The notes below the pieces were generated by a model that saw only the letters and a program-made list of their open reading frames with translations, had not been told where the DNA came from and did not search any database. A stretch of DNA of 64,000 nucleotides, taken from contig CP099844.1 in assembly GCA_030062745.1 (NCBI GenBank), forward strand, positions 21,576,596 through 21,640,595. The letters are read 5' to 3'. The stretch comes from Capitulum mitella. Lineage: Eukaryota > Arthropoda > Thecostraca > Pollicipedomorpha > Pollicipedidae. Both the position numbers and the translations under genes were made by a program. Below are positions 1-64,000 of this stretch, one piece after another. Each line of letters starts with the position of its first letter. Positions within the stretch are counted from its first letter, which is position 1.

Positions 1-1137
1 AGTATCTGCTGATCTAGGGCGGCACGGCAGTCCACTCTGCACTCGCTCGCCTTTGGCTTGCTTACTGTTGCGCGCAAAGCCTGGTGCTAAAATGCCAGGT
101 GGTCGTTATGTATTGTATTGTTGCACATTTCCCGTTAATGTATGAATTAGAAAACTCGGTGACAGATGCCCACATTGCTGTCCGTCGGTTATTGAAGGTC
201 GTCATAAACACAGTACAATATTTTTTCGTGCTAGAACGAACATTTATTGTTAACAGTGACTGCGTGGGTAATCATCCGTTCATGATGTTCATGGCGAACG
301 TTTTGTTTGGTTATTTAACAGCTTCTTAAGGGGTGTTTCGTTCTGCTGCTTTTTTCATCGTGTGCCCCTGGGTGTGGGACGTCCCAGGATTTCCCCAGCG
401 CTGTGTTAGTGGCGGCGGGGTAGGGGGTGCAGAGGCGTGTCCAGGCACAGCGCTGCCCGTATTAACATACCGGCGTAACCAGGCACAGCGCTGTTCGTAT
501 TAACATACCGGCCTGGGAGTATCCGAGTACCGGGTATGCCACAACCGTAGTCAGCAATGCTTCCCGCGGTTGTGAGCAACAATATGCGTTCCAGAATTGG
601 GTTGATGTTTCTCAACGTAAGCTAGTCAGCCGAATCTGCTAATGTGGAGTGACAAGCAAACAAACACACAAACGGGGACGGAGCGCGGCCTTGTGCCGTC
701 GTTTGGCTGCGGCGTCTGCGCTCCGCCCGGCACCGGACCCGTTCCGGTCGGCTCGTTTATCCGGGGCGGAATGTGGCGGTGGCCGCCATTAGACGGTCGG
801 CCGCAGGATTGTCGAGCGCTCGTGGCCGGGGCCGCGGTCGGCTGCCGGCGGTGACTACACCTGCCGGCGGACGGGGTTCCCGGCCGGCCGGGCGGCGGCG
901 GCGCGCCGGTCCGGCCCGGCCACGGCCGCCCACTCCGGCCGGCGGCCCCCGGCCCGCCGACGTGCAGTGTCCCACGCTCGACGCCCACCGAGCAGCTCAG
1001 TCAGCGTCCGGAGACGGGAACCCTGCCACGGCAGGGAGCTCGGATCGCGCCACCCCTGCCCCGTCTGCAGTGGGGTGGCGGGGATTACAGTGTAGACAAG
1101 TTATAGAAATGAAATGTTCGGTAGGTTAGCTCCCCTA
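1..1137. other. gene-free left flank, GC-rich centre
   Basis: No supported gene. Positions 441-512 hold two copies of a 38 bp tandem repeat. Positions 690-990 are very GC- and CpG-rich with many GGCCGG runs, so the open frames there on both strands are explained by composition. It could be a CpG island for a gene outside the window, but nothing shows this. Confidence 0.6.
441..512 (+). repeat. two-copy 38 bp tandem repeat
   Basis: The unit begins ccaggcacagcgctg and ends in attaacataccggc. The copies start at 441 and 479 and differ at only a few bases. Confidence 0.9.
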
Positions 1138-1430
1138 GTTTTTTTCCCCTGTTCTGTGGACTGCAAAATGAAGACATTCAAAATATTAAACATCTTAGTG
1201 ATATTTGACCCTCCTCAAGAGGCCCAAAGTTTCACCCAAAGGACTCCGTGGCGACTGCAACACCTTACCAAGAGCGTATTGCGGAATTTGCAGCCAGGAG
1301 CCAAACGGCGCTGTTGTTTGGAGACTTGTACGCAAAAGAAGTCAGTATATACAAGGTTTAGGCAAGGTTGTGGGAAGCGGGAGGGCGGTAGCTGCTTCTC
1401 CCCCGCTCCTACCACCACCACGTCTACTTT

Positions 1431-1488
<58 letters not shown>

Positions 1489-1870
1489 TGACCCCAATGG
1501 GCGTTGACTGGCGAATATTGACCTTAAATGCTTCCTTGCCTCCCCCCATTTGGAGGAGTTTCTGCCCCTTATTTTTAGGTTTTCTGACGGCCAGTGAAGA
1601 GCTGCATGCTGGTTATTGCGATGGGTGACATGCCGTTTATTAATCCTTGACGACAGCTTCGTACAAATCTTGTGTGTTGTATTGCATATGCGGACAAAGT
1701 GCATTATCAGTTAAAACATTGGGGACTCGTAACGTAACATGGTGCAGGTGACATGTTTTCAAAGGAGTTATTTTAAGCTTTATCGTACCTCAAGTGTCAT
1801 GCGGTTGAAGTTTGTAGCAAAGCAACTATCCTTGGTGCTCCCTGCGTCTGTCGCATAGCTATCAGAAGGA
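1138..1870 (-). repeat. interspersed repeat R1, 3' module (copy A)
   Basis: This stretch matches the reverse complement of 7160-7852 in order: blocks such as tgcaaaatgaag, the block with ccaaacggcgctgttgtttgg, the rattaatccttgacgac-like block and finally the ttgtagcaaagcaa block at 1811. It is interrupted by a (TA)n microsatellite at 1436-1483. A short extra copy of the internal block is at 1876-1942. Relative to copy B this copy lies on the opposite strand and lacks the coding part. The repeat class is not recognised. Confidence 0.75.
1436..1483. repeat. (TA)n microsatellite
   Basis: About 24 perfect TA units, inside repeat R1 copy A. Confidence 0.98.
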
Positions 1871-1942
1871 ATTTTCAGCCAGGAGCCAAACGGCGCGGTT
1901 GTTTGGAGACTTGCACGCAAAAAAGTCAGTTCATGCAGGTTT

Positions 1943-2640
1943 ATACGGTCTCCCTCCAACCGCCGTCCAGGGCGGGCGCTTCGCAGGGTGCGGCGCCTCT
2001 GGCTGATGCGACCGCGGTGTCCTCGGCAAACCTCATTTGCCGTTCGTTTGTCGTGTGAAGTGGATGTGCACCGGATCTACTTCTGCTGCCTCCTCGCCGG
2101 GGCCAGAAACCTCTCACCTTCGTCACCCGGCCGTTACACCGGCCGCCGTCACGTCTGGTCGGGTTTCTCGTGCCACCGGGCTCTATTTTACCTCTGCTAA
2201 GGGACGACGCTGTGACCATGCACCGTGGCCTGCTCGGGCTCCTCGTCCTGCCGGCGGCGGTCGGCGTGCTGTCCGTGACCGTCACCCGTGACTGCTACCT
2301 ACTGCCTTCCCGCGCCCCCTGGAGCCGCACCGCGCCGCTTCACCGGGACCGGCTGCCTCGTGACGCTTTGACCCACCGGTCGGTACGTCCTCTGGCGCCT
2401 CGCGGTGCACGCGTAACGGCTAGCGCGCCGCCGGCGGTCCCCAGTCCCGTCCGACCGGTCGGACAACGTCCCAGTTTGAGAGCCGCTGCGGCGTCTGACC
2501 TGGGGACGGGGCCTGCGCGGCCTGGCGCGGACCCGCCGGCTGCCGGGGAGCGTACATTGGGCCGCCGCGGTCGGAGGCGGGGTCGGCGCGCGCACCGGCG
2601 CGGCCGCAGAGGCGGCGCCTGCTAGAGAAGCGGGACAGTG
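1943..2640. other. GC-rich stretch, no gene supported
   Basis: Open frames exist on both strands, but the translations are rich in Arg, Pro, Ala and Gly with no family resemblance. It lies directly upstream of the endonuclease-like part of the LINE copy and could include its 5' region. Confidence 0.5.
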
Positions 2641-2649
2641 CGAAGTGAG

Positions 2650-4713
2650 CTGAGAGTTTGTACCCTGAACATTCATTCACTGAAACCCGAGACGATCGAG
2701 CTCCGCCTTGAGCTAGAGTGGTGCAAATACGAAGTTCTCCTCGTACAGGGAATGTGATTATCCCCGCGTCTGAGCAGTCGTCTTCTCGTCTTTCTCTGAT
2801 ACCCTTACGAGAGCCGACCGCCCTGACGGGCGAGATTACGGCGGGGTTGCTATCCTGTGCAGAAGCGACATTGAGATCAGTGTTTTGAAAACCCCTGAAA
2901 ACCAACTGATTCTGGAAGTAAAATCGAGTTCCTGTGGAGTCACATCAAGTGGGACCGATATCAGCTGGTGCTCGCGGTCCTGTACCGCCCGCCGCGGCAC
3001 ACTCAGGCAGCTCTCGACGCGGACCTCAGTGGACTAGAAAAACAACTCCAGTTCGCTCATTTGAGCTTTTCACGGATGCCCAGTTGCGCTTGCAGGTGAT
3101 CGTAGCTGTAATGTGCTTGGTTCACTTGGCCGTATTAAACTTAATGATTTTTAAATTAGACATAGTCTGACGCATTTCGTCACTTGTGCGACGTTTTCAT
3201 CAGGACCATTTCTAGATGTCGTGGTCTCTAACTCAGCGGGTGTTTTCAAGCGATCCGGGGTCTTTTACTTTAGTCCTTTGGTTCACTTTGGTCTTTCATT
3301 TTAGTCCTCATAGGTTTCTACGTTTCGCTCTTACTATTCCTAGACCTCGTGGTAAGCGGGCCGTTGTTCAAAGTAGGTCTCTGCGTAACATTTATGCGTC
3401 CATTCTGCATGCCGATTTGCAGTTCACTGACTGGAGTGCCGTATTTGGTTCGGAAAGAGTATTTGGTCAGCGGGAACGTTTTCTTGAATTGTTCGTTCCG
3501 ATTGTTGATTTTCATGTGCCACTGTGAAATCCCAAAATCCGGAACCCGGCTGCACCCCCCGTCACGCGCGCCACCAAGCACCTGATGCGCCGCCGCCGTA
3601 CAGCGTTACGGACCGACGGACATGGCTCCGACGCGTACCTTAATGCAAATAGGGCTGTACGATCTGCTATCCGTAGCGTCTGCAGGGCGAATATAACCAA
3701 CCTTATCCGTGATGAAGGTCCTCACTCAGCTTGGCGAAACCTCCGGCATTTCGTCGATGGTAAGCGGCCGTTACAGAAGACCGTGCTGTTTTTTTGAAAT
3801 TGAAATTAAGAATTGGTATCTCCGGACGATATGCACGAATACTTCGTGGGAGTCGGCCCCAGGGTTGCCCGCGAGGCGCGGCTATAGAGAGACGAGCCGC
3901 GGATCCCATGCAGGCGGCCGCGGGTGGGGGCGTGCGCTTGTAAGGTCTCCCCGGTCGATTTGCAGACGCCGTCGAGCATTATTCTTAGTATGCGTGGCAC
4001 CTCCGCATGGATGGGATCTGCGTTCGGCGTTCGTACCATCAAGGCTTGTCTGCCTGTTATTAGTCCTATCTTGCTCCACATTGTTAACTCGTGCCTCCTC
4101 CGCTGTGATCTCCCTGACGAGTGGAAACATTCACTCTTCAGTCCTATCCACAAGTCCGGAGGTCCCTGCAATCCTTTCAGGTTCAGACCAGTATCAATTA
4201 TCCCCGTCATATCCAAAATGGTTGGGCGCATTGTACAGCGCCAGCTCCATCACTACACATCGCCCTTAAACATTTCCTTTCTTATATCCAGCATGGCTTC
4301 CGCACCTGTCATTCTACGGAAACGTTTCTGATAGCCGTCTCCGACCGCGCTCTTCTGGTTATATGATGAGAACCAAATCTCGCTTGTCTGCCTGCTCGAT
4401 TTAAGTCAATGTTTTGACGTCATAGATCATTCGAAACTTCTCTTCAAACTTCAGTTGCATGGTGTGGATACTGCATGGTTCGAGGCGTACCTGCAAAACC
4501 ACACGCAGGATGTCAGCTTTACAGACGCTTCTGGCTGCAGGCAGAACTCTACCGCGTTTCGTAACAACCCTGGCGTCTTCCAGGGTTCGGCGGTAGGTCC
4601 GGTTTTGTGTACCATCTTTTCAAACGACCTCAGCCTGTTCGTGCCGGGTGCAGGCGTTATTCAGTTCGCGGATAACACCCAGGTCAAAGTCTGCGGCCAC
4701 AGGAGCGCCCTAG

Positions 4714-4765
<52 letters not shown>

Positions 4766-5735
4766 AATAATATATAATAAATAAATGAATAAATAAATAA
4801 ATATAATAATAATACCCCAGGCACATGGAACGGGCACTCTTCTCTCTCAGCATTTGCTTCTGCGCAAATTCTCGGAAACTTAGCCCTGACAAAACACAAT
4901 TGATTGCTTTCGGCAGCAGACAGAATTTGCGTAACGTAACATCATTCGGCGTGGAATTTCGTGAGCGTACTATACAACCCGTCCCCGAAGTAAAAAATCT
5001 AGGGATGATCTTTGATCGCCACCTATTATGGAACGCCTATGTACAAGAAATGATGCGCAAATTCCTGTGGGCCCTTATTGGCGTGTCACATATCCGTCAT
5101 TATCTTCCGGCCGAGACCCTCCCGACCATGATAACCGACCTGGTGGTGTCTCGCGCCCGCTGCTGTATTCCAGTACATGGCAACGGCGACCGCAAGAATC
5201 TTGCCAAGATTCAAAAGGTTTTGAACTTAGCCGCTAGAGTCATATCTGGGAGGACGAAATTTAGCCTGCCAGCGAATGTCTAGGCTAAGGTGGTTGGAAG
5301 CGAAGGATCTTTTCAAATATCACATGCTCGCCGTAATTCACAAATTTCGTTTGCATAAGGTTCCAGTGGCCATTTCCTTCACTTTGCGCAAACGAACCGC
5401 AAGGCACGAGTTAGGAGCACCCGCCAGGATGACGATCTGCGCCTTCCATCAGTCAGAACGGAGGCCGGGAGACGCCGGTTTTGTTGTCGTGGACCGGCAC
5501 TGTATAATACGCTGCGCAAAATGCAGGTGCCTCGTTGTCATCGCGCTCTGAAATGTTTTTTTTTTCTTTACTTGGCAAAGGACTGAATTGACAAAAATGA
5601 CTGAATTGCCCAGATCGTCTCGTGAGTGAATGTCGTGTACCATGTAGTTTGATCTTGTGAAATGGGCAAGAAATAGCCACAATTGTGCAGATTTGCCCAA
5701 ATAAATCGCATGGTGTGGTATGGTGTGGTATAAAT
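2650..5735 (+). mobile_element. decayed CR1/L2-like non-LTR retrotransposon
   Basis: Pieces appear in the order expected of one LINE second ORF. An apurinic endonuclease part at about 2655-3060 shows CTLNIHSLKPE, then YGGVAIL and AVLYRPP, in several frames. A linker follows at 3585-3790 (ANITNLIRDEGPHSAWRNL). The reverse transcriptase part at about 3925-4710 contains FRPVSIIPVISK, QGSAVGPVL and FADNTQ, where the usual catalytic pair is ADD. Thumb and C-terminal parts run from 4860 to 5450 (SPDKTQLIAFGS, VKNLGMIFD, IQKVLNLAARVISG). Stops, frameshifts and an inserted (TA)n at 4717-4762 make it non-functional. The 3' end is probably near 5735, where two tggtgtggta decamers follow an aaataaa. The CR1/L2 clade is a judgement from motif style; a Jockey-type element is possible. 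Confidence 0.85.
4717..4762. repeat. (AT)n microsatellite inside the LINE
   Basis: About 23 AT units followed by an A/T-rich tail (ataataatatataataaataaatg) that splits the reverse transcriptase frame. Confidence 0.97.
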
Positions 5736-5739
5736 GATT

Positions 5740-7180
5740 CGTTACGTCTTCGACAGCTTGACCTTGCTACAGTCTGAATACCGCTTCCGGTAAGTTTCCA
5801 CCACATGCGGAAACTGCTGCGGCTGCTCATGTTTTGTGAGATGTGCCACATAGTCCAAGATGAGTTTGGTGAACGCGAACGACGCTGACCTGCGTCGTTC
5901 GCGACGTGGACACTGGTGGCGAACGTCACCAGTCGACGGTAACCAGGTTCCCTGTCCCACGGGAGAGGCTTGTCGAGGAATGCTGTGCTGATTTCCAGGC
6001 GTTCAGAGATTGTGTTAGAGGCTGGTCTTGCGAAGTCGCGCACTTGAATGTTCTTGATGTCATCTACGTAAGAAGGCAGTACTTGGAGTTAGATACACGA
6101 TACAGGATACAGGATACACGGTTGCTGTTTCGCATGCTGACGGGTGTCACTTGCTAGTTGTTTTTTGGCTGCACTTTGTTATTGACATTGTTGCTTGTTT
6201 GTTGTTGACATTGTTGCTCACCAGTGCCATCGGTATCAACTCGTGTGTAAGGTACCATGTGCACCTTTTCATGGTGTTCATGGCTGCATCGGCGACTGCG
6301 GCGTCCATCGTTCCGAAGATTGCCAACGTTTCTGATGCTTGGTGGGAAGGCGACGGCGTCAGTGAACACGTGCCAGAATTTGGCGTTTGCAACAAAGCGC
6401 ACAGGATGACCTGCTTCCTCAATGGAATCAAGCTGTTTATGCATCGAACCCAGAAGCTGGCATTGGGTGTTATCTCACAGAAGACATACGACCAGCTGGA
6501 GAAGTTTGCGGCATACATCTGTCCATTTTGCATGCATGAGTGGCTCATCTACACGGTGGCACAAGATGCAGCCGTAAATGACACCCAGCTGCACAAGATA
6601 TTGGTCATCTTCAGAACGATGGACGCCGCAGTTGCCGATGCAGCCATGAATACCATGAAAAGGCGCGTCGTGCCTTACAGAAGAGGCATTACCGGTGGCA
6701 CTAATGAGCAACAATGTCTCAGACGCAGCCAAAAACAACCGGTGAATGACATCCGCCAGCATGCGAAACAGTAACCGTAGAATCGGCAGGGAACTTCAAC
6801 TCCCAATATTTCCCTCTTATGCAGACGACATCAAGAACATCCAAGTGCGCGACTTCGCAGGACCGGCCTTTAGCACAGCCTTCGAAAGTCTGGAAATCAG
6901 CACAGCGCTCCTCGACAAGCCTCTCCCGTGGAACAGGGAACCTGGTTACCGTCGACTGGTGACGTTCGTCATCAGCGTCCGCGTCGAAAACGACGCAGCT
7001 GAGCGCGGCACCAAACTCATCTTGGATTATGTGGCATATCCCACAAAACATGATGAGCAGCGGCTACAGCTTCCGCAGATCGTGGAAGCTTGCCGAAAGC
7101 GGCACTCAGATTGTAGGAAGGCAACGCTGTCGAAGACCAGCGGTAACCAGTCACTGATCGGCATGCATCAGATGCAAGAA
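5740..7180. repeat. inverted repeat of a protein-coding repeat
   Basis: The left arm (about 5740-6325, read on the minus strand) and the right arm (about 6600-7180, read on the plus strand) encode the same polypeptide. Shared strings include LEISTA, LDKPLPW, REPGYRRLVTF and the stretch around LILDYVA with a following KRYSDC or KRHSDC. The central 6325-6600 acts as the loop. Frames are broken in both arms, most clearly in the left. I remember similar repeated hypothetical proteins with VVNDAAERG-like motifs from invertebrate genomes, but I cannot name the family. This looks like two copies inserted head to head, or a foldback element. Confidence 0.75.
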
Positions 7181-7222
7181 ACACCGAGAATACTTGCTTT
7201 GCTACAACCTGCAACTGCATGA
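6746..7222 (+). pseudogene. repeat-encoded protein fragment, right arm
   Basis: This is a 158-codon open frame, the better preserved of the two arms. It carries LEISTALLDKPLPWNREPG, then VENDAAERGTKLILDYVAY, then EACRKRHSDCRKATLSKTSG near its end. The motif order (AERG, then DY, then DEQ..Q..VEACRKR) recalls a multi-copy invertebrate hypothetical-protein family associated with repeats. No ATG clearly belongs to it and the upstream half is missing or inverted, so it is best treated as a fragment of a mobile element, not a host gene. The 3' module at 7240-7852 follows directly. Confidence 0.55.
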
Positions 7223-7852
7223 CACTTGAGGCTCGAAAAAACCTAAAACGGCTCCTTTTTAAACATTTAAATTGTACCGTGCTGGGTTACGAGTGCGCCG
7301 AATGTTTTAACGGATGATGTACTTTGTACGAATGTTCAGTGCAGTACACCAGAGTTGTATAGAGAATCTATTGTCTAAGGATTAATAAATGGCATGCTTC
7401 CAACCGCAGCAGCCAGCATGTAACTCTTCACCAGCTGTCAGAACTCCTGTACCCAGAGGCGCGAAAACTCCTCCACGTTGGGGGGGGATGGGCGGGGGAG
7501 GGCTGGGCAAAGAAGCATTTTGGGTCAATTTTTTCAGTTAACGCCCATAGGGTCAATGTTAAATTAAAAACAACGTGGGGTAGCGACCCCCATCCACCCC
7601 TCCCCCCTGGCCTCCCCCTTGCTTAAATGTCGTATTCACTGACTTATCTGCGTGCGAATTTCCAAACAACAGCACCGTCTGGCCGCGGGCGGAAAACTCC
7701 GCAATACGCGCCTGGTCAAGCGTTGTAGTCTCCATGGAACCGTATGGATGAAACTGGGACACTTGAGGGAGAGTCATGTATTAACTTAAATGCTTAATAT
7801 TTTGCATGCCTTCATTTTGGGGCTCACAGTATAACACAAAACCAAGAGAGGT
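7181..7852 (+). repeat. interspersed repeat R1, 3' module (copy B)
   Basis: This sequence recurs in reverse complement at 1138-1870 and directly follows the coding arm at 6746-7222, so it is probably the 3' part of the same element. It contains a run of eight Gs, a pyrimidine-rich stretch on one side, and the block related to the one at 1290-1350. Confidence 0.7.
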
Positions 7853-8582
7853 AACCTCCCTAACATTTTGCCTTTTTGAACCAGTCTAGGATTAAACGTT
7901 GCTGAGCAGCGGGCTGTTTGCTGCTCTGGCTGTGTAATTCTTCGTTCGAGACAAACACCGCTGTCATCGCGACGACGGGGTGTTGCGCGCCGTTCTGCCC
8001 GGTTCGTCATTGGAGTTTGTGCCCCGCTTGAGGGCAGCAGTGTGAGGGCACTTGGCCTGACAGTCTGTTGACGGTGCTGTCGGTGGCGTTCCGCCCCCGC
8101 CTCCTCTCCCCGGACGCGGCAGGCTCCGTGAGTCCGGCTCCGCCTGTCGGGCCGTCGGCCGAGGTGTCGCCGCGCCGGCGAGATGCGGCCGCCGATTAAT
8201 GGGAAGTCGGAGAAAGGTGTGAGCAGCCGGTCGGCTCGGGGACGCCAGATCTGTCTCGGGTTCCGCGGACCAGCGCAGCGCGTGATATGTGAGTGGGGGT
8301 GCGGAGCCGCGCGTCGGCGGCGTTACTCTGTCACACCAGAGCGCTGGCTTAGTGGGCACCCGGACCTTGGCCGGCCACCCCGCCGCCCGCCGCCGAGTGG
8401 ATGGCCTCTCCGGACAGACGATGGAGGCCCGCCGCCGAGTGGGTGGCTTCTTCGGACGGACGAATTCGGCGTTCGGAGAAGGGGATGTAATCCGCCGTCG
8501 TGTGGTGCCGGCCAAGTGTGGCTGACTTTTCCGCGAATTTCGCCCGAACGTTTGCGTAAGCCGTCGTCGGGACCCTAACTCC
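7853..8582. other. no gene supported
   Basis: GC-rich from about 8040 to 8480 with CCGCCGCCGAGTGG-like short direct repeats. The long minus-strand open frame here has no recognisable domain and an Arg/Pro/Thr-rich composition, as expected by chance at this GC content. Confidence 0.5.
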
Positions 8583-8642
8583 TGGGCGCCGAATGACCCT
8601 GCAGTCGGTGCGCCCCTAAGCCCCAATAACCAACCAACCAAC
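8583..8642 (+). mobile_element. ultra-short retroposon, copy 1
   Basis: A ~60 bp insertion made of a GC-rich head able to fold (gggcgccga pairing with tcggtgcgccc, loop atgaccctgcag), a linker (cctaagccccaat) and an (AACC)n tail of about four units. It is flanked by the perfect 15 bp direct repeat cgggaccctaactcc at 8568-8582 and 8643-8657. The core is identical to the copies at 12930 and 15747. Short size, variable tail and long target-site duplications fit LINE-mediated retroposition. Confidence 0.9.
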
Positions 8643-8657
8643 CGGGACCCTAACTCC

Positions 8658-10672
8658 ATAGAAAGCATGAACAGACAACAGTCTTGCTGACCAGTGAATC
8701 CGAATGGGTGATTCCGTCTCTGCCAGGGAGCGAAATGTTGCTGAGGAATTTCACATATGGCCCAGCCTTTGACACGGTCTCTCCGTGACCTTGGTAACCT
8801 GTTCTTTATCTCGTATACGGCATTGCTGGCTCCCTTTAAGAATGAGCTTCGTGACCGTCGTGCGTCGGCGGTGACCCGTAGGCTAACGTCGATGACCATG
8901 CCTGTTTAGCAAGTCACGACACCGTGTTGGTGGAGGGCTGCCTGCTCCTTGTCGGTCTGGCACAACGGAGACGTAAACCATTGTTCGTCAGTCGACCCGG
9001 TCGGCGTCCGTCTTTCGTTAGCCTCGGCGTCACTCGCTGCCAGAGAAGTACGAGCCTGTACTTCTGACAAAAGCTCAGATGGAGCCTGATCGACACAGAT
9101 GTGCCGGACTCGGACTCGGACTCGGGCGGCGTCGGACTTGGACTGGGCACTGTGACCCGTTCGAAAACGTCCGGGCGGCCGTCCTGACGGTGTGTGACGA
9201 TTGGCCGCGATCTGCGGCTTCCGCCGTGTTTGGACTGCGGTCTGTGAACTGGATCCGGACTTTGCGCGCTGCCCGGCCGGGGATTGTTGTTGTAACTGTT
9301 GCTTGCTTGCGTCAGCCAGTGACATTGATCGGCTGTACTTCGGTTTAATCCCGTCAGAGATATATATCCTGGAAGATGACCTGGTACACCTTCGGAGCTA
9401 ACACGAAACAGCAAATTACCTGGGAAATGGTGAGAGTACTTACGTTCGTCCTTTCACTGCCAAATGGTAAATGGTTGTTTTGCGGGCAGATGTTCTGAAC
9501 TGACTTAAAAACTTCTTTCCAAGAGGTTTCTGGGTGGGAGAAAATTTATCCGTGATGATGTAGCCTAAACGGGTCATCACGCAGACTCAACAGCAGTTGT
9601 TCAAAGGCATGAAGGTAGAGTAGTTCCTCAGCGCTGGTTTATGCCGCATGACGCACACGTTCCTGTGTTACACGTTATCCGGTAGCAAAAGACACGGCCG
9701 TTGTTTTGTGTTGGTAGCATTTGACGTCGTTGTTCCGCTTTCTTTTCTTCTGACCTAACGCCGCGATGAACATTTTTGCTACCAGGCAGGTTTTTGCTGG
9801 GTATTTACTAGGTAGATATCTGTATAAAGCCAGTGGTATGCCGCCGCTGTAGTCGGTACCGACCGAGGTATCGACATTTGATTTTGGCTTGGATGAAACA
9901 TTGAGAATCGCCATTTTACCGTGGTTTTTGCATCGCAAAGCCGATGCAGTTTTTGAAATTGTACTTTTGAACAATAATCAACATTACAGCATGTGGATGA
10001 ACAAGGTTCTAGGCTAGGATAGCGTATAAGTCTGATGAACTGTCCTCTTGAGCTTCATGATCACATATGTTTGAACTTCATGATCACATATGCGCTTGGG
10101 TTTTCACTTACTTTCAGAAATCCAGGATCTACTCGACAATATGCACAAGATATTCTCATGATGTGTAAATTATGCCAGAGGTTGTGCCAAAATCGAATAG
10201 ATTTGCGTAAATCAAGACCCGCGATTTCATACAGCTGCCAAAGGGTCTAGGATTACTTTTGTATCCTGGGACCTCCTACATGAATGATAACAGGAATAAA
10301 TACGGACCAGATTGGCAGGGGCCATGGAGGACCTATACATGAGCGCTGAAAAAGCGAGATCACAAGCTAGAGAGTCGTGCTGTGCACGCTCACAAACACT
10401 GACACGCAAACAGGACCATCCCAACACGATCTCATCAAAACTTGCCTCGTTTTGCCGACTGGATAATGTGGCTGTGGAGTCAAGGCCCGTTGAAGCGAGA
10501 GTCTTGTTATTTCTTTAGCGCGCGAATGGAGCTATATGTTTTGTTACCGTAGCGATGTTTGCGCTAAATTCTCAGATACGTAAAAAATACGTTTGCTTTT
10601 TGTTAAAATGCGGTATTTGACGAGCCTTCTGAAGGTTATCTTCTTGAAACCTGCCGTCATCACCACCACCGC

Positions 10673-10675
<3 letters not shown>
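8658..10675. other. no gene supported
   Basis: Mixed-composition intergenic DNA. The 17 bp segment cttcatgatcacatatg is present twice in tandem at about 10053-10092. Open frames near 8900-9415 are short and unlike any family I know. Confidence 0.5.
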
Positions 10676-10745
<70 letters not shown>

Positions 10746-10773
10746 GTCAGCGTCAGCGTCAGCGTCGTCGTCA

Positions 10774-10834
<61 letters not shown>

Positions 10835-10884
10835 TCGCCGTCATCGTCATCGTCATCGTCATCGTCGTCGTCATCGTCGTCGTC
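10676..10884. repeat. compound TCA/TCG trinucleotide array
   Basis: About 22 TCA units (10676-10745), a short CAGCGT segment, then about 20 TCG/GTC units and mixed TCA/TCG units. All frames stay open across it, which creates artificial poly-Ile, poly-Met, poly-Asp and poly-Arg frames. It is a microsatellite, not coding. Confidence 0.97.
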
Positions 10885-12929
10885 AATTTTATTAAGCATG
10901 TAATATGCAAAAATAAAATTCGGGTCGGCCCAAAAGTCAGAATTTGTTTAGCGTGCCCCTCACAGTTAATGGAGCGGTATAAACCCCAGCAGTTACTAGT
11001 AAAAGTGCCAGCAGTAAGTTATGTGATGGTGAATGTGCAGGTCTGGACACCAGTTCGGCATTTTCTTTGACGGAGTTACACTTGGACCGAATGGGATCTA
11101 GTTACAGAGCGTGGGGTTACATCTGCCCTGTATGTATGAAGTTACGCCACTGTCCAAGGTGAATTTGACACAAATGAGCACTGCAGTGCAGAGGTCACTG
11201 ACGCCATGGGTAATGTCCGTGTTTAAGAATGAGGAAGACTGAGTGCCGTTAAGGCGGCATCGCCTGGCGTGTTTTTATACCCGCAACCGCCGGGGGTGTC
11301 AAAAAGGGCACCCCCTGTTATCTCAGGCTCTTACCGTCGGATCTGAACTGGTCAGTTGAGAGCCCTGAGTCTTCGCATTTGGGAAATACTTTGTAAGCAC
11401 TGATCACGTGACTGAGTATGTTACAAGTCACGTAAAACGCATGGCACGACATTGGAAAAACTGACACCGGTTCGCACATCATATCACCAGCATTACTGGT
11501 CTTAGAACCCCCATTTTGGTATCAAACGAAAGGTCACGATCCCCCTTCAACAGAAGCGTGCTAGGATGTAACAAAAATGATGGGTCAAAGTCGGCCTAGT
11601 TCATATGAAATATTGGTATTACTTTACATGCCAAAGATCGATACTAACTCACAGCCGTTTCGGTTCATGTGACAAAAAGGAGGGAAGTGAAACTCCCCTC
11701 CTTTTTGTAGATCAGGCCAGATAAGGTTGCATTACTCTTCCTTCCAAACAGTACCTTTTCGATAGGATTCTTAACTGTGTAAGTACAGAACTGAAATGAC
11801 ATCTCGTGATAATTAAATCTGCTCTGTCTGCTCCTTGTCGGGTCAAGGTCAAGCCAGGTCAGGACAGGAAGTGATTTTTTCTTTCTGACTAGGAACAGGG
11901 AGTGCTCTCTGCTGCTCCTGAACTATCTTCCACTGACATTGTTGCATTTCATTCGTTTGGACGTCAACTTCTGACGTGACCTGACATGACCTCACGTTGC
12001 ATTTGCCGAGCCTTGCCAAGAGGCACATATAGATTTGTTTGTCTTGCTTGAACGATGGGGAAGATCAGCGGCAACCACTTCTATCACCCACAATGCAAAT
12101 CAATCCAGTTGTCATCATTCATGTGACCTAGATGACCTGCCTCAAATGTTGACGTGTCTTGATTGTGTATCCTTTCGGGGACCGTGTCCTTTGTGGATCC
12201 AAATAATTCATGCATTATACCCGCGAATGTTACAAAAAAAAAAACGAAGCATGCTCTCGCCACCGTCCGAAGAGGCGGAAACATGCGCGCAAGGATTCAC
12301 GATGGCGTCATACCTCCATGACCAAACCGAGTATGGAAGTGGTTTTGATGTCGAAATATGTTGAATTGATTGGTGCTGAAAGTTGGATTGCACTGGCTTT
12401 AACGATTCAGAAGTTATTCATGAAAACCGAGTGGGGTGCCGTCTTTGACACCGTCAGACGGTGCCGGGTTAAATGGTAGTTTGAAACGCTAAAAAACGTT
12501 TGTTATCCGGGGAGAACCGCCGTTGTAAGCTTATTTTTCCGTCATGTGTCCTGTAAGAAGAGGTCATAGGTCACTGACTTGTCAAGATTTCGACTTCAGA
12601 TTCTGACACGATGCGTGATAAGGCTGAACACTCAACTGTGCAGTTTCAAAGGATCGCAGCAGTCATTCTGGGGAAACTTACGAAAAACCTCAGGGAGTTC
12701 CCCCCCACTGGCGATGGGAAGTAATGGGATTAGAGCACTTTACTGGCCGGCCTGCGTGCTGACTCAGTGTATGTGCTACCTGGAGTGCCTTGTTTGGCCG
12801 GAAGACGCTGGCACGGTGAACTTACAGGGTGTGTTCGTGACTAACTTCAGGAATAAAACTGCTGGCGGAAAATAACTGTCACTCGCAAGGCACCAGCTGG
12901 CCAGATGCTGTGTGACGGTATTGACTTTT
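10885..12929. other. no gene supported
   Basis: Non-coding by appearance. It contains a short hairpin at 11672-11708 and nothing else I recognise. Confidence 0.5.
11672..11708. repeat. short inverted repeat
   Basis: The arm acaaaaaggaggg pairs with ccctcctttttgt around a loop of about 11 bases. Its function is unknown. Confidence 0.85.
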
Positions 12930-12986
12930 GGGCGCCGAATGACCCTGCAGTCGGTGCGCCCCTAAGCCCCAATAACCAACCAACCA
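12930..12986 (+). mobile_element. ultra-short retroposon, copy 2
   Basis: Same head, linker and (AACC)n tail as the copy at 8583, about 57 bp. It is flanked by the perfect 15 bp direct repeat acggtattgactttt at 12915-12929 and 12987-13001. The tail is shorter than in copy 1. Confidence 0.92.
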
Positions 12987-13001
12987 ACGGTATTGACTTT
13001 T

Positions 13002-13730
13002 CCTGCATGCAGTAAGTTTCAGACAGTTTTCTTTGTTTTTATTTGGCCCGTTTTTTCTAACATCAGCCCGAACATCTATTTCGATATCTTCGCGAGCTTT
13101 TCGCAGGGAAAACCCGATTGGAAAGATTGCTGCCATCCCTGCACCGCGTGTGATGACAGTTTTGATGGCGTGATGACGTGACCAGCAGCCCCCATCATCC
13201 TGTTTCTTGATGTCTTCGACATTGACGACGCCTAATACTTCTCCGAGGTCATGAATATGGTCATTGTTCTGCGTATTCCAATGGACTAAAAGAGCAAGAT
13301 AATTTCACAAAACCACTTCTCATACGTCACTTGCGACATCTTCAGTAAAAAGTGGAACAAATTCTCGGACTGGAGTCCTGTGAGGTCCACGTGCAATTGA
13401 GATCTTGTAGCGCGTTCAGTGTGTTACCCTTTTGTTAGCATTACATTGGCATGGCGCCTTCTGCACACGGTTTTCCGACTAGCGCTGTTCTGGGTAAACC
13501 GATCCCGTGTTATTCCTTGACTCGATGTCTTCCGTAGCGTTCTGGCGGCGTGTTGTCGTAGATGACGTTGCACTCACAGATGGGCTGGTGGCTCATCGTC
13601 CGTTGGAAACCCCGGGACTGCTGCCGTCCGTTGCGGTGAACGGGGCACCGAGCAGCCAGCCGAAAGAATCCGCACGGAACGCCGCCGATTCTGGCCGACA
13701 GGGACCGACTGGGCGCCGGGTCAGCTCACC
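13002..13730. other. no gene supported
   Basis: Unique-looking sequence without a convincing exon. Confidence 0.5.
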
Positions 13731-14100
13731 TAGGGGGTTGGTCGGGGTGCCAGTCAGCTGACCCGGGGGACCGGTCGGGGTGTCCGACCAGCTGACCCAG
13801 GGGACCGGTCGGGGTGCCGGGTCAGCTGACCCAGGGGACAGGCTGGGGCGCCGGGTACGCTGACCCAGGGGACCGGTCGGGGTGTCAGTCGGCCGACCCG
13901 GGGGACCGGTCGGGCTGTCCGGACAGCTGACCCAGGGGACCGGACCAGCTGACCCAGGGGACTGCTCAGCTGTCCCAGGGGACCGGTCTCAGCGAATGGT
14001 AACCAACCCTTCTGGGTCAGTTGACCTGGGCCCCGACTCCTGGGTCAGTTGACTCCCTGGGTTCAGCTGACCCGGGAACCGGTCGGGGCGCCAGTCAGCT
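13731..14100. repeat. GC-rich minisatellite
   Basis: Degenerate units of about 30-35 bp built on cagctgacccaggggaccgg and tcggggtgcc, roughly ten copies. The CAGCTGACCC block recurs in both slightly shortened and extended forms. Confidence 0.9.
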
Positions 14101-15746
14101 GATTCAGAGGGGTTGTTTACGATCACGGTCCGCTGAGGCTGTGTCCTGCGGTCCGCTGAGAGCAGCGTCACAAGGGCTTCCATCTGTGGGGATCCAAAGA
14201 CTGAGGGGCGCGCGTCGGACCGCGAGGAGTCGTGCTGACGGGCGCGCCGTCGCAGAAACATGGTAGCTCTGGGGTGATGCCTCAGGAGGCCACCTCATGT
14301 GTCTCCGTGTCATCTGCCTGTGGCTCTCTCTGTCTGCGGCAGGGTATCCGGACCTCTTTTCTTGTTGAAATTTGCATGCCCAAAAAGCCACCTCGCGAGA
14401 AGCTTGAAAGTCGGCACCGGTCTGGCAAGTGTAGACCATCCTTATTTTGTGTAAAGATGAACGTCTGATGCCTCTAGTGTTTTAAAGGACACCCCGGTGC
14501 CTAAGCCGGTCGCCGTAAGCTTTTAAGGTCGGCGTCATTCGCGATTTGGCTACCTTCGACGCAGGGTGCGACCAGACAGTCATTTCTAAGCCTGACGTGA
14601 TGGAGTAATGGAACAAAAAACTAGCTGGTGACTTGCTGGTTTGGCTACACAACGATGTCCATTTTGACAGTTTTAGAGCTTGCAAGCGATTGCAACGGAG
14701 GTCATGCCATAAGATTCTGGTTTTCGTGGGATCCTATAGAAAATAGGAATAACCTGGTACGATATGAAGGGTTTAGAGCGGCTTCTGACGATGAAATAAG
14801 ACTGAAACTAATGCTCCTATGCAAATAGTGTTTCCGATTACGTCATGGTCATTGATCACATCTCTCACATCATGATAAGTAAAAAGGCCATTGACCTCGT
14901 TCTTGAGTTTAGCCTTAGATGGCCTTGATCCAGGTAAGTAGCGGAGCCCAGGGGCAGTGACCACTGACACTGTTGGTAACATCCTTACATAATAAGAATG
15001 ATTAAAATTGATCATCGCAAAGGAATTTAGGCGCATCTATACGATGGCAATCATCATTGTATCATTTCTTCGTGGCATGGCCTGAAGAAAGATGTCACGG
15101 TCATTGATTTGTCGAGGCATTGACCCCAAGTATTCAGGGAATACGCAAAAAGGCTCCGGACTCAGCAGCTATACAAAATTTCAGAGGAATATGAACAGTC
15201 GTTACAGGGCAGCCTACGAAAAACGTCGGATTTGCACCAAACTCTCTGTACTGGCGAGGGTTAAAGCGCAGCTGATGCAGATTTCTACGACCTGGTGAGT
15301 TGGTATTGGGTCCATTAAGATGGTGAGACCAGACTTGCTGGCGGGACCGAACAGTGGGGGTATCCCATGGAACTGAAAATTGCTGGAACCCACTGGCGAT
15401 GGCGGATAAACACTCCTGATATTTTGTCAAGAGGAATATGCATAGCATGCGGAAATCCAGGGCGTGATTCGCTATTGGATATTACAGGGAAAAGAGCGCC
15501 GAGCCCTTTCCACTGCAGGAACTTCGTAGGTTTGCTGGAACATGTCCTGCCTGAATACAGAAAACTCCCAATATCAGATAATGGGCGACAGTGTGCTTTC
15601 TTTCAAACGCCATATGTCGTGCTTTATAATCGAGAGTTCTAGGAAGACCTCTTGCACGAAAGTGGAGATTCATACTAGTCACTTTCTGGATATAGCACGG
15701 CCCCCCCCCCCCCCTCCCGAACAAGACGTACCACATAACATCACCT
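14101..15746. other. no gene supported
   Basis: No recognisable exon. A run of about 12 C residues lies at 15702-15714, just left of retroposon copy 3. Confidence 0.5.
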
Positions 15747-15799
15747 GGGCGCCGAATGACCCTGCAGTCGGTGCGCCCCTAAGCCCCAATAACCAACCA
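15747..15799 (+). mobile_element. ultra-short retroposon, copy 3
   Basis: Same core as copies 1 and 2, about 53 bp with the shortest (AACC)n tail. It is flanked by the perfect 14 bp direct repeat acataacatcacct at 15733-15746 and 15800-15813. All three copies have the same orientation. Confidence 0.92.
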
Positions 15800-16149
15800 A
15801 CATAACATCACCTTCTGCGCAGTTTCGGGGTGTTGTGGTTGGACGGACACCATTACGGTAGGACGTTACTCATCGCGATATTCTTTGCCGAAACCCGATT
15901 GGTAAGGCGAATCCTCCCGTGTGGAAATTTCGGGCTGAGTAGCGGTGTACTGGATTTGTTACAGGATGCTTGTCAGATTATCCGGCGATTCCTGGTGACC
16001 GCATCGTCCTGCGCTCAGTTGGAGCCGGCCGGACAGCGGTGGGGAGGGGGAGGGGGCTCCCTCTCCCGTATCCGCTGGCGGGGGAATTGTGATGGAGTCC
16101 CGGAGTTGGTCACGGGAAGTTTGCAGTGTGGTTGGTAAGGTGAGATCTT

Positions 16150-16470
16150 GCCTTCAGTAGCTGCATTATAGCCAGTACGGCGGCTATAGAGCTGCGCTGG
16201 CTTCAGTACACTGTCGCCAATACAGCGGCTATAGAACTGCGCTGTCTTCAGTACACCGTCGCCAATACGGCGGCTATAGAGCTGCGCTGTCTTCAGTACA
16301 CTGTCGTCAATACAGCGGCTGTGGAACTGCACTTCCGTCAATACGGTAGCTGTGGTGGAGCTCCCCTGTCGGCAGAATGACGACTGTGGAGCTGCAAGTC
16401 CGTCAGTATGGCGGCTGTGGAGCTGCACCGTCATCAATACGGCGGCTGTGAAGCTGCACTGGACGATGGC
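16150..16470. repeat. minisatellite, ~50-55 bp unit
   Basis: About six degenerate units built on cggcggctatagagctgcgctg and cttcagtacactgtcgccaa. Later units change to gctgtggagctgcac and shorten. Confidence 0.9.
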
Positions 16471-17079
16471 TGTGTGCTGCACTGTGGGGTGCAGCGCCTC
16501 ACAGTGGGATAAATGTGGCGTATCACTTCAGGCTGGAACGAGTGTAAGTAACGAAGCTGAGTGATTCTGGCGATGTTTGCTCACCATGAGCTCGTGTCGG
16601 ATGGCTTCCAAGATCATGGTTGCAACCGAAAGCTAAGGTCGATCTGCATGACCTCCAGGGACCAGGGACTCCAGGGACCCGAGCGTTGTCGCTGCCTGAT
16701 GTTTTGCTGCGAAGTGTATCACATGTTTGATGTTCAAATGTATGATGTGTTGTATTACGACACATATAAGTTCTGTTTGTCTGAAGGACTCTGTGGCATC
16801 CGAATACATCCAGTTTCTTACTATCCAGCCGTACTGATGTAAATGAGTCAGTCTCACGGCGTCTTGGAAAGTGGGACAGTCAGGTGTAATTTCTCTTGTT
16901 TGGCTATGTTAGACGCGATGTTTCCATGTATTGCACCTGGCTGGCCGCACACTCCCGCTCAAGTTCTCCGTTATCGCTCAGACATGGAAATAGCCTCGTA
17001 ATCCGCTTCGGTCGAGGTTGCTATGTAGGGACTATCACTCAAGCTTGCTGTGTGCGAGAGGCTCCATTCTGAAGGCGAC
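16471..17079. other. no gene supported
   Basis: Nothing recognisable. The sequence becomes GC-rich to the right. Confidence 0.5.
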
Positions 17080-17870
17080 GGGTTGCATATAGAAATCCCG
17101 GCGCGGACCGGTTCGCTGAAGCGGCCACGACTGCGCGGCCTGCTCTCGGAAATCCCCGCTGAAAACGAGCTCGGCCGGCGGCCGCCTGCGCCGTTAGGCT
17201 GCGCCGCCGGCGGCCGCCGGCGGCCACCGGCCGGGGCGGCCGGCGCCGCCTCCTGCGTGGGTGCTGCCGGGCGGGGGCGTCATCCTCATGCCGGACACGG
17301 GCCCGCGTCCTGGAAATTGGGCAGCCCCGGCCGCTCGGGCCGCTGAGGTGGCGGCGCTGGCCGTGTTTTTAATAGTGCGCGATCGGCGGCCGGCGCTGGT
17401 CGGCGGGGCGGCGGCGGCGGGCGGGTAGGCTCGGGCGCGCTCCATCGGTGACACGTGTCAGCGGTATCGGGACGGGGTGCTGCCGATGTCGCTGCCGGGA
17501 CGGGGTGCTGCTGGTGTCGCTGCCGGGAGAAAGTGAAGACTGCCGCTCTGCAAAGTCTACTGTTGGGTCGTGGCCCGTTTCGGTGTCTCGTGGAAATCAA
17601 AGACTGGAACTTCTGGCGCCCGGAAGCTTCTGTTGGATCAAGAAGGAATCGGGAACGAATGCCCCGGACGCCGTTCGGAGATCCGAATTGGACTTGTGCT
17701 CCTGCTGAAACTTACTGAATCCACCTGCTGTCTTGCCGAGGACTTGTGTCCCGGGCGTGCCGTGCCAAAGCAGTCCGTCTGTGGACCCACGCGTCGTCCC
17801 GCCGAGGAATCGTCTCCCGGGCGGTCCGTCGTAGAGCTGGCCGGCCGGCCGGCCGGCCGACAGACGGATG
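17080..17870 (+). promoter_or_regulatory. possible CpG-island promoter region
   Basis: Dense CpG and GGCCGG sequence at 17090-17450 and again at 17800-17870 leads into an ATG-initiated open exon with a good splice donor. This looks like a promoter/5' UTR region for the plus-strand gene to the right. No TATA box or initiator is clear, so this is inference from composition and position. Confidence 0.35.
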
Positions 17871-17952
17871 GGCATGGCGGCGCCACGCCGCGCTTTCGAG
17901 GTCGGCTACTACGTGCCGCCCAGGATCCACCCGGACGACAGATACGGGTACG
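17868..17952 (+). CDS. candidate first coding exon, unassigned
   Basis: An ATG at 17868 (a second in-frame ATG is at 17874) opens a short frame whose translation begins MGMAAPRRAFEVGYYVPP and continues RIHPDDRYGYG. It stops at a strong donor, TACG|GTAAGA, after base 17952, leaving phase 1. Composition with many charged and aromatic residues and a proline pair looks like real protein. It may be the first exon of the 3CxxC gene at 21.9-24.9 kb, but the acceptor at 21895 would need phase 2. An alternative donor after 17947 (GTACGG) gives that phase but is weaker. An intermediate exon or a separate gene are other options. Confidence 0.35.
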
Positions 17953-20750
17953 GTAAGACCGCCGGCCATGCTCTGTCGGTGCACCGTCAGACGCGTCACG
18001 GACCGTGGCGTTCGCAATTGTGTTGCAATGCCCATTTGTTAAGTTATATTTATGAAACTCCGAGATGGATGCAGTTGTCTCGGTCCTGGCCTGGACATTG
18101 CTCTTCGTGCGTTATGGACGTGCGGAAGGCGCCACTATATGACACAACGTGCGAGACTGTCAGACACCAGTCTGGGGACACTGACATGACGATCAACGCA
18201 TTACTTTTCTACCTCACGGTGCCCTGTGTTCCGCTGGTTCCGGAAGGGCAAGGGGAGTCGAGTTGACATCAGAATTGCCCATCTGCACCCATTTATCGGT
18301 AAACTCCACGTCCCGGATTAGATCCCAGTCCCAGGGCTTTCAGGGAACGTCCACATGTGGGCATCATCCCACAAGGAAGCAGACTTGAGAAACTTGACAA
18401 TCCGGGCTTATCCTGCGGTCTGGTCCGTGAAAAATCTGAATATAATGAGGCGTGCCGCGTTTGTCGTCATTTGCCGCTGGGAAAGGTCGGTCGACACCAA
18501 GCTCACAACGGATTGGCGGACATGGGCAGCCCGACAACATGGTTTCGTGTCCGTGGCACTGGGCCGGCGGCATGCAGGCCGGGGTACCCCTAGCAACAGG
18601 GTGCCGTGCCGCTGTGGGTCGGCGCCGAAAAAGCCGCCGTCTCGGAAAGAACTGGATAAGCCGCGGCCGCGGTCGCCGGGCGGCCGGTCAATCGATTCGT
18701 GAGTCAATCCTCCCGTCACGCTGCTGGTTTTTTTTTGTCGGTGTAGGACCGGCCCGGCGAGCGGCTACGGCGCGCCGTGCTCCCTCGTTACGCGGCGCTC
18801 CGGAGGCGTACGCGTTTGTGCAGTCTGGAGAAATGTGACCCGGTGCCAGACCATGGGACGTGTGGCGGTTTGAAGCCCAAGGTGCCTAACTGGTCCCTGA
18901 GTGACGCGGTCCTCAGGGCCGTGGGATCTTCAGATGCCTGACCTGGAGACTGGAACGTCTAATTCCGTCTGACGCCGACCCACTGGATCTGGTCTCATCC
19001 CCAGACCCGTACCCCTCGGAAGCCTTCGTGCTGTGAGGCGTTCTCCGGAGTGCCCTGAGCCGTGTGACGGCAAACTGACGACGGCCTGTGAAGGCAGAGT
19101 GGACTCGAGGTAGGAGTCAGCCAAGTGGTGCCGACGTTCAGACAGCGGAGGAAGTGCCGTTTACGTACGGCCCGTCCGGCCCGCCTGCGTTGCGGAATAG
19201 TTCCAGCGGCGTGTGCGCTGACGATGTGTTATTTTTGGCGCGGCTAAATGACGTCGCCCGTGGGCGGAGAGTCGGCGACGCCTGAGTCCGGCGCACTCGC
19301 CGTCTGCCGCTCGGAGATCCTCGCTTCGGAGAACGAGCGCCGCGATCTGGTGGCGGATTAACCAAGTGGACTGGTAGCCGCGGGTGAAGAGCCGCTAGCG
19401 ATCGATATCGCGCACCAGCCGAGCTGGCGAGGCCTTTTTTGCACGGGTTTTGACGCTGGCAGTTTCTGCGGCAGTGGCCAGCGGGGATCCGTTCCGGCGT
19501 CAGGTCCGCCTGTGGACAGCCGACTGTGCTCCGGGCCGCCGCTGCGGCCGGCGCCAGCGCGTGCCACGGTCGCGTGTCGGCCCCTGCTGCCGATCCGAGC
19601 CGCAGACCGCCGGACAGAACGCTGACGCAGGCACGTGGCTGCCGCGCAGCCGACGGCGGCGGCCGGCGGTGTCGCCGCAGACCGGGCAGCGCCGGACAAC
19701 TGACGGGCTGGACCGAAGCGGCTGCAGAACGGACGGACCACCGGAGAATGCATGAGACTGTAGGGCCTCACCATAGTTTGGATGTTGGGGATGGACTTCT
19801 TTGTGGCCTGAGCGATGCTGCGAGTTAACGTTCAGTTCCGACTTAAAATGGTCTTAGGATGTGTTTTTTATGGTGCTGTCTTGCTATTGACGTCACGGCG
19901 ACATGGCGTGCTGAGGTGGGATATGTTGAGATTAGAAGTATCGGTGTGTTTATGCATGGTGGTCTGGTGTAAGCTTCGACTCAGATACTTAATAAAACGA
20001 AAAACTGTGAAGGCTTTAAAGCAAGCACTGGGTCTTTTGATCTTAGTCTTGCCCTGTAAGCACGTTCTAGCAAACATTTGTGTTGTGTTGGTTGACGTTT
20101 ATGTTTTGTCAAACTACAAGTGAGAATTTTCTTGCGAAGGGATCAGTAACAAAATAATAAGGATTAGTTTTTCAATCGTAAGTGCTGCGGAAATGATTGA
20201 TGGGGTGGCGTAATGGCCGCAGTAGCCGAAGCGCTGTATAAAACCCAGTCATCAAGGAGTGGCGTAACGTTTGCTGTTCGTTATTTCGTCGAGCTTTTGC
20301 CAAGAGCACGCGAAATCATGAACTCATCTTGCTGACTGTGTCTTTCATCTCTGTTATATCAAATTGTAAGACGTGTACCGTCTGGTGCTAACGCTAGGGA
20401 AGTGTCGCAGGGCTGCTCGTCGACGTAATGGACCACGTGCAGGTGGGATTAAGAGATATTATCGTACTGATATAGTGAATCAGGGTCGCGGGCTATTGGA
20501 TCTCCTGTGAGGTGACCAAGGCCGTGAGCTATTGGGTTGACATTTGACGATTCTGGCACGGCACTCTCGAGTCTCCGGACCATACACGGCGTTCTTATGG
20601 CGACAACAGTCGCCGGCCGATCGCAGCAGCGCGTCCCTGGCTCACTGCCTGGCCCATGGGCGTCTCTTACAGCGGTGAATTAGGAAGACATGAGCTATTT
20701 GGTCCATGTTTTGCGTGTTTCAGTGGTGTTTTTTTTTATCAGCGGGGAGC

Positions 20751-20753
<3 letters not shown>
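17953..20753. other. no gene supported
   Basis: Possible intron or intergenic DNA. GC-rich frames at 18350-18840 and 19130-19830 exist on both strands without family resemblance. A 102-codon hydrophobic open frame at 19815-20123 has no known relatives that I can recall. Confidence 0.45.
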
Positions 20754-20822
<69 letters not shown>

Positions 20823-20832
20823 TAGATAGATA
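20754..20832. repeat. (TA)n followed by (GATA)n
   Basis: About 33 TA units to 20820, then gatagatagata. Confidence 0.98.
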
Positions 20833-21895
20833 CATATGAGGCCTAATTATCTAGCATTGCGTAACAGATCGCCTCAGACGTCTCCGGTCACGGCGCGCTG
20901 TCACAGCATGACGTCACCTGCCGTGGTGTGGTCCGGCGGCCGGCCGGTTCGCCGGCAGTACCGCTCCTGGGAGCTGCCCCTGTTGCCCGTTTCCGTAACG
21001 GTGCCGGGCCGGCCGTTGTGTCGGTGATGGCGCCCGGCCGGCCGCTGTCGTGACACCATGGTCGGCCGTCCGGCGGCCGGGCGGAGGAGCCGGCCGCTGC
21101 CGGCAGGTGCAGGTGGTGACGGCGGCGGCCCCGGCCGGGCGGGCACGTCCGGCCGGGGACGCCGCCGCGCCGTCGGCCGGCGACAGACCAGCCTCCCGGC
21201 CAGGTGGTCCCAGGGCGGTGCTCGGTCGGTCGGAGGGCCTCCCCGGCGATGGATGCGGCCCTTCCGGAGTGGCACCCTGATTGGCGTGGCTGTCGGCTGG
21301 CCGGGCGCCCCCGCTGCGCTCATGTGCCGGCTGTGTCTGGACTTTCGGCGGCCCGGGGCGGGCGTGACGGCCGCCGGCGGCCGCCGGAGCCGCTGATGGT
21401 CCGTCCGCCGAGCGTTGCGGTCGGCCGACTAATGGTCGGACGCGCCGCTCCGGCGGCGATCGGCCGATCTGCGCAGCTCTCGCTGGCGACCGCGTTACTC
21501 AGACACGGTGATCAGGTGGCGGGCGCCACGTCATCAGGCCGTCCGACCCGCCGCCGAGAGCACGGCCCCGGGCCGGCCAGGTGGTATTCTGGCGGCAGCT
21601 GGAGCGTCCGTGCGCCGCGCCAGGCTGCGGCGGTCTTCCGACCGTGAACGGGAATGGCCGATTGTTGCCGGGCTGGGTCACATTTATTCACTCGTTCGAG
21701 AATGCCTTCTGTGCAGCCAGGTGGTTCGTCTCGCGCCATATGATCATGACTTCGGCTCCACATAATTCCCATGTACTCAACCAACCACGTGGGTTTTAAT
21801 AGTTCAGGACATGGCTCGATTCGCTTGCGTGCGGTGCGCCTAATGCACAAGCTGCTGGGAGCGTGTCTGACCTTGCGGCGTATGTTGTCTTTCAG

Positions 21896-24873
21896 CGGGA
21901 TGTACGTGGTGTGGGTGACCTGTTTCGCCGAACTGTTCAGTCAGACCGGCCAGCACTGGGCGCTGGTGCCGCAGGTGCCGTCCACGCCCAAGCCCAGCCC
22001 CATCTGGCGTTCCTTCAGCACCTCGGCCAAGATCCGCTTCCGCTGCGTGAGTGACCGGCTCAGCGATGTGGAGAACGGCCGACGAGATGCCAGAGCTGGA
22101 ATCGGACCGAACGATAACCGAAAATGTGGGGTCTGGTTTCCGTGGTTCTTGGGGCGTAGTTGTAATTTCGTTTGAAAGGCTTCAGTGTTACCTAGAGGGC
22201 GATATCGTGCGTGGTGATAAGTCGGTGCTGTGCCTTGCACACGTCTCTAACACGTCTCTTGGCTGTGCTTCTCAGGATAAGTGCAACAATGCCTGGACGT
22301 CGATGCATGGGCAGGTGACCTTCCACTACTTCCTGCACCGGGGACCAGGCGCCGGAACCGTGTTCTTTCAGCTATTCGGCCAGAAGTGCCGGGTCTGCGT
22401 GCGGCGGCGACAAAACGAACGTGCTGCAGCCGCCGCCGGCGCCGCCCCTGAGCCGGCTGAGGCCCCTGCCGCCGCCCAGACTGCTGAGCCAGAGGGAGCT
22501 GCCGCTGCCGAGCCAGTGGGAGCTACTGCCGCCGAGCCAATGGGAGCTGCCGCCGCCGGGCCAAGGGGAACTGCCGCCGCTGAGCCAAGGGGAGCTGCCG
22601 CAGCTGAGCCAATGGGAGCCGCCGCCGCAGAGCCAAGGGGGGCTGCCGCCGTCGCCTTGCCCAGACTGGCCGCCGAACCGGAGAACGACGCTGACGTGGA
22701 GTACCAGAACCCAATGTGGTACCCGGACGAGGTGCGACGGGTGAGTGGCGCCGCTGCCAGCACTGTCCTTGACCGTCCAACGGTCGTCCAGCGCTCCCCC
22801 CCCCCCCCCGTGTCGTCAGCCTTTACCACGACGGATGCCTGGTAGGGCGGCGCTATCATCGGCAAACCCGACGGCTGCGACTGCCGACTGAGCGGATCCT
22901 GCTGGCGCCTGCAGCGCCCCTGGCCCACTTCGTTCAGAGAACCCGCCTGGCTCCGGCGGCTGCTCGGAGGCTGCGCGCCGGCCCGCCACGCCCGGCCGGC
23001 CGGCCAGCCGGTCGCTGCTGACCGGACCTGCGGGCCGTCCAGGAGCGGGGGGAGGAGGGGAGGGGCGGCGCAGGCCGGAGGTCGGGACTGCCCGTGGTTC
23101 AGGGCAGATTGGAGGTCCCACTCGGTCTCGGGTCGGCCCGGCCAGAGCTGCCAGTTCGGGCGCCGTCGCGCCCTCCTGATCATGTTCACAGACCAGCCCG
23201 AGCGACCGGACGGGCGCCCCCCCCCCCCCTCTCCCGACCTTCCTCAACGCGGGGAAAACCAGCGCCGGCGCGTGCAGCGGCGACCGCGTTCGGTGAACCG
23301 AGTCGGCGCCGGCGGCGGCCGGGGAGGCGCCGCCGCCCCCGCTCCACGCCGGCCCGGATGCAGCCGGACGGCAGGTCCGGCACAGCCGGGCCAGCCCGCA
23401 CGTGGGAGCATCGGGCGGGGCCAGCCGCCTCGCTTCGCCGCCGCGGCAAAGGCGTGCTACACCCCTTCGAGTCGGGAAATAGGATACCGAACTGTCCCAT
23501 GTCATCTGGACGCGGGAACCGGACTAATGCTCGACATCTTTTGGGTGATCTCGATGAGCATCTGAATCACGTGACTTGCCGGGATCAGCGTTTGAATCAC
23601 GGCCGTTTCTGAAATGTGATCCGAATCAAATGTGACCCATGCAAGCTTGCTAAATCCGAATCAGATGTGACTCACACCAATTTCGGAAAAATGTATCTGG
23701 ATTAAACATTAATTGACGAGCTCTTCGTTCGTTCGGATCACTACAAATTCACATGAAAGATGGATACATGCATGGTGTTCATGAATCATAAATACCCCTA
23801 ATCTTTCCTTTTCTTAACGGGCTGTGCGTGGTACTCGTAGGTATGTTCCAAACAGCTGGGCCGTGGGAGTTTGATCCTTTTGGGGCTGCGAAAACGAGTT
23901 GGTTGTCTGGCTGACTCGGCTCTCGCCTCTTCAGTGTCATTTGGTTTATTGGATTACTACCTGGAGGCGTTTTTCGTAAGCCTATCGTCCTGCTTTATCA
24001 CCGTCCTTTATATATATGGTTGTATCGCATTGAGTCAGATTGACGGTGTAGTTGACCCGGATCAAAATCAGGATGGCAACGCTAGGATTCGGGTGAGCTT
24101 TTGAATCACGGCAGTTTTTTTTTAAATCTGATCTGAGTTTAACGTGTTTCGCGGCTGTATTTTCAAAATTCATCGGGATCTAATGCGACTAGCCCCCCCC
24201 CCAAAAAAAAAACATGCGATTCTTGACCCGGATGGGATGAGAATCAAGCAGAAGTCTGGTGGGAACTGACGGCGAATGGAGGAGTTCAAGGGTGGGCCGT
24301 TTCCCGCACAGGTTGCGTGTCGTCCCGTGGAACTGAATCGGATCGTATGGTCCCCCTTCTCAGTAATTTTAAATGCGAAGCACGCTCATGGGCCGCACGA
24401 CTGGCTGCGGCAAACTTGCGGGACTTCTGGGTTGCGCGATTATACGGCTTATCTGCTATTCATTTGGATTTACACATGTAACACACGCGCAGGGAGGAAA
24501 CCCAGGTTTTCTTCAGCATAAAGAGATTTGTCTATTTTCATCATATGCCCATAGCCCGGGAGCGTGTGAGGACCATATTTGACTTCATGACGAATACCGC
24601 CGAACTTGTGACGTCCTGTGGCATGCGAGTCTCTGGGCCGGCATTCCTGACGTGACAGCGCGCTGGCGCTCGGCCTCAGCAGCTATCTGTCGCCGTTCGC
24701 AGGTGCTGCACGAGCTGTTCAGCCAGGTGACGAGCAAGGTGTACCCGGAGATGCCGCGGATGGTGGCGCCGGCCGGACAGCAGCGCCGCTTCGGCCGTCC
24801 GCAGCAGTCTCACAACCCGGCCCTCTGCCAGGGCTGCGCCGCCGGCACTTGCCGCATGCTCAAGCGCCGCTGA
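21896..24873 (+). CDS. 3CxxC-type zinc finger protein (RTP-like)
   Basis: Three exons fit in frame: 21896-22046 (acceptor tgtctttcag|, ATG at 21900), 22276-22740, and 24703-24873 ending in TGA. All joints after the first exon are phase 0 with GTGAGT donors. The predicted product from that ATG is about 260 residues. It shows FAELFSQTGQHWALVP, then AKIRFRC joined to DKCNNAWTSMHGQVTFHYF, FQLFGQKCRVC, WYPDEVRR, VLHELFSQV and CQGCAAGTC. The three CxxC pairs are CDKC (split by intron 1), CRVC and CQGC, the signature of the 3CxxC zinc-binding domain found in receptor-transporting proteins and many invertebrate proteins. An Ala-Glu-Pro-rich 8-residue repeat lies between the second and third pairs. 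No C-terminal membrane segment is seen, unlike vertebrate RTPs. The molecular role is unknown, and further 5' exons are possible. Confidence 0.85.
22470..22645 (+). repeat. in-frame 24 bp coding minisatellite
   Basis: About seven units related to gagccaatgggagctgccgc plus cgcc, encoding the octad AEPMGAAA or AEPRGAAA. It lies inside exon 2 of the 3CxxC gene, between its second and third CxxC pairs. Confidence 0.93.
22741..24702 (+). other. intron 2 of the 3CxxC gene
   Basis: Begins GTGAGT and ends in gttcgcag. It contains C homopolymers (22797-22809, 23218-23229), a GC-rich block at 22980-23460, and near-repeats of gatccgaatcaaatgtgac and ccgaatcagatgtgac at 23620-23670. Confidence 0.75.
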
Positions 24874-27048
24874 GGCGTTGCCACGGGAGCCGTGTGGCCG
24901 AGCTGCGCCAGACGGCCGGCGGAGCTTCCAGGCTTTCATCGCCCGTTTCGTTTTACGTGCTTCCGTCCGAGCAGCGCGGGGTGGGAAAGCGTTGGCTGAG
25001 TTGCCGTGTTCCGGTCCATTTCTTCATCGTTTTTAGTGAGGTCGCGGTCGGCGTCGCACAAGGGGGCGTCCTGCCGACGCGGCCGCGGTGAGTGCAAACG
25101 GTTTTAGGTCACGCTGCCTCCGGGCAGCTGGCATTTTAAGGATGCACCAGTTTTAGACAGTCGCCTTGTACGAAGTCGTCATCAAAGTGCCTTGTCCGAT
25201 GCGGTGCGATGGAGCCCACTGGTCATTCCAAGGTATGCACCGGCCCGCCATTGTCCTCGCGTTTGACCATCGTGGTGTCTCGCCGCGATCGTCCTCGATG
25301 CCAGCGTGCGCGCCTGGGCCGCGGACGCATTATTTAGCCTCATTTGTTCGACCGAAGTGCCAAATTCCATTGTGTTCCACCGGATTAATGGTACGAAGCC
25401 GCAGAGTTCGAGAGGATGTCGAGGGGGCGCCACGTGGTGTTTGCATGTGATTAGCCAGGTTCGTGTAGTTTTAGATAAGACAAGCCATTCTTTTGTTTTG
25501 CGCAAGACAGCGTGCCACGGTCATTGTTTTATATGTTCAGTCGTAGTCATCGATCCTGCTTGTTCATACCCTTGTTCGCGTTCGCCAGTGTTCATAAACA
25601 TTTAACACATCTTTATATTTATGTACGTATACACATGGTTCGTGAGTCAGAGTTTTCTTCTAGCGTGAATGTCTCCGGCTTACATGATGAGGCCGCCGTA
25701 GTAGAGTTCATCGTGCTCGAATTGTTACCCAAAGGTCCCCGGTTCGAGTCCAGATAAGACCCACATTTCTCTGTACCCCGCGACAACGGACGGAAGAGAT
25801 TGCGACGCGGAACAACTGGCAGTCGAGAACGTCGATGAATGACCCCAGCCATCTGGCCCCTGTCACAGACACTGTCACTGGCCGGGGCAACAGACAGACG
25901 TGACTCGTGAACGCCGAAGCGCCAGCAAGAGACATGCGAGATGACTACGGGTCCGCGAAGGGTCGACCAGTGGACAGGATCGGAGACCGAACAGCGACCA
26001 GCCGGGCAGCGGGGAGAGGGCAGCGGAGCAACCGACAGTGCGTCCATCACAGCTGGCGCCGAGCAGCCGGAGATCATTGGTACAGCGGGTCGCCGTTCAG
26101 CAAGCTTTGGTTCGCTTGGACGGACTGGAAGTTATGACCCTCGATGACGAAACGTTGTTCGTCGCTCGTTAAATACAGACTGCACGATGGTCCCAGTAAA
26201 CGACCCGCACACGTTGGGGGTTGTGCGGAATGACAACCATTCACAACAGTGGTTGGTGCAACTTGCGTGTCGTGATTAAAACAAAATAACGGTGGAAACG
26301 AGCAACAGACTAAAATCCAAACAACAGTAGACTAGTGGCGAATGAATGCGCACAAAAACTCGTGCGAAGAACCGGCGGGGAGGGATGTGCCGTCGGCCAG
26401 GACAGCCGATCCCGCGTCCCCGATCCATTCGCGCACGCGCAAACTGGTTAGCTGCGGACTGTGCGACCCGAGAGCGTGGGGCAGACCCCCAGGGCACCAT
26501 CCCGCGCGATCTCAGTCGTCCTGCCAGCGCTCCAGCCACCGAACCAAGTCACTGAAATCCGGAGAACTAGCCCCGAACCAAGAAAATAACGCTTTCGTTG
26601 GTCCCCTGTGAACGCCTGCTCCTAACCCGTCACCCCAAAGCCCCGACTTCCCAGACGTCACAACAAACCGGTATTGTCATGCGACAGCTCGCAGAGCGTC
26701 ACGCGTCATGCGTCACGCCGCCGCCACGCTGCAGATCGCCGTCGTCCGGCCGCTCAACGGGTAGCTGGCGGGACCCGGCTCAGCTGACGGTCTCCGAAAC
26801 CCAGGTCAGCAGACGGCCGACGGGACACTAAAGAGATCAGCTGACCGGCCGGACGAGGCCAGATGCAGTCGCGCTGCGTCGGCCTCGCACGGCCTGGCCT
26901 GGTCTGGCCTCCTGGCATCATGACATCACGTGGCATCACGCGACCGACGGCTGACGGTCTCGCCGAGCAGCTGAAGCCCAGAAGGCCGGCCGGCCGGGTC
27001 CGGGTCTCGCCGAGCCACAGTATGGGGAGCCGGCCGACCGGGCGGACA
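24874..27048. other. intergenic, between convergent genes
   Basis: This is the shared 3' side of the 3CxxC gene (plus) and SLC33A1 (minus). Apart from a tRNA-like segment near 25.7 kb I see no gene. No consensus AATAAA was found close behind either stop codon. Confidence 0.55.
25683..25757 (+). repeat. tRNA-derived SINE head (relic)
   Basis: This segment contains a good B-box, ggttcgagtcc, at 25740-25750, preceded by tcgtgctcgaattgttaccc as in an anticodon arm and by a degenerate A-box-like gtagtagagttcatc. The reverse-strand translation yields the YLDSNRGPL string typical of tRNA-like SINEs. The acceptor arm does not close, so it is not a functional tRNA. The 3' end of the SINE could not be placed. 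Confidence 0.55.
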
Positions 27049-30000
27049 TCACACGCCCGTCTTGCGGCACCGCCAGGCGGACACGTCGAGCGCCTGGAGC
27101 GCCAGCAGCCGCCGCCGGCCCCACAGGAGCCACAGGAAGCCCAGACAGACGCAGACGACGCTCTCGATGTAGTAGCCGTCCAGACTGGTGCGACACCAGT
27201 CGCCCTCACCGCAGTCCTGCCGGCCAGACGGACACGGTGACAACCTATACCAGGCTCCAGGACACAATGGCGACTCGGACCAGTAGCCAGGACACAGTGA
27301 ACAACGGGCCCGGCAGCCACGACATGGCGACGACCTGGGCCAGTCTCCAGTAACCAGGACACAGTGAAGACCTGGACCAAATTCCAAGACAAAGTGGCAA
27401 CCTGGACCAAACCCCAAACACAGTGAAGACCGAGACCAGCAAGCAGGACGTGACGACCTGGACTAGCGCCTGCAGCCAGGCCATAGTAAAGATCTGGACC
27501 GGCTTCCAGGACACAGTGAAGATCTGGGCCAGATCCTAAGACACAGGGACGATCTGGACCAGCCTTCAGGACAGTGACGATCTGGGCAGACCCCAAGACA
27601 CAATGACGACCTGGACCAGCCTCCAGGACACGGTGACGACCTGGACCAGCAGACAGGACACGTTTGGACCAGCACGACCTGAAGCAGCAGTCAGGACATC
27701 GTGACGACCTGAACCAGCAGTCAGGACACAGTGGCGATCAGGACCAGCAATCAGAACACGGTGACGACCGGGTCCCACAGAATGCTGTAAAAGACCCGGA
27801 AATACAGACCGACGCAGTGGTGGACCAGCTGCCGACAGCCGGCGGACGCAGTGGAGGTGAACTTCAAATTATCATTTTAAGCCGGACGGCAGGGTGAACG
27901 GTCGGGTCTCCCGAAGCAATTCGTCACTACTATGCACATAAAGCCACAGCACTGCGGTCAACGGATAGCGATACCATGTTCATAAAATGTCCCAAGGACG
28001 ATGGCACAAAGGAATATTCAACTCCTTTCAGAAGGTACCAGAAAAATATCACTACGGAGATCAACCGAAACTTTTCCGTACGCGACACACCGATCAAATG
28101 AACCGCAGCATACTAGCAGCACGCGATACTGACGCCTCCACGCACGTCCGACCCCCAAATGCATCTGATTGGCCTCATTTGCTGGCCAGTGGCGGGAGGC
28201 CGGGTGACGTAGTGTCCGGAGGCCGCCTGATTAAGACAAAGCCGAGTCCGCGCCCGACCCGCGCCGCAGACACAATGGCGGCGGCATGACAGCCGGCTCG
28301 AGATACGATCTCGGCGCCGGCCGGCCGTGACGCCTTCGGACCGGACCGGCCGGCCGTCACGTGCCGCGCTGGCCGGCTGCCGTGCGCAGCGGCAGCGCTC
28401 TGGTGAGCACGGCAAACCCGCCGTCCACAGCCGAAAGGGCAACAGTGACACAAACAGGTGCGCGGGATCAGGAGTTACCGGACAGGGGTGGGCGCCAGGG
28501 ACCACACGGACCACCGCCCACACCCTGGACCACTGCCGTGGACGGCAGATCACTGGCGACACATCAGACAACTGCTGTGGACCTCACGGAATACCCAGTT
28601 TGCACCATGCGAACTAATACCGGGGATACACGGACCACAATGGACCACACAGACCGCTACTGTGGTACACACGGACCGTCACCATGAACCATACTGACCA
28701 GCGTGGACCACATAGACAACCGCTGTGGAGAGACCAATGTGGACCGCACGATCTCTAATGACGAGGCCCGGAGTCCAAGCCATTCACCTTGTCAGCGGTG
28801 CACGGGACGTCCGAGGCGCAGTTCTTCCAGGTCAGACGGTCCACCATCCAGAGCATAAGAGTGGCCGGCCAGTTGCCACCTGGTCAAAGCGCGAAACTCG
28901 GCGTTAGCCGGCGGACAGCGCCCGACGTTAGGCTCTGACGTCACGACTCTCCTAACTGGACGTCATCAGATGTGGACGATACAGACAGGCGGACGGCGAC
29001 ACGGCCGGAGATACAAACTCCAACATGAGAGGATACCAGACACCATAGTTTGGCAGCCATCAGCGCACTACAGCTGCTGGGTCGGAATATCGGGAATTTT
29101 AATGGTCTGGCCTGGTCATGCATATCAAATGGACAAAATTAATATCCCCCCCCCTTGAAAGCGCTCCAGTTCCGCAAAATGATTCCCGCAGTTCCACTGT
29201 CAGCTTCCGGAACCGTCGCGCACCAAATTCTCGCCGCGGCTACTCGATCGGCCCGCTTCATCGGAGGCCTCGCTCAGCAGCGGCGCGGTGCCCCGGCCCG
29301 AGCCGCGCGTCTGCGGGCCGACCGAGCGCCGCCGACCACTCACCTAGGTTTGTGACCGTGTTGAGCAGCGTCATGTACGTGCCCCCCATGGCCGGGTCCG
29401 AGATGCGCGCGAAAAACGCCATCACAGAGACGAACATGGAGTAGAGCGTGACCTGGTGCAGCACGAACACCGCCAGGATCAGGGCGTAATAGCTGAGCGG
29501 GAACGTGGCGTCCTCCAGTCGGAACAGCGGCGTAACGTACACCAGACCGGCCATCACCAGACCGAAACAAAGCCTGGCGGAGAGAGCCGGAACTGCAAAA
29601 GTGCCGCAAAAGGACACCATGCCATCCTCGAGATAGCCCTATCGTGCGAAGAGTTCGTCTTTATGACGGAGCTCAAAGCACATATTCGCAATGCAGACAC
29701 AAATGCCCCTAGACGCAGGCACACGTTCAGCACAGGCAACCCCAACACGAGTGCGCGCACTGCAGAGTGCCCAGGAACATGGCAGCACACCAGACTACAT
29801 CATGGTTCGTTTACCAGGGCCGAACATACCACCATGATCGAAAAGACAAAAAAAAACCACATTGCAAAATTTATCAGGGGCCCTAACACACGAGTTGCGC
29901 GGCCCCTGCGATGCCGGCCGCTGATCGGCAGATCTGGACCGTTACGCCGGCCCGGCCGGTGGCCCACGGCCTCACCTCCAGGGCATAGCCGACAGGAACA

Positions 30001-32080
30001 GGCTCATCGGCCGCGGCCCGGCCGTGTACTTGCTGATGGCCAGCGGCAACAGCACCTGCAGCGGACTCATCGGCACCGCCATCAGCGCCAGACGGTCCTT
30101 TGGCACGCCGGCCTCAATCAACTTCAGACCGGTCACCGCGTCAGCCGCGGCAAACCCCACCTGTCGACAGTAGGGAGTACTCAGGCCCGTCAACGACAGC
30201 TTTAGGCCGGTCACCGCGTAGGCTGCGGTGACCTGTCACTGTGTATTCCCTGTCAAGAGCAGGGAATACACAGGCCCGTCAACAACAGCTTCAGACCGGT
30301 CACGGCACGTCCACATCAGCCACGGCAAACCTTAACTGTCAACGACAGACGGCACAAATACCTGTCGGCAACAGATGGCACATGGACTTGTCAAAAACAG
30401 ACAGCACAAACACCCATCAATACAAGACACCACAAAGACCCATCTACAACAGACACCACACAAACATCCCAAAAAAGACAGCACAAATACCCATCAAAAA
30501 CAGACACCACACAGACCAGCCAACAGCAGATACAAAGACCAGTCAACAACGGAGAACCTATTACAGACAGCCGAGCACACGGACCGGTGAACAACAGTTT
30601 CAGCACCCAACCTCCCCCTCAACAGCAGCCACGGTGCCCGGAGCGCCGGCCGGCCGCCGACTGACCTTGGCCGTAAGCAGGATGGCGATGAGGGTGCGCA
30701 CCGGCCTCAGCTGGGTGATGGCCACCAGCTGGGAGTACGTCTGCGCCACGCTCATGTCCGGGTCCCGCGTGCCGTCCCGGTTCAGCGGCGACTCGCGCTT
30801 CACCAGCATCACCATCGTGGTGGTCAGCAGGAACACCACGCCCCAGAACAGCATGAACCCTGCCCAGCGAGAGACGGCACGGTGAGGCGGCTCCATGAGC
30901 ACTCCATCACGCGACAACGTGATGGGCGGCCCCCCACTGATCGATTCCACGGCGCGTTTCTTCCAAATCTGTCGACTCCAATACGACGTGGTCAGTGGCG
31001 CAGCCAAGTGTGTGGAGGGCCTCCTTTGGCCCGCATTTTTGTGAAAACCATTGCACATCGTCTTCCCGGAAGACGGTTTTCGTATGACTTCAATTCACAG
31101 AGCTCCGGCCCCTTCCCCATTAGAAAATCCTGGCTGCGCCCCTGGACGTGATCACACAATAACTGCCCGGAAGATGGAAGCTGGAGACCAGCTCTGGACG
31201 CGGAATCAGACTTCACGAGCGGAACAGATGAATACGGAATGCACACAAAACCTTCGGCGCGAGAAAGCGCAAAGCAGAACCAAAAATCTAAACGTCTGCG
31301 CTTTAAATCGCGGAGGGTGCAACGGTGCTTTTCAGCCGAGGTTCCCGATCGGCACACAATGAAATCGCCAATCAGGCAGACCTCCTCCCGGCGGCCTAAT
31401 CGCGGCTACGCCCGCGCGGCGGCCAGCCGGCACCCACCTGAGAAGGTGACCAGCCCCTCCGGCTGGGGCGCCGTACGCAGGTACTTGTTGCAGAACTCGG
31501 CAGACTCCAGCGCAATGAAAACGACGAAGCCAAGGAAGTAGCCGGCGCTCTGGCCGACGCTGTTGCACGTGCTGGCGTGGCCGACGTTACGTTTCTGGAG
31601 GATGGTCAGCGCCCAGCCGTCGACGGCGATGTCCTGCGTGGCGGCCAGGAAGTTGAGCGAGAAGAAAACGGCCGTCAGCAAGGTGACGTTGGGCCGCTCG
31701 TCGGCGGCGCCGATCAGCGTGCGCGCCGAGACAGACAGCACCAGCATGAAGACGCCGATCAGGTACTGCACCGGCACCAGCCACGACTTTCGTCGCCCGA
31801 ACCGGCTCACGTAGCAGGCGTCCACCACGGGCGCCCAGAGCAGCTTCAGGCTGAACGGCCAGTACACGAAGCTGAACTCGGCCTGCTCCGAGTAGGTGAC
31901 GCCGCGGTTCTGCAGCATCATCGGGATGGCGGCGGCCAGGCCGAGCGGGATGCCCTGCAGCACGTACAGCAGCAGCAGCAGGCAAATGTTGGCCACGTCG
32001 CCGGAGAGGCCGCCGCCCTGCTGGGCGTCCGGTGGCGGAGCGCCGTCCCTGGCCATCCCGTCTCCGCCACGCTTCCTCAT
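27049..32080 (-). CDS. SLC33A1: acetyl-CoA transporter 1 (SLC33A1, AT-1)
   Basis: A complete gene of six exons: 32080-31438, 30859-30666, 30160-29976, 29573-29344, 28879-28788 and 27216-27049. All introns are GT-AG and phases agree (1, 0, 2, 1, 0), giving about 503 residues; the human protein has 549. The family moves acetyl-CoA from cytosol into the ER lumen for protein acetylation. Diagnostic strings are LQGIPLGLAAAIPMML and SLKLLWAPVVDACY near the N-terminus, then ATQDIAVDGWALT, GFAAADAVTGLKL, KYTAGPRP, HQVTLYSM, GGTYMTLLNTVTNLGGNWP (spanning the exon 4/5 joint) and SLDGYYIESVVC near the C-terminus. Multiple membrane segments of the major facilitator type are evident. The chosen ATG at 32080 precedes a short Arg/Asp-rich cytosolic leader; a second ATG eight codons on is an alternative. 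Introns 2 and 5 carry minisatellites. Confidence 0.96.
27240..27780. repeat. minisatellite in SLC33A1 intron 5
   Basis: About sixteen to eighteen degenerate units near 33 bp, built on ccaggacacagtgaagac and ctggaccag. It starts only about 25 bp upstream, in gene sense, of the last exon's acceptor. Confidence 0.93.
28495..28740. repeat. degenerate short repeats in SLC33A1 intron 5
   Basis: Recurring ggaccaca, ggaccacc and ccactgccgtggac-like words at irregular spacing, next to exon 5. This is a weakly ordered minisatellite. Confidence 0.6.
30240..30272. repeat. perfect 13 bp hairpin in SLC33A1 intron 2
   Basis: The arm tgtgtattccctg is followed by loop tcaagag and its exact complement cagggaatacaca. 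Confidence 0.93.
30280..30600. repeat. minisatellite in SLC33A1 intron 2
   Basis: About ten degenerate units of 24-28 bp built on caacagacagcacaaacaccc. An earlier 20-30 bp duplication (cccgtcaacgacagctt) extends to about 30180. Confidence 0.88.
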
Positions 32081-33700
32081 GGCCCCCTGTCGCCCGGCGC
32101 CGCCCTGTCGACCAGCGTCGCGTCACGACGGCACCCTGAGGCATGGCACAGTCAGACATGCATGCTAAGGCAGAGCGATATCACGCTTTGTTCAATGTTG
32201 CTGAGCACCAAACTGCATTTCACCGGGCCATGCGGGTTTGCAAAAAGACTGCCTGAAAAGGTCTTTTGTATTATTCCTGAAACTTCATGCAGTTACAGTT
32301 AACAAAACAGTGGTTTGCTGTGCAAAAGACTTGTTGAAAATGGTGGCTAGTGTCCAGGCACCATTAGAATTCTGCCACCTGAAAAAGCATAATTTGCATT
32401 TGCATGCAAAAAGTCTTTCACCTTGCCTCTGCCTGCATTAAACTGAATTACATCTACTCCCATGCAACATAGCATCATCACTTGATCAACTGTGTCAAGG
32501 GACCTTAAGCACAACATATGAAGAAGAAATGCCTCACAAATGTTTGAAGTTAAGGGAAGTCAGATCAGCTTTCAATAATTACATACAAATAATGACATAA
32601 TAATTATATACAAAGCAAGTCGATTGAAAAGATGTAAATGTAGTGTGTCAATCCAGACAGATGGTAGATATTGACAATATGTTTATTATAATATGGTGCA
32701 CATTCAAAAAGACCTAATGTACTTCAGGGGAAACATTTTCACTTGGGTACAAGCAATGAGAAAACTCCAAGCCATACTGACCAGAAATTGGCTTACTGTA
32801 CACTGCATCTCGTGGATTTCGGACAGACAGTTCTTTGCTGACAGCCGACTGTGGTCTTGTGATTATGGCAGCAAACAAAGCCATTCTTTGATACAGCCAG
32901 CCACTTCATCCAAGGAAACTTTTGCGGCACGTAGCGACCCTAGTAATTAATACCACAGTCTTCAAAGTCCATAGCATTTCATTTCAAGCCAGGATCTTCG
33001 CAAGCAGATCCAAAGGCTTAATTAAGATTCTGGAGCATAATTCCATTCCTCTAAACTCACCAGAGCCGTGATGTGTGCATGTGCATACCAGAAGAGATAT
33101 AGGCAGGATACAAATACAGGAAAAAAATAGCAATGCTGCTATGAAATGGTACACACCGCCCATTCAGTGGTAGACAATCCTGAGACATCAGTCCCACTCT
33201 GATGCACATATGCCAGTTTCTGCCAGGGCCACAGGTTCTGCTACCGAACAATATGAATGAGTTTTCCTTGGCTCAGCATTGATGGGGGACAGTCAGATTC
33301 AGACTTGGACTCAAACTCAGACGCATGTCACAGCCGTCCGCCATTGGCTCGCGGCTATTACGGCCTCACCTCAAAAAGACAAAACATGAAGTTGGTGGTC
33401 GTCACAAACATACATTACACGCAATCACTGTCATTTGAACGACCAAAAAACAAGATGCAACAAAACAAAATAATGATGGATGGCACATCACCCTTGGTCT
33501 CTGCATAGGTGGTGCCTCATGCCGCGACGAAATAAGGACACGGAGAGCCGCGGCATACTGTGCGGCAAACAGTTGATATGCTGCATCGCACGGAAGCAAA
33601 AACGTTTCCGGCCCAACTCCGTACGAGATCTCGGCGCATGTAGATTGCCATCCTGTCCGGAGTGCCGGTCGCGATACTCCGCCACACACGAGAACTCAGT
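32081..33700. other. upstream flank of SLC33A1, AT-rich beyond 32.2 kb
   Basis: The first ~60 bp upstream of the start codon are GC-rich and presumably hold the 5' UTR/promoter. From 32160 the DNA becomes AT-rich with no recognisable exon on either strand. Confidence 0.5.
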
Positions 33701-34450
33701 GGCTAAAGCCTCAGGCTCGCTCCGGTAGCGCCCTTGCGCACCAGGCTTAGTGTATGGTACAAGGCCAGGTTCTCCGCGCTGAGTTAGACCGGTCTCCATA
33801 GCAAATCCGACACATGATCAAATTTCCTTCAGCCGAAAATAACCCTTGCTGCATAGTTAATGATTTTCTGGAGACGAGACGGTTTGTTTTGGTGTACCAT
33901 CGCCGTACGCGATACAACATCAGATCTGCGACAGAACCAGAGCACTGACCAGAGCGGAGACGGCGGACGGATGTCCTTAGATGTGATACAACACTTGGAG
34001 TCCCGTAACAGTGCGCAGTAACGAAGGTTACGTAGGCGCCCCAGTTAAGAGAACAATCAAAGGTCATTCCGAGATTTTTGGCGAGATTTTTGGCTTCCGA
34101 AATAGGGAGAAGATTGTGACCGTGAAATGTCAAACCAAAAAAGCTCAGCAGATTTTATGCATTATCCCGTAGCATCAGTTGAGTCTTCCCAGAATCCACT
34201 TTCAACCTGCTTGCTCAGAACCAACTGTCAAGAGAAGCAAGGACTTGTTCCATCGCAACGAGTTCTAGCATTCAGGCTTTTATCACTTACCAAAATTTGA
34301 GTGTTGTCAGCATACTGGACAACTACTGCACCCACAGCGAACAGACCAAGGCCACTGACAAAGACATAGTAGAGCAGGGGGCCGAGAGCAGAGCACTGGG
34401 TAACTCTGACATTGCTGGGATTGGGGCTGATATTTTGTATTGTAGGCATT
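33700..34450 (-). mobile_element. LINE reverse transcriptase fragment
   Basis: Minus-strand frames show CSALGPLLYYVFVSGLGLF and VVVQYADNTQI (34449-34228), then SEAKNLAKNLGMTFDCSLNW and a thumb-like segment (34133-33747). This is the same RT-to-thumb order as the LINE at 2650-5735 and the same motif style, so probably a related family. It has a frame break between the two parts and no endonuclease. The catalytic pair again reads ADN instead of ADD. Confidence 0.8.
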
Positions 34451-36235
34451 CACTTTAGCATTGCCCTTCATAGGATTTTTTCTGGCAATATATCATATAT
34501 TCACCTTTCACAGACAGCTTTGCTATATATAAAATGCAAACCAGCACATGACCTTTCCTTTGAAAGAAAGAAATGGTGACAATACCAGCATGGTTTCCAA
34601 AGAAAATGGAGTTGCACTTTACTGTAAGCAAATGCAAATGCCATCTTGTTTACACTGCCTTTGTTCCAAGGATGCCCTGCATAATGCATAACATTTGATG
34701 ACATCATCAGTAAATGATACTAGAGGCAGCAGGCTGATAAAGGGATGTTCACAGGCATAATGCAATGAAGATGGAACCCCCAGCTGGAGACAAGGTAAAG
34801 GATAATAAAGGCCAGAGACCAATAAAGAGTGGTCAGACCTGGCTCTGTTTAAAAGAGGTGGGGTTACATGTATGAACAGGTCAGGTTAGGCTGGGTTGGG
34901 CTAGGTTAAGTTAGGATACATTTGGTTGATTTAGGTTAGGAATCTTGTTAATCTTTGTTCTTTATTCAATAAGTTTGGTTATACTGGTGACATCATATGG
35001 CCCAAATACTTCAACCTTGGAAATTTCCCTTTTTGAATTTTTAGACATCAAGCAGCCCAGTGCTGTGATGGTCAGTGGCAAATGGTGCACCTATGTTACT
35101 TTTTCATTTTATTCACCTTGGAATGAAATTATGTAGTGCTGGATCATGAGTATTTTCCTTAAACCCATCTGCTGCATGATTTTTACACCATTTATGCCAT
35201 GTCTTGCCAGAAAACAGGCACTCAGTAACAATATGTTTGTTGGCCTTTACCATTTTCTGCCAGAAAATGTGCTTGGTGCAATGTGATGCACAGCAGAATG
35301 GGCTGAAATGATACTATTTTTAGTACACAAAAATAATCTACGAAACCTACATCATCCACGTTTAAAAACATGCGTGCATGGAGGCTGTAGCAGCTGCAAA
35401 TAAAAAAGAATGGCCACAGCTGATGCACAATCTTGACAAACGATCAAGGCTGGCACCTGAGAATACATGAATGTGCTTACTTGTTTTCCCTACGTCAATG
35501 CAAAGGGCAATTGTAAGTCCGAACAGAGAGAAGAGAGGCAAACTTGCGTTACGATTCACCTTCGGAACCTTACGACGAACAGCTTGCAAGACCTCCACAC
35601 CTGCGACACTCAGACCCCGGCTCCGTTCAACCGTTTTCCGAGCTGTGACGTGAACCGAGTATGAGTAAATCCCTTCATCCATGTGAAACTATTGGAATCA
35701 AGCCAGTGTTTGAAGGGCAGCTGGCAGAAAACTAGTTGATCTCTGAATAAGATGTAAATTTGAAAACAATTATAAGCTGGCGATATTTTTTAAATGGCAC
35801 AAAATATAGTTTTAAATGCTTCAAAATGCCTAAAGTCGATGTTTTAATATATGTCTACACCACGTCGCGCAACCAATAAAAGGAACCCTTCAGCATGCGA
35901 AATGCAAGCAGAAGTAGTTTGCTGCCATATCAGGATTCCCCTCTGTGTCTGCGCCGCAGAAAGTGCTACCATTTCTAGACCTACGGGTAGTATTATATAG
36001 GACCTTGGATAGTATCAGAAGAGCGTGGTTTAACATGAAAGCTAATTTTGGAGCACCTGTGGAAAGAAGATAGTGCGTGAGGAGGTCCAGTTCGTTGATG
36101 GCTTTAAGCGCGCGCTCCTTTAGCTGCTTTTTTGTAGATTAGAGATAAGGGTTGTTCCAACACCCATTATCTCTGTGAGATGACCAATGAAAATAAGGCC
36201 AAAACCAATTGGTATTCTAGGCGCAGGCTTCCCAC
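34451..36235. other. AT-rich, no gene supported
   Basis: No exon recognised. Degenerate TTAGG-like repeats sit at about 34880-34942. Confidence 0.5.
34880..34942 (-). repeat. degenerate TTAGG-like repeat
   Basis: Recurring aggtcaggttaggctgggttgg and ttaggttagg words. This is a decayed form of the pentamer that is intact at 42049-42115. Confidence 0.75.
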
Positions 36236-36540
36236 TTTCTCATAACTCCAGAAATCCGCGTAGTAGCCGAGCCATATTGACACCAAAAGATGCGCAATTA
36301 TTCCGAGGAAGCTGAAATGTTTCAAAAAGCACAACACGCCTTGGATCGTGCTATTTTTTCATTGCGCGTCCTTTGATGCCAATATGGCTCGGCAACTACG
36401 CGGATTTCTGGAGTTATGAGAAGTTGGAAGCCGGCGCCTAGAACATCACTCGATCGTTTCAGGCGATTATTTTGGGGAAGTTGTAATGCTTTAAACGCAT
36501 AACACGCCTTGGATCGCGCTATTTTTTCGTTGTGCCTCAT
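36236..36540. repeat. inverted plus tandem repeat cluster
   Basis: The segment tctcataactccagaaatcc at 36237-36256 and on to about 36298 is repeated in reverse complement at 36361-36421 (ggatttctggagttatgag). In addition, the block around cacgccttggatcgtgctat at 36340 recurs in direct orientation at about 36508 (cacgccttggatcgcgctat). It looks like a small foldback element or MITE. Confidence 0.8.
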
Positions 36541-36807
36541 TTGGTGCAGTGTCCTGAAATTACTTTTGGCTTGAGTTGAGATGGAGGTCAATATTTCTCT
36601 GGGAGGTAAAAAGGAAAATTTGAACTATGTTGTGACTCACATCAAAAGAATTCGATCAAAGGTTTGACTATTCTCCCTCTCACTGATAACCTATTGTTAT
36701 TATGTAAAGTTGATCCGGCCACGGTTCCGTGAGCGGCTTCGTACGGCCGGGAACGCTGGAACGCCGCCGCTACCGCCGCTAGAGGGTGGAAGTCTCGGCC
36801 AGTGTGG

Positions 36808-36822
36808 CCACCAGGGGGCGGC
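36808..36822 (+). promoter_or_regulatory. CTCF-like motif
   Basis: ccaccagggggcggc matches the CTCF core consensus (CCASYAGRKGGCRS) closely. It lies in a small GC-rich block (36710-36900) within an AT-rich region. Confidence 0.4.
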
Positions 36823-37371
36823 AACGGCGGTGTCCCGGCAATGTGGCCGCCAGGCGGTGTCCGCGGTAGAATCCCGGCCATCGACGCACTCCGCACCGTG
36901 GCTTCTTTGAGGTAGGTCATGTGGGTGTCGGGCTAAAGAGGGTCTCGAGATTCTGGGGTTGGGATTTCCCTTGCGTAAATGTAGGCACTGTGATTGTGAG
37001 TGTGTTAGAATCGAACGTATCGCCTTGAATGTTAAGGTTGGTTGTATAATTTTTTAGTTGTAACGTGTAATTTGTGAATATATGGGATCCAAGAGATCAG
37101 TTATCTTTTCGCCTTCGTACGGGGTGCCGAGGCTGTCCTACGGTGAACGAGCATTCATTCCCTACCCCGGCTGCTAGTAACTACCGTGTGGCAGGCGGTT
37201 AAAGAGTAAATGTTGCTACACCCGGAGGTGACGTCTGCTGATTAAGACCCTTCGCCTTGTAACGCGCCTGGCCAGCGTGTGAAGGGGGTACGTGGATACC
37301 TGATGTACACCTTTCACAATTATTGCTGTTTTACTGAAGAGCACTGGGACGACCGGCGTTACATATTCCCC

Positions 37372-37411
37372 TTTGCCTGTTACTCATGGTTATGCATAAG
37401 TAACAGGCAAA
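37372..37411. repeat. perfect 13 bp hairpin
   Basis: The arm tttgcctgttact and its exact complement agtaacaggcaaa surround the loop catggttatgcata. Confidence 0.93.
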
Positions 37412-37569
37412 GTTGCTGTGTTGCAGGTTCAGTGGCTATCACTGTATTCCGTCCTGCTCCTGACTGCAGACGAACCCTGACACGGAGATCCTACTGCCAT
37501 AAATGTATCACCGGCTAAGGAAGACCAAGTGCGGAATGCGAACGTGTTTATCAGAAACGTCTTCCAAAT

Positions 37570-38230
37570 TAGTACTCCACAGCACGCAGTCTTCGGCGGC
37601 ACAAGTCAAGATGCATATGATTGCTCTATGGATACTCTAAACTTGCATCTCACAGCGAAAGGACTCATGCCGCGGTTGGAGAGTTGAAACGCAAGTGTGG
37701 CATGTGCCGAACGACGCAGCAGTCGTCACGCACGAAGACCTTGACCACGTGACAGTGGCCTCAGACTAATGCGAAACCCGAATGCAGGCGAATGGATGAG
37801 GATGATAGGCCAGCGGCACGCAGTACATAATGTCTGACGACACACAGTAAGCCAAGGTCGAGCACACCACGCGCTTTTCGGCGGCACAGGTCAAGACTCG
37901 TATGATTGCCGGGACTCTAAATTTACGCCTCACAACGAAGGGCCGCATGCCGTGGTTCGAAAGTTGAAACAGTAGCTGTGTATGCCGAACGACGCGACAG
38001 TCAACGCAAACGTTTAGCCAGATAGCCAGATAGCGGTATACTACGAATGTACAAACTTAGAAATTCCAAGTATTTATTCTATCCGACTTAGAAATTTAAC
38101 ATTGGAATGAAGGTGTACGGATGACAGGCGAGGAGCACACAATACATAATAGTAGGCGACACACAGCAAGCCAGTGTGGAGCAGAGCACTTACGTTCGGC
38201 AGCACACGACATGCATATTATTGTACGACC
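37570..38230. repeat. ~290-310 bp tandem repeat, 2.3 copies
   Basis: Blocks such as cttcggcggcacaagtcaag, then catatgattg, actctaaa, gaaaggactcatgccgcgg, and gagttgaaac recur in the same order starting near 37575 and 37865, with a partial third copy from about 38110 (ggatgacaggc, acataatagtaggcgacaca, cggcagcacac). Divergence is roughly a quarter. Confidence 0.8.
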
Positions 38231-40080
38231 CTAGTCAGCAAAAATGAACTTGGGCTCCCTGCTAAGCTTATTGAGTCGCCGCACCGTCTGGGACTGTCCC
38301 TCAGGGACTGTCTTTTTTAGGCTGGGACGGTGGGACTTCAGCCATCGGTCTCCCACCACGGAGGACGGGAAAAACTGGAGGGGTACGACGTTTTCGATAA
38401 TGAATACCTCTTTCTGGGCGCGATCCTTCTCGCTTCTCTTCCTCTCTTCGAACTTACCCGCAAACCGACCCTCGCTAACAGTCTTCATGGTCTTCCCTAC
38501 CGTTTCTGTATCTGACTGGGATCGCGACAGTATCAGACACATCTCAGCCACCTCCACTACATCTGCTACGCCCGTGTGGAGCCCCGTTCGAATGTTTTGA
38601 AAAGTCTGCAGGACCTGTTCATGACACCATGTCCGCACCCCTGCATCATCCGCTGGTAGCCACATCGAACCGTACTGGTCTGCCTTGGTGCAGACACGTT
38701 CCATGAAAGTTCTGAACTGGCTGGCCATGCTGTCGCCATCTCCGCACGGTTCGCCAGGAAGCCGGAGAACACCCTGGGTTACGACGCTGTTTGGCTCACA
38801 GAATGATTGTGCGCAGCTATCGGCTTTGTCGGAATCGAAAAGGCTAAAATCAAATGTTTTTAGGATCAGCGTCTCCACTGGTGTCCGGTCCATGTACTCT
38901 GGAATCAGGCTGAAAACAGCATTGGCGAGGCACTGCCGCATTTTCCGAGCCTCCAGCACGGCGCAGTCAGACGCAGACCTATCGGAGGCTCGCCGGGACG
39001 GGTACCGCTCTGAGTTCTCAACAACTGCACCGCGGAACACACCAGCCTCTACTGCTGCACCCTCCTCTTCCACGCACCCGCGGAAAACGGCGTCCCTCAT
39101 CTGCCCCAGGGAGTGCAAGTAGGCATCAGTTGCGCGGCGATCCTGGAAAACAGTGTACATGTCTGCTTGTCCCGCTTTACTGAGCCTGACTGCTGGTGTC
39201 ATAACATCCAGGAGAACAAACGACTTCATCAGGAAATCTGCACTTCCGAGAGTTCTCAGGCTGCGAAGTGCACCCTCTCTCAGCATGCTGTCACCTGCCA
39301 GCACGTCATGGAGAACTGTTATCATCGCGTTTCGGCAGCGCAGGACTCGCGACACTGCACTGACGAGGTACTCGATGAATCGCGTCTCGATGACGCGCTG
39401 GAGAGACACCACCACTTCGGCGAGCTGGGTCCCGGTCCGGTTCAAATAAAGCCTCAGGATGGCAGAATCCTGAAACAGGCTTATCACCTACTGGAGGTCT
39501 AGGATGTACTGTGACATCCAGCTGCCTTGCTGGGTGCCCTGAACTTTCGACAGTAACGTTTCAAGACGATGATCTCGATCATCTAGATGGATGTGACGCT
39601 TATTGCAGAGTTCGGACCAGATTTGGGCGAAGCCATTGACTCGGCCCGAGTACGCTGCCTCACAGTCAGACGACGAAGATGTGACCTGCTCAGAAATCTG
39701 ACTGTCCGTGAAACTAGTCTCCTGGAAGGCAGTCTGCTGCGTGCACCATTACACCCCATTACGTGCCTATCGCGCGTCGTAACCGGTGTCCGTGGGAGGG
39801 TCTCATTGCATTTTGGGACGGAGTCGCATACGGGTCGGAGGACTGCCGTCGCTCCGTGAACTACTACGGGAGCACCATCCAGATTGAGAACACGGAAATT
39901 TGCTGTCTGACGCTGGTTTTTACCTTCGGTGAATTTGTCCAAGGACATGTGAATGTGGCGAGGCCGGCCCGTCGCAGGATTCAGAGTTTTCAGGTACCTG
40001 GCTACCTCCGCGACAAACGTGCCGTAAATGACGTCGACACCGAGGGTCGCAGCGTTTGGCCCCTGGTGTTGGTTTCCCAC
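38231..40080 (-). pseudogene. hAT-like transposase-derived gene, probably broken
   Basis: A 418-codon open frame (39487-38231) follows in the same sense after a segment at about 39750-39488 and an upstream frame at 40080-39583. The upstream part contains GTFVAEVARYLKTLNPATG and HIHMSLDKFTEGKNQRQTAN. The middle part contains GRVNGFAQIWSELCNKRHIH and GTQQGSWMSQYILDLQ followed by an in-frame TAG at about 39488. The last frame has ETRFIEYLVSAV, a helical stretch ending SADFLMKSFVLLDVMTP, and a C-terminal block VAEMCLILSRSQSDTETVGK. The ETR-then-DFL-then-C-terminal order recalls hAT-type transposases and the KIAA1586-like proteins derived from them. This assignment is from memory and tentative. 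At least one frameshift or intron and one stop break it. Confidence 0.45.
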
Positions 40081-41370
40081 CGAAATCCCAGAATATCGAG
40101 AAGCTGATGTGAGTGCTGGTGATCCTCGTACGACCTGGCTCGTAATACACTGTAATAAATGATTGTCACGTTTTTTTTTTGTAAGAACCTTCGCCTTGGC
40201 AGACAGGAGCTTGTGGCATTAGGGAGAGTATAGACATTTTTACATCCTCCATGACCACGGCTCTTTTATGCCTGGTGGTCCTGGTGCAAAACTTTTGCCT
40301 GCAAAACTTTTGCTTGCCTGCAAAACTTTTCCATTAGAATACAGCTGAAGAGTGAAACGCACAGCCATCTGTAGGTATATATCTACATATCTTCAGTACA
40401 TGGGACGTGAGGAAGTTCAGAGTTAAAGCCTGATACAGCTCTCCCCCCTTTAATAGTGTTTCTGAGGAGCCCAGAGTGACGTCTGGCACTGCACAGGAAA
40501 AAGCTGATTAAGCTGTGGAAATCGGCGCCTCCAGGTACTTGAAAAGTGTGAGACCAGTATATGTAAGTGTAGTATCAACAGAAGTGGGGGGAGGGATCGG
40601 GGCAAAGGATTAATTATTATTTTGCCCTTAACTGTGCAAGTCATTTGTCGAAAGTCAAATTAACCCTTTCGCGTTGCATGGGAAGAAATGGCTCGAAAAA
40701 GGGCCGGTGCTCTCCCCCTTGCCGGAACACATTCGGCCGCTCGTGGATCAGTGGTCCGAATGCATAAATTTGACGAAAGATAAATTTGGCCCGAGTTGGA
40801 CCTAAGTGTGGAAGTCACTGACGCACTCGCATAACATCGTGTAGGAAATACCGCAAAGGCTTGAAACAATTGTTATAACCTAATAAACGACTATCGCCTG
40901 GTCATCATTTCTCAATTACGTGTTTACAAAGACTTCGTACTAATAAATGCAACTAAATGCAGAATGCTAGCACTCGTGACAAACTCAGTGCAATATGCCA
41001 GTCAAGGTCGTTCCGACTTGAAATTCCCTGATGTCTTTGACAATTCCGTCCAACCGCATTGCTTCCAAGTTTATCTGATATCCTCTGAAAAGTTATACTG
41101 AGTGGAAGCATACTTTTCTGCAAGTTACAGTCATGGCTTGGTAAAAAGTAGATGCTTAAAAAGTCGAAGACCATGGAAAAAAGTGTCGCAGGGCTTAAAT
41201 TTTGCAATACCCTATGACAGGTTTACACCTATCATATTTTCACCTATTTTCAGCAGCGAATATCATGGGCTTAACTCCTTAATTCCGGACATTTTATGAA
41301 GATCTGATTGTAGCATTTTCATCCACCAGAATGACAGTATTTTAGGTTGTGGACCGGTGTCGTCACCAAG
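40081..41370. other. no gene supported
   Basis: AT-rich DNA without recognisable exons. The words cctgcaaaacttttgc and cctgcaaaacttttcc recur at 40290-40335. Confidence 0.5.
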
Positions 41371-42508
41371 ACGTCCTCGGGACTATTTGGTACCAATTGC
41401 TACTAAGAAGGGAAAGTTTTTTAGTACGAATTCGAACCAAACTTGGCGCGGGTTAGTACTGGAACGTACTAAACGCTGCAGGAGGGCTGAAGGGAAGGAT
41501 TCCACGAAAATCAGGGCGCTGTAGTGACGGAACGTCATGTACATGCTCCGATCGAGTAACATCGACAACACTTCGGCACAGTTTGACATTGGCAGCCATT
41601 TTCGTGCCCTGTGCGAGTGCGTTCGGCCAACGCGCCATTTCAGCGGCCTCGGTTACGATACTAGCCGGTACTAACGGTTCGTGCGAGATGTTTCGGGTTA
41701 GAAGCCGGGCTTGCGGGATGCCGTGAAGCAACACTCATCTGGGAAGCTGAATTTTGTGGAGAGTGATGGGTGAGTGAGCGTTCTTTTAGTTTGGAGGCCT
41801 GGGGATGCGGAATATTGTTCCATGGAATTTTGTGACAAACTATTACATATTTGTTTACAGTAGTGTACTGAATTTCCGTAAGGGGGGGGGGCACTGACCG
41901 TTGGTAATCCTTTAGAAGCGCGCGCCATAAACCAAGCACACTGGATGACACATATACGGCGCGCGTGGCAAAAGGAGACGTCAGCTGTTGCAAGAAACAA
42001 CAACATTATGCACTGGAGCTCCAGGGTCGTGGATCACCTACTATTCGCTAACCTAACCTAACCTAACCTAACCTAACCTAACCTTACCTAACCTAACCTA
42101 ACCTAACCTAACCTACTGTGTAAAACAAGAGCGAATAGTAGGTGATCTACGACCTGGAGCTCCAGTGCATAATGTTGTTGTTTCTTGCAACAGCTGACGT
42201 CTCCTTTTGCCACGCGCGCCGTATATGTGTCATCCAGTGTGCTTGGTTTATGGCGTGCGCTTCTAAAGGATTGCCGAAAATGGCTGCCGATGTCAAACTG
42301 TGCCGAAGTGTTGTCGATGTCACTCGATCGGAGTATTTACATGACGTTCCGTCACTACAACGCCCTGATTTCCGGCGAATCCTCCCCTTCAGCCTTCCTG
42401 CAGCATTTAGTACGTTCCAGTACTAACCCGCGCCAAGTTTGGTTCGAATTCGTACTAAAAAACTTTCCCTTCTTAGTAGCAATTGATACCAAATATTCCC
42501 GAGGACGT
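41371..42508. repeat. palindrome with telomere-like repeat loop
   Basis: The left arm (41371-42048) and right arm (42131-42508) are inverted copies of each other at high identity, judged by eye. For example, cctggagctccagtgcataa at 42160 matches the complement of the region at 42000-42025, and cgcgccaagtttggttcgaa at about 42430 matches the complement near 41425-41450. About 300 bp (41602-41905) are present only in the left arm. The 82 bp loop consists mainly of (CCTAA)n. Both arms can be read as the same short peptide frame, with no known domain. Confidence 0.9.
42049..42115 (+). repeat. interstitial (CCTAA)n telomere-like repeat
   Basis: Thirteen or so CCTAA units with one variant (ccttacc). 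CCTAA/TTAGG is the ancestral arthropod telomere repeat. Its position at the exact centre of a palindrome makes it part of an element, not a decayed chromosome end. Confidence 0.9.
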
Positions 42509-43720
42509 GTTGTCGTCACGGATACAAGTCGAAACGTCTAATAACCATACCATGCCTTGACCCAGGCGTCTGTCACCTCCGATGCTATCCACTCTGATGC
42601 TCTGACGCATCATACGTGTACGTCGATGACATGTCTTGGACGTAGGATAGTTTTTTTCTTATGGAGTAGCGATTTGAATAAACACAATTCATTTAAAAAA
42701 AATTCCCTTCAAGAACTACACCAGTTTATTTCTGAATATTTAGCTGTAAACGGTGATATGACTTCATGACGCCATAAGACCAAAAGTAAAAGGCATCTGA
42801 TACTGCCACAGACTCGGCATCTTATCTTTTCCTTGTATCGCTCATCAGATGGAGGAAGTCTGACGACCGGGAGAGGGAACTGTTGTGTCGCCGGTTTCGA
42901 ACACAAGGGGATCTCGGAAATGATGCAAGCCCATCACAACGAACAAAATAGAGAGCTTCGTGTATTCACGTATACAAATAATCCTTGGCATCCGTACAGG
43001 TCACTAATTAATAAATACTAGCTTTACAGCTAAAAATGTGCAGGGATGAGCCGAAGCAGCAACCGACTGAAACGTCCCGACAATGGCGGAAAGGCCAGAG
43101 GTCTCACTATTCAGGGGTCATCCACTGACTAGAAAGGGTCAACAGCAAGATTTTGACCGAGAGCTTACTTCGAGGGAAAATAATCGTAGTAGTGGTTGCA
43201 TGGCACTGCAAATGCAATATTGATAAGTACTACTTACGATTTCAGCCAGAAAAACCTGAAACACACATTATTTCCTCGAAACAGATTGCGTCGTCACTGG
43301 TATGCTAACCGGCAGACGCTCGCGTGGGGATTTTTGACGTTTCTGCGTTAAACAGTTGTTTACGTGAGATCTCGACGCTGATTGGTCGTCGGTCGGACTC
43401 AAGGTCCAATCAAGAGTAATAAAAAAGGTTGGGGAAATAACTAATACAATATAAATTACCTTTAAAATAAAAAAGTTAGTCGTTGTATCATAATAATAAT
43501 AACAATAATAAAATAGTGGTAATAATAATAACAAACAACAATAATAAAAAGTAAAAACATTGCAAAGATGCAAAAGTGAAGTTGCAATTTGAAAAATACA
43601 AAATAAAAATAAGAAGCAATGAAATAAAATATCAGAAAAAGAAATCACGGGACAAAACTGGAAAATATTAGGAAGTCAAATAAAACAATAAATAAAAATT
43701 TACCCCAACCCAACATGGTA
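42509..43720. other. AT-rich, no gene supported
   Basis: No exon recognised. At 43480-43560 there is a degenerate (AAT)n/(AAC)n simple repeat. Confidence 0.5.
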
Positions 43721-43835
43721 ACCTAACCTAACCTAACCTAGCCTAGCCTAGCCTAGCCCAGCCTAGCCTAACCTAACCTAACCTAACCTAACCTAACCTT
43801 ATCTAACCTAGCCCAGCACAACCCAGCCTAGCAAC
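43721..43835 (+). repeat. degenerate CCTAA/CCTAG repeat
   Basis: A run of cctaa units grading into cctag and cccag variants and back. Same family as the repeat at 42049 but more diverged. Confidence 0.9.
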
Positions 43836-44114
43836 CTAATGTAATCTAACGAGTATTAAATGTCATAATGTAATAATACTGATATCAGATATCCCAACAA
43901 TTATCTAATACAATAATATAACGGTGTAATAATTCAGCAGTTCCTCCAAGTTCAGTTTAAGGCAACAGAATAGAATTTTCATATACCTGACGTCATTAAT
44001 CGCTAGAAGATGCATGCAGGGACTACAATTTCTTGACGTCAATAACCTTAACCTTGGCGGCACTGCATTTTCCGCCGCGGAATAATGTTGTTCTCCGCCA
44101 GTCGACTGCATCAC

Positions 44115-44220
44115 TTTTACTATTACTACTATTACTATACTACTATTACTATTACTACTATTATTTATTATTACTATTACTACTATTACTATTACTACTA
44201 TTACTACTATTACTATTACC
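44115..44220. repeat. (TTACTA)n-type simple repeat
   Basis: A run of attactactattactatta-type units. Poly-Tyr and poly-Leu frames across it are artefacts. Confidence 0.95.
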
Positions 44221-45047
44221 GAGTGGTACGTTATCGTTACCATTTTGTCGTTATTTTTTTAGAAAATCAAGTAGTGGAAAGTATGGTTAGAAACAAGATG
44301 ATACATTCTTTACATTGGTGGCAACTATATAAAGGATTGTTTGCGATTTCGTCGGGCAGAAACTTACCTTTAGCCACACGCAGGATCAGGAAACCCGACT
44401 CGCTCACTGCGACCAACCACACACTGCCTAACGGGAACGTGCCACCCGTCGCGCGCGCAGTACGCCACATCGCCGTGCTCCACCGTCACAAAACTGCAGC
44501 TATCACTGCTTTGGTCGGCGGGCCGAGCAACTCAGGGAAGCGGCGTGCCTCGGTGACCCGCTGGCAGTGCGATTCCGCGCCTCCGGAGCGCTCTCTCCTC
44601 TCCGCTACGCAACAGCTGCATAGGAACGAAGAAAACGCAGCAACTCGAACTCAGTTTGGCACGCTCCCTCCCGGCTATAATAGGAAAAAAACGCTGCGCG
44701 TCGGCATCTGTTGCGCCGTCAACACAAAACACCGCTAGATGTGGAATCTGCCCAGTAAAATACAACACTCGGGAATTTACGCTGCGTTCTTCAGCGTCGT
44801 GACGGTGCCGCCCCGTGCGTGACACCGACAATGCATAGCCTCGGGCTCCGGTCAGTTCAGGGCACCTTCGTACCAGCCAGGACCAGTAGCAGTAGCACCA
44901 TAACCACCAGCGGCAGCAGCAGCAGTCTGGCCAGTCCAGTGGCAATCTGGAGTCCTCAGTAGGCGCCGGTCACCTCCAGACGGGCACCTGGACCAGCAGC
45001 AGCGGCGCCAGCCCAGTTACAATCTGGGGCCCTCACTAGCCGTCTGG

Positions 45048-48000
45048 TCACTTCCAGACGGGCACCAGGACCAGCAGCAGCGGTAGTAGCGGCGCCAGGC
45101 GGGCCGGCCCCAGTCCGGCGCCAGAGCTTCGGTCGGACACGGAGCAGCTGGAGCATTGATAGCTGCCGCACAGGTCGCAGAGGCCGTACCGGGACAGCTC
45201 CGACACGTCAAACATGGTGCTGGTGTGCCGCTCTGAAACACGGGCCGCCGCATCAGGGCCCCGCGCTGGACGCTGCCCCACAAGCACATATCGAAAAATC
45301 AATAACGGGCCAAACAGAAAAATCGATAGCCAGTAAGTCCGATGGGTCCAAACAAAGCGCCTTTCCGCTGTAGGTGCAATAAGTAACAGTAAATGAGCAA
45401 TGGCTCGACAAGAGTACAACGCTTTCTAGAAAACGGAGTGACGATACGTTTCTGCATCAAGCTGACATCAAACCCGTGTAACGAGCGGATTTGCCGTGGA
45501 TGCTGAAATACAGCGAGTCATCAGGAAATCCAGATCCCCGTTCCCCGGAAACTGGGCACTTCCAACGCCGGCAAAGTTCCTGGCGGGCAGCGCTTTGACT
45601 GGCCTGTTTCAGAGCCACGACCGTGTCCACCTGGCCCGTGCCCCCCTCGCCCCCCTCTCCCAGTCAGCAGTCGGCAGTTACCTGGCTGGTGCAGCTCGTA
45701 TACTGTGGCGGACAGCGTCCGTGATATGTTGGCCACGACAAACCAGCGGACAACCGCCAGCCGCGCGCAGGACGGCTGCTCTGACAGCTGGGGGAGACAG
45801 TGGCGTTCGTCAGACAGGCAGCGGTACGACACAGTATGACACAGACACAAACAGCGGGATGACACAGTAAGTCACGACAGACACACAGACTCGGTATCTG
45901 CGGGCGCGCCGTCATCAACACAGGACGTTCAGCCGGCAACACGCCATAGGGCCGGACAGCCAGGCTGCACGGACTTATGCCGAGCGGAGAATATCCACAA
46001 ACAGTCTAACCAAAACACCAGACAGCCACTACGGCCTTAACTTTACTCTTTTCGGCAGACGGCGATCTGTTATGTTTTGGGTCCGAAAGCGAGTCCGGCC
46101 ACAATGAAGACAATGAAATGCTCCAACACGAAAAGGAGGCACCACTCGCCACAACTGTTGCGCTGCACCATGAATTTAATCTAGACCGACGGACCGTCCG
46201 TTGCGCCGGTGCCATCTGGGTGCGCAGTCGGAGCGTCCCTGGACTCCGCCAATCAAGTAGCCCGCCCGCACAACCCCAAACTCCATCACCGCCTCCCCCA
46301 CAACACCGCGGACCGTACCGAGCTGAAGACGAGCACCAGCTGGTGATGGGGCGTCAGCTGGGCCGACATCAGACCGGGCACCAGGCCGCTGTCGGCGTAC
46401 TGGCGCAATGCAGCCGCCGAGATGCCGTAGCCGGATGGCACGTCCAAGCGAGCGGCGGCCGCGCCTGAGACAGGCCGTTCTTCCGTCTCCCCCACCTGCG
46501 GGGGGCGGGGCGTCACAGAGAGGCGGTCACAGAGAGGAGACAGAACCACGGGAGGGGGCGGGGTCAGAGGGAGAGGTCAGCTCCAGCATACAGGACATGC
46601 TGTTCTTCGGCCGAACTCGGAGTCTCTGTTACAAAGCGTGTTACGGCCAATAATTATCTAAGTGGTGAGGAAGTCAGTCAAGCTGGCTTTCCGCAAATCT
46701 CTTTTTGTGTGGTGGCAGGGTACCGGTTACATGTCATGTATGATTACATACATTTTGTACTGTTAAATCCTCATTCCAGACCATTACATTTGACCTCACG
46801 TTATATCTCCAAACTACTGGGGATTTAAGCAGAGCAGTCCCTTAACCACCACCCACACACAACACAACCTACAAAACCAACCAACCTACAAAACGTGATC
46901 TTCTGCATCCACATCTTCAACCAGCGTCGCACCGCTCTAATGTCTATTCCTCCCGCTTGACGCGCACCTCAGTATTCAGGACGGAACTGATGTTGAGTTC
47001 GTTGGGATGGGCTGGTCCTGGGTGTGTGAAAACGGGCTGGGGGAGGACAGCAGTTCTGTATCCAGGCCTGATCCGACGCAGAGTCCGATGGTGAAGTGGA
47101 GGTGCAGGTAAGGGCGGGGAAAGGGAGCAGTGCTATATCGAGGCCTGACCTGACGCAGGGTCCGATGGTGAGGTGGGTGCCGTTCGGGCTGTGGTGGCCG
47201 GCGTCCACCTCCAGTCGGAACGGTCCGCCTCGCTCCAGCTGCGGCAGCCGGTACTGCGCGCTCAGCTGGCAGATGGCCGCGCCGTGCCCGGTGAGCCGCA
47301 GCTTCAGCCCGCCGCGCCATTCCGACACCTGCCGGTCGTGTCCTCCGGTCAGAAACGGTCACGGAGGCGGCCGCCGACCTGCCGCAGCTCGCCGGCAACC
47401 CGCGCGGTCCGCTAACACAGGCGGCGGCCAGCCGGACAAACACGGCACGTGTACACACGTATGCTAGGCGACGTGACTGGAGTAGGCAGGTAACTGGACA
47501 TCCACCCTTGGCCTTAATCGGTCACACGAGTTGACCCTCGCCGGCCGCGAGGGGTGAGTGCCACCCTCTCCCCAAGCAGTGTTTTCCAGGAACCACGGCA
47601 AAATGGCGCATGGCAACGCCGTGAAATCTGGCACAGCTGACGATACATTCACTGCGCATGTTTTGAAAAAAGCGACCCTGGGTCATTTTAGGTTACCAAA
47701 CTATGACGTCATTACTGAAGGCTTCAAGAGCGATTTTTGCGCCAAATGTCTTTTTTCCATTGTTTTATGGTAACAGGAATGCACAAACGGCAGATGACGG
47801 GCATAGAAATCAGTTCAGAATGGTAGTCCACATGCGAACAGGTCACTTTAGATGGGTCAATGACCTTTTCAAGGTCAAACAAGATCAATAAAAATATGAC
47901 CTGTCTTGAACTTAGAACGTTATATACTAACTTTTGGAACTGAACATGGCAAAGGACAATTTTAGGCCTGCTCGGCCCCAAATGTATCGTTGTTATCGGA

Positions 48001-49987
48001 AAATCGATTTATTGTCCCTAACTTGACTACGGCCTCCTGTCACTTTCCGTAACAGGGTTCAAACCGGGTAAATTTTGAGTTCTTTTGACATAGCTGGCAG
48101 GTATATAGGTACATAGAAAGAGAAAAATTTTTGACACGAGGCACTAGTATTAAATGGCGAGTGGTGACTACCACCTTCTCGTTTTTGGTGCGAATGAAAA
48201 TCCTTCCCGTCCAGCCAGGGTTAACCTAGTAAATACGGCATGAATCCATATATCACCAGCGGCACGTACTGGACTTCAGAAGATGGGAGGGGAGGTCTCG
48301 GGAGCCAGCCGATCTCGATCTTTCGTTAAGCTTACTGTTTCGCGACTCATCAAAAACGTCGGGAAAGCGGATCACAGGGGTGTGGAACCAATTCCCTCCC
48401 CTCGACGACGGCGGTCCACCAGTCGACAGGCAGAGCGAGAGAGCCGACGACCGTCGTGGGTTTCATGGAAATTTGCCCAGCCGAAAGCAGGCCGATGTGC
48501 TCCCAGCGGGCCGATGACTGCTGAACCTGCTTCGCCGCATAATGAGGCGCGCGCGGAACTCTCGTCCATCCAGACCGCCGATATCAGGCCGGCGTGTTCC
48601 AGCGAGCCTAGGAACGTTGATAACCAGTATCACCTCCCGGAGCACCTGAGACCATGACCTGCCGGAGCGCAGGCAGTGCGAGGTCCGGCCAGTCGTGCAC
48701 CATCGTGCACGGCACGCCACATCGTGCACGGTGCACGGCGCCCGCGGCGCCATGGAGCCGCCGACTGACCAGTACTCGAGCCCAACCCATGGACCGCATG
48801 ACAAGGCAGTTCATCGAACGAAGCAGCCAGCTGTATCTTGCAACAACAACGAAGACAAGACGATTCACCGCAAGGCAGCTCAGCAGCACGGCAGCTCAGC
48901 AGCACAGCCGCCAGCAGCACAGCCGCCAAGGCACAACAGCAGCTGCAAAACCAGGCATGCAATCGGGCTGGCCAGCTATAACCGCGTTGGCTGTGCAATC
49001 AAACCGGTGCAGATCCAACCAGGGCGCCCAAGACACAGCATCACGACCGGTGTGCAACACGAGCCGTTGCTTACTGTGCAACTCGCGTCCCAAGCAACGG
49101 CACACTCAACCGCTAGTCGCGCCGATCAGCTAGGAACCTGACCATTGGGTTTGGGAGCAACATGTAAATTCGACTACTGTATTTCACGATGACTACGTTT
49201 CCGAGCGCGGTTCGGCGGTCTAAGCTGTACAGACTCAGTCGCCGCGCCCGACATCGACCAGCCGACCGTCATGCGCAGCGATACAGTTCGCCATACCCAG
49301 TAGATGCCTGGGGCGGGGAATGCGTAGACGTGGGACCGTGAGAGCAGTATAAAACCTCCCGTCCGCCCGCACGGCGAGGTCATTCCGCGAGACTCGGTCG
49401 TGCCCTGCGAGTGTCTATGTGACTGGAGCGGAACCATGTAAGAGCCCATTGCAGTATTCCATTTTGGCTTGGCCAGAATGGAAAAAGTCTGTCTTCGAAT
49501 GGACTTATGTTAATCCTTGGGCATAACCCTGTAAGGTGCATTTAATTAGAGCGATGTTCCTTTCTGTTTGGTCTAGCTTTTGTGCATGTGTCTTAAGTAG
49601 GTACCATTGTTGCTGGCACGCTACCTTTTATTTAGAACAGCCATGGTACCATAAAATATACTATAATTGTGTAAAATGCCTTACCCTGACCCGCCACCGC
49701 GGCTGGAAGCCCCCCCCCCCCATTACTTAAGCAGATGGTCGAGGATGAGATGAAGTGCAAAGGAACACAAAATATTCCAACAGGGGCATACCACATCAAA
49801 CAAGCGCCCTAGATCGGCCCTTGCGATGACCAACCTCCAACTGCTGCCGGATGCCAGCCATCTCGGCGTGCGTGTGGAGACTGTCCCGGCCGTCCAAGCC
49901 CTCCACGTTCATCTGGATGTCAGTCTGGCCACGCACGTCCCGCGCCGCTGAGTACTCCATCAGCGCCTCCGTCACCGCCACTGTGTC
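45048..49987 (-). CDS. alpha-2-macroglobulin/CD109-like protein, 3' part
   Basis: Five exons join in frame: 49987-49835, 47328-47155, 46495-46319, 45787-45682 and 45232-45048 (stop TGA). Phases are 0, 0, 0 and 1. They encode about 264 residues matching the C-terminal end of A2M/CD109/thioester proteins: DTVAVTEALMEYSAARD, then GHGAAICQLSAQYRLP, HLTIGPC, LDVPSGYGISAAAL with VLVFSS (receptor-binding domain), SATVYELHQP and GLCDLCGSYQCSSC. The last exon ends in a hydrophobic tail, LAPLLPLLLVLVP, preceded by small residues, as for GPI anchoring in CD109. The thioester region and all N-terminal domains would lie upstream, but no such exon is visible between 49988 and the DLEC1 3' end. The gene is either 5'-truncated or its other exons lie beyond DLEC1. 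A2M-family surface proteins act as protease traps or signalling modulators. Confidence 0.85.
47007..47175. repeat. 77 bp tandem duplication across a splice donor
   Basis: The segment that includes the end of the 47328-47155 exon and its donor (caccatcggaccctgcgtcag in gene sense) is repeated 77 bp further into the intron (caccatcggactctgcgtcg). Confidence 0.9.
47329..49834 (-). other. intron of the A2M/CD109-like gene
   Basis: About 2.5 kb. It includes a GC-rich region with GGCACGCCACATCGTGCACGG-like palindromic words at 48690-48750 and AGCAGCACAGCC repeats near 48890-48930. No further exon or nested gene is recognised. Confidence 0.6.
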
Positions 49988-50545
49988 CTGCCGTCCACCG
50001 CAGTACGAATCACGTATTTAGCGCAAAACGGTATACATCACATTCTTTTTTTCAGGATACACATTAATCGTTATCTACGAGGAGCAAGTCTAGATTCTGA
50101 TTAAATTCCTTTCTCGCAACATCACAGACATCGGGTGCGCATCCTCATCCCCTTTCTACGCCCTGAATGATTACGGATAGTCGCACGCTACTTGACAAAT
50201 GCATGAACAAATGCAGTGTGCATTTTCGTATATCATATCGCATATGAATGAATGTAAATCAACGCATGTAATACATTTTGCAAGTAACAGTCGTTTAGTC
50301 TCATCAGCAATCAAAGCAAAAAATCATTTTCACACAATAGATGTAAAAATAATCACCGGAGACCTCTCAGCACAAAACGCCAGTTCAGTTTACACCAAGT
50401 GTCGCAAATAGCTGGCGGACGGCTCGCAAACTCTCTCTTCTTCTCTCCTTTCCTCTTCCCTTTCTTCCCTCTTCCCCTGCCCTGCCCTGTCAGCCCCGCC
50501 CCGTGAGCTGGACTAACGTGCCCCAGCCCCAAGGAGAAAACAGTC

Positions 50546-50617
50546 AGGTCCCGCCGAGATTTGAACTCGGATCGCAGGATTCAGAGTCCTGAGTGCTAAC
50601 CGTTACACCACGGGGCC
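50546..50617 (-). tRNA. tRNA-Gln (anticodon CTG)
   Basis: A 72-base cloverleaf on the minus strand: D arm ggtgtaacggttagcac (A box), anticodon stem-loop cagga-ctctgaa-tcctg giving anticodon CTG, and T arm with gagttcaaatctc (B box). The body is almost identical to the metazoan tRNA-Gln consensus. A TTTT terminator follows within ten bases. Position 3:70 of the acceptor stem is a C-A mismatch where T-A is usual, which could slightly weaken the stem or mark a decaying copy. No intron, and CCA is not encoded. Confidence 0.94.
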
Positions 50618-51295
50618 GCCGGAAGCCTGGCGCCTCAATGTTAAGCAGACTGTAATCATTGATTTATCGCCAATTCTTTTTTTCCTGTCATTCTTTTATT
50701 TTCTTCATACAAAATCGTTACTCTGTGCTATTCAAAATACATTTCCAAATTAGTTGCGTAAAATTACGGCTAACAAATTATTCATCAGGCACTAACAGGG
50801 CAACAAGAAAAATCCTGACTAGCAAATTTGATAAGGTACATATCGTCATTTTTCATAGTGTGGGAACCGAAAGCTGAAAATATCGTCACTTTTAAGGCGT
50901 TTTCTTCCATGGAACGGCAGTCGTGCTGCTAAACTCTGTAGCGCGAAGTGGTACGTCCCTTCGTTTCCCTACCATGCGACAACGTTGTTCATATGAACAT
51001 GACCCACAGGTTTATGGAGATTCGACCCAAGCGCAACGATGATGGAAGCGGAACGTTCAGAACGAAGTAACAGAAGTGCAGATATCCGTAGCGACAGAGC
51101 ACATCCAAAAAAAAGCGATAAAGATTTGAAGAAATTGCCTAAAAACTGCTCTAGCCCACCACTTTGAAACTCGTTCCCGCACACATATGCAAATGCCCTA
51201 TCATGACGCAAAACTCTCGGAAGTTTATTTGGAGCACTCGCCCCTGTTGCTGCGCGGTGCGCCATGTGCATACCTTCAGCACTAAGACGAGCGAC
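50618..51295. other. AT-rich intergenic DNA, tRNA to DLEC1
   Basis: No exon recognised on either strand. This is where missing upstream exons of the A2M/CD109-like gene would be expected. Confidence 0.6.
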
Positions 51296-51301
51296 TTTAT
51301 T
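51296..51301 (-). terminator. probable DLEC1 polyadenylation signal
   Basis: AATAAA on the minus strand, 325 bp past the DLEC1 stop codon. It is the first such hexamer I see downstream. Confidence 0.5.
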
Positions 51302-51625
51302 TTTCTTTGGAACCGCTATTTTTATAAGACATTTTTTCAAACTTCGGCTATTTTGCCAGTAACTGTCACGTTTCACGTCGAACGTCCCAGGACAGAAAAA
51401 GACAAGGATTTTCTATCAGAGGACAACTGAGACTGAGATCACGTCGAGATGTGGACTTTTTAACAGAGGACGTAACTGACCAAACCAAGGCATATCCTAA
51501 CAGCGCTGACGCAGCAAGCGCAAGGCGCTGTGTCCTGTGTTCTGTATTCCGGCTGTGGGCGGCTGGTGTTCCCGTGCCTTCGCGCCGCCGTCGCTGGCCG
51601 GCAGGTCGGGCGCGGCGGGCGGCGC

Positions 51626-54600
51626 TCACGTGCCGGGAATGTGCGGCAACTCGTCATGCGTGCCCTCGCCGGTGATCAGCACGCAGACGGGCTCCGGCAG
51701 ACAGGGCCCGCTCAGCTCGACCACGGCCGAGTAGATGGCGCAGCTGGCCGGCTCGAACGCCACCTGCACGTGGGCGCGGCCGCGCGGCGCCAGCACGCCC
51801 AGCTCGGGCGTCAGCCGGAAGGTGGCGGCGTCCGGCAGGCGCGGCGCCGTGCGCGTGCTGCGTCGCCGCGCCGAGCGGGAGGTGGCCGACGTCTGCGGCG
51901 ACGGCAGCCGCGGCACCAGCCGCGACGTCCAGCTCAGCTGGCCGATGGTCGGGTTGATGACGTAGAAGCCGCGCCGCGCCACGTCGCCGAGCGTCACCTG
52001 CCCGAACTCGACGCAGGCGGCCGACACTTGCAGCGACGGCAGCACCAGCGTGCACTCGACCGGGAACGCCTGCACGTGCGAGTCCATGTACTGCAGCACG
52101 AGCCGCGACGTGAACCGCACGCGCTCCTCGCCGTGCTCGGTGGCCACGTGCTCGACCCGCACGTCGCGCAGGCCGTCGGCGGCGGCGCGCTGTCCAGCGG
52201 AAATCTCAGCCGAGCGAGCGCAGAGCAGCTGGCGCAGCGAGGCGCTCGGCCCGCACGCGCCCGGCGCCACGTCGGCCTCGGAGCGGGCCCTCCGCGCCGC
52301 GCCGGCCGCCGCCTCGCCGTCCGGCTCCGTGCTGGCGGCGCGCTCCGAGCCGGGCGGCGGCGGCGGCGACACGCCGTCCGCCCCGCTGCTGCCGCCGCTG
52401 CCGCTGCCGCTCTCGCTGCACTCCTCGGCGAACGGGCAATCGTCGTCTGACTCCGACTCGGCCGGCGACGGCAGCAGGGTGGCCTCGCCGGCGCGCGAGA
52501 AGCGGACCCGCTGCGGCCGCTCCAGCCGCTCCGTCAGGCAGAAGCGCAGCAGCGCGCGCGAAAACAGGAACTCGACCGTCAGCTGGGCGTGCCCGCTGCG
52601 TGGCACCGTGCACCGTTCGGGCCGCTCCACGGTCGCCCGCGGCGACGCGGCGCGCACCAGCGAGAACGGCAGCGTGCTCCAGCAGAGCACCTCCACGTCC
52701 ACCTGGTGTCGGTTGTAGAGCGTGAGCCGCGACTGCAGCCGCGACCGGCGAGGGCCCTCGACCAGGGCAGTGACGGGGCGCCACGAGGCGCACGGCGTCC
52801 GCCGAGCCGGCCAGCACCGGCGCCGCCCGGAACCCGACGGCCGCCGTCTCCGGGAAGCTGGCGTCCAGGTAGGCGGTGCGCAGCTGCGCGCGCAGCTGCA
52901 CCTGCACCGGCCGGCGCCGATAGCCGTCGGAGCGGCGCACGCGGCCGCCGTCAGGCGCGCCGTCCTGCGGCCGCAGCGACATGTGCGCCGTCAGCCAGGC
53001 CAGCACGTCCAGTGGCCGCTGGCGGCGCGCCCACTCCCAGTGCGAGCCGGCCGGCGGCAGGCACACTGGATGCAGCTGCACCAGCACCCAGGCCTTGGCG
53101 CGCGCCGGCACCACCACCACGTCCGGCGTGACCGTGTAGTAGGCCTGATCCTCCTCGCCGAACACGGGCCGCAGGTCGAGCCGCGGAGGCGCCGGCGGCG
53201 CGCGCCACTCCCACAGGTGGCTCAGCAGCGGCTCGAAGTCGACGCCCGCCGATACGTACGCCCGGAACGGCTCCGGCTGGCGCTCGCTCGGCGACGTCAG
53301 TGCCACGGCCATGTTCAGCTGGATGGGGCACGGTGACACGTTGTTGAGGCAGAGGTGGCGCGCCACCGGCGGCGCGCCATACAGCTGACAGCCGAAGCGC
53401 ACGTGGTTCGAGCCCGTGTTGACCACTAGCACCGGCGAGCCGGTGACGCCCACGCGCAGGTCGACGCGCAAGTCGGGGATGCCGTCGCCGGAGATGACCA
53501 GCTCGTCCTGGTACCAGCCCCACATGTCGGCGCAGCAGAAGACGCGCACCAGCGTCTGGCTGTGCGCGGCCACGCAGAACTGGGCGGGCCGCACGAGCAG
53601 CGCCAGGCCGCGGTTGTCCGAGAGCAGCTCCGACCATACGTCCTCTCGCTCCAGGTCGTTGATGCGCTTCACCTGCGCGGAGAACACCAAACTCAAAAAT
53701 CGCCGACCGCGACGACCAGCTTTACTAATGGGAATCACACGATATAAGCGGATATTTCAAATGCTTGATGCACGAATAAATGAATGAATGAGTGACGACT
53801 GAGTGTTGATTGATAAATGTATATATGAACTCGTGCAATGGTTTCTTTTACACATGGAAACGTGCTGACGACCCATGATCATATGAGATCACCAAGTGCA
53901 GGGTTCCCAACACCCCCACCATTACAGGCATGCTTCTCGTGCACCCGTGCATCTGAGCGTACCTCCACAGCCATGGGTGGCTCTCCGACCAGCCGCTCAT
54001 GGTCGCATCCGGGAAAGCTCACCACCCGCGCAGAGCAGTGGGCCGCGATCGGCGTGTCGTTCCGCACGTGGAATTCGCGCACCACCACGGTACGCACGTC
54101 CACGTCGTGACCAAACAACAACACCAGCGGGCCGCAGCCGGCCTCCTCGGCCTCCACCAGCTCCCACTCGGCCACCAGCTCGTCCACGGTCGGTTCCGGC
54201 GGCAGCTCCGGTTCTGGCTCCAGCCCCAGCTCCGGTTCCGGCTCGGGTTCCGGCTCCGGCGGCGGCGGCGGCGGCGGCTCCTCCTTGGCGCCTTTCTTCT
54301 TGCCCTTCTTGCCGCCTTTCGCGACCTTCTTTTTACCTTCCTTTCCCTTCGAGGACGTCGGCGGCGGCTCCGGCTCCGGCTCCGGCTCGGGCGGCGGCTG
54401 CAGCTCGCGGGCCGCCTGCTCCTCAGCCTCGCGCGCCTGCCGCTCCAGCTCCTGGCGTCGGCTGCGGCCCAGCACCTCGCGTGCCTCGCCCAGGTCCGGC
54501 ACGCCGGCCGGCCGGTGGCCCCAGTTGGGCGCGATGTGCACCGACGCAGAGAGCGCGATCACATCACCGTAGAGCGTCAGACTGGCGGCGTCCGAGCCGT

Positions 54601-57406
54601 CCGCCAGCCGGCACGGCACGCAATAGTAGCCGTACGGGCCCGGCCGACTGCCGGTGACGAGCATCTCCGAGACGAGCGTGGCCCAGGGCAGCAGTACGCC
54701 CTCGGCTGGCTCCACCTCGACCCGCAACTGCTCGCACGGCGGCACCTCCCAGCGGAACGGCACGTCCAGGTCGCACGTGTTGGTCACCAGCACCATCAGC
54801 GGCACCGTGCCGCCCACGTAGGCGTTCAGCCGATGGAAGGCCGGCGTCACGGACAGCGACAAGTGGCACGCCTCGGCACTGACGGACACGGCGCTGCTCT
54901 GCGTGCTGCCCTCCACGCTCACGTCCAGCACCATGTCGTAGGAGGCGGGCGCGCGCGGCGCGAACGCCACCGTCACGACCGCCTGCTCGCCGGCGCGCAC
55001 CACGCCTGCCGCCGGGCTCACGGAGAACGGGTCGGCGCGAAGGTCGAACCGCCACCGCCGCTCGGCCGGCTGCTCGGCGGTGCGCTCCACGATGCGCGAT
55101 GTGGCCCACTCGAGAGGCAGCTTGGTCGGGTTGGTCAGCGTGAGGCGGCGCTCGGCGCGCTCGCCGACGCGCGTGCGCTCGAACTCCAGCCGGTGTGTGC
55201 TCAGCTGGACGGCCGGTCCAAGGAAGCTGGCCATCACCGGGAGGCAGATGCTGCGCCGGAAGCGGCGGCTGACGCAGCGCAGCTCGGCGGTCAGCCGCAG
55301 CTCGCGCGCCGACCACAGCGTCACGGTGAGCGGCAGCCGGCCGCGCACCGGCACCGAGCCCTCGCTGGGGCTGACGCTGACCAGGAGGTCGCCGCGGCGC
55401 AGCGTCTCCCAGACGAACGGCGCCGCGTGCTCCGAGTCGTTAACGAGCGTGACGGGCCGGCTGGCGCGGCTCCAGAACGGCACGGCGTCCGGCAGCCGCA
55501 GCAGCGGCGGCTCCAGCGACAGCGGCAGCGGTTCGCACCGGCACAGCGTCTGCAGCTCGTACGCCAGCACGTCCCAGACCCGGCGGCCGCCGGCCGGCGA
55601 CGCCGAGCGCCAGCGCCGGCCGCGCGCCGGCGCCGCTGCGTGCAGGTCCAGCCGGCCGGCGCGCTGCAGGCAGCTGGCGGACGCCGTGCGCCGCGCCGGC
55701 CGCCGCCGCGCCAGCCGCGCCGCCAGGCTGACGCGCGCCGGGCCCGGCTCGAAACGCACGTCGTCCACGGCCAGCCCGGTCTCCGGCAGACCCTCCAGCA
55801 CGAGGCTCCAGACGGCTCGCCGCTCGCCCAGCCGGCCCGTGCGGCACTCGAACGTAACGTCCACCTCCTGGAAGGGCAGCAGCGTACCGCGCGCCGGCGT
55901 GACGCTCGTGTCGCTGCCGGCGCCGACGTCGGCCGCGTCCTCGCCGTAGACGTCGAGCGCGGCCGGCCGCTGCTCCCAGCGGTAGGCGAGCTCCACACCG
56001 CTCGTGTTACGCAGCTGGACGGCGTGGCGCGACTCGAGCTGCGGCAGCGTGGCCGGCAGCCGCAGGAAGGCGCTGCAGTATTTGTCGGCGTGCTCGCCCA
56101 CCGCCGGCTCATGGAAGGCGCCGCGAGCCGCGACCACGCCGGCCGCGCCGCGAACGGCGCGGCCGCGCACTGTCACGTGCCGCACTTGGCCGTTGTCGCA
56201 GACGAGCGTCATCGTCTCTCGGTGTGCGCCGGCCGCCGCCGGCGCGTACGTCACCTCCAGCTCGACGCTCTCATTGGTGCCCAGTGCGAACCGGCCAGGC
56301 TTCATGGTAAAGCTGGCGCAGCCGCCATCGTCGTCGTTGTCGCCGCCGTCGCCAGCGTCCTCCTCGTGCGTCTGGCCGGGCCAGGCGGCGCGGCGCAACA
56401 CGCAGAACTCGCCGTGGCCGCCCTCGTTGGCGACGGTCACCCGGCGGCGCCTGCGGCAGCCCACCAGTGCCTGGCCCAATTCGATGCTGGCGTCCATGCG
56501 CAACACCGGCGGCCGGTGGCTGGCCACCAGTGGCACGGCCAGCTCGCCCAGCGGTGTGACGACCAGCACGCGGTCGCGGTACGTGCGTCGGCGGCTGGCG
56601 CTGAACGTCAGGTGCGCCTCCAGCGAGAGGCCAGGCGCTAGAGTGCACTGCGCGCCCGGAAACGTGATGCGCGACAGCTGGAACTGCGCCGTGGCCGGCG
56701 GCACCAGCCGCAGCCACAACAGCGAGCACGACACGTTTTTGACGCGCAGGCTCAGCTCGTAGTCTGAGTTCACCTGGAAACTGTCGAGCCGTACGGTTGA
56801 CGGCTCGGCGCGCAGCACCGCCGCGCCGTCCGACGCTCCGCGTCCGTCGCGCGCACCGTTATCGCCCAGCTGCGGCAGGATCGACTCCAGTCGCGGCACC
56901 GAGCTGCCGGTGCGCCACGGCCTGCTCTCGCGACGCTTCTCGGGCGAGGATTTCTTCGGCCGCTCGCTTACGACCGGCTTCGGCGGCTCGCAAAAATCTT
57001 CCGGCACGAGCAGCTGATATTTGCGGAGTGTCGATGAGTCAAGTTCCGTCAGCAGCTTGGTTTGACGCAAAACGTCCAGTGATGGTGCGTGCGCCGGTCC
57101 CGGAGGATCCTTCGGCGTGCCCACCAAGCGGACAGCACGCGCTCTCAGCATGTGCTGCTCCAGGTCTTGGAGGCTGGACCGGGTGTTGACGTACGCATCG
57201 CGGAGTTGAGTTAGCTGATTGACCAAGTCGGCGTGAAGTGGGTCGGGTCGCGCTGGAAGACTTGTCTCCAGGTTGCCAATGATGGCTTCGTCGGCCGCGC
57301 TTCGTCGACGCTGGTCCCCATGCAGTTGGCTCAATGTAGAAGACAGGTCCTGGGATCCAGATACAAGAGGACGTGGTACGTCCGGCCGGGGAAAATCCTG
57401 TTCCAT
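51626..57406 (-). CDS. DLEC1: DLEC1 / CFAP81 axonemal protein
   Basis: A very large exon (57406-53963) joins in phase 0 to 53672-52818 and then to 52732-51626, giving about 1801 residues; human DLEC1 has 1755. Matches to the remembered family sequence include LVNQLTQLRDAYV in the N-terminal coiled-coil-like part, the LRKYQLLVPEDF box, many Hydin/ASH (MSP-like) beta-sandwich segments, CADMWGWYQDEL, LCLNNVSPCPIQL, and a C-terminus ending LPHIPGT. Algal FAP81 is, as I recall, part of the central apparatus C1 projection complex, so a role in motile cilia or sperm is expected. A charged insert rich in Pro-Glu and Lys-Gly (about residues 1001-1075) is not known to me from vertebrate DLEC1. The last joint needs an 85-base intron (GTGCTG to GCTGCAG); otherwise a one-base frameshift lies there. 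The initiator ATG at 57406 has no in-frame competitor upstream. Confidence 0.92.
53673..53962 (-). other. DLEC1 intron 1
   Basis: 290 bp, donor GAG|GTACGC and acceptor ccgcgcag|GTG, phase 0. AT-rich compared with the flanking exons. Confidence 0.9.
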
Positions 57407-58193
57407 TTTGTAGCGTTTTCATTAAAAAAACACCTTCAGCAAACTTTAATTGCAATGTCAGAGGAAACACAGACAAGAACGGACGTGATTATCACGCGGT
57501 CGCTGGTGTTCCGCCACCGTTACTTTGATTCGTAGCAACAGTGTGCTAGGTAACTTCTTCCATATATAACAGCCAGAGCTTTTCTGCCGGTCATCATCTC
57601 GTTGCAACATGGCACTCGCAAAGGATTGCGTAAAATGCCGTTCACTGGTCCATTTGATTCTCAAAAGCCCGATTGGCGGTTTTGTCAACATTGATTAAGT
57701 TGGATTCAAGCGATTTCGAAAATGGGGTTATGTTTATCATGACGAACCTAACGCGTCACAACTGTCTACGTCGTTTCCATGGCTACCGCAAACATGACCC
57801 TAGTCCTTGTGCATTCCACTGTCTATGAGTACAGTAGAGCAGTAGAAAGGAGGCGCTTCACAGTTGATTGGCTGATCATTCCTTTGCAAAGATACTGGCT
57901 TTCCAAGCGTGATGCTAAGAGCTTAGACGTTTAGCACACCGAGGCCGCAACACGCATCATGTGCTTCGCGTGAACTGTGGCTGTGAGGCTGCTGTGGTTG
58001 TGCTTTTCCAGGTCATGCCATAATCGTACCGGAAGATACATATATTCCATTTGAAAAGTGTCTCCTCAAATTTTTGACTTATGTGAAGGCACGTACTAGC
58101 AGTGTCATCCTCAAAGAGTCACCGGTGATTTGGGAACAACGCCGGCATTAAGTATACCACGAAACGAACATTTTCAGTATTTAAACGATAAAT
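57407..58193. promoter_or_regulatory. shared intergenic region of DLEC1 and CFAP20
   Basis: The start codons of DLEC1 (minus) and CFAP20 (plus) are 787 bp apart with no gene between, so this is a candidate bidirectional promoter. CCAAT- and TATA-type boxes are not obvious. Confidence 0.6.
57773..57786. promoter_or_regulatory. X-box-like (RFX) motif
   Basis: gtttccatggctac has the inverted-half-site form of an RFX X-box (RYYNYY, 1-3 bases, RRNRAC) with one mismatch in the right half. It lies roughly midway between the two ciliary genes. Confidence 0.4.
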
Positions 58194-60166
58194 ATGTTCA
58201 AAAATACGTTTCAAAGTGGTTTTCTGTCGATCCTGTACAGCATTGGAAGCAAACCTCTTCAAATATGGGATAAAAAGGTACTCTTGTTGTGCAAGCATAT
58301 CCTTTTTTTACTCGTGTAGCTTTCGCATGTTACATCATGCATGATTTGCCATGAAGGAAACATGGGCATGTCTCATTTTACCAGTTTGAATTAACTGTGT
58401 CATGTTTATCATTGAAACAGTGTAAGTGATGAATATATAGGATGCTCCATTGGTACCAGTTGCTAAACATTCCCATATACATTATTCTGGTATTTCAGGT
58501 TCGAAATGGGCACATCAAGAGGATTACAGACAATGACATACAGTCCTTGGTTCTGGAGATTGTTGGTACAAATGTCAGGTAAACTGGGGCCTGAACTGGG
58601 GCATGCATGAAGTGGGAATAAAGCAGTGTTGGATAGTCATCAAGCCATTAGCCAATAAGTCTGAAAAACAATTCACATATGTCAAATACTACTCATGGGT
58701 AAATAATAGATCTTGCTGCAGCACTTTGAGCTCCCTTTCACCTCCTCCCCACACCACCCAGTGAATTGTCATATTGACATTTTGCATGTATAAGCACATA
58801 GGTTTTTGATATGCTCTTAGTATTGCTGCATTAAGAACACTTCTGTTATTTTTGTAACCTGTCATCATCATATTTAGTATGTTGCCGTGGTGTTGTAGTA
58901 GTATCTAAGCTTTGTGTCAAAGATCTTTAAAATACCATGAAACAGTCCTATGTGACAAATGAACCAATCCTGTCCTGCAAATGCTCATGGTACTTTGATA
59001 TACAGTTATCCAGTGAATTCCATTTTATTTGCTTTCAGCACAACTTTCATCACTTGTCCTGCCGACCCAAAGAAGACTTTGGGCATCAAGCTACCTTTTT
59101 TGGTCATGATCATCAAGAACTTAAAGAAGTACTTTACATTTGAGGTTCAGGTAAGCATTGAATTCATAATTCACAGAAAATTTGTTACCAGGTAGATGAT
59201 GGATTTTGTTTTTGCCTTTTGGTTTCCTATTTCCTTGTAGTGGTCTCATTCAGTTTAGTTATCCTGCCTAGTCTTTTGGCTTGAGCAGTTTTTGTATACA
59301 TGTCCTTGTTTTGGGATGTTAAGTACCAGTCGATCAGACAAGCTGCAGCATTCTGCATAAACTGTACATTATTCCAACTATTAAGTCATTGTAAAAAGTC
59401 CTTCTGTGAGAAATCTGTTTTGAAATTTCAGTGGCAAGCATGTGGAAGAATAAATCGGTTGTAATTTCAGGTGCTGGATGACAAGAATGTTCGGAGACGG
59501 TTCCGGGCATCCAATTACCAGTCCACCACCCGGGTCAAGCCTTTCATCTGCACCATGCCCATGCGACTTGATGATGGCTGGAACCAGGCAAGTGCATTTT
59601 TGATGAGATGGCTTTTATGCTTCTGTGGGTGGAGGACTGTTGTTTGTTAATGGCTTGTCATGCAGTTGTGCGTAGATATTACCTGAGATATGTCTTGAGT
59701 TTCAAGTGATGACCATGTGCTTCAAATTTGATGAAATGCTTCAAGTGGCTTGATCACAGGAAGCATGTTTATCAAGCACACTGTTGTTTGCAGTGTTAGG
59801 GCATCCATACATTCACATTGGTCAGGCCTTTTAATTATCTGATTCAGATTGCGATCGGTCGCTGCACCCATCACGCCTACAGCAGCTCGAGTTTTTCCCG
59901 CCCACGGCATACCGGGAGCCGCACGGCAACTCGAGGACGCCCGGGGAGCGATCTGACCGGCGCCTGTCCCGCTTCAGATCCAGTTCAACCTGGCCGATTT
60001 CACGCGACGAGCCTACGGCACCAACTACGTGGAGACGCTGCGCGTGCAGATCCACGCCAACTGCCGCATCCGGCGCATCTACTTCTCGGACCGGCTCTAC
60101 TCGGAAGACGAGCTGCCGGCCGAGTTCAAGCTCTACCTGCCCGTCCAGTCCAAGGCCAAGGTGTGA
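58194..60166 (+). CDS. CFAP20: cilia- and flagella-associated protein 20
   Basis: Five exons: 58194-58277, 58499-58578, 59039-59150, 59471-59587 and 59978-60166 (TGA). They encode exactly 193 residues, the length of the human protein, and the sequence is nearly identical to it: [20 protein letters not shown] at the start, then [70 protein letters not shown], and [15 protein letters not shown] at the end. CFAP20 (BUG22) is an inner-junction protein of axonemal doublet microtubules and is needed for normal ciliary beating; it is also found at centrioles. Introns 1-3 are GT-AG, whereas intron 4 starts GCAAGT and ends TTCAG, a GC-AG intron. Exons 1-4 are AT-leaning and exon 5 is GC-rich. No close polyadenylation signal was found. 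Confidence 0.98.
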
Positions 60167-62730
60167 ACGCCGGCGGGCGGCCGACCGCGGACGCCCCGCG
60201 GGGACTGGGTAGCGGAAGCTGGCGACGACGCGTGCCCTCTACCCTGACCTGGCGGGCCCGGCGATGAGATACCGAGGTCTTGTTCGATGGGACACCTCGT
60301 TCGGCCTTTGTACGATTGGATATTTTTGCCGACGCCTCACCAGGCTTTGCGTACAACGCCGCGAAATTTTGCACTGTTCCGTAACGGAGGCTGTCGGTTT
60401 TTTACAAATCGGTCCAAAGCTTGACCACTGACGGGGCTCTTATGCCAGATGCCATTCTCAAATCCTGGATGCTCATAAGCAGGCGTGACTGCCGCTGGCA
60501 AGAACGTTTCAGAGTAGAAGTGTTCTGACCGGTGGTCGCTCGGTCTGAGGAGACTCCGCCTGTTTCTGTTCCGATCCGCCAGGTCGACAGCCGTGGCTGG
60601 GAAGCCCTGGCGCGTTCCTCACCACCTGTGATGTTACGTGTCTTGTTCACATCGATTAGTTTCATCGAGTTGTTGTCATTGTGTTGCGTGCTATAAATCA
60701 CCCGCATGCCGATTGGGGTTTGGTTTCGATTCAGGTCAACAAAAGCCCTTCGTCACTGGATACAGAAACGGGCATTTTGCCTAGTCCGAACTGCTGCACT
60801 GGACCGATTCAGCTGTGCGGGAACCGTTGCGCCTCATTGTTTCTTGACGCCAGTTCTTCAAGTTGGGGACAGTGGGATGTTTTTATGTTCGATCTGTTCC
60901 CTATAGAACGATGCCGGAGCCTCTGCAGCTCAGTGTCCGCCACCGCCGCCGGCGTTTTCCTGTAGCGCAAGGGACAGAATGCCCCACATCAAGGTCGGGA
61001 GGACGATAACACAGGCAGGCGACGCCACGATGTTTGGCCTGCCGACGGGACACGTTATTTATTTACCACGCTGGTCACTGGGGCGCCGGGCGGCGGCGGC
61101 GGCGGCTGCCAGGGCTCGCTTGGCACGGGCGCGGCACGCGGGCCCCCGGCAGCACCGCAGGCGTACACTGGCAGCCCGCCGGTGGCGGCCCCCCGTTCCA
61201 GTCCTGGCGGTCAATGTCCGGATTGGACGCGTACAGGTTATACCGTGTCAGCCGATCAGGATCCCTTCCAGTTAAGGGAGGCGGCCTTTGCTGAAAGAGT
61301 GGCTAGAGCTTTCCGTTTCATCGTTGTCGAAGTTGTCCGGACGGGTACGAAACAAGTGGGCCAAGATTGCGACTTTATGGAATAGAGATTCACGTTCGCA
61401 TACCACATGCATGAGTAAAGCACGAGGTGATGAATCATTGTCCGGGCATGATGCGAAATTCATCACATCAGATGCTGACGTCAGTGGGCTAACGGGGCAT
61501 TACGTTACGTGTGGTTTACCTAATGGCCAGCCTCCGCTACTCTTCTCAATGGACCAAATTACTTGGGGCGATGCTTACGATCAAACACGGCTCTAAACAT
61601 ACATTGTCAGATGGACTCCAAAACCACGCCCGATCGCGTGGAACCCCAGCAGCTCTTGAGTACAGTTATTGTGCAGTCACACAGGCAGCGCGGCTGTATG
61701 ACCGAATGCCCCTCTCCCTGAACAGTTGCCAGCGGGCCGGCGAGCGGACACTGGGTGCCACAGCGACTCGACCCCCCACTGCCAGGGCGGGGAGCAGCGC
61801 TCCACCGAATGGGTCACCGACCACTGCAGTGGTATTACAACGCAAATGTGAACAAAATCGACGAACGACAAAACGTTTTTAGATTCCGATGCCAGAGTAT
61901 CGTTTCATTTAGGAGTTTTCGAATTTTTGTGCATCCTGGCAGGCATTTCCTAAAACGAGACTCCTATCTCTTAGGAAGGTCCTTCTAAGGAAGACCTTCC
62001 CAAAAGATAGGTGGCAGCATAAAAAATAACATACAGACTTACGTGGAGACTGGCGGTAACGTTAGTCACAATAGCGGAGTACCCGGTTGTACGAGGCCTC
62101 GAAACATCACACAAGCTTTTTATATAAAATATCACCCGCGGGAACGCCCCGAGCCATTCACGAACCGCTGAGGGGTCTCAGGCCGGCCAGTGACCCGCAA
62201 GGGGGGCACGCAACAACGCGACTCCGCAGCACAAACAGCTGTAAAGAACGGGCGTCTAATCACCAGCTAAAAGCATCTATCGTTCCTCGTGGGGCCGCAC
62301 GGCCCAGCGCGCCGCACGCGATCTGTATCACGATCGGTGCCGGCGTGGCAGAGCTAAACTCCGCCGGTTTGAGCTGCTGCCCACGGCGCGGGCTGGCGAC
62401 GGACCGCGCAGCGCGGCTGCTGGCGCGGTCCAGGGCGGACGGCAACCGCCGACCGTCGACGGGGGAAGATCACTTGGCAGGCCCGCAACGGGGAGGCGCC
62501 GGCGGCGCCGGACCGGGCCGGCCCGCCGTCCCCCGGAGCAGCTATCACCGGCGACGCGGGGCCCGACTCGGAGAACCTCTCCGCGGCCGGGAGAGGAGGG
62601 GAGGGGCGGCGCCCCCGTCCCGGAGCGGCACGCGGACACGGGCAGGCGGCGAGCGTCCGCGGACCCGGACGCCGGCGCCATCGCGCACCGGCTGACTAGC
62701 ACGGCCGCGCCGTCACGTCGCGACACAGCG
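60167..62730. other. intergenic, between convergent genes
   Basis: 3' side of both CFAP20 (plus) and the DCUN1D gene (minus). No exon is recognised. 61080-61200 and 62340-62700 are GC-rich. An AATAAA on the minus strand at 61058-61063 lies far (about 1.7 kb) beyond the DCUN1D stop. Confidence 0.55.
61963..62011. repeat. imperfect hairpin
   Basis: cctatctcttaggaaggtc pairs with gaccttcccaaaagatagg with two mismatches, around a loop of about 11 bases. Confidence 0.85.
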
Positions 62731-64000
62731 TCACGCGGCCGGCCGGCGCACCAGCGGCCGCGCGTACTCCACAAAGTCGTCTATCAGCACCGGCCAGGCG
62801 CCCTCCTCGTCGTAGTTGGAGAACTGGTCGTCCACGGTCAGCACGAAGTCGAGCAGCAGGTTCCAGGTGTCGCGCGAGATGTCGCGCCGGTGATGTTCCT
62901 GCGGGCGGCACGAGGCATCGGGCCATGTCAGCTGTTATCTGGGACCACGCGCGCGCAGACGTCGAAATGTTCCGTCCTGACATTTAATGAAACACTGATA
63001 ATACACAATACGAACAAGTCATCACATCTAGCCACATGGCAAACGGTGTTTAGTCACGAATAAATCGAAATTTTGTAAGAATGACGGGAATCAAACGCAT
63101 CACTGTTGCAATGTTTAAAAACGCCACGCAGGCCGCCTGGATTGAAGGCTGCAATGATACTGACCAAACGCTAAGATTGCATGCGTGTGAATAGAGACCA
63201 TTTTACATGACTGAAAGAAAGCAGGCACTGCCAATACTAGACAACAAAGTACGAAATAAGGAAATTCTCACTGCCCTATAGAGGCCAACTCACCCTTAAG
63301 AACTTAAACCACAGATCCATGTATTGGAACATGTCTCCAAAAACTATCTTCCAATACGCTAGTGCCATTTCCATGTCAAGGCCTTTCTGCCCAGGGTTTT
63401 TGGCGTATCCAAACGTGAATTGGTAGAAATCCTTGAACTTTTCTGGGTCTCTGAGCTCGGTTTCCAATGCTGGCAACGCGGTCCTCAATTTGTCGATATT
63501 GTCACACCTGGGAAACAAGAAGACATGACCATCGCTAGATATGCTCGCCAGACTCGGCCAGCTAATCGCGTAAAATACGCTCATGCATCTCATCTGACCA
63601 CAGAATACCGACTACGTTAAACAAACGTTCTCCGTCGCATGCGGGAACTCTACGAAAGGAAATCCAAGGCCTTTAACAGGTTACCAACCGACAGGATTCG
63701 GGGCAGACCGGTAGGATTTCAAGTGGGAAGGGAAGTCCCATGACGAGAGAAGGTTACACTAACCCTCCCTCTCCCTCTCACATTTGTCCTTGCGGTAAAT
63801 CCATCCACCGGACGGCCACCATCCACTCACCCCAGTTCGTGCATGCCTCGGATGAACTCCTGCCGTGTGAACTCGCACTGGGTCTGGGCACGCAGTTTCC
63901 AGGCCAGCGCCAACACCAGCCGGCTGTCGGGCGGCAGGCGCAATTCGTCCAGTAGCCGGGACACGCCCTCCACCGTGATTTTGTCCGGCTCCAGCGGGTC
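62731..64000 (-). CDS. DCUN1D1: DCN1-like protein 1/2, 3' exons (partial)
   Basis: Three exons: 64000(open)-63831, 63507-63294 and 62898-62731 (TGA), joined in phases 2 and 0. They encode about 183 residues of the PONY/DCUN1 domain: FRQ-type ARG motif [47 protein letters not shown], and [11 protein letters not shown] with [23 protein letters not shown]1-like proteins bind cullins and UBE2M and promote cullin neddylation. The cullin-binding Asp-Ala-Asp set described for human DCUN1D1 is present (D in SRDTWN, A in EEGAWP, first D of IDDF). The sequence resembles DCUN1D1/2 more than DCUN1D3-5. The UBA-containing 5' exons lie outside the window. Confidence 0.94.

Follow-up and report, generated by a model that had tools for sequence, protein, structure and literature searches.

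A very short retroposon family in Capitulum mitella that probably consists of the last 53 nucleotides and (AACC)n tail of a LINE

The window analyzed here, a stretch of 64,000 nucleotides of Capitulum mitella contig CP099844.1, holds three short insertions, all on the plus strand, whose 52-nt cores (8584–8635, 12930–12981 and 15747–15798) are identical; three such matches were reached in none of 100 dinucleotide shuffles of the window. Copy 1 (8583–8643) is composed of a T, a hairpin, CTAAGCCCCAAT and an (AACC)n tail, and lies between 15-bp target-site duplications at 8568–8582 and 8643–8657, whose first C is, on the right side, common to the tail and possibly belongs to it. Copy 2 (12930–12986), made up of hairpin, linker and (AACC)n tail, is bracketed by 15-bp duplications at 12915–12929 and 12987–13001, and copy 3 (15747–15799), of the same composition, by 14-bp duplications at 15733–15746 and 15800–15813. 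The first base of the unit is the T before GGGCG (8583, 12929 and 15746), which in copies 2 and 3 is also the last base of the left duplication and may belong to either. The first-pass annotation had described three insertions with an identical core and perfect flanking repeats of 14–15 bp, and both descriptions hold: the duplications are exact at all three copies, and a duplication of at least 13 bp arose by chance in 33 of 100,000 random anchored pairs in the window. A scan of the window for exact repeats of at least 12 bp spaced by 40–500 bp returned 54 pairs, three of which bracket the shared insert; many of the other pairs fall in tandem arrays, and another lies at 44975/45053. No fourth copy, intact or decayed, was found by searching the window.

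The hairpin had been drawn with an inner ccga/tcgg stem, an arrangement that the predicted centroid fold resembles and that the minimum-energy fold replaces with UGAC/GUCG. Its predicted stability is only modestly above that of shuffled sequences (z −1.7, with 14 of 200 shuffles as good).

The core proved to be widespread. Searching both strands of the 477-Mb genome with up to 3 mismatches gave 1,482 matches, the reversed-pattern control gave none, and 750 of the matches are identical to the core. The genome-wide count proposed in the first-pass annotation stands at about 1,480 copies, and its reading of the marks as those of a recent retroposon is right. About 1,340 of these (by subtraction), or some 90% of all copies, are short copies that end at the hairpin foot; reading 90 copies showed the short unit in 83, or in 77 once duplicates were removed. 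Target-site duplications, mostly of 12–16 bp, were present in 71 of these 77 independent copies and exact in 54 of the 71 (9–16 bp, mode 14), the script returning no clear duplication in the other 6, and the tails carry 0–4 AACC units beyond AATAACC. Retroposons are marked by duplications that differ in length and by a 3′ tail that differs in its number of repeats, and the family shows both, in agreement with the target-primed reverse transcription proposed earlier. The short copies make up a young family of about 1,300 members and are, as natural retroposons go, unusually small. A MITE or other DNA transposon with duplications of fixed length would also leave flanking duplications, and it is contradicted by ends (TGGGCG and AACC) that are not mutual inverted repeats, by exact duplications that vary from 9 to 16 bp beside a variable number of tail repeats, and by the identity of the sequence with a LINE terminus; we consider its probability negligible.

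That identity is central to the interpretation. The core forms the 3′ terminus of a LINE that resides in this genome and likewise carries an (AACC)n tail, the partner that the first-pass annotation had suggested looking for. In one long copy (L095) a single ORF2 contains endonuclease, reverse transcriptase and RNase H domains (Exo_endo_phos_2, 8.4e-20; RVT_1, 2.5e-30; RNase_H, 2.9e-9), as in LINEs of the I kind (named clades include I, Nimb, R1 and others), to which the partner probably belongs. Long copies, profiled at eight loci of which one contains 5,000 N, are truncated at varied points from about 1.3 to more than 5 kb; three long copies (L014, L027 and the copy in L098) have duplications of about 11–15 bp as read by eye, and none was found at another (L031). 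One LINE copy has the variant GACCG, which three short copies at different sites also carry; this sharing, in a test of four copies, supports LINE RNA as the template of the short copies. On these sequence comparisons, we assign a probability of about 0.82 to the reading that each insertion is a tail-only retroposon, namely the last 53 nt plus (AACC)n of a LINE encoding endonuclease, reverse transcriptase and RNase H. The template would consist of U, the hairpin, CUAAGCCCCAAU and (AACC)n repeats; the ORF2 protein of the LINE would recognize the hairpin, nick the target, prime on the AACC repeats and copy the template. The LINE would then be of the stringent type that needs a cognate 3′ stem-loop, as suggested by the unit being just that part. 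Host transcripts that contain a short copy could also have served as template for part of the short copies.

As in a SINE, a partner LINE in the genome has the same 3′ tail; a polymerase III head derived from tRNA, 7SL or 5S RNA was not found by the tRNA and Rfam searches. Neither search gave a match at gathering score for the elements in the window, the sole Rfam hit (bxd_5, at copy 1) staying at chance level with 11 bits where the gathering score is 50, and the 53 nt are accounted for by the LINE end. These results fit the earlier remarks that the unit is far shorter than ordinary SINEs and shows no visible tRNA-, 7SL- or 5S-like boxes, and derivation from a known small RNA was rejected on the same searches. 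A self-cleaving ribozyme of the HDV kind was set aside because 53 nt seem too small for all its helices, the ribozyme search being that made with Rfam. The fixed length of the unit and an abundance about ten times that of the LINE would suit an independent, SINE-like small-RNA gene that shares the LINE tail or donated it and is the source of the short copies. We regard such a gene as unlikely: none of the copies read looked like a source locus with its own promoter, the tRNA and Rfam searches gave nothing at gathering score, the GACCG variant is common to short copies and a LINE copy, and the LINE itself has the T that precedes the stem.

The short copies are defined by a 5′ end that is precise to one base. 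In a sample of 99 copies on contig 1 with the exact 3′ 32-mer, LINE homology stops at the T in 84 (a script classified 83, and L114, which carries a point mutation, was added by eye) and at the first G in 5; in another 5 it ends within the hairpin or where the 5′ part is rearranged, and in the last 5 it continues as LINE. Of the 77 independent short copies, 74 have the LINE's T directly before GGGCG, and the base preceding that T is mixed. LINE sequence runs on upstream in only 7 of the 90 copies read, and 142 copies genome-wide cross the hairpin foot into the LINE 3′ UTR; a pattern 127 nt upstream of the foot has 144 copies, and therefore few breaks fall between the two points. In a set of 110 copies that were read (the 90 plus 20 more), not one breaks off within the LINE stretch from the foot to the limit of the 43–80 nt that were compared. 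Ordinary random 5′ truncation, by which the short class would be nothing special, accords with the sequence being a LINE 3′ end, with the varied truncation of the long copies and with the hairpin-internal ends or rearrangements of 5 of the 99 contig 1 copies. It predicts spread truncation points and is contradicted by the observed distribution, a one-base peak at the foot where about 1,340 copies end and the equal counts at the foot and upstream of it, so that it appears highly improbable. Since about 90% of copies stop at one nucleotide, a discrete unit exists. The first-pass annotation had taken the source to be a small RNA and had named the end of a longer element as the finding that would overturn it; the discrete unit stands, and its sequence is nonetheless the 3′ terminus of a LINE.

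What sets this 5′ end is a separate question. We give about even odds to a small RNA with a defined 5′ end that corresponds to the 3′ end of the LINE transcript, and slightly favor it over a reverse transcriptase that stops at the hairpin foot. Such an RNA would begin UGGGCGCC; cutting, an exonuclease that trims as far as the hairpin with its bound protein, or initiation at that U could each produce it. Alternatively, with a probability somewhat short of even, full-length LINE RNA is engaged and copying is abortive, the enzyme stopping about nine times in ten after the hairpin, held up either by the same protein bound to it or by a second stem, UAACUUUUUU/GAAGAAGUUA, that starts beside it. The stop indeed coincides with a structural boundary, the AAGUUA just upstream of the foot is predicted to be mostly paired in five of the six upstream lengths folded (at 60 nt, the exception, its last two bases are mostly unpaired), and the other tenth of the copies are LINEs that differ in length, as expected from pass-through followed by random truncation. 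Against abortive copying, the partner LINE 3′ UTR as a whole is predicted to fold no better than shuffles (z +0.66, with 145 of 200 as good), the predicted unpaired probability of the junction U ranges from 0.14 to 0.91 depending on the length folded, and the concentration of ends on one base in 74 of 77 copies is judged sharper than a structural stop would give.

Two other LINEs of this genome were compared. A second young LINE ends in a hairpin of the same plan followed by (TAAG)n, a point in favor of the tail-only reading; this hairpin occurs 74 times in the genome, and 28 occurrences have an RNase H match 0.6–2.5 kb upstream among a list of 88 such matches. The 46 without such a match may be LINE copies that are shorter or decayed, or they may be tail-only. 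Comparison of the 74 hairpins with the RNase H list, an incomplete control, has so far revealed no comparable excess of short copies, which counts against the tail-only reading as well as against abortive copying and implies that the hairpin plan alone does not explain the effect. An old LINE remnant in the window (4600–5740) was compared by means of a 185-base query, which gave 40 matches including itself, the other 39 at 72–83% identity. Because 38 of the 40 start within the first 24 query bases and the latest at base 34, none is confined to the end of the remnant, and no tail-only copy was seen among the 40 of 52 candidates scored, a comparison that short diverged tails would escape. Returning to the small RNA, we propose tentatively a class below the SINEs in which the cell contains hairpin and tail as a separate RNA, about 53 nt long without its tail and exact at the 5′ end, which the LINE enzyme would insert about ten times as often as LINE RNA, judging by copy numbers.

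The element is a mobile element reduced to its presumed recognition signal, and it suggests that a hairpin and a tail are enough in nature for priming, copying and integration. If the discrete-RNA reading is true, the unit is a natural minimal substrate that possibly limits the LINE by competition. With their known end, the roughly 1,300 insertions amount to an experiment done by nature on the way the enzyme of a LINE finds its template, primes on it and leaves it, and on the reasons why the 5′ parts of LINEs are lost. Families of this kind would be overlooked by repeat annotation that ignores matches of about 50 bp; in the portions of two reports on barnacle genomes that were available, repeat-library or prediction runs gave only 3.2% and 3.5% repeats (PMC8917513; PMC8416341). 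Exact patterns had no match in viral_contigs and none in genome_contigs, where records of this genome itself may be left out. Searches of the open-access literature by sequence and for precedent found no description of such a unit, the papers matched by sequence, judged from titles and the starts of abstracts, containing only the plain CCAA repeat.

Several known systems offer partial parallels. As excerpts of PMC4176376 describe, the ORF2 protein of L2-clade LINEs binds the cognate 3′ stem-loop, which favors the tail-only reading, and in the SINE/LINE pairs of the stringent type treated in parts of PMC3747384 and PMC4176376, non-autonomous copies end, as here, in the 3′ sequence of the partner LINE and short repeats. 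According to the same portions, the SINEs of such pairs carry a head derived from tRNA, 5S RNA or a LINE 5′ end, whereas here the tail is the whole element. Copies of LINEs truncated at the 5′ end have the same LINE 3′ end sequence, and three long copies here have the same kind of duplications; such truncation occurs, in the passages available from PMC3747384, at various positions leaving lengths of 100–1,000 bp, whereas about 90% of the copies here end on one nucleotide at 53 nt. The R2 and R1 SIDEs of Drosophila, as presented in extracts of PMC3414825, are likewise non-autonomous, are not transcribed by polymerase III and keep little beyond what the LINE machinery needs, and those at R1 sites have 14-bp duplications. 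These SIDEs retain a 5′ ribozyme (an R2 example is 529 bp long; PMC3414825, same extracts), whereas Rfam gave no ribozyme match in the window. Finally, tailless DNA copies of short RNA fragments, thought to use L1, resemble the present family in the passage from short RNA to DNA, and differ from it in that the copies here end in the partner LINE's own tail.

The three 52-nt cores in the window, which start at 8584, 12930 and 15747, are mutually identical, and each has a T just before it and sits within an exact 14-15 bp duplication of its own. Chance is excluded for the three cores, with no triple match in 100 shuffled sequences; in the chance control for the flanking duplications, repeats of at least 13 bp arose in 33 of 100,000 random anchored pairs. 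Across the assembly (477,042,490 bases in 16 contigs, the window lying on contig C6) there are at least 1,482 cores with up to three mismatches (762 + 720) and at least 750 exact ones (379 + 371), all genome repeat counts being lower bounds, and a reversed-pattern control for the core search gave no matches. The family is a real, young and abundant tail-only retroposon. Its machinery is of a known kind, but a search of the open-access literature found no published description of such a tail-only form; the view in the first-pass annotation that the unit is odd holds up.

We read 90 copies, namely the three in the window, 30 loci and 57 of 70 other listed core places; the 87 fetched copies were all listed for the exact core and all lie on contigs C1 and C2. 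The 5′ end falls at the hairpin foot in 83 of the 90. One short insertion recurs with identical flanks at six places, as if inside a larger repeat (L042, L053, L054, L079, L086 and L087), and two further copies are a local duplicate; because both sets were collapsed, 77 short copies count as independent. By script score 71 of these carry a duplication, exact in 54 (9-16 bp, most commonly 14) and with one mismatch in 17, which bears out the retroposition process first proposed for the unit. T directly precedes GGGCG in 74 of the 77, and the base before it is mixed. The duplication extends to GGGCG in 18 of the 71 copies (16 end in T), is separated from it by a single base in 46 (T in 45), and by more than one in 7 (TT, TTT, AT or ATTTT).

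The first-pass annotation had derived the unit from a small RNA; its origin is the 3′ end of a LINE. Seven of the 90 copies run on into common upstream sequence (four by script, three with one change by eye and then confirmed). There an ORF bearing RNase H ends, and a short 3′ UTR leads to the T, the hairpin and the tail; this LINE-hairpin junction occurs in 142 copies genome-wide. The longest of eight long loci, L095, carries ORF2, whose 1,244 aa include endonuclease, reverse transcriptase and RNase H, and upstream of it an ORF of 566 aa that has no Pfam match. In five of the eight the distance from the LINE end to the start of homology is about 1.27, 1.73, 1.75, 3.1 and 5.3 kb; homology is interrupted at 2.4 kb in L099 and masked by N in L096. 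Duplications were seen by eye at three long copies (L014, L027 and L098), and none was found at a fourth (L031). At the 8-kb locus L096 (C16:5664300-5672299), of which 5,000 bases are N, about 7 kb separates the LINE end from SSU and 5.8S rRNA genes. Some long copies seem to have been amplified along with their surroundings, and a spacing of about 10 kb between copies suggests amplification with rDNA units.

The variant GACCG occurs four times: L123 is a LINE copy, and L120-L122 are three short copies whose flanks differ. LINE RNA is thereby tied to the short copies, or these to each other, and such sharing speaks against an unrelated gene, the number, four copies, being small.

Elsewhere in the window, an old remnant of another LINE, judged by reading frame, lies at 4600-5740; it has no Pfam match, and its last 185 bases have 39 other genome matches at 72-83% identity. 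Inverted repeats at 5816-7064 (arms up to 208 bp, 86% complementary, open frames either side) are possibly a palindromic element or a duplicated gene. A GC-rich tandem array whose units are about 34 bp long occupies 13711-13980, and at 41367-42512 a (CTAAC)n tract, a TTAGG-type telomere-like array, is enclosed by inverted repeats nested within one another (94% and 98% complementary). Coding stretches of an acetyl-CoA transporter gene and a CFAP65-like gene lie on the reverse strand at 31406-32122 and 53879-57418.

The foot is the end point of roughly 1,340 of the 1,482 copies, a figure obtained by subtraction between counts of different patterns, and practically none end in the next 127 nt upstream, where a pattern 127 nt from the foot occurs in 144 copies. 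A sample selected independently of the 5′ end comprises the 99 places on contig 1 that have the exact 32-nt 3′ part; 79 of them hold the whole exact core, and the remaining 20 were fetched. One insertion is represented more than once among the 99, and two places form a duplicate pair. The script placed the end of LINE homology at T in 83 of the 99 (25 of these match the LINE for one to four further bases, about the chance expectation), and reading by eye did so for a point-mutated copy (L114). Homology ends at the first G in five, and in another five (L100, L103, L104, L115 and L119) either within the hairpin or where the 5′ part is rearranged. LINE sequence carries on upstream in five of the 99; LINE copies are scarcer here than genome-wide (142 vs 1,482) because many long copies are clustered on other contigs.

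What the sequences show is the short product, its precise end, its partner LINE and its many identical copies. The inferred route to them would be recognition of the hairpin, a nick, and copying primed on the AACC repeats. The fixed end can be read in two ways. It may reflect a defined 5′ end of the RNA template, consistent with its one-base precision and with the few extra T's, as though copying ran to an end. Alternatively the enzyme may stop there, the site being a structural boundary with AAGUUA just upstream predicted to be mostly paired in five of six contexts, although the whole UTR folds no better than shuffles and the predicted state of the junction U varies.

In the minimum-energy fold of the unit, GGGCGC/GCGCCC forms the outer stem and UGAC/GUCG the inner one. 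A second young LINE of the genome (L144-L147, including C14:20772819-20773618 and C11:4579834-4580623) folds on the same plan at its 3′ end, where GGCG...CGCC encloses an inner UGACC/GGUCG and the hairpin leads into CUAAACCCA and (TAAG)n; the common plan, in two families, supports the predicted fold. The hairpin of this second LINE occurs 74 times genome-wide, 28 of them with RNase H nearby, and as a partial control it does not, on these counts, match the tenfold excess of the short unit. Stringent LINEs are reported to carry a 3′ stem-loop that is bound by the ORF2 protein and followed by repeat units (PMC4176376), and the partner LINE resembles them in ending with a stem-loop and then repeat units.
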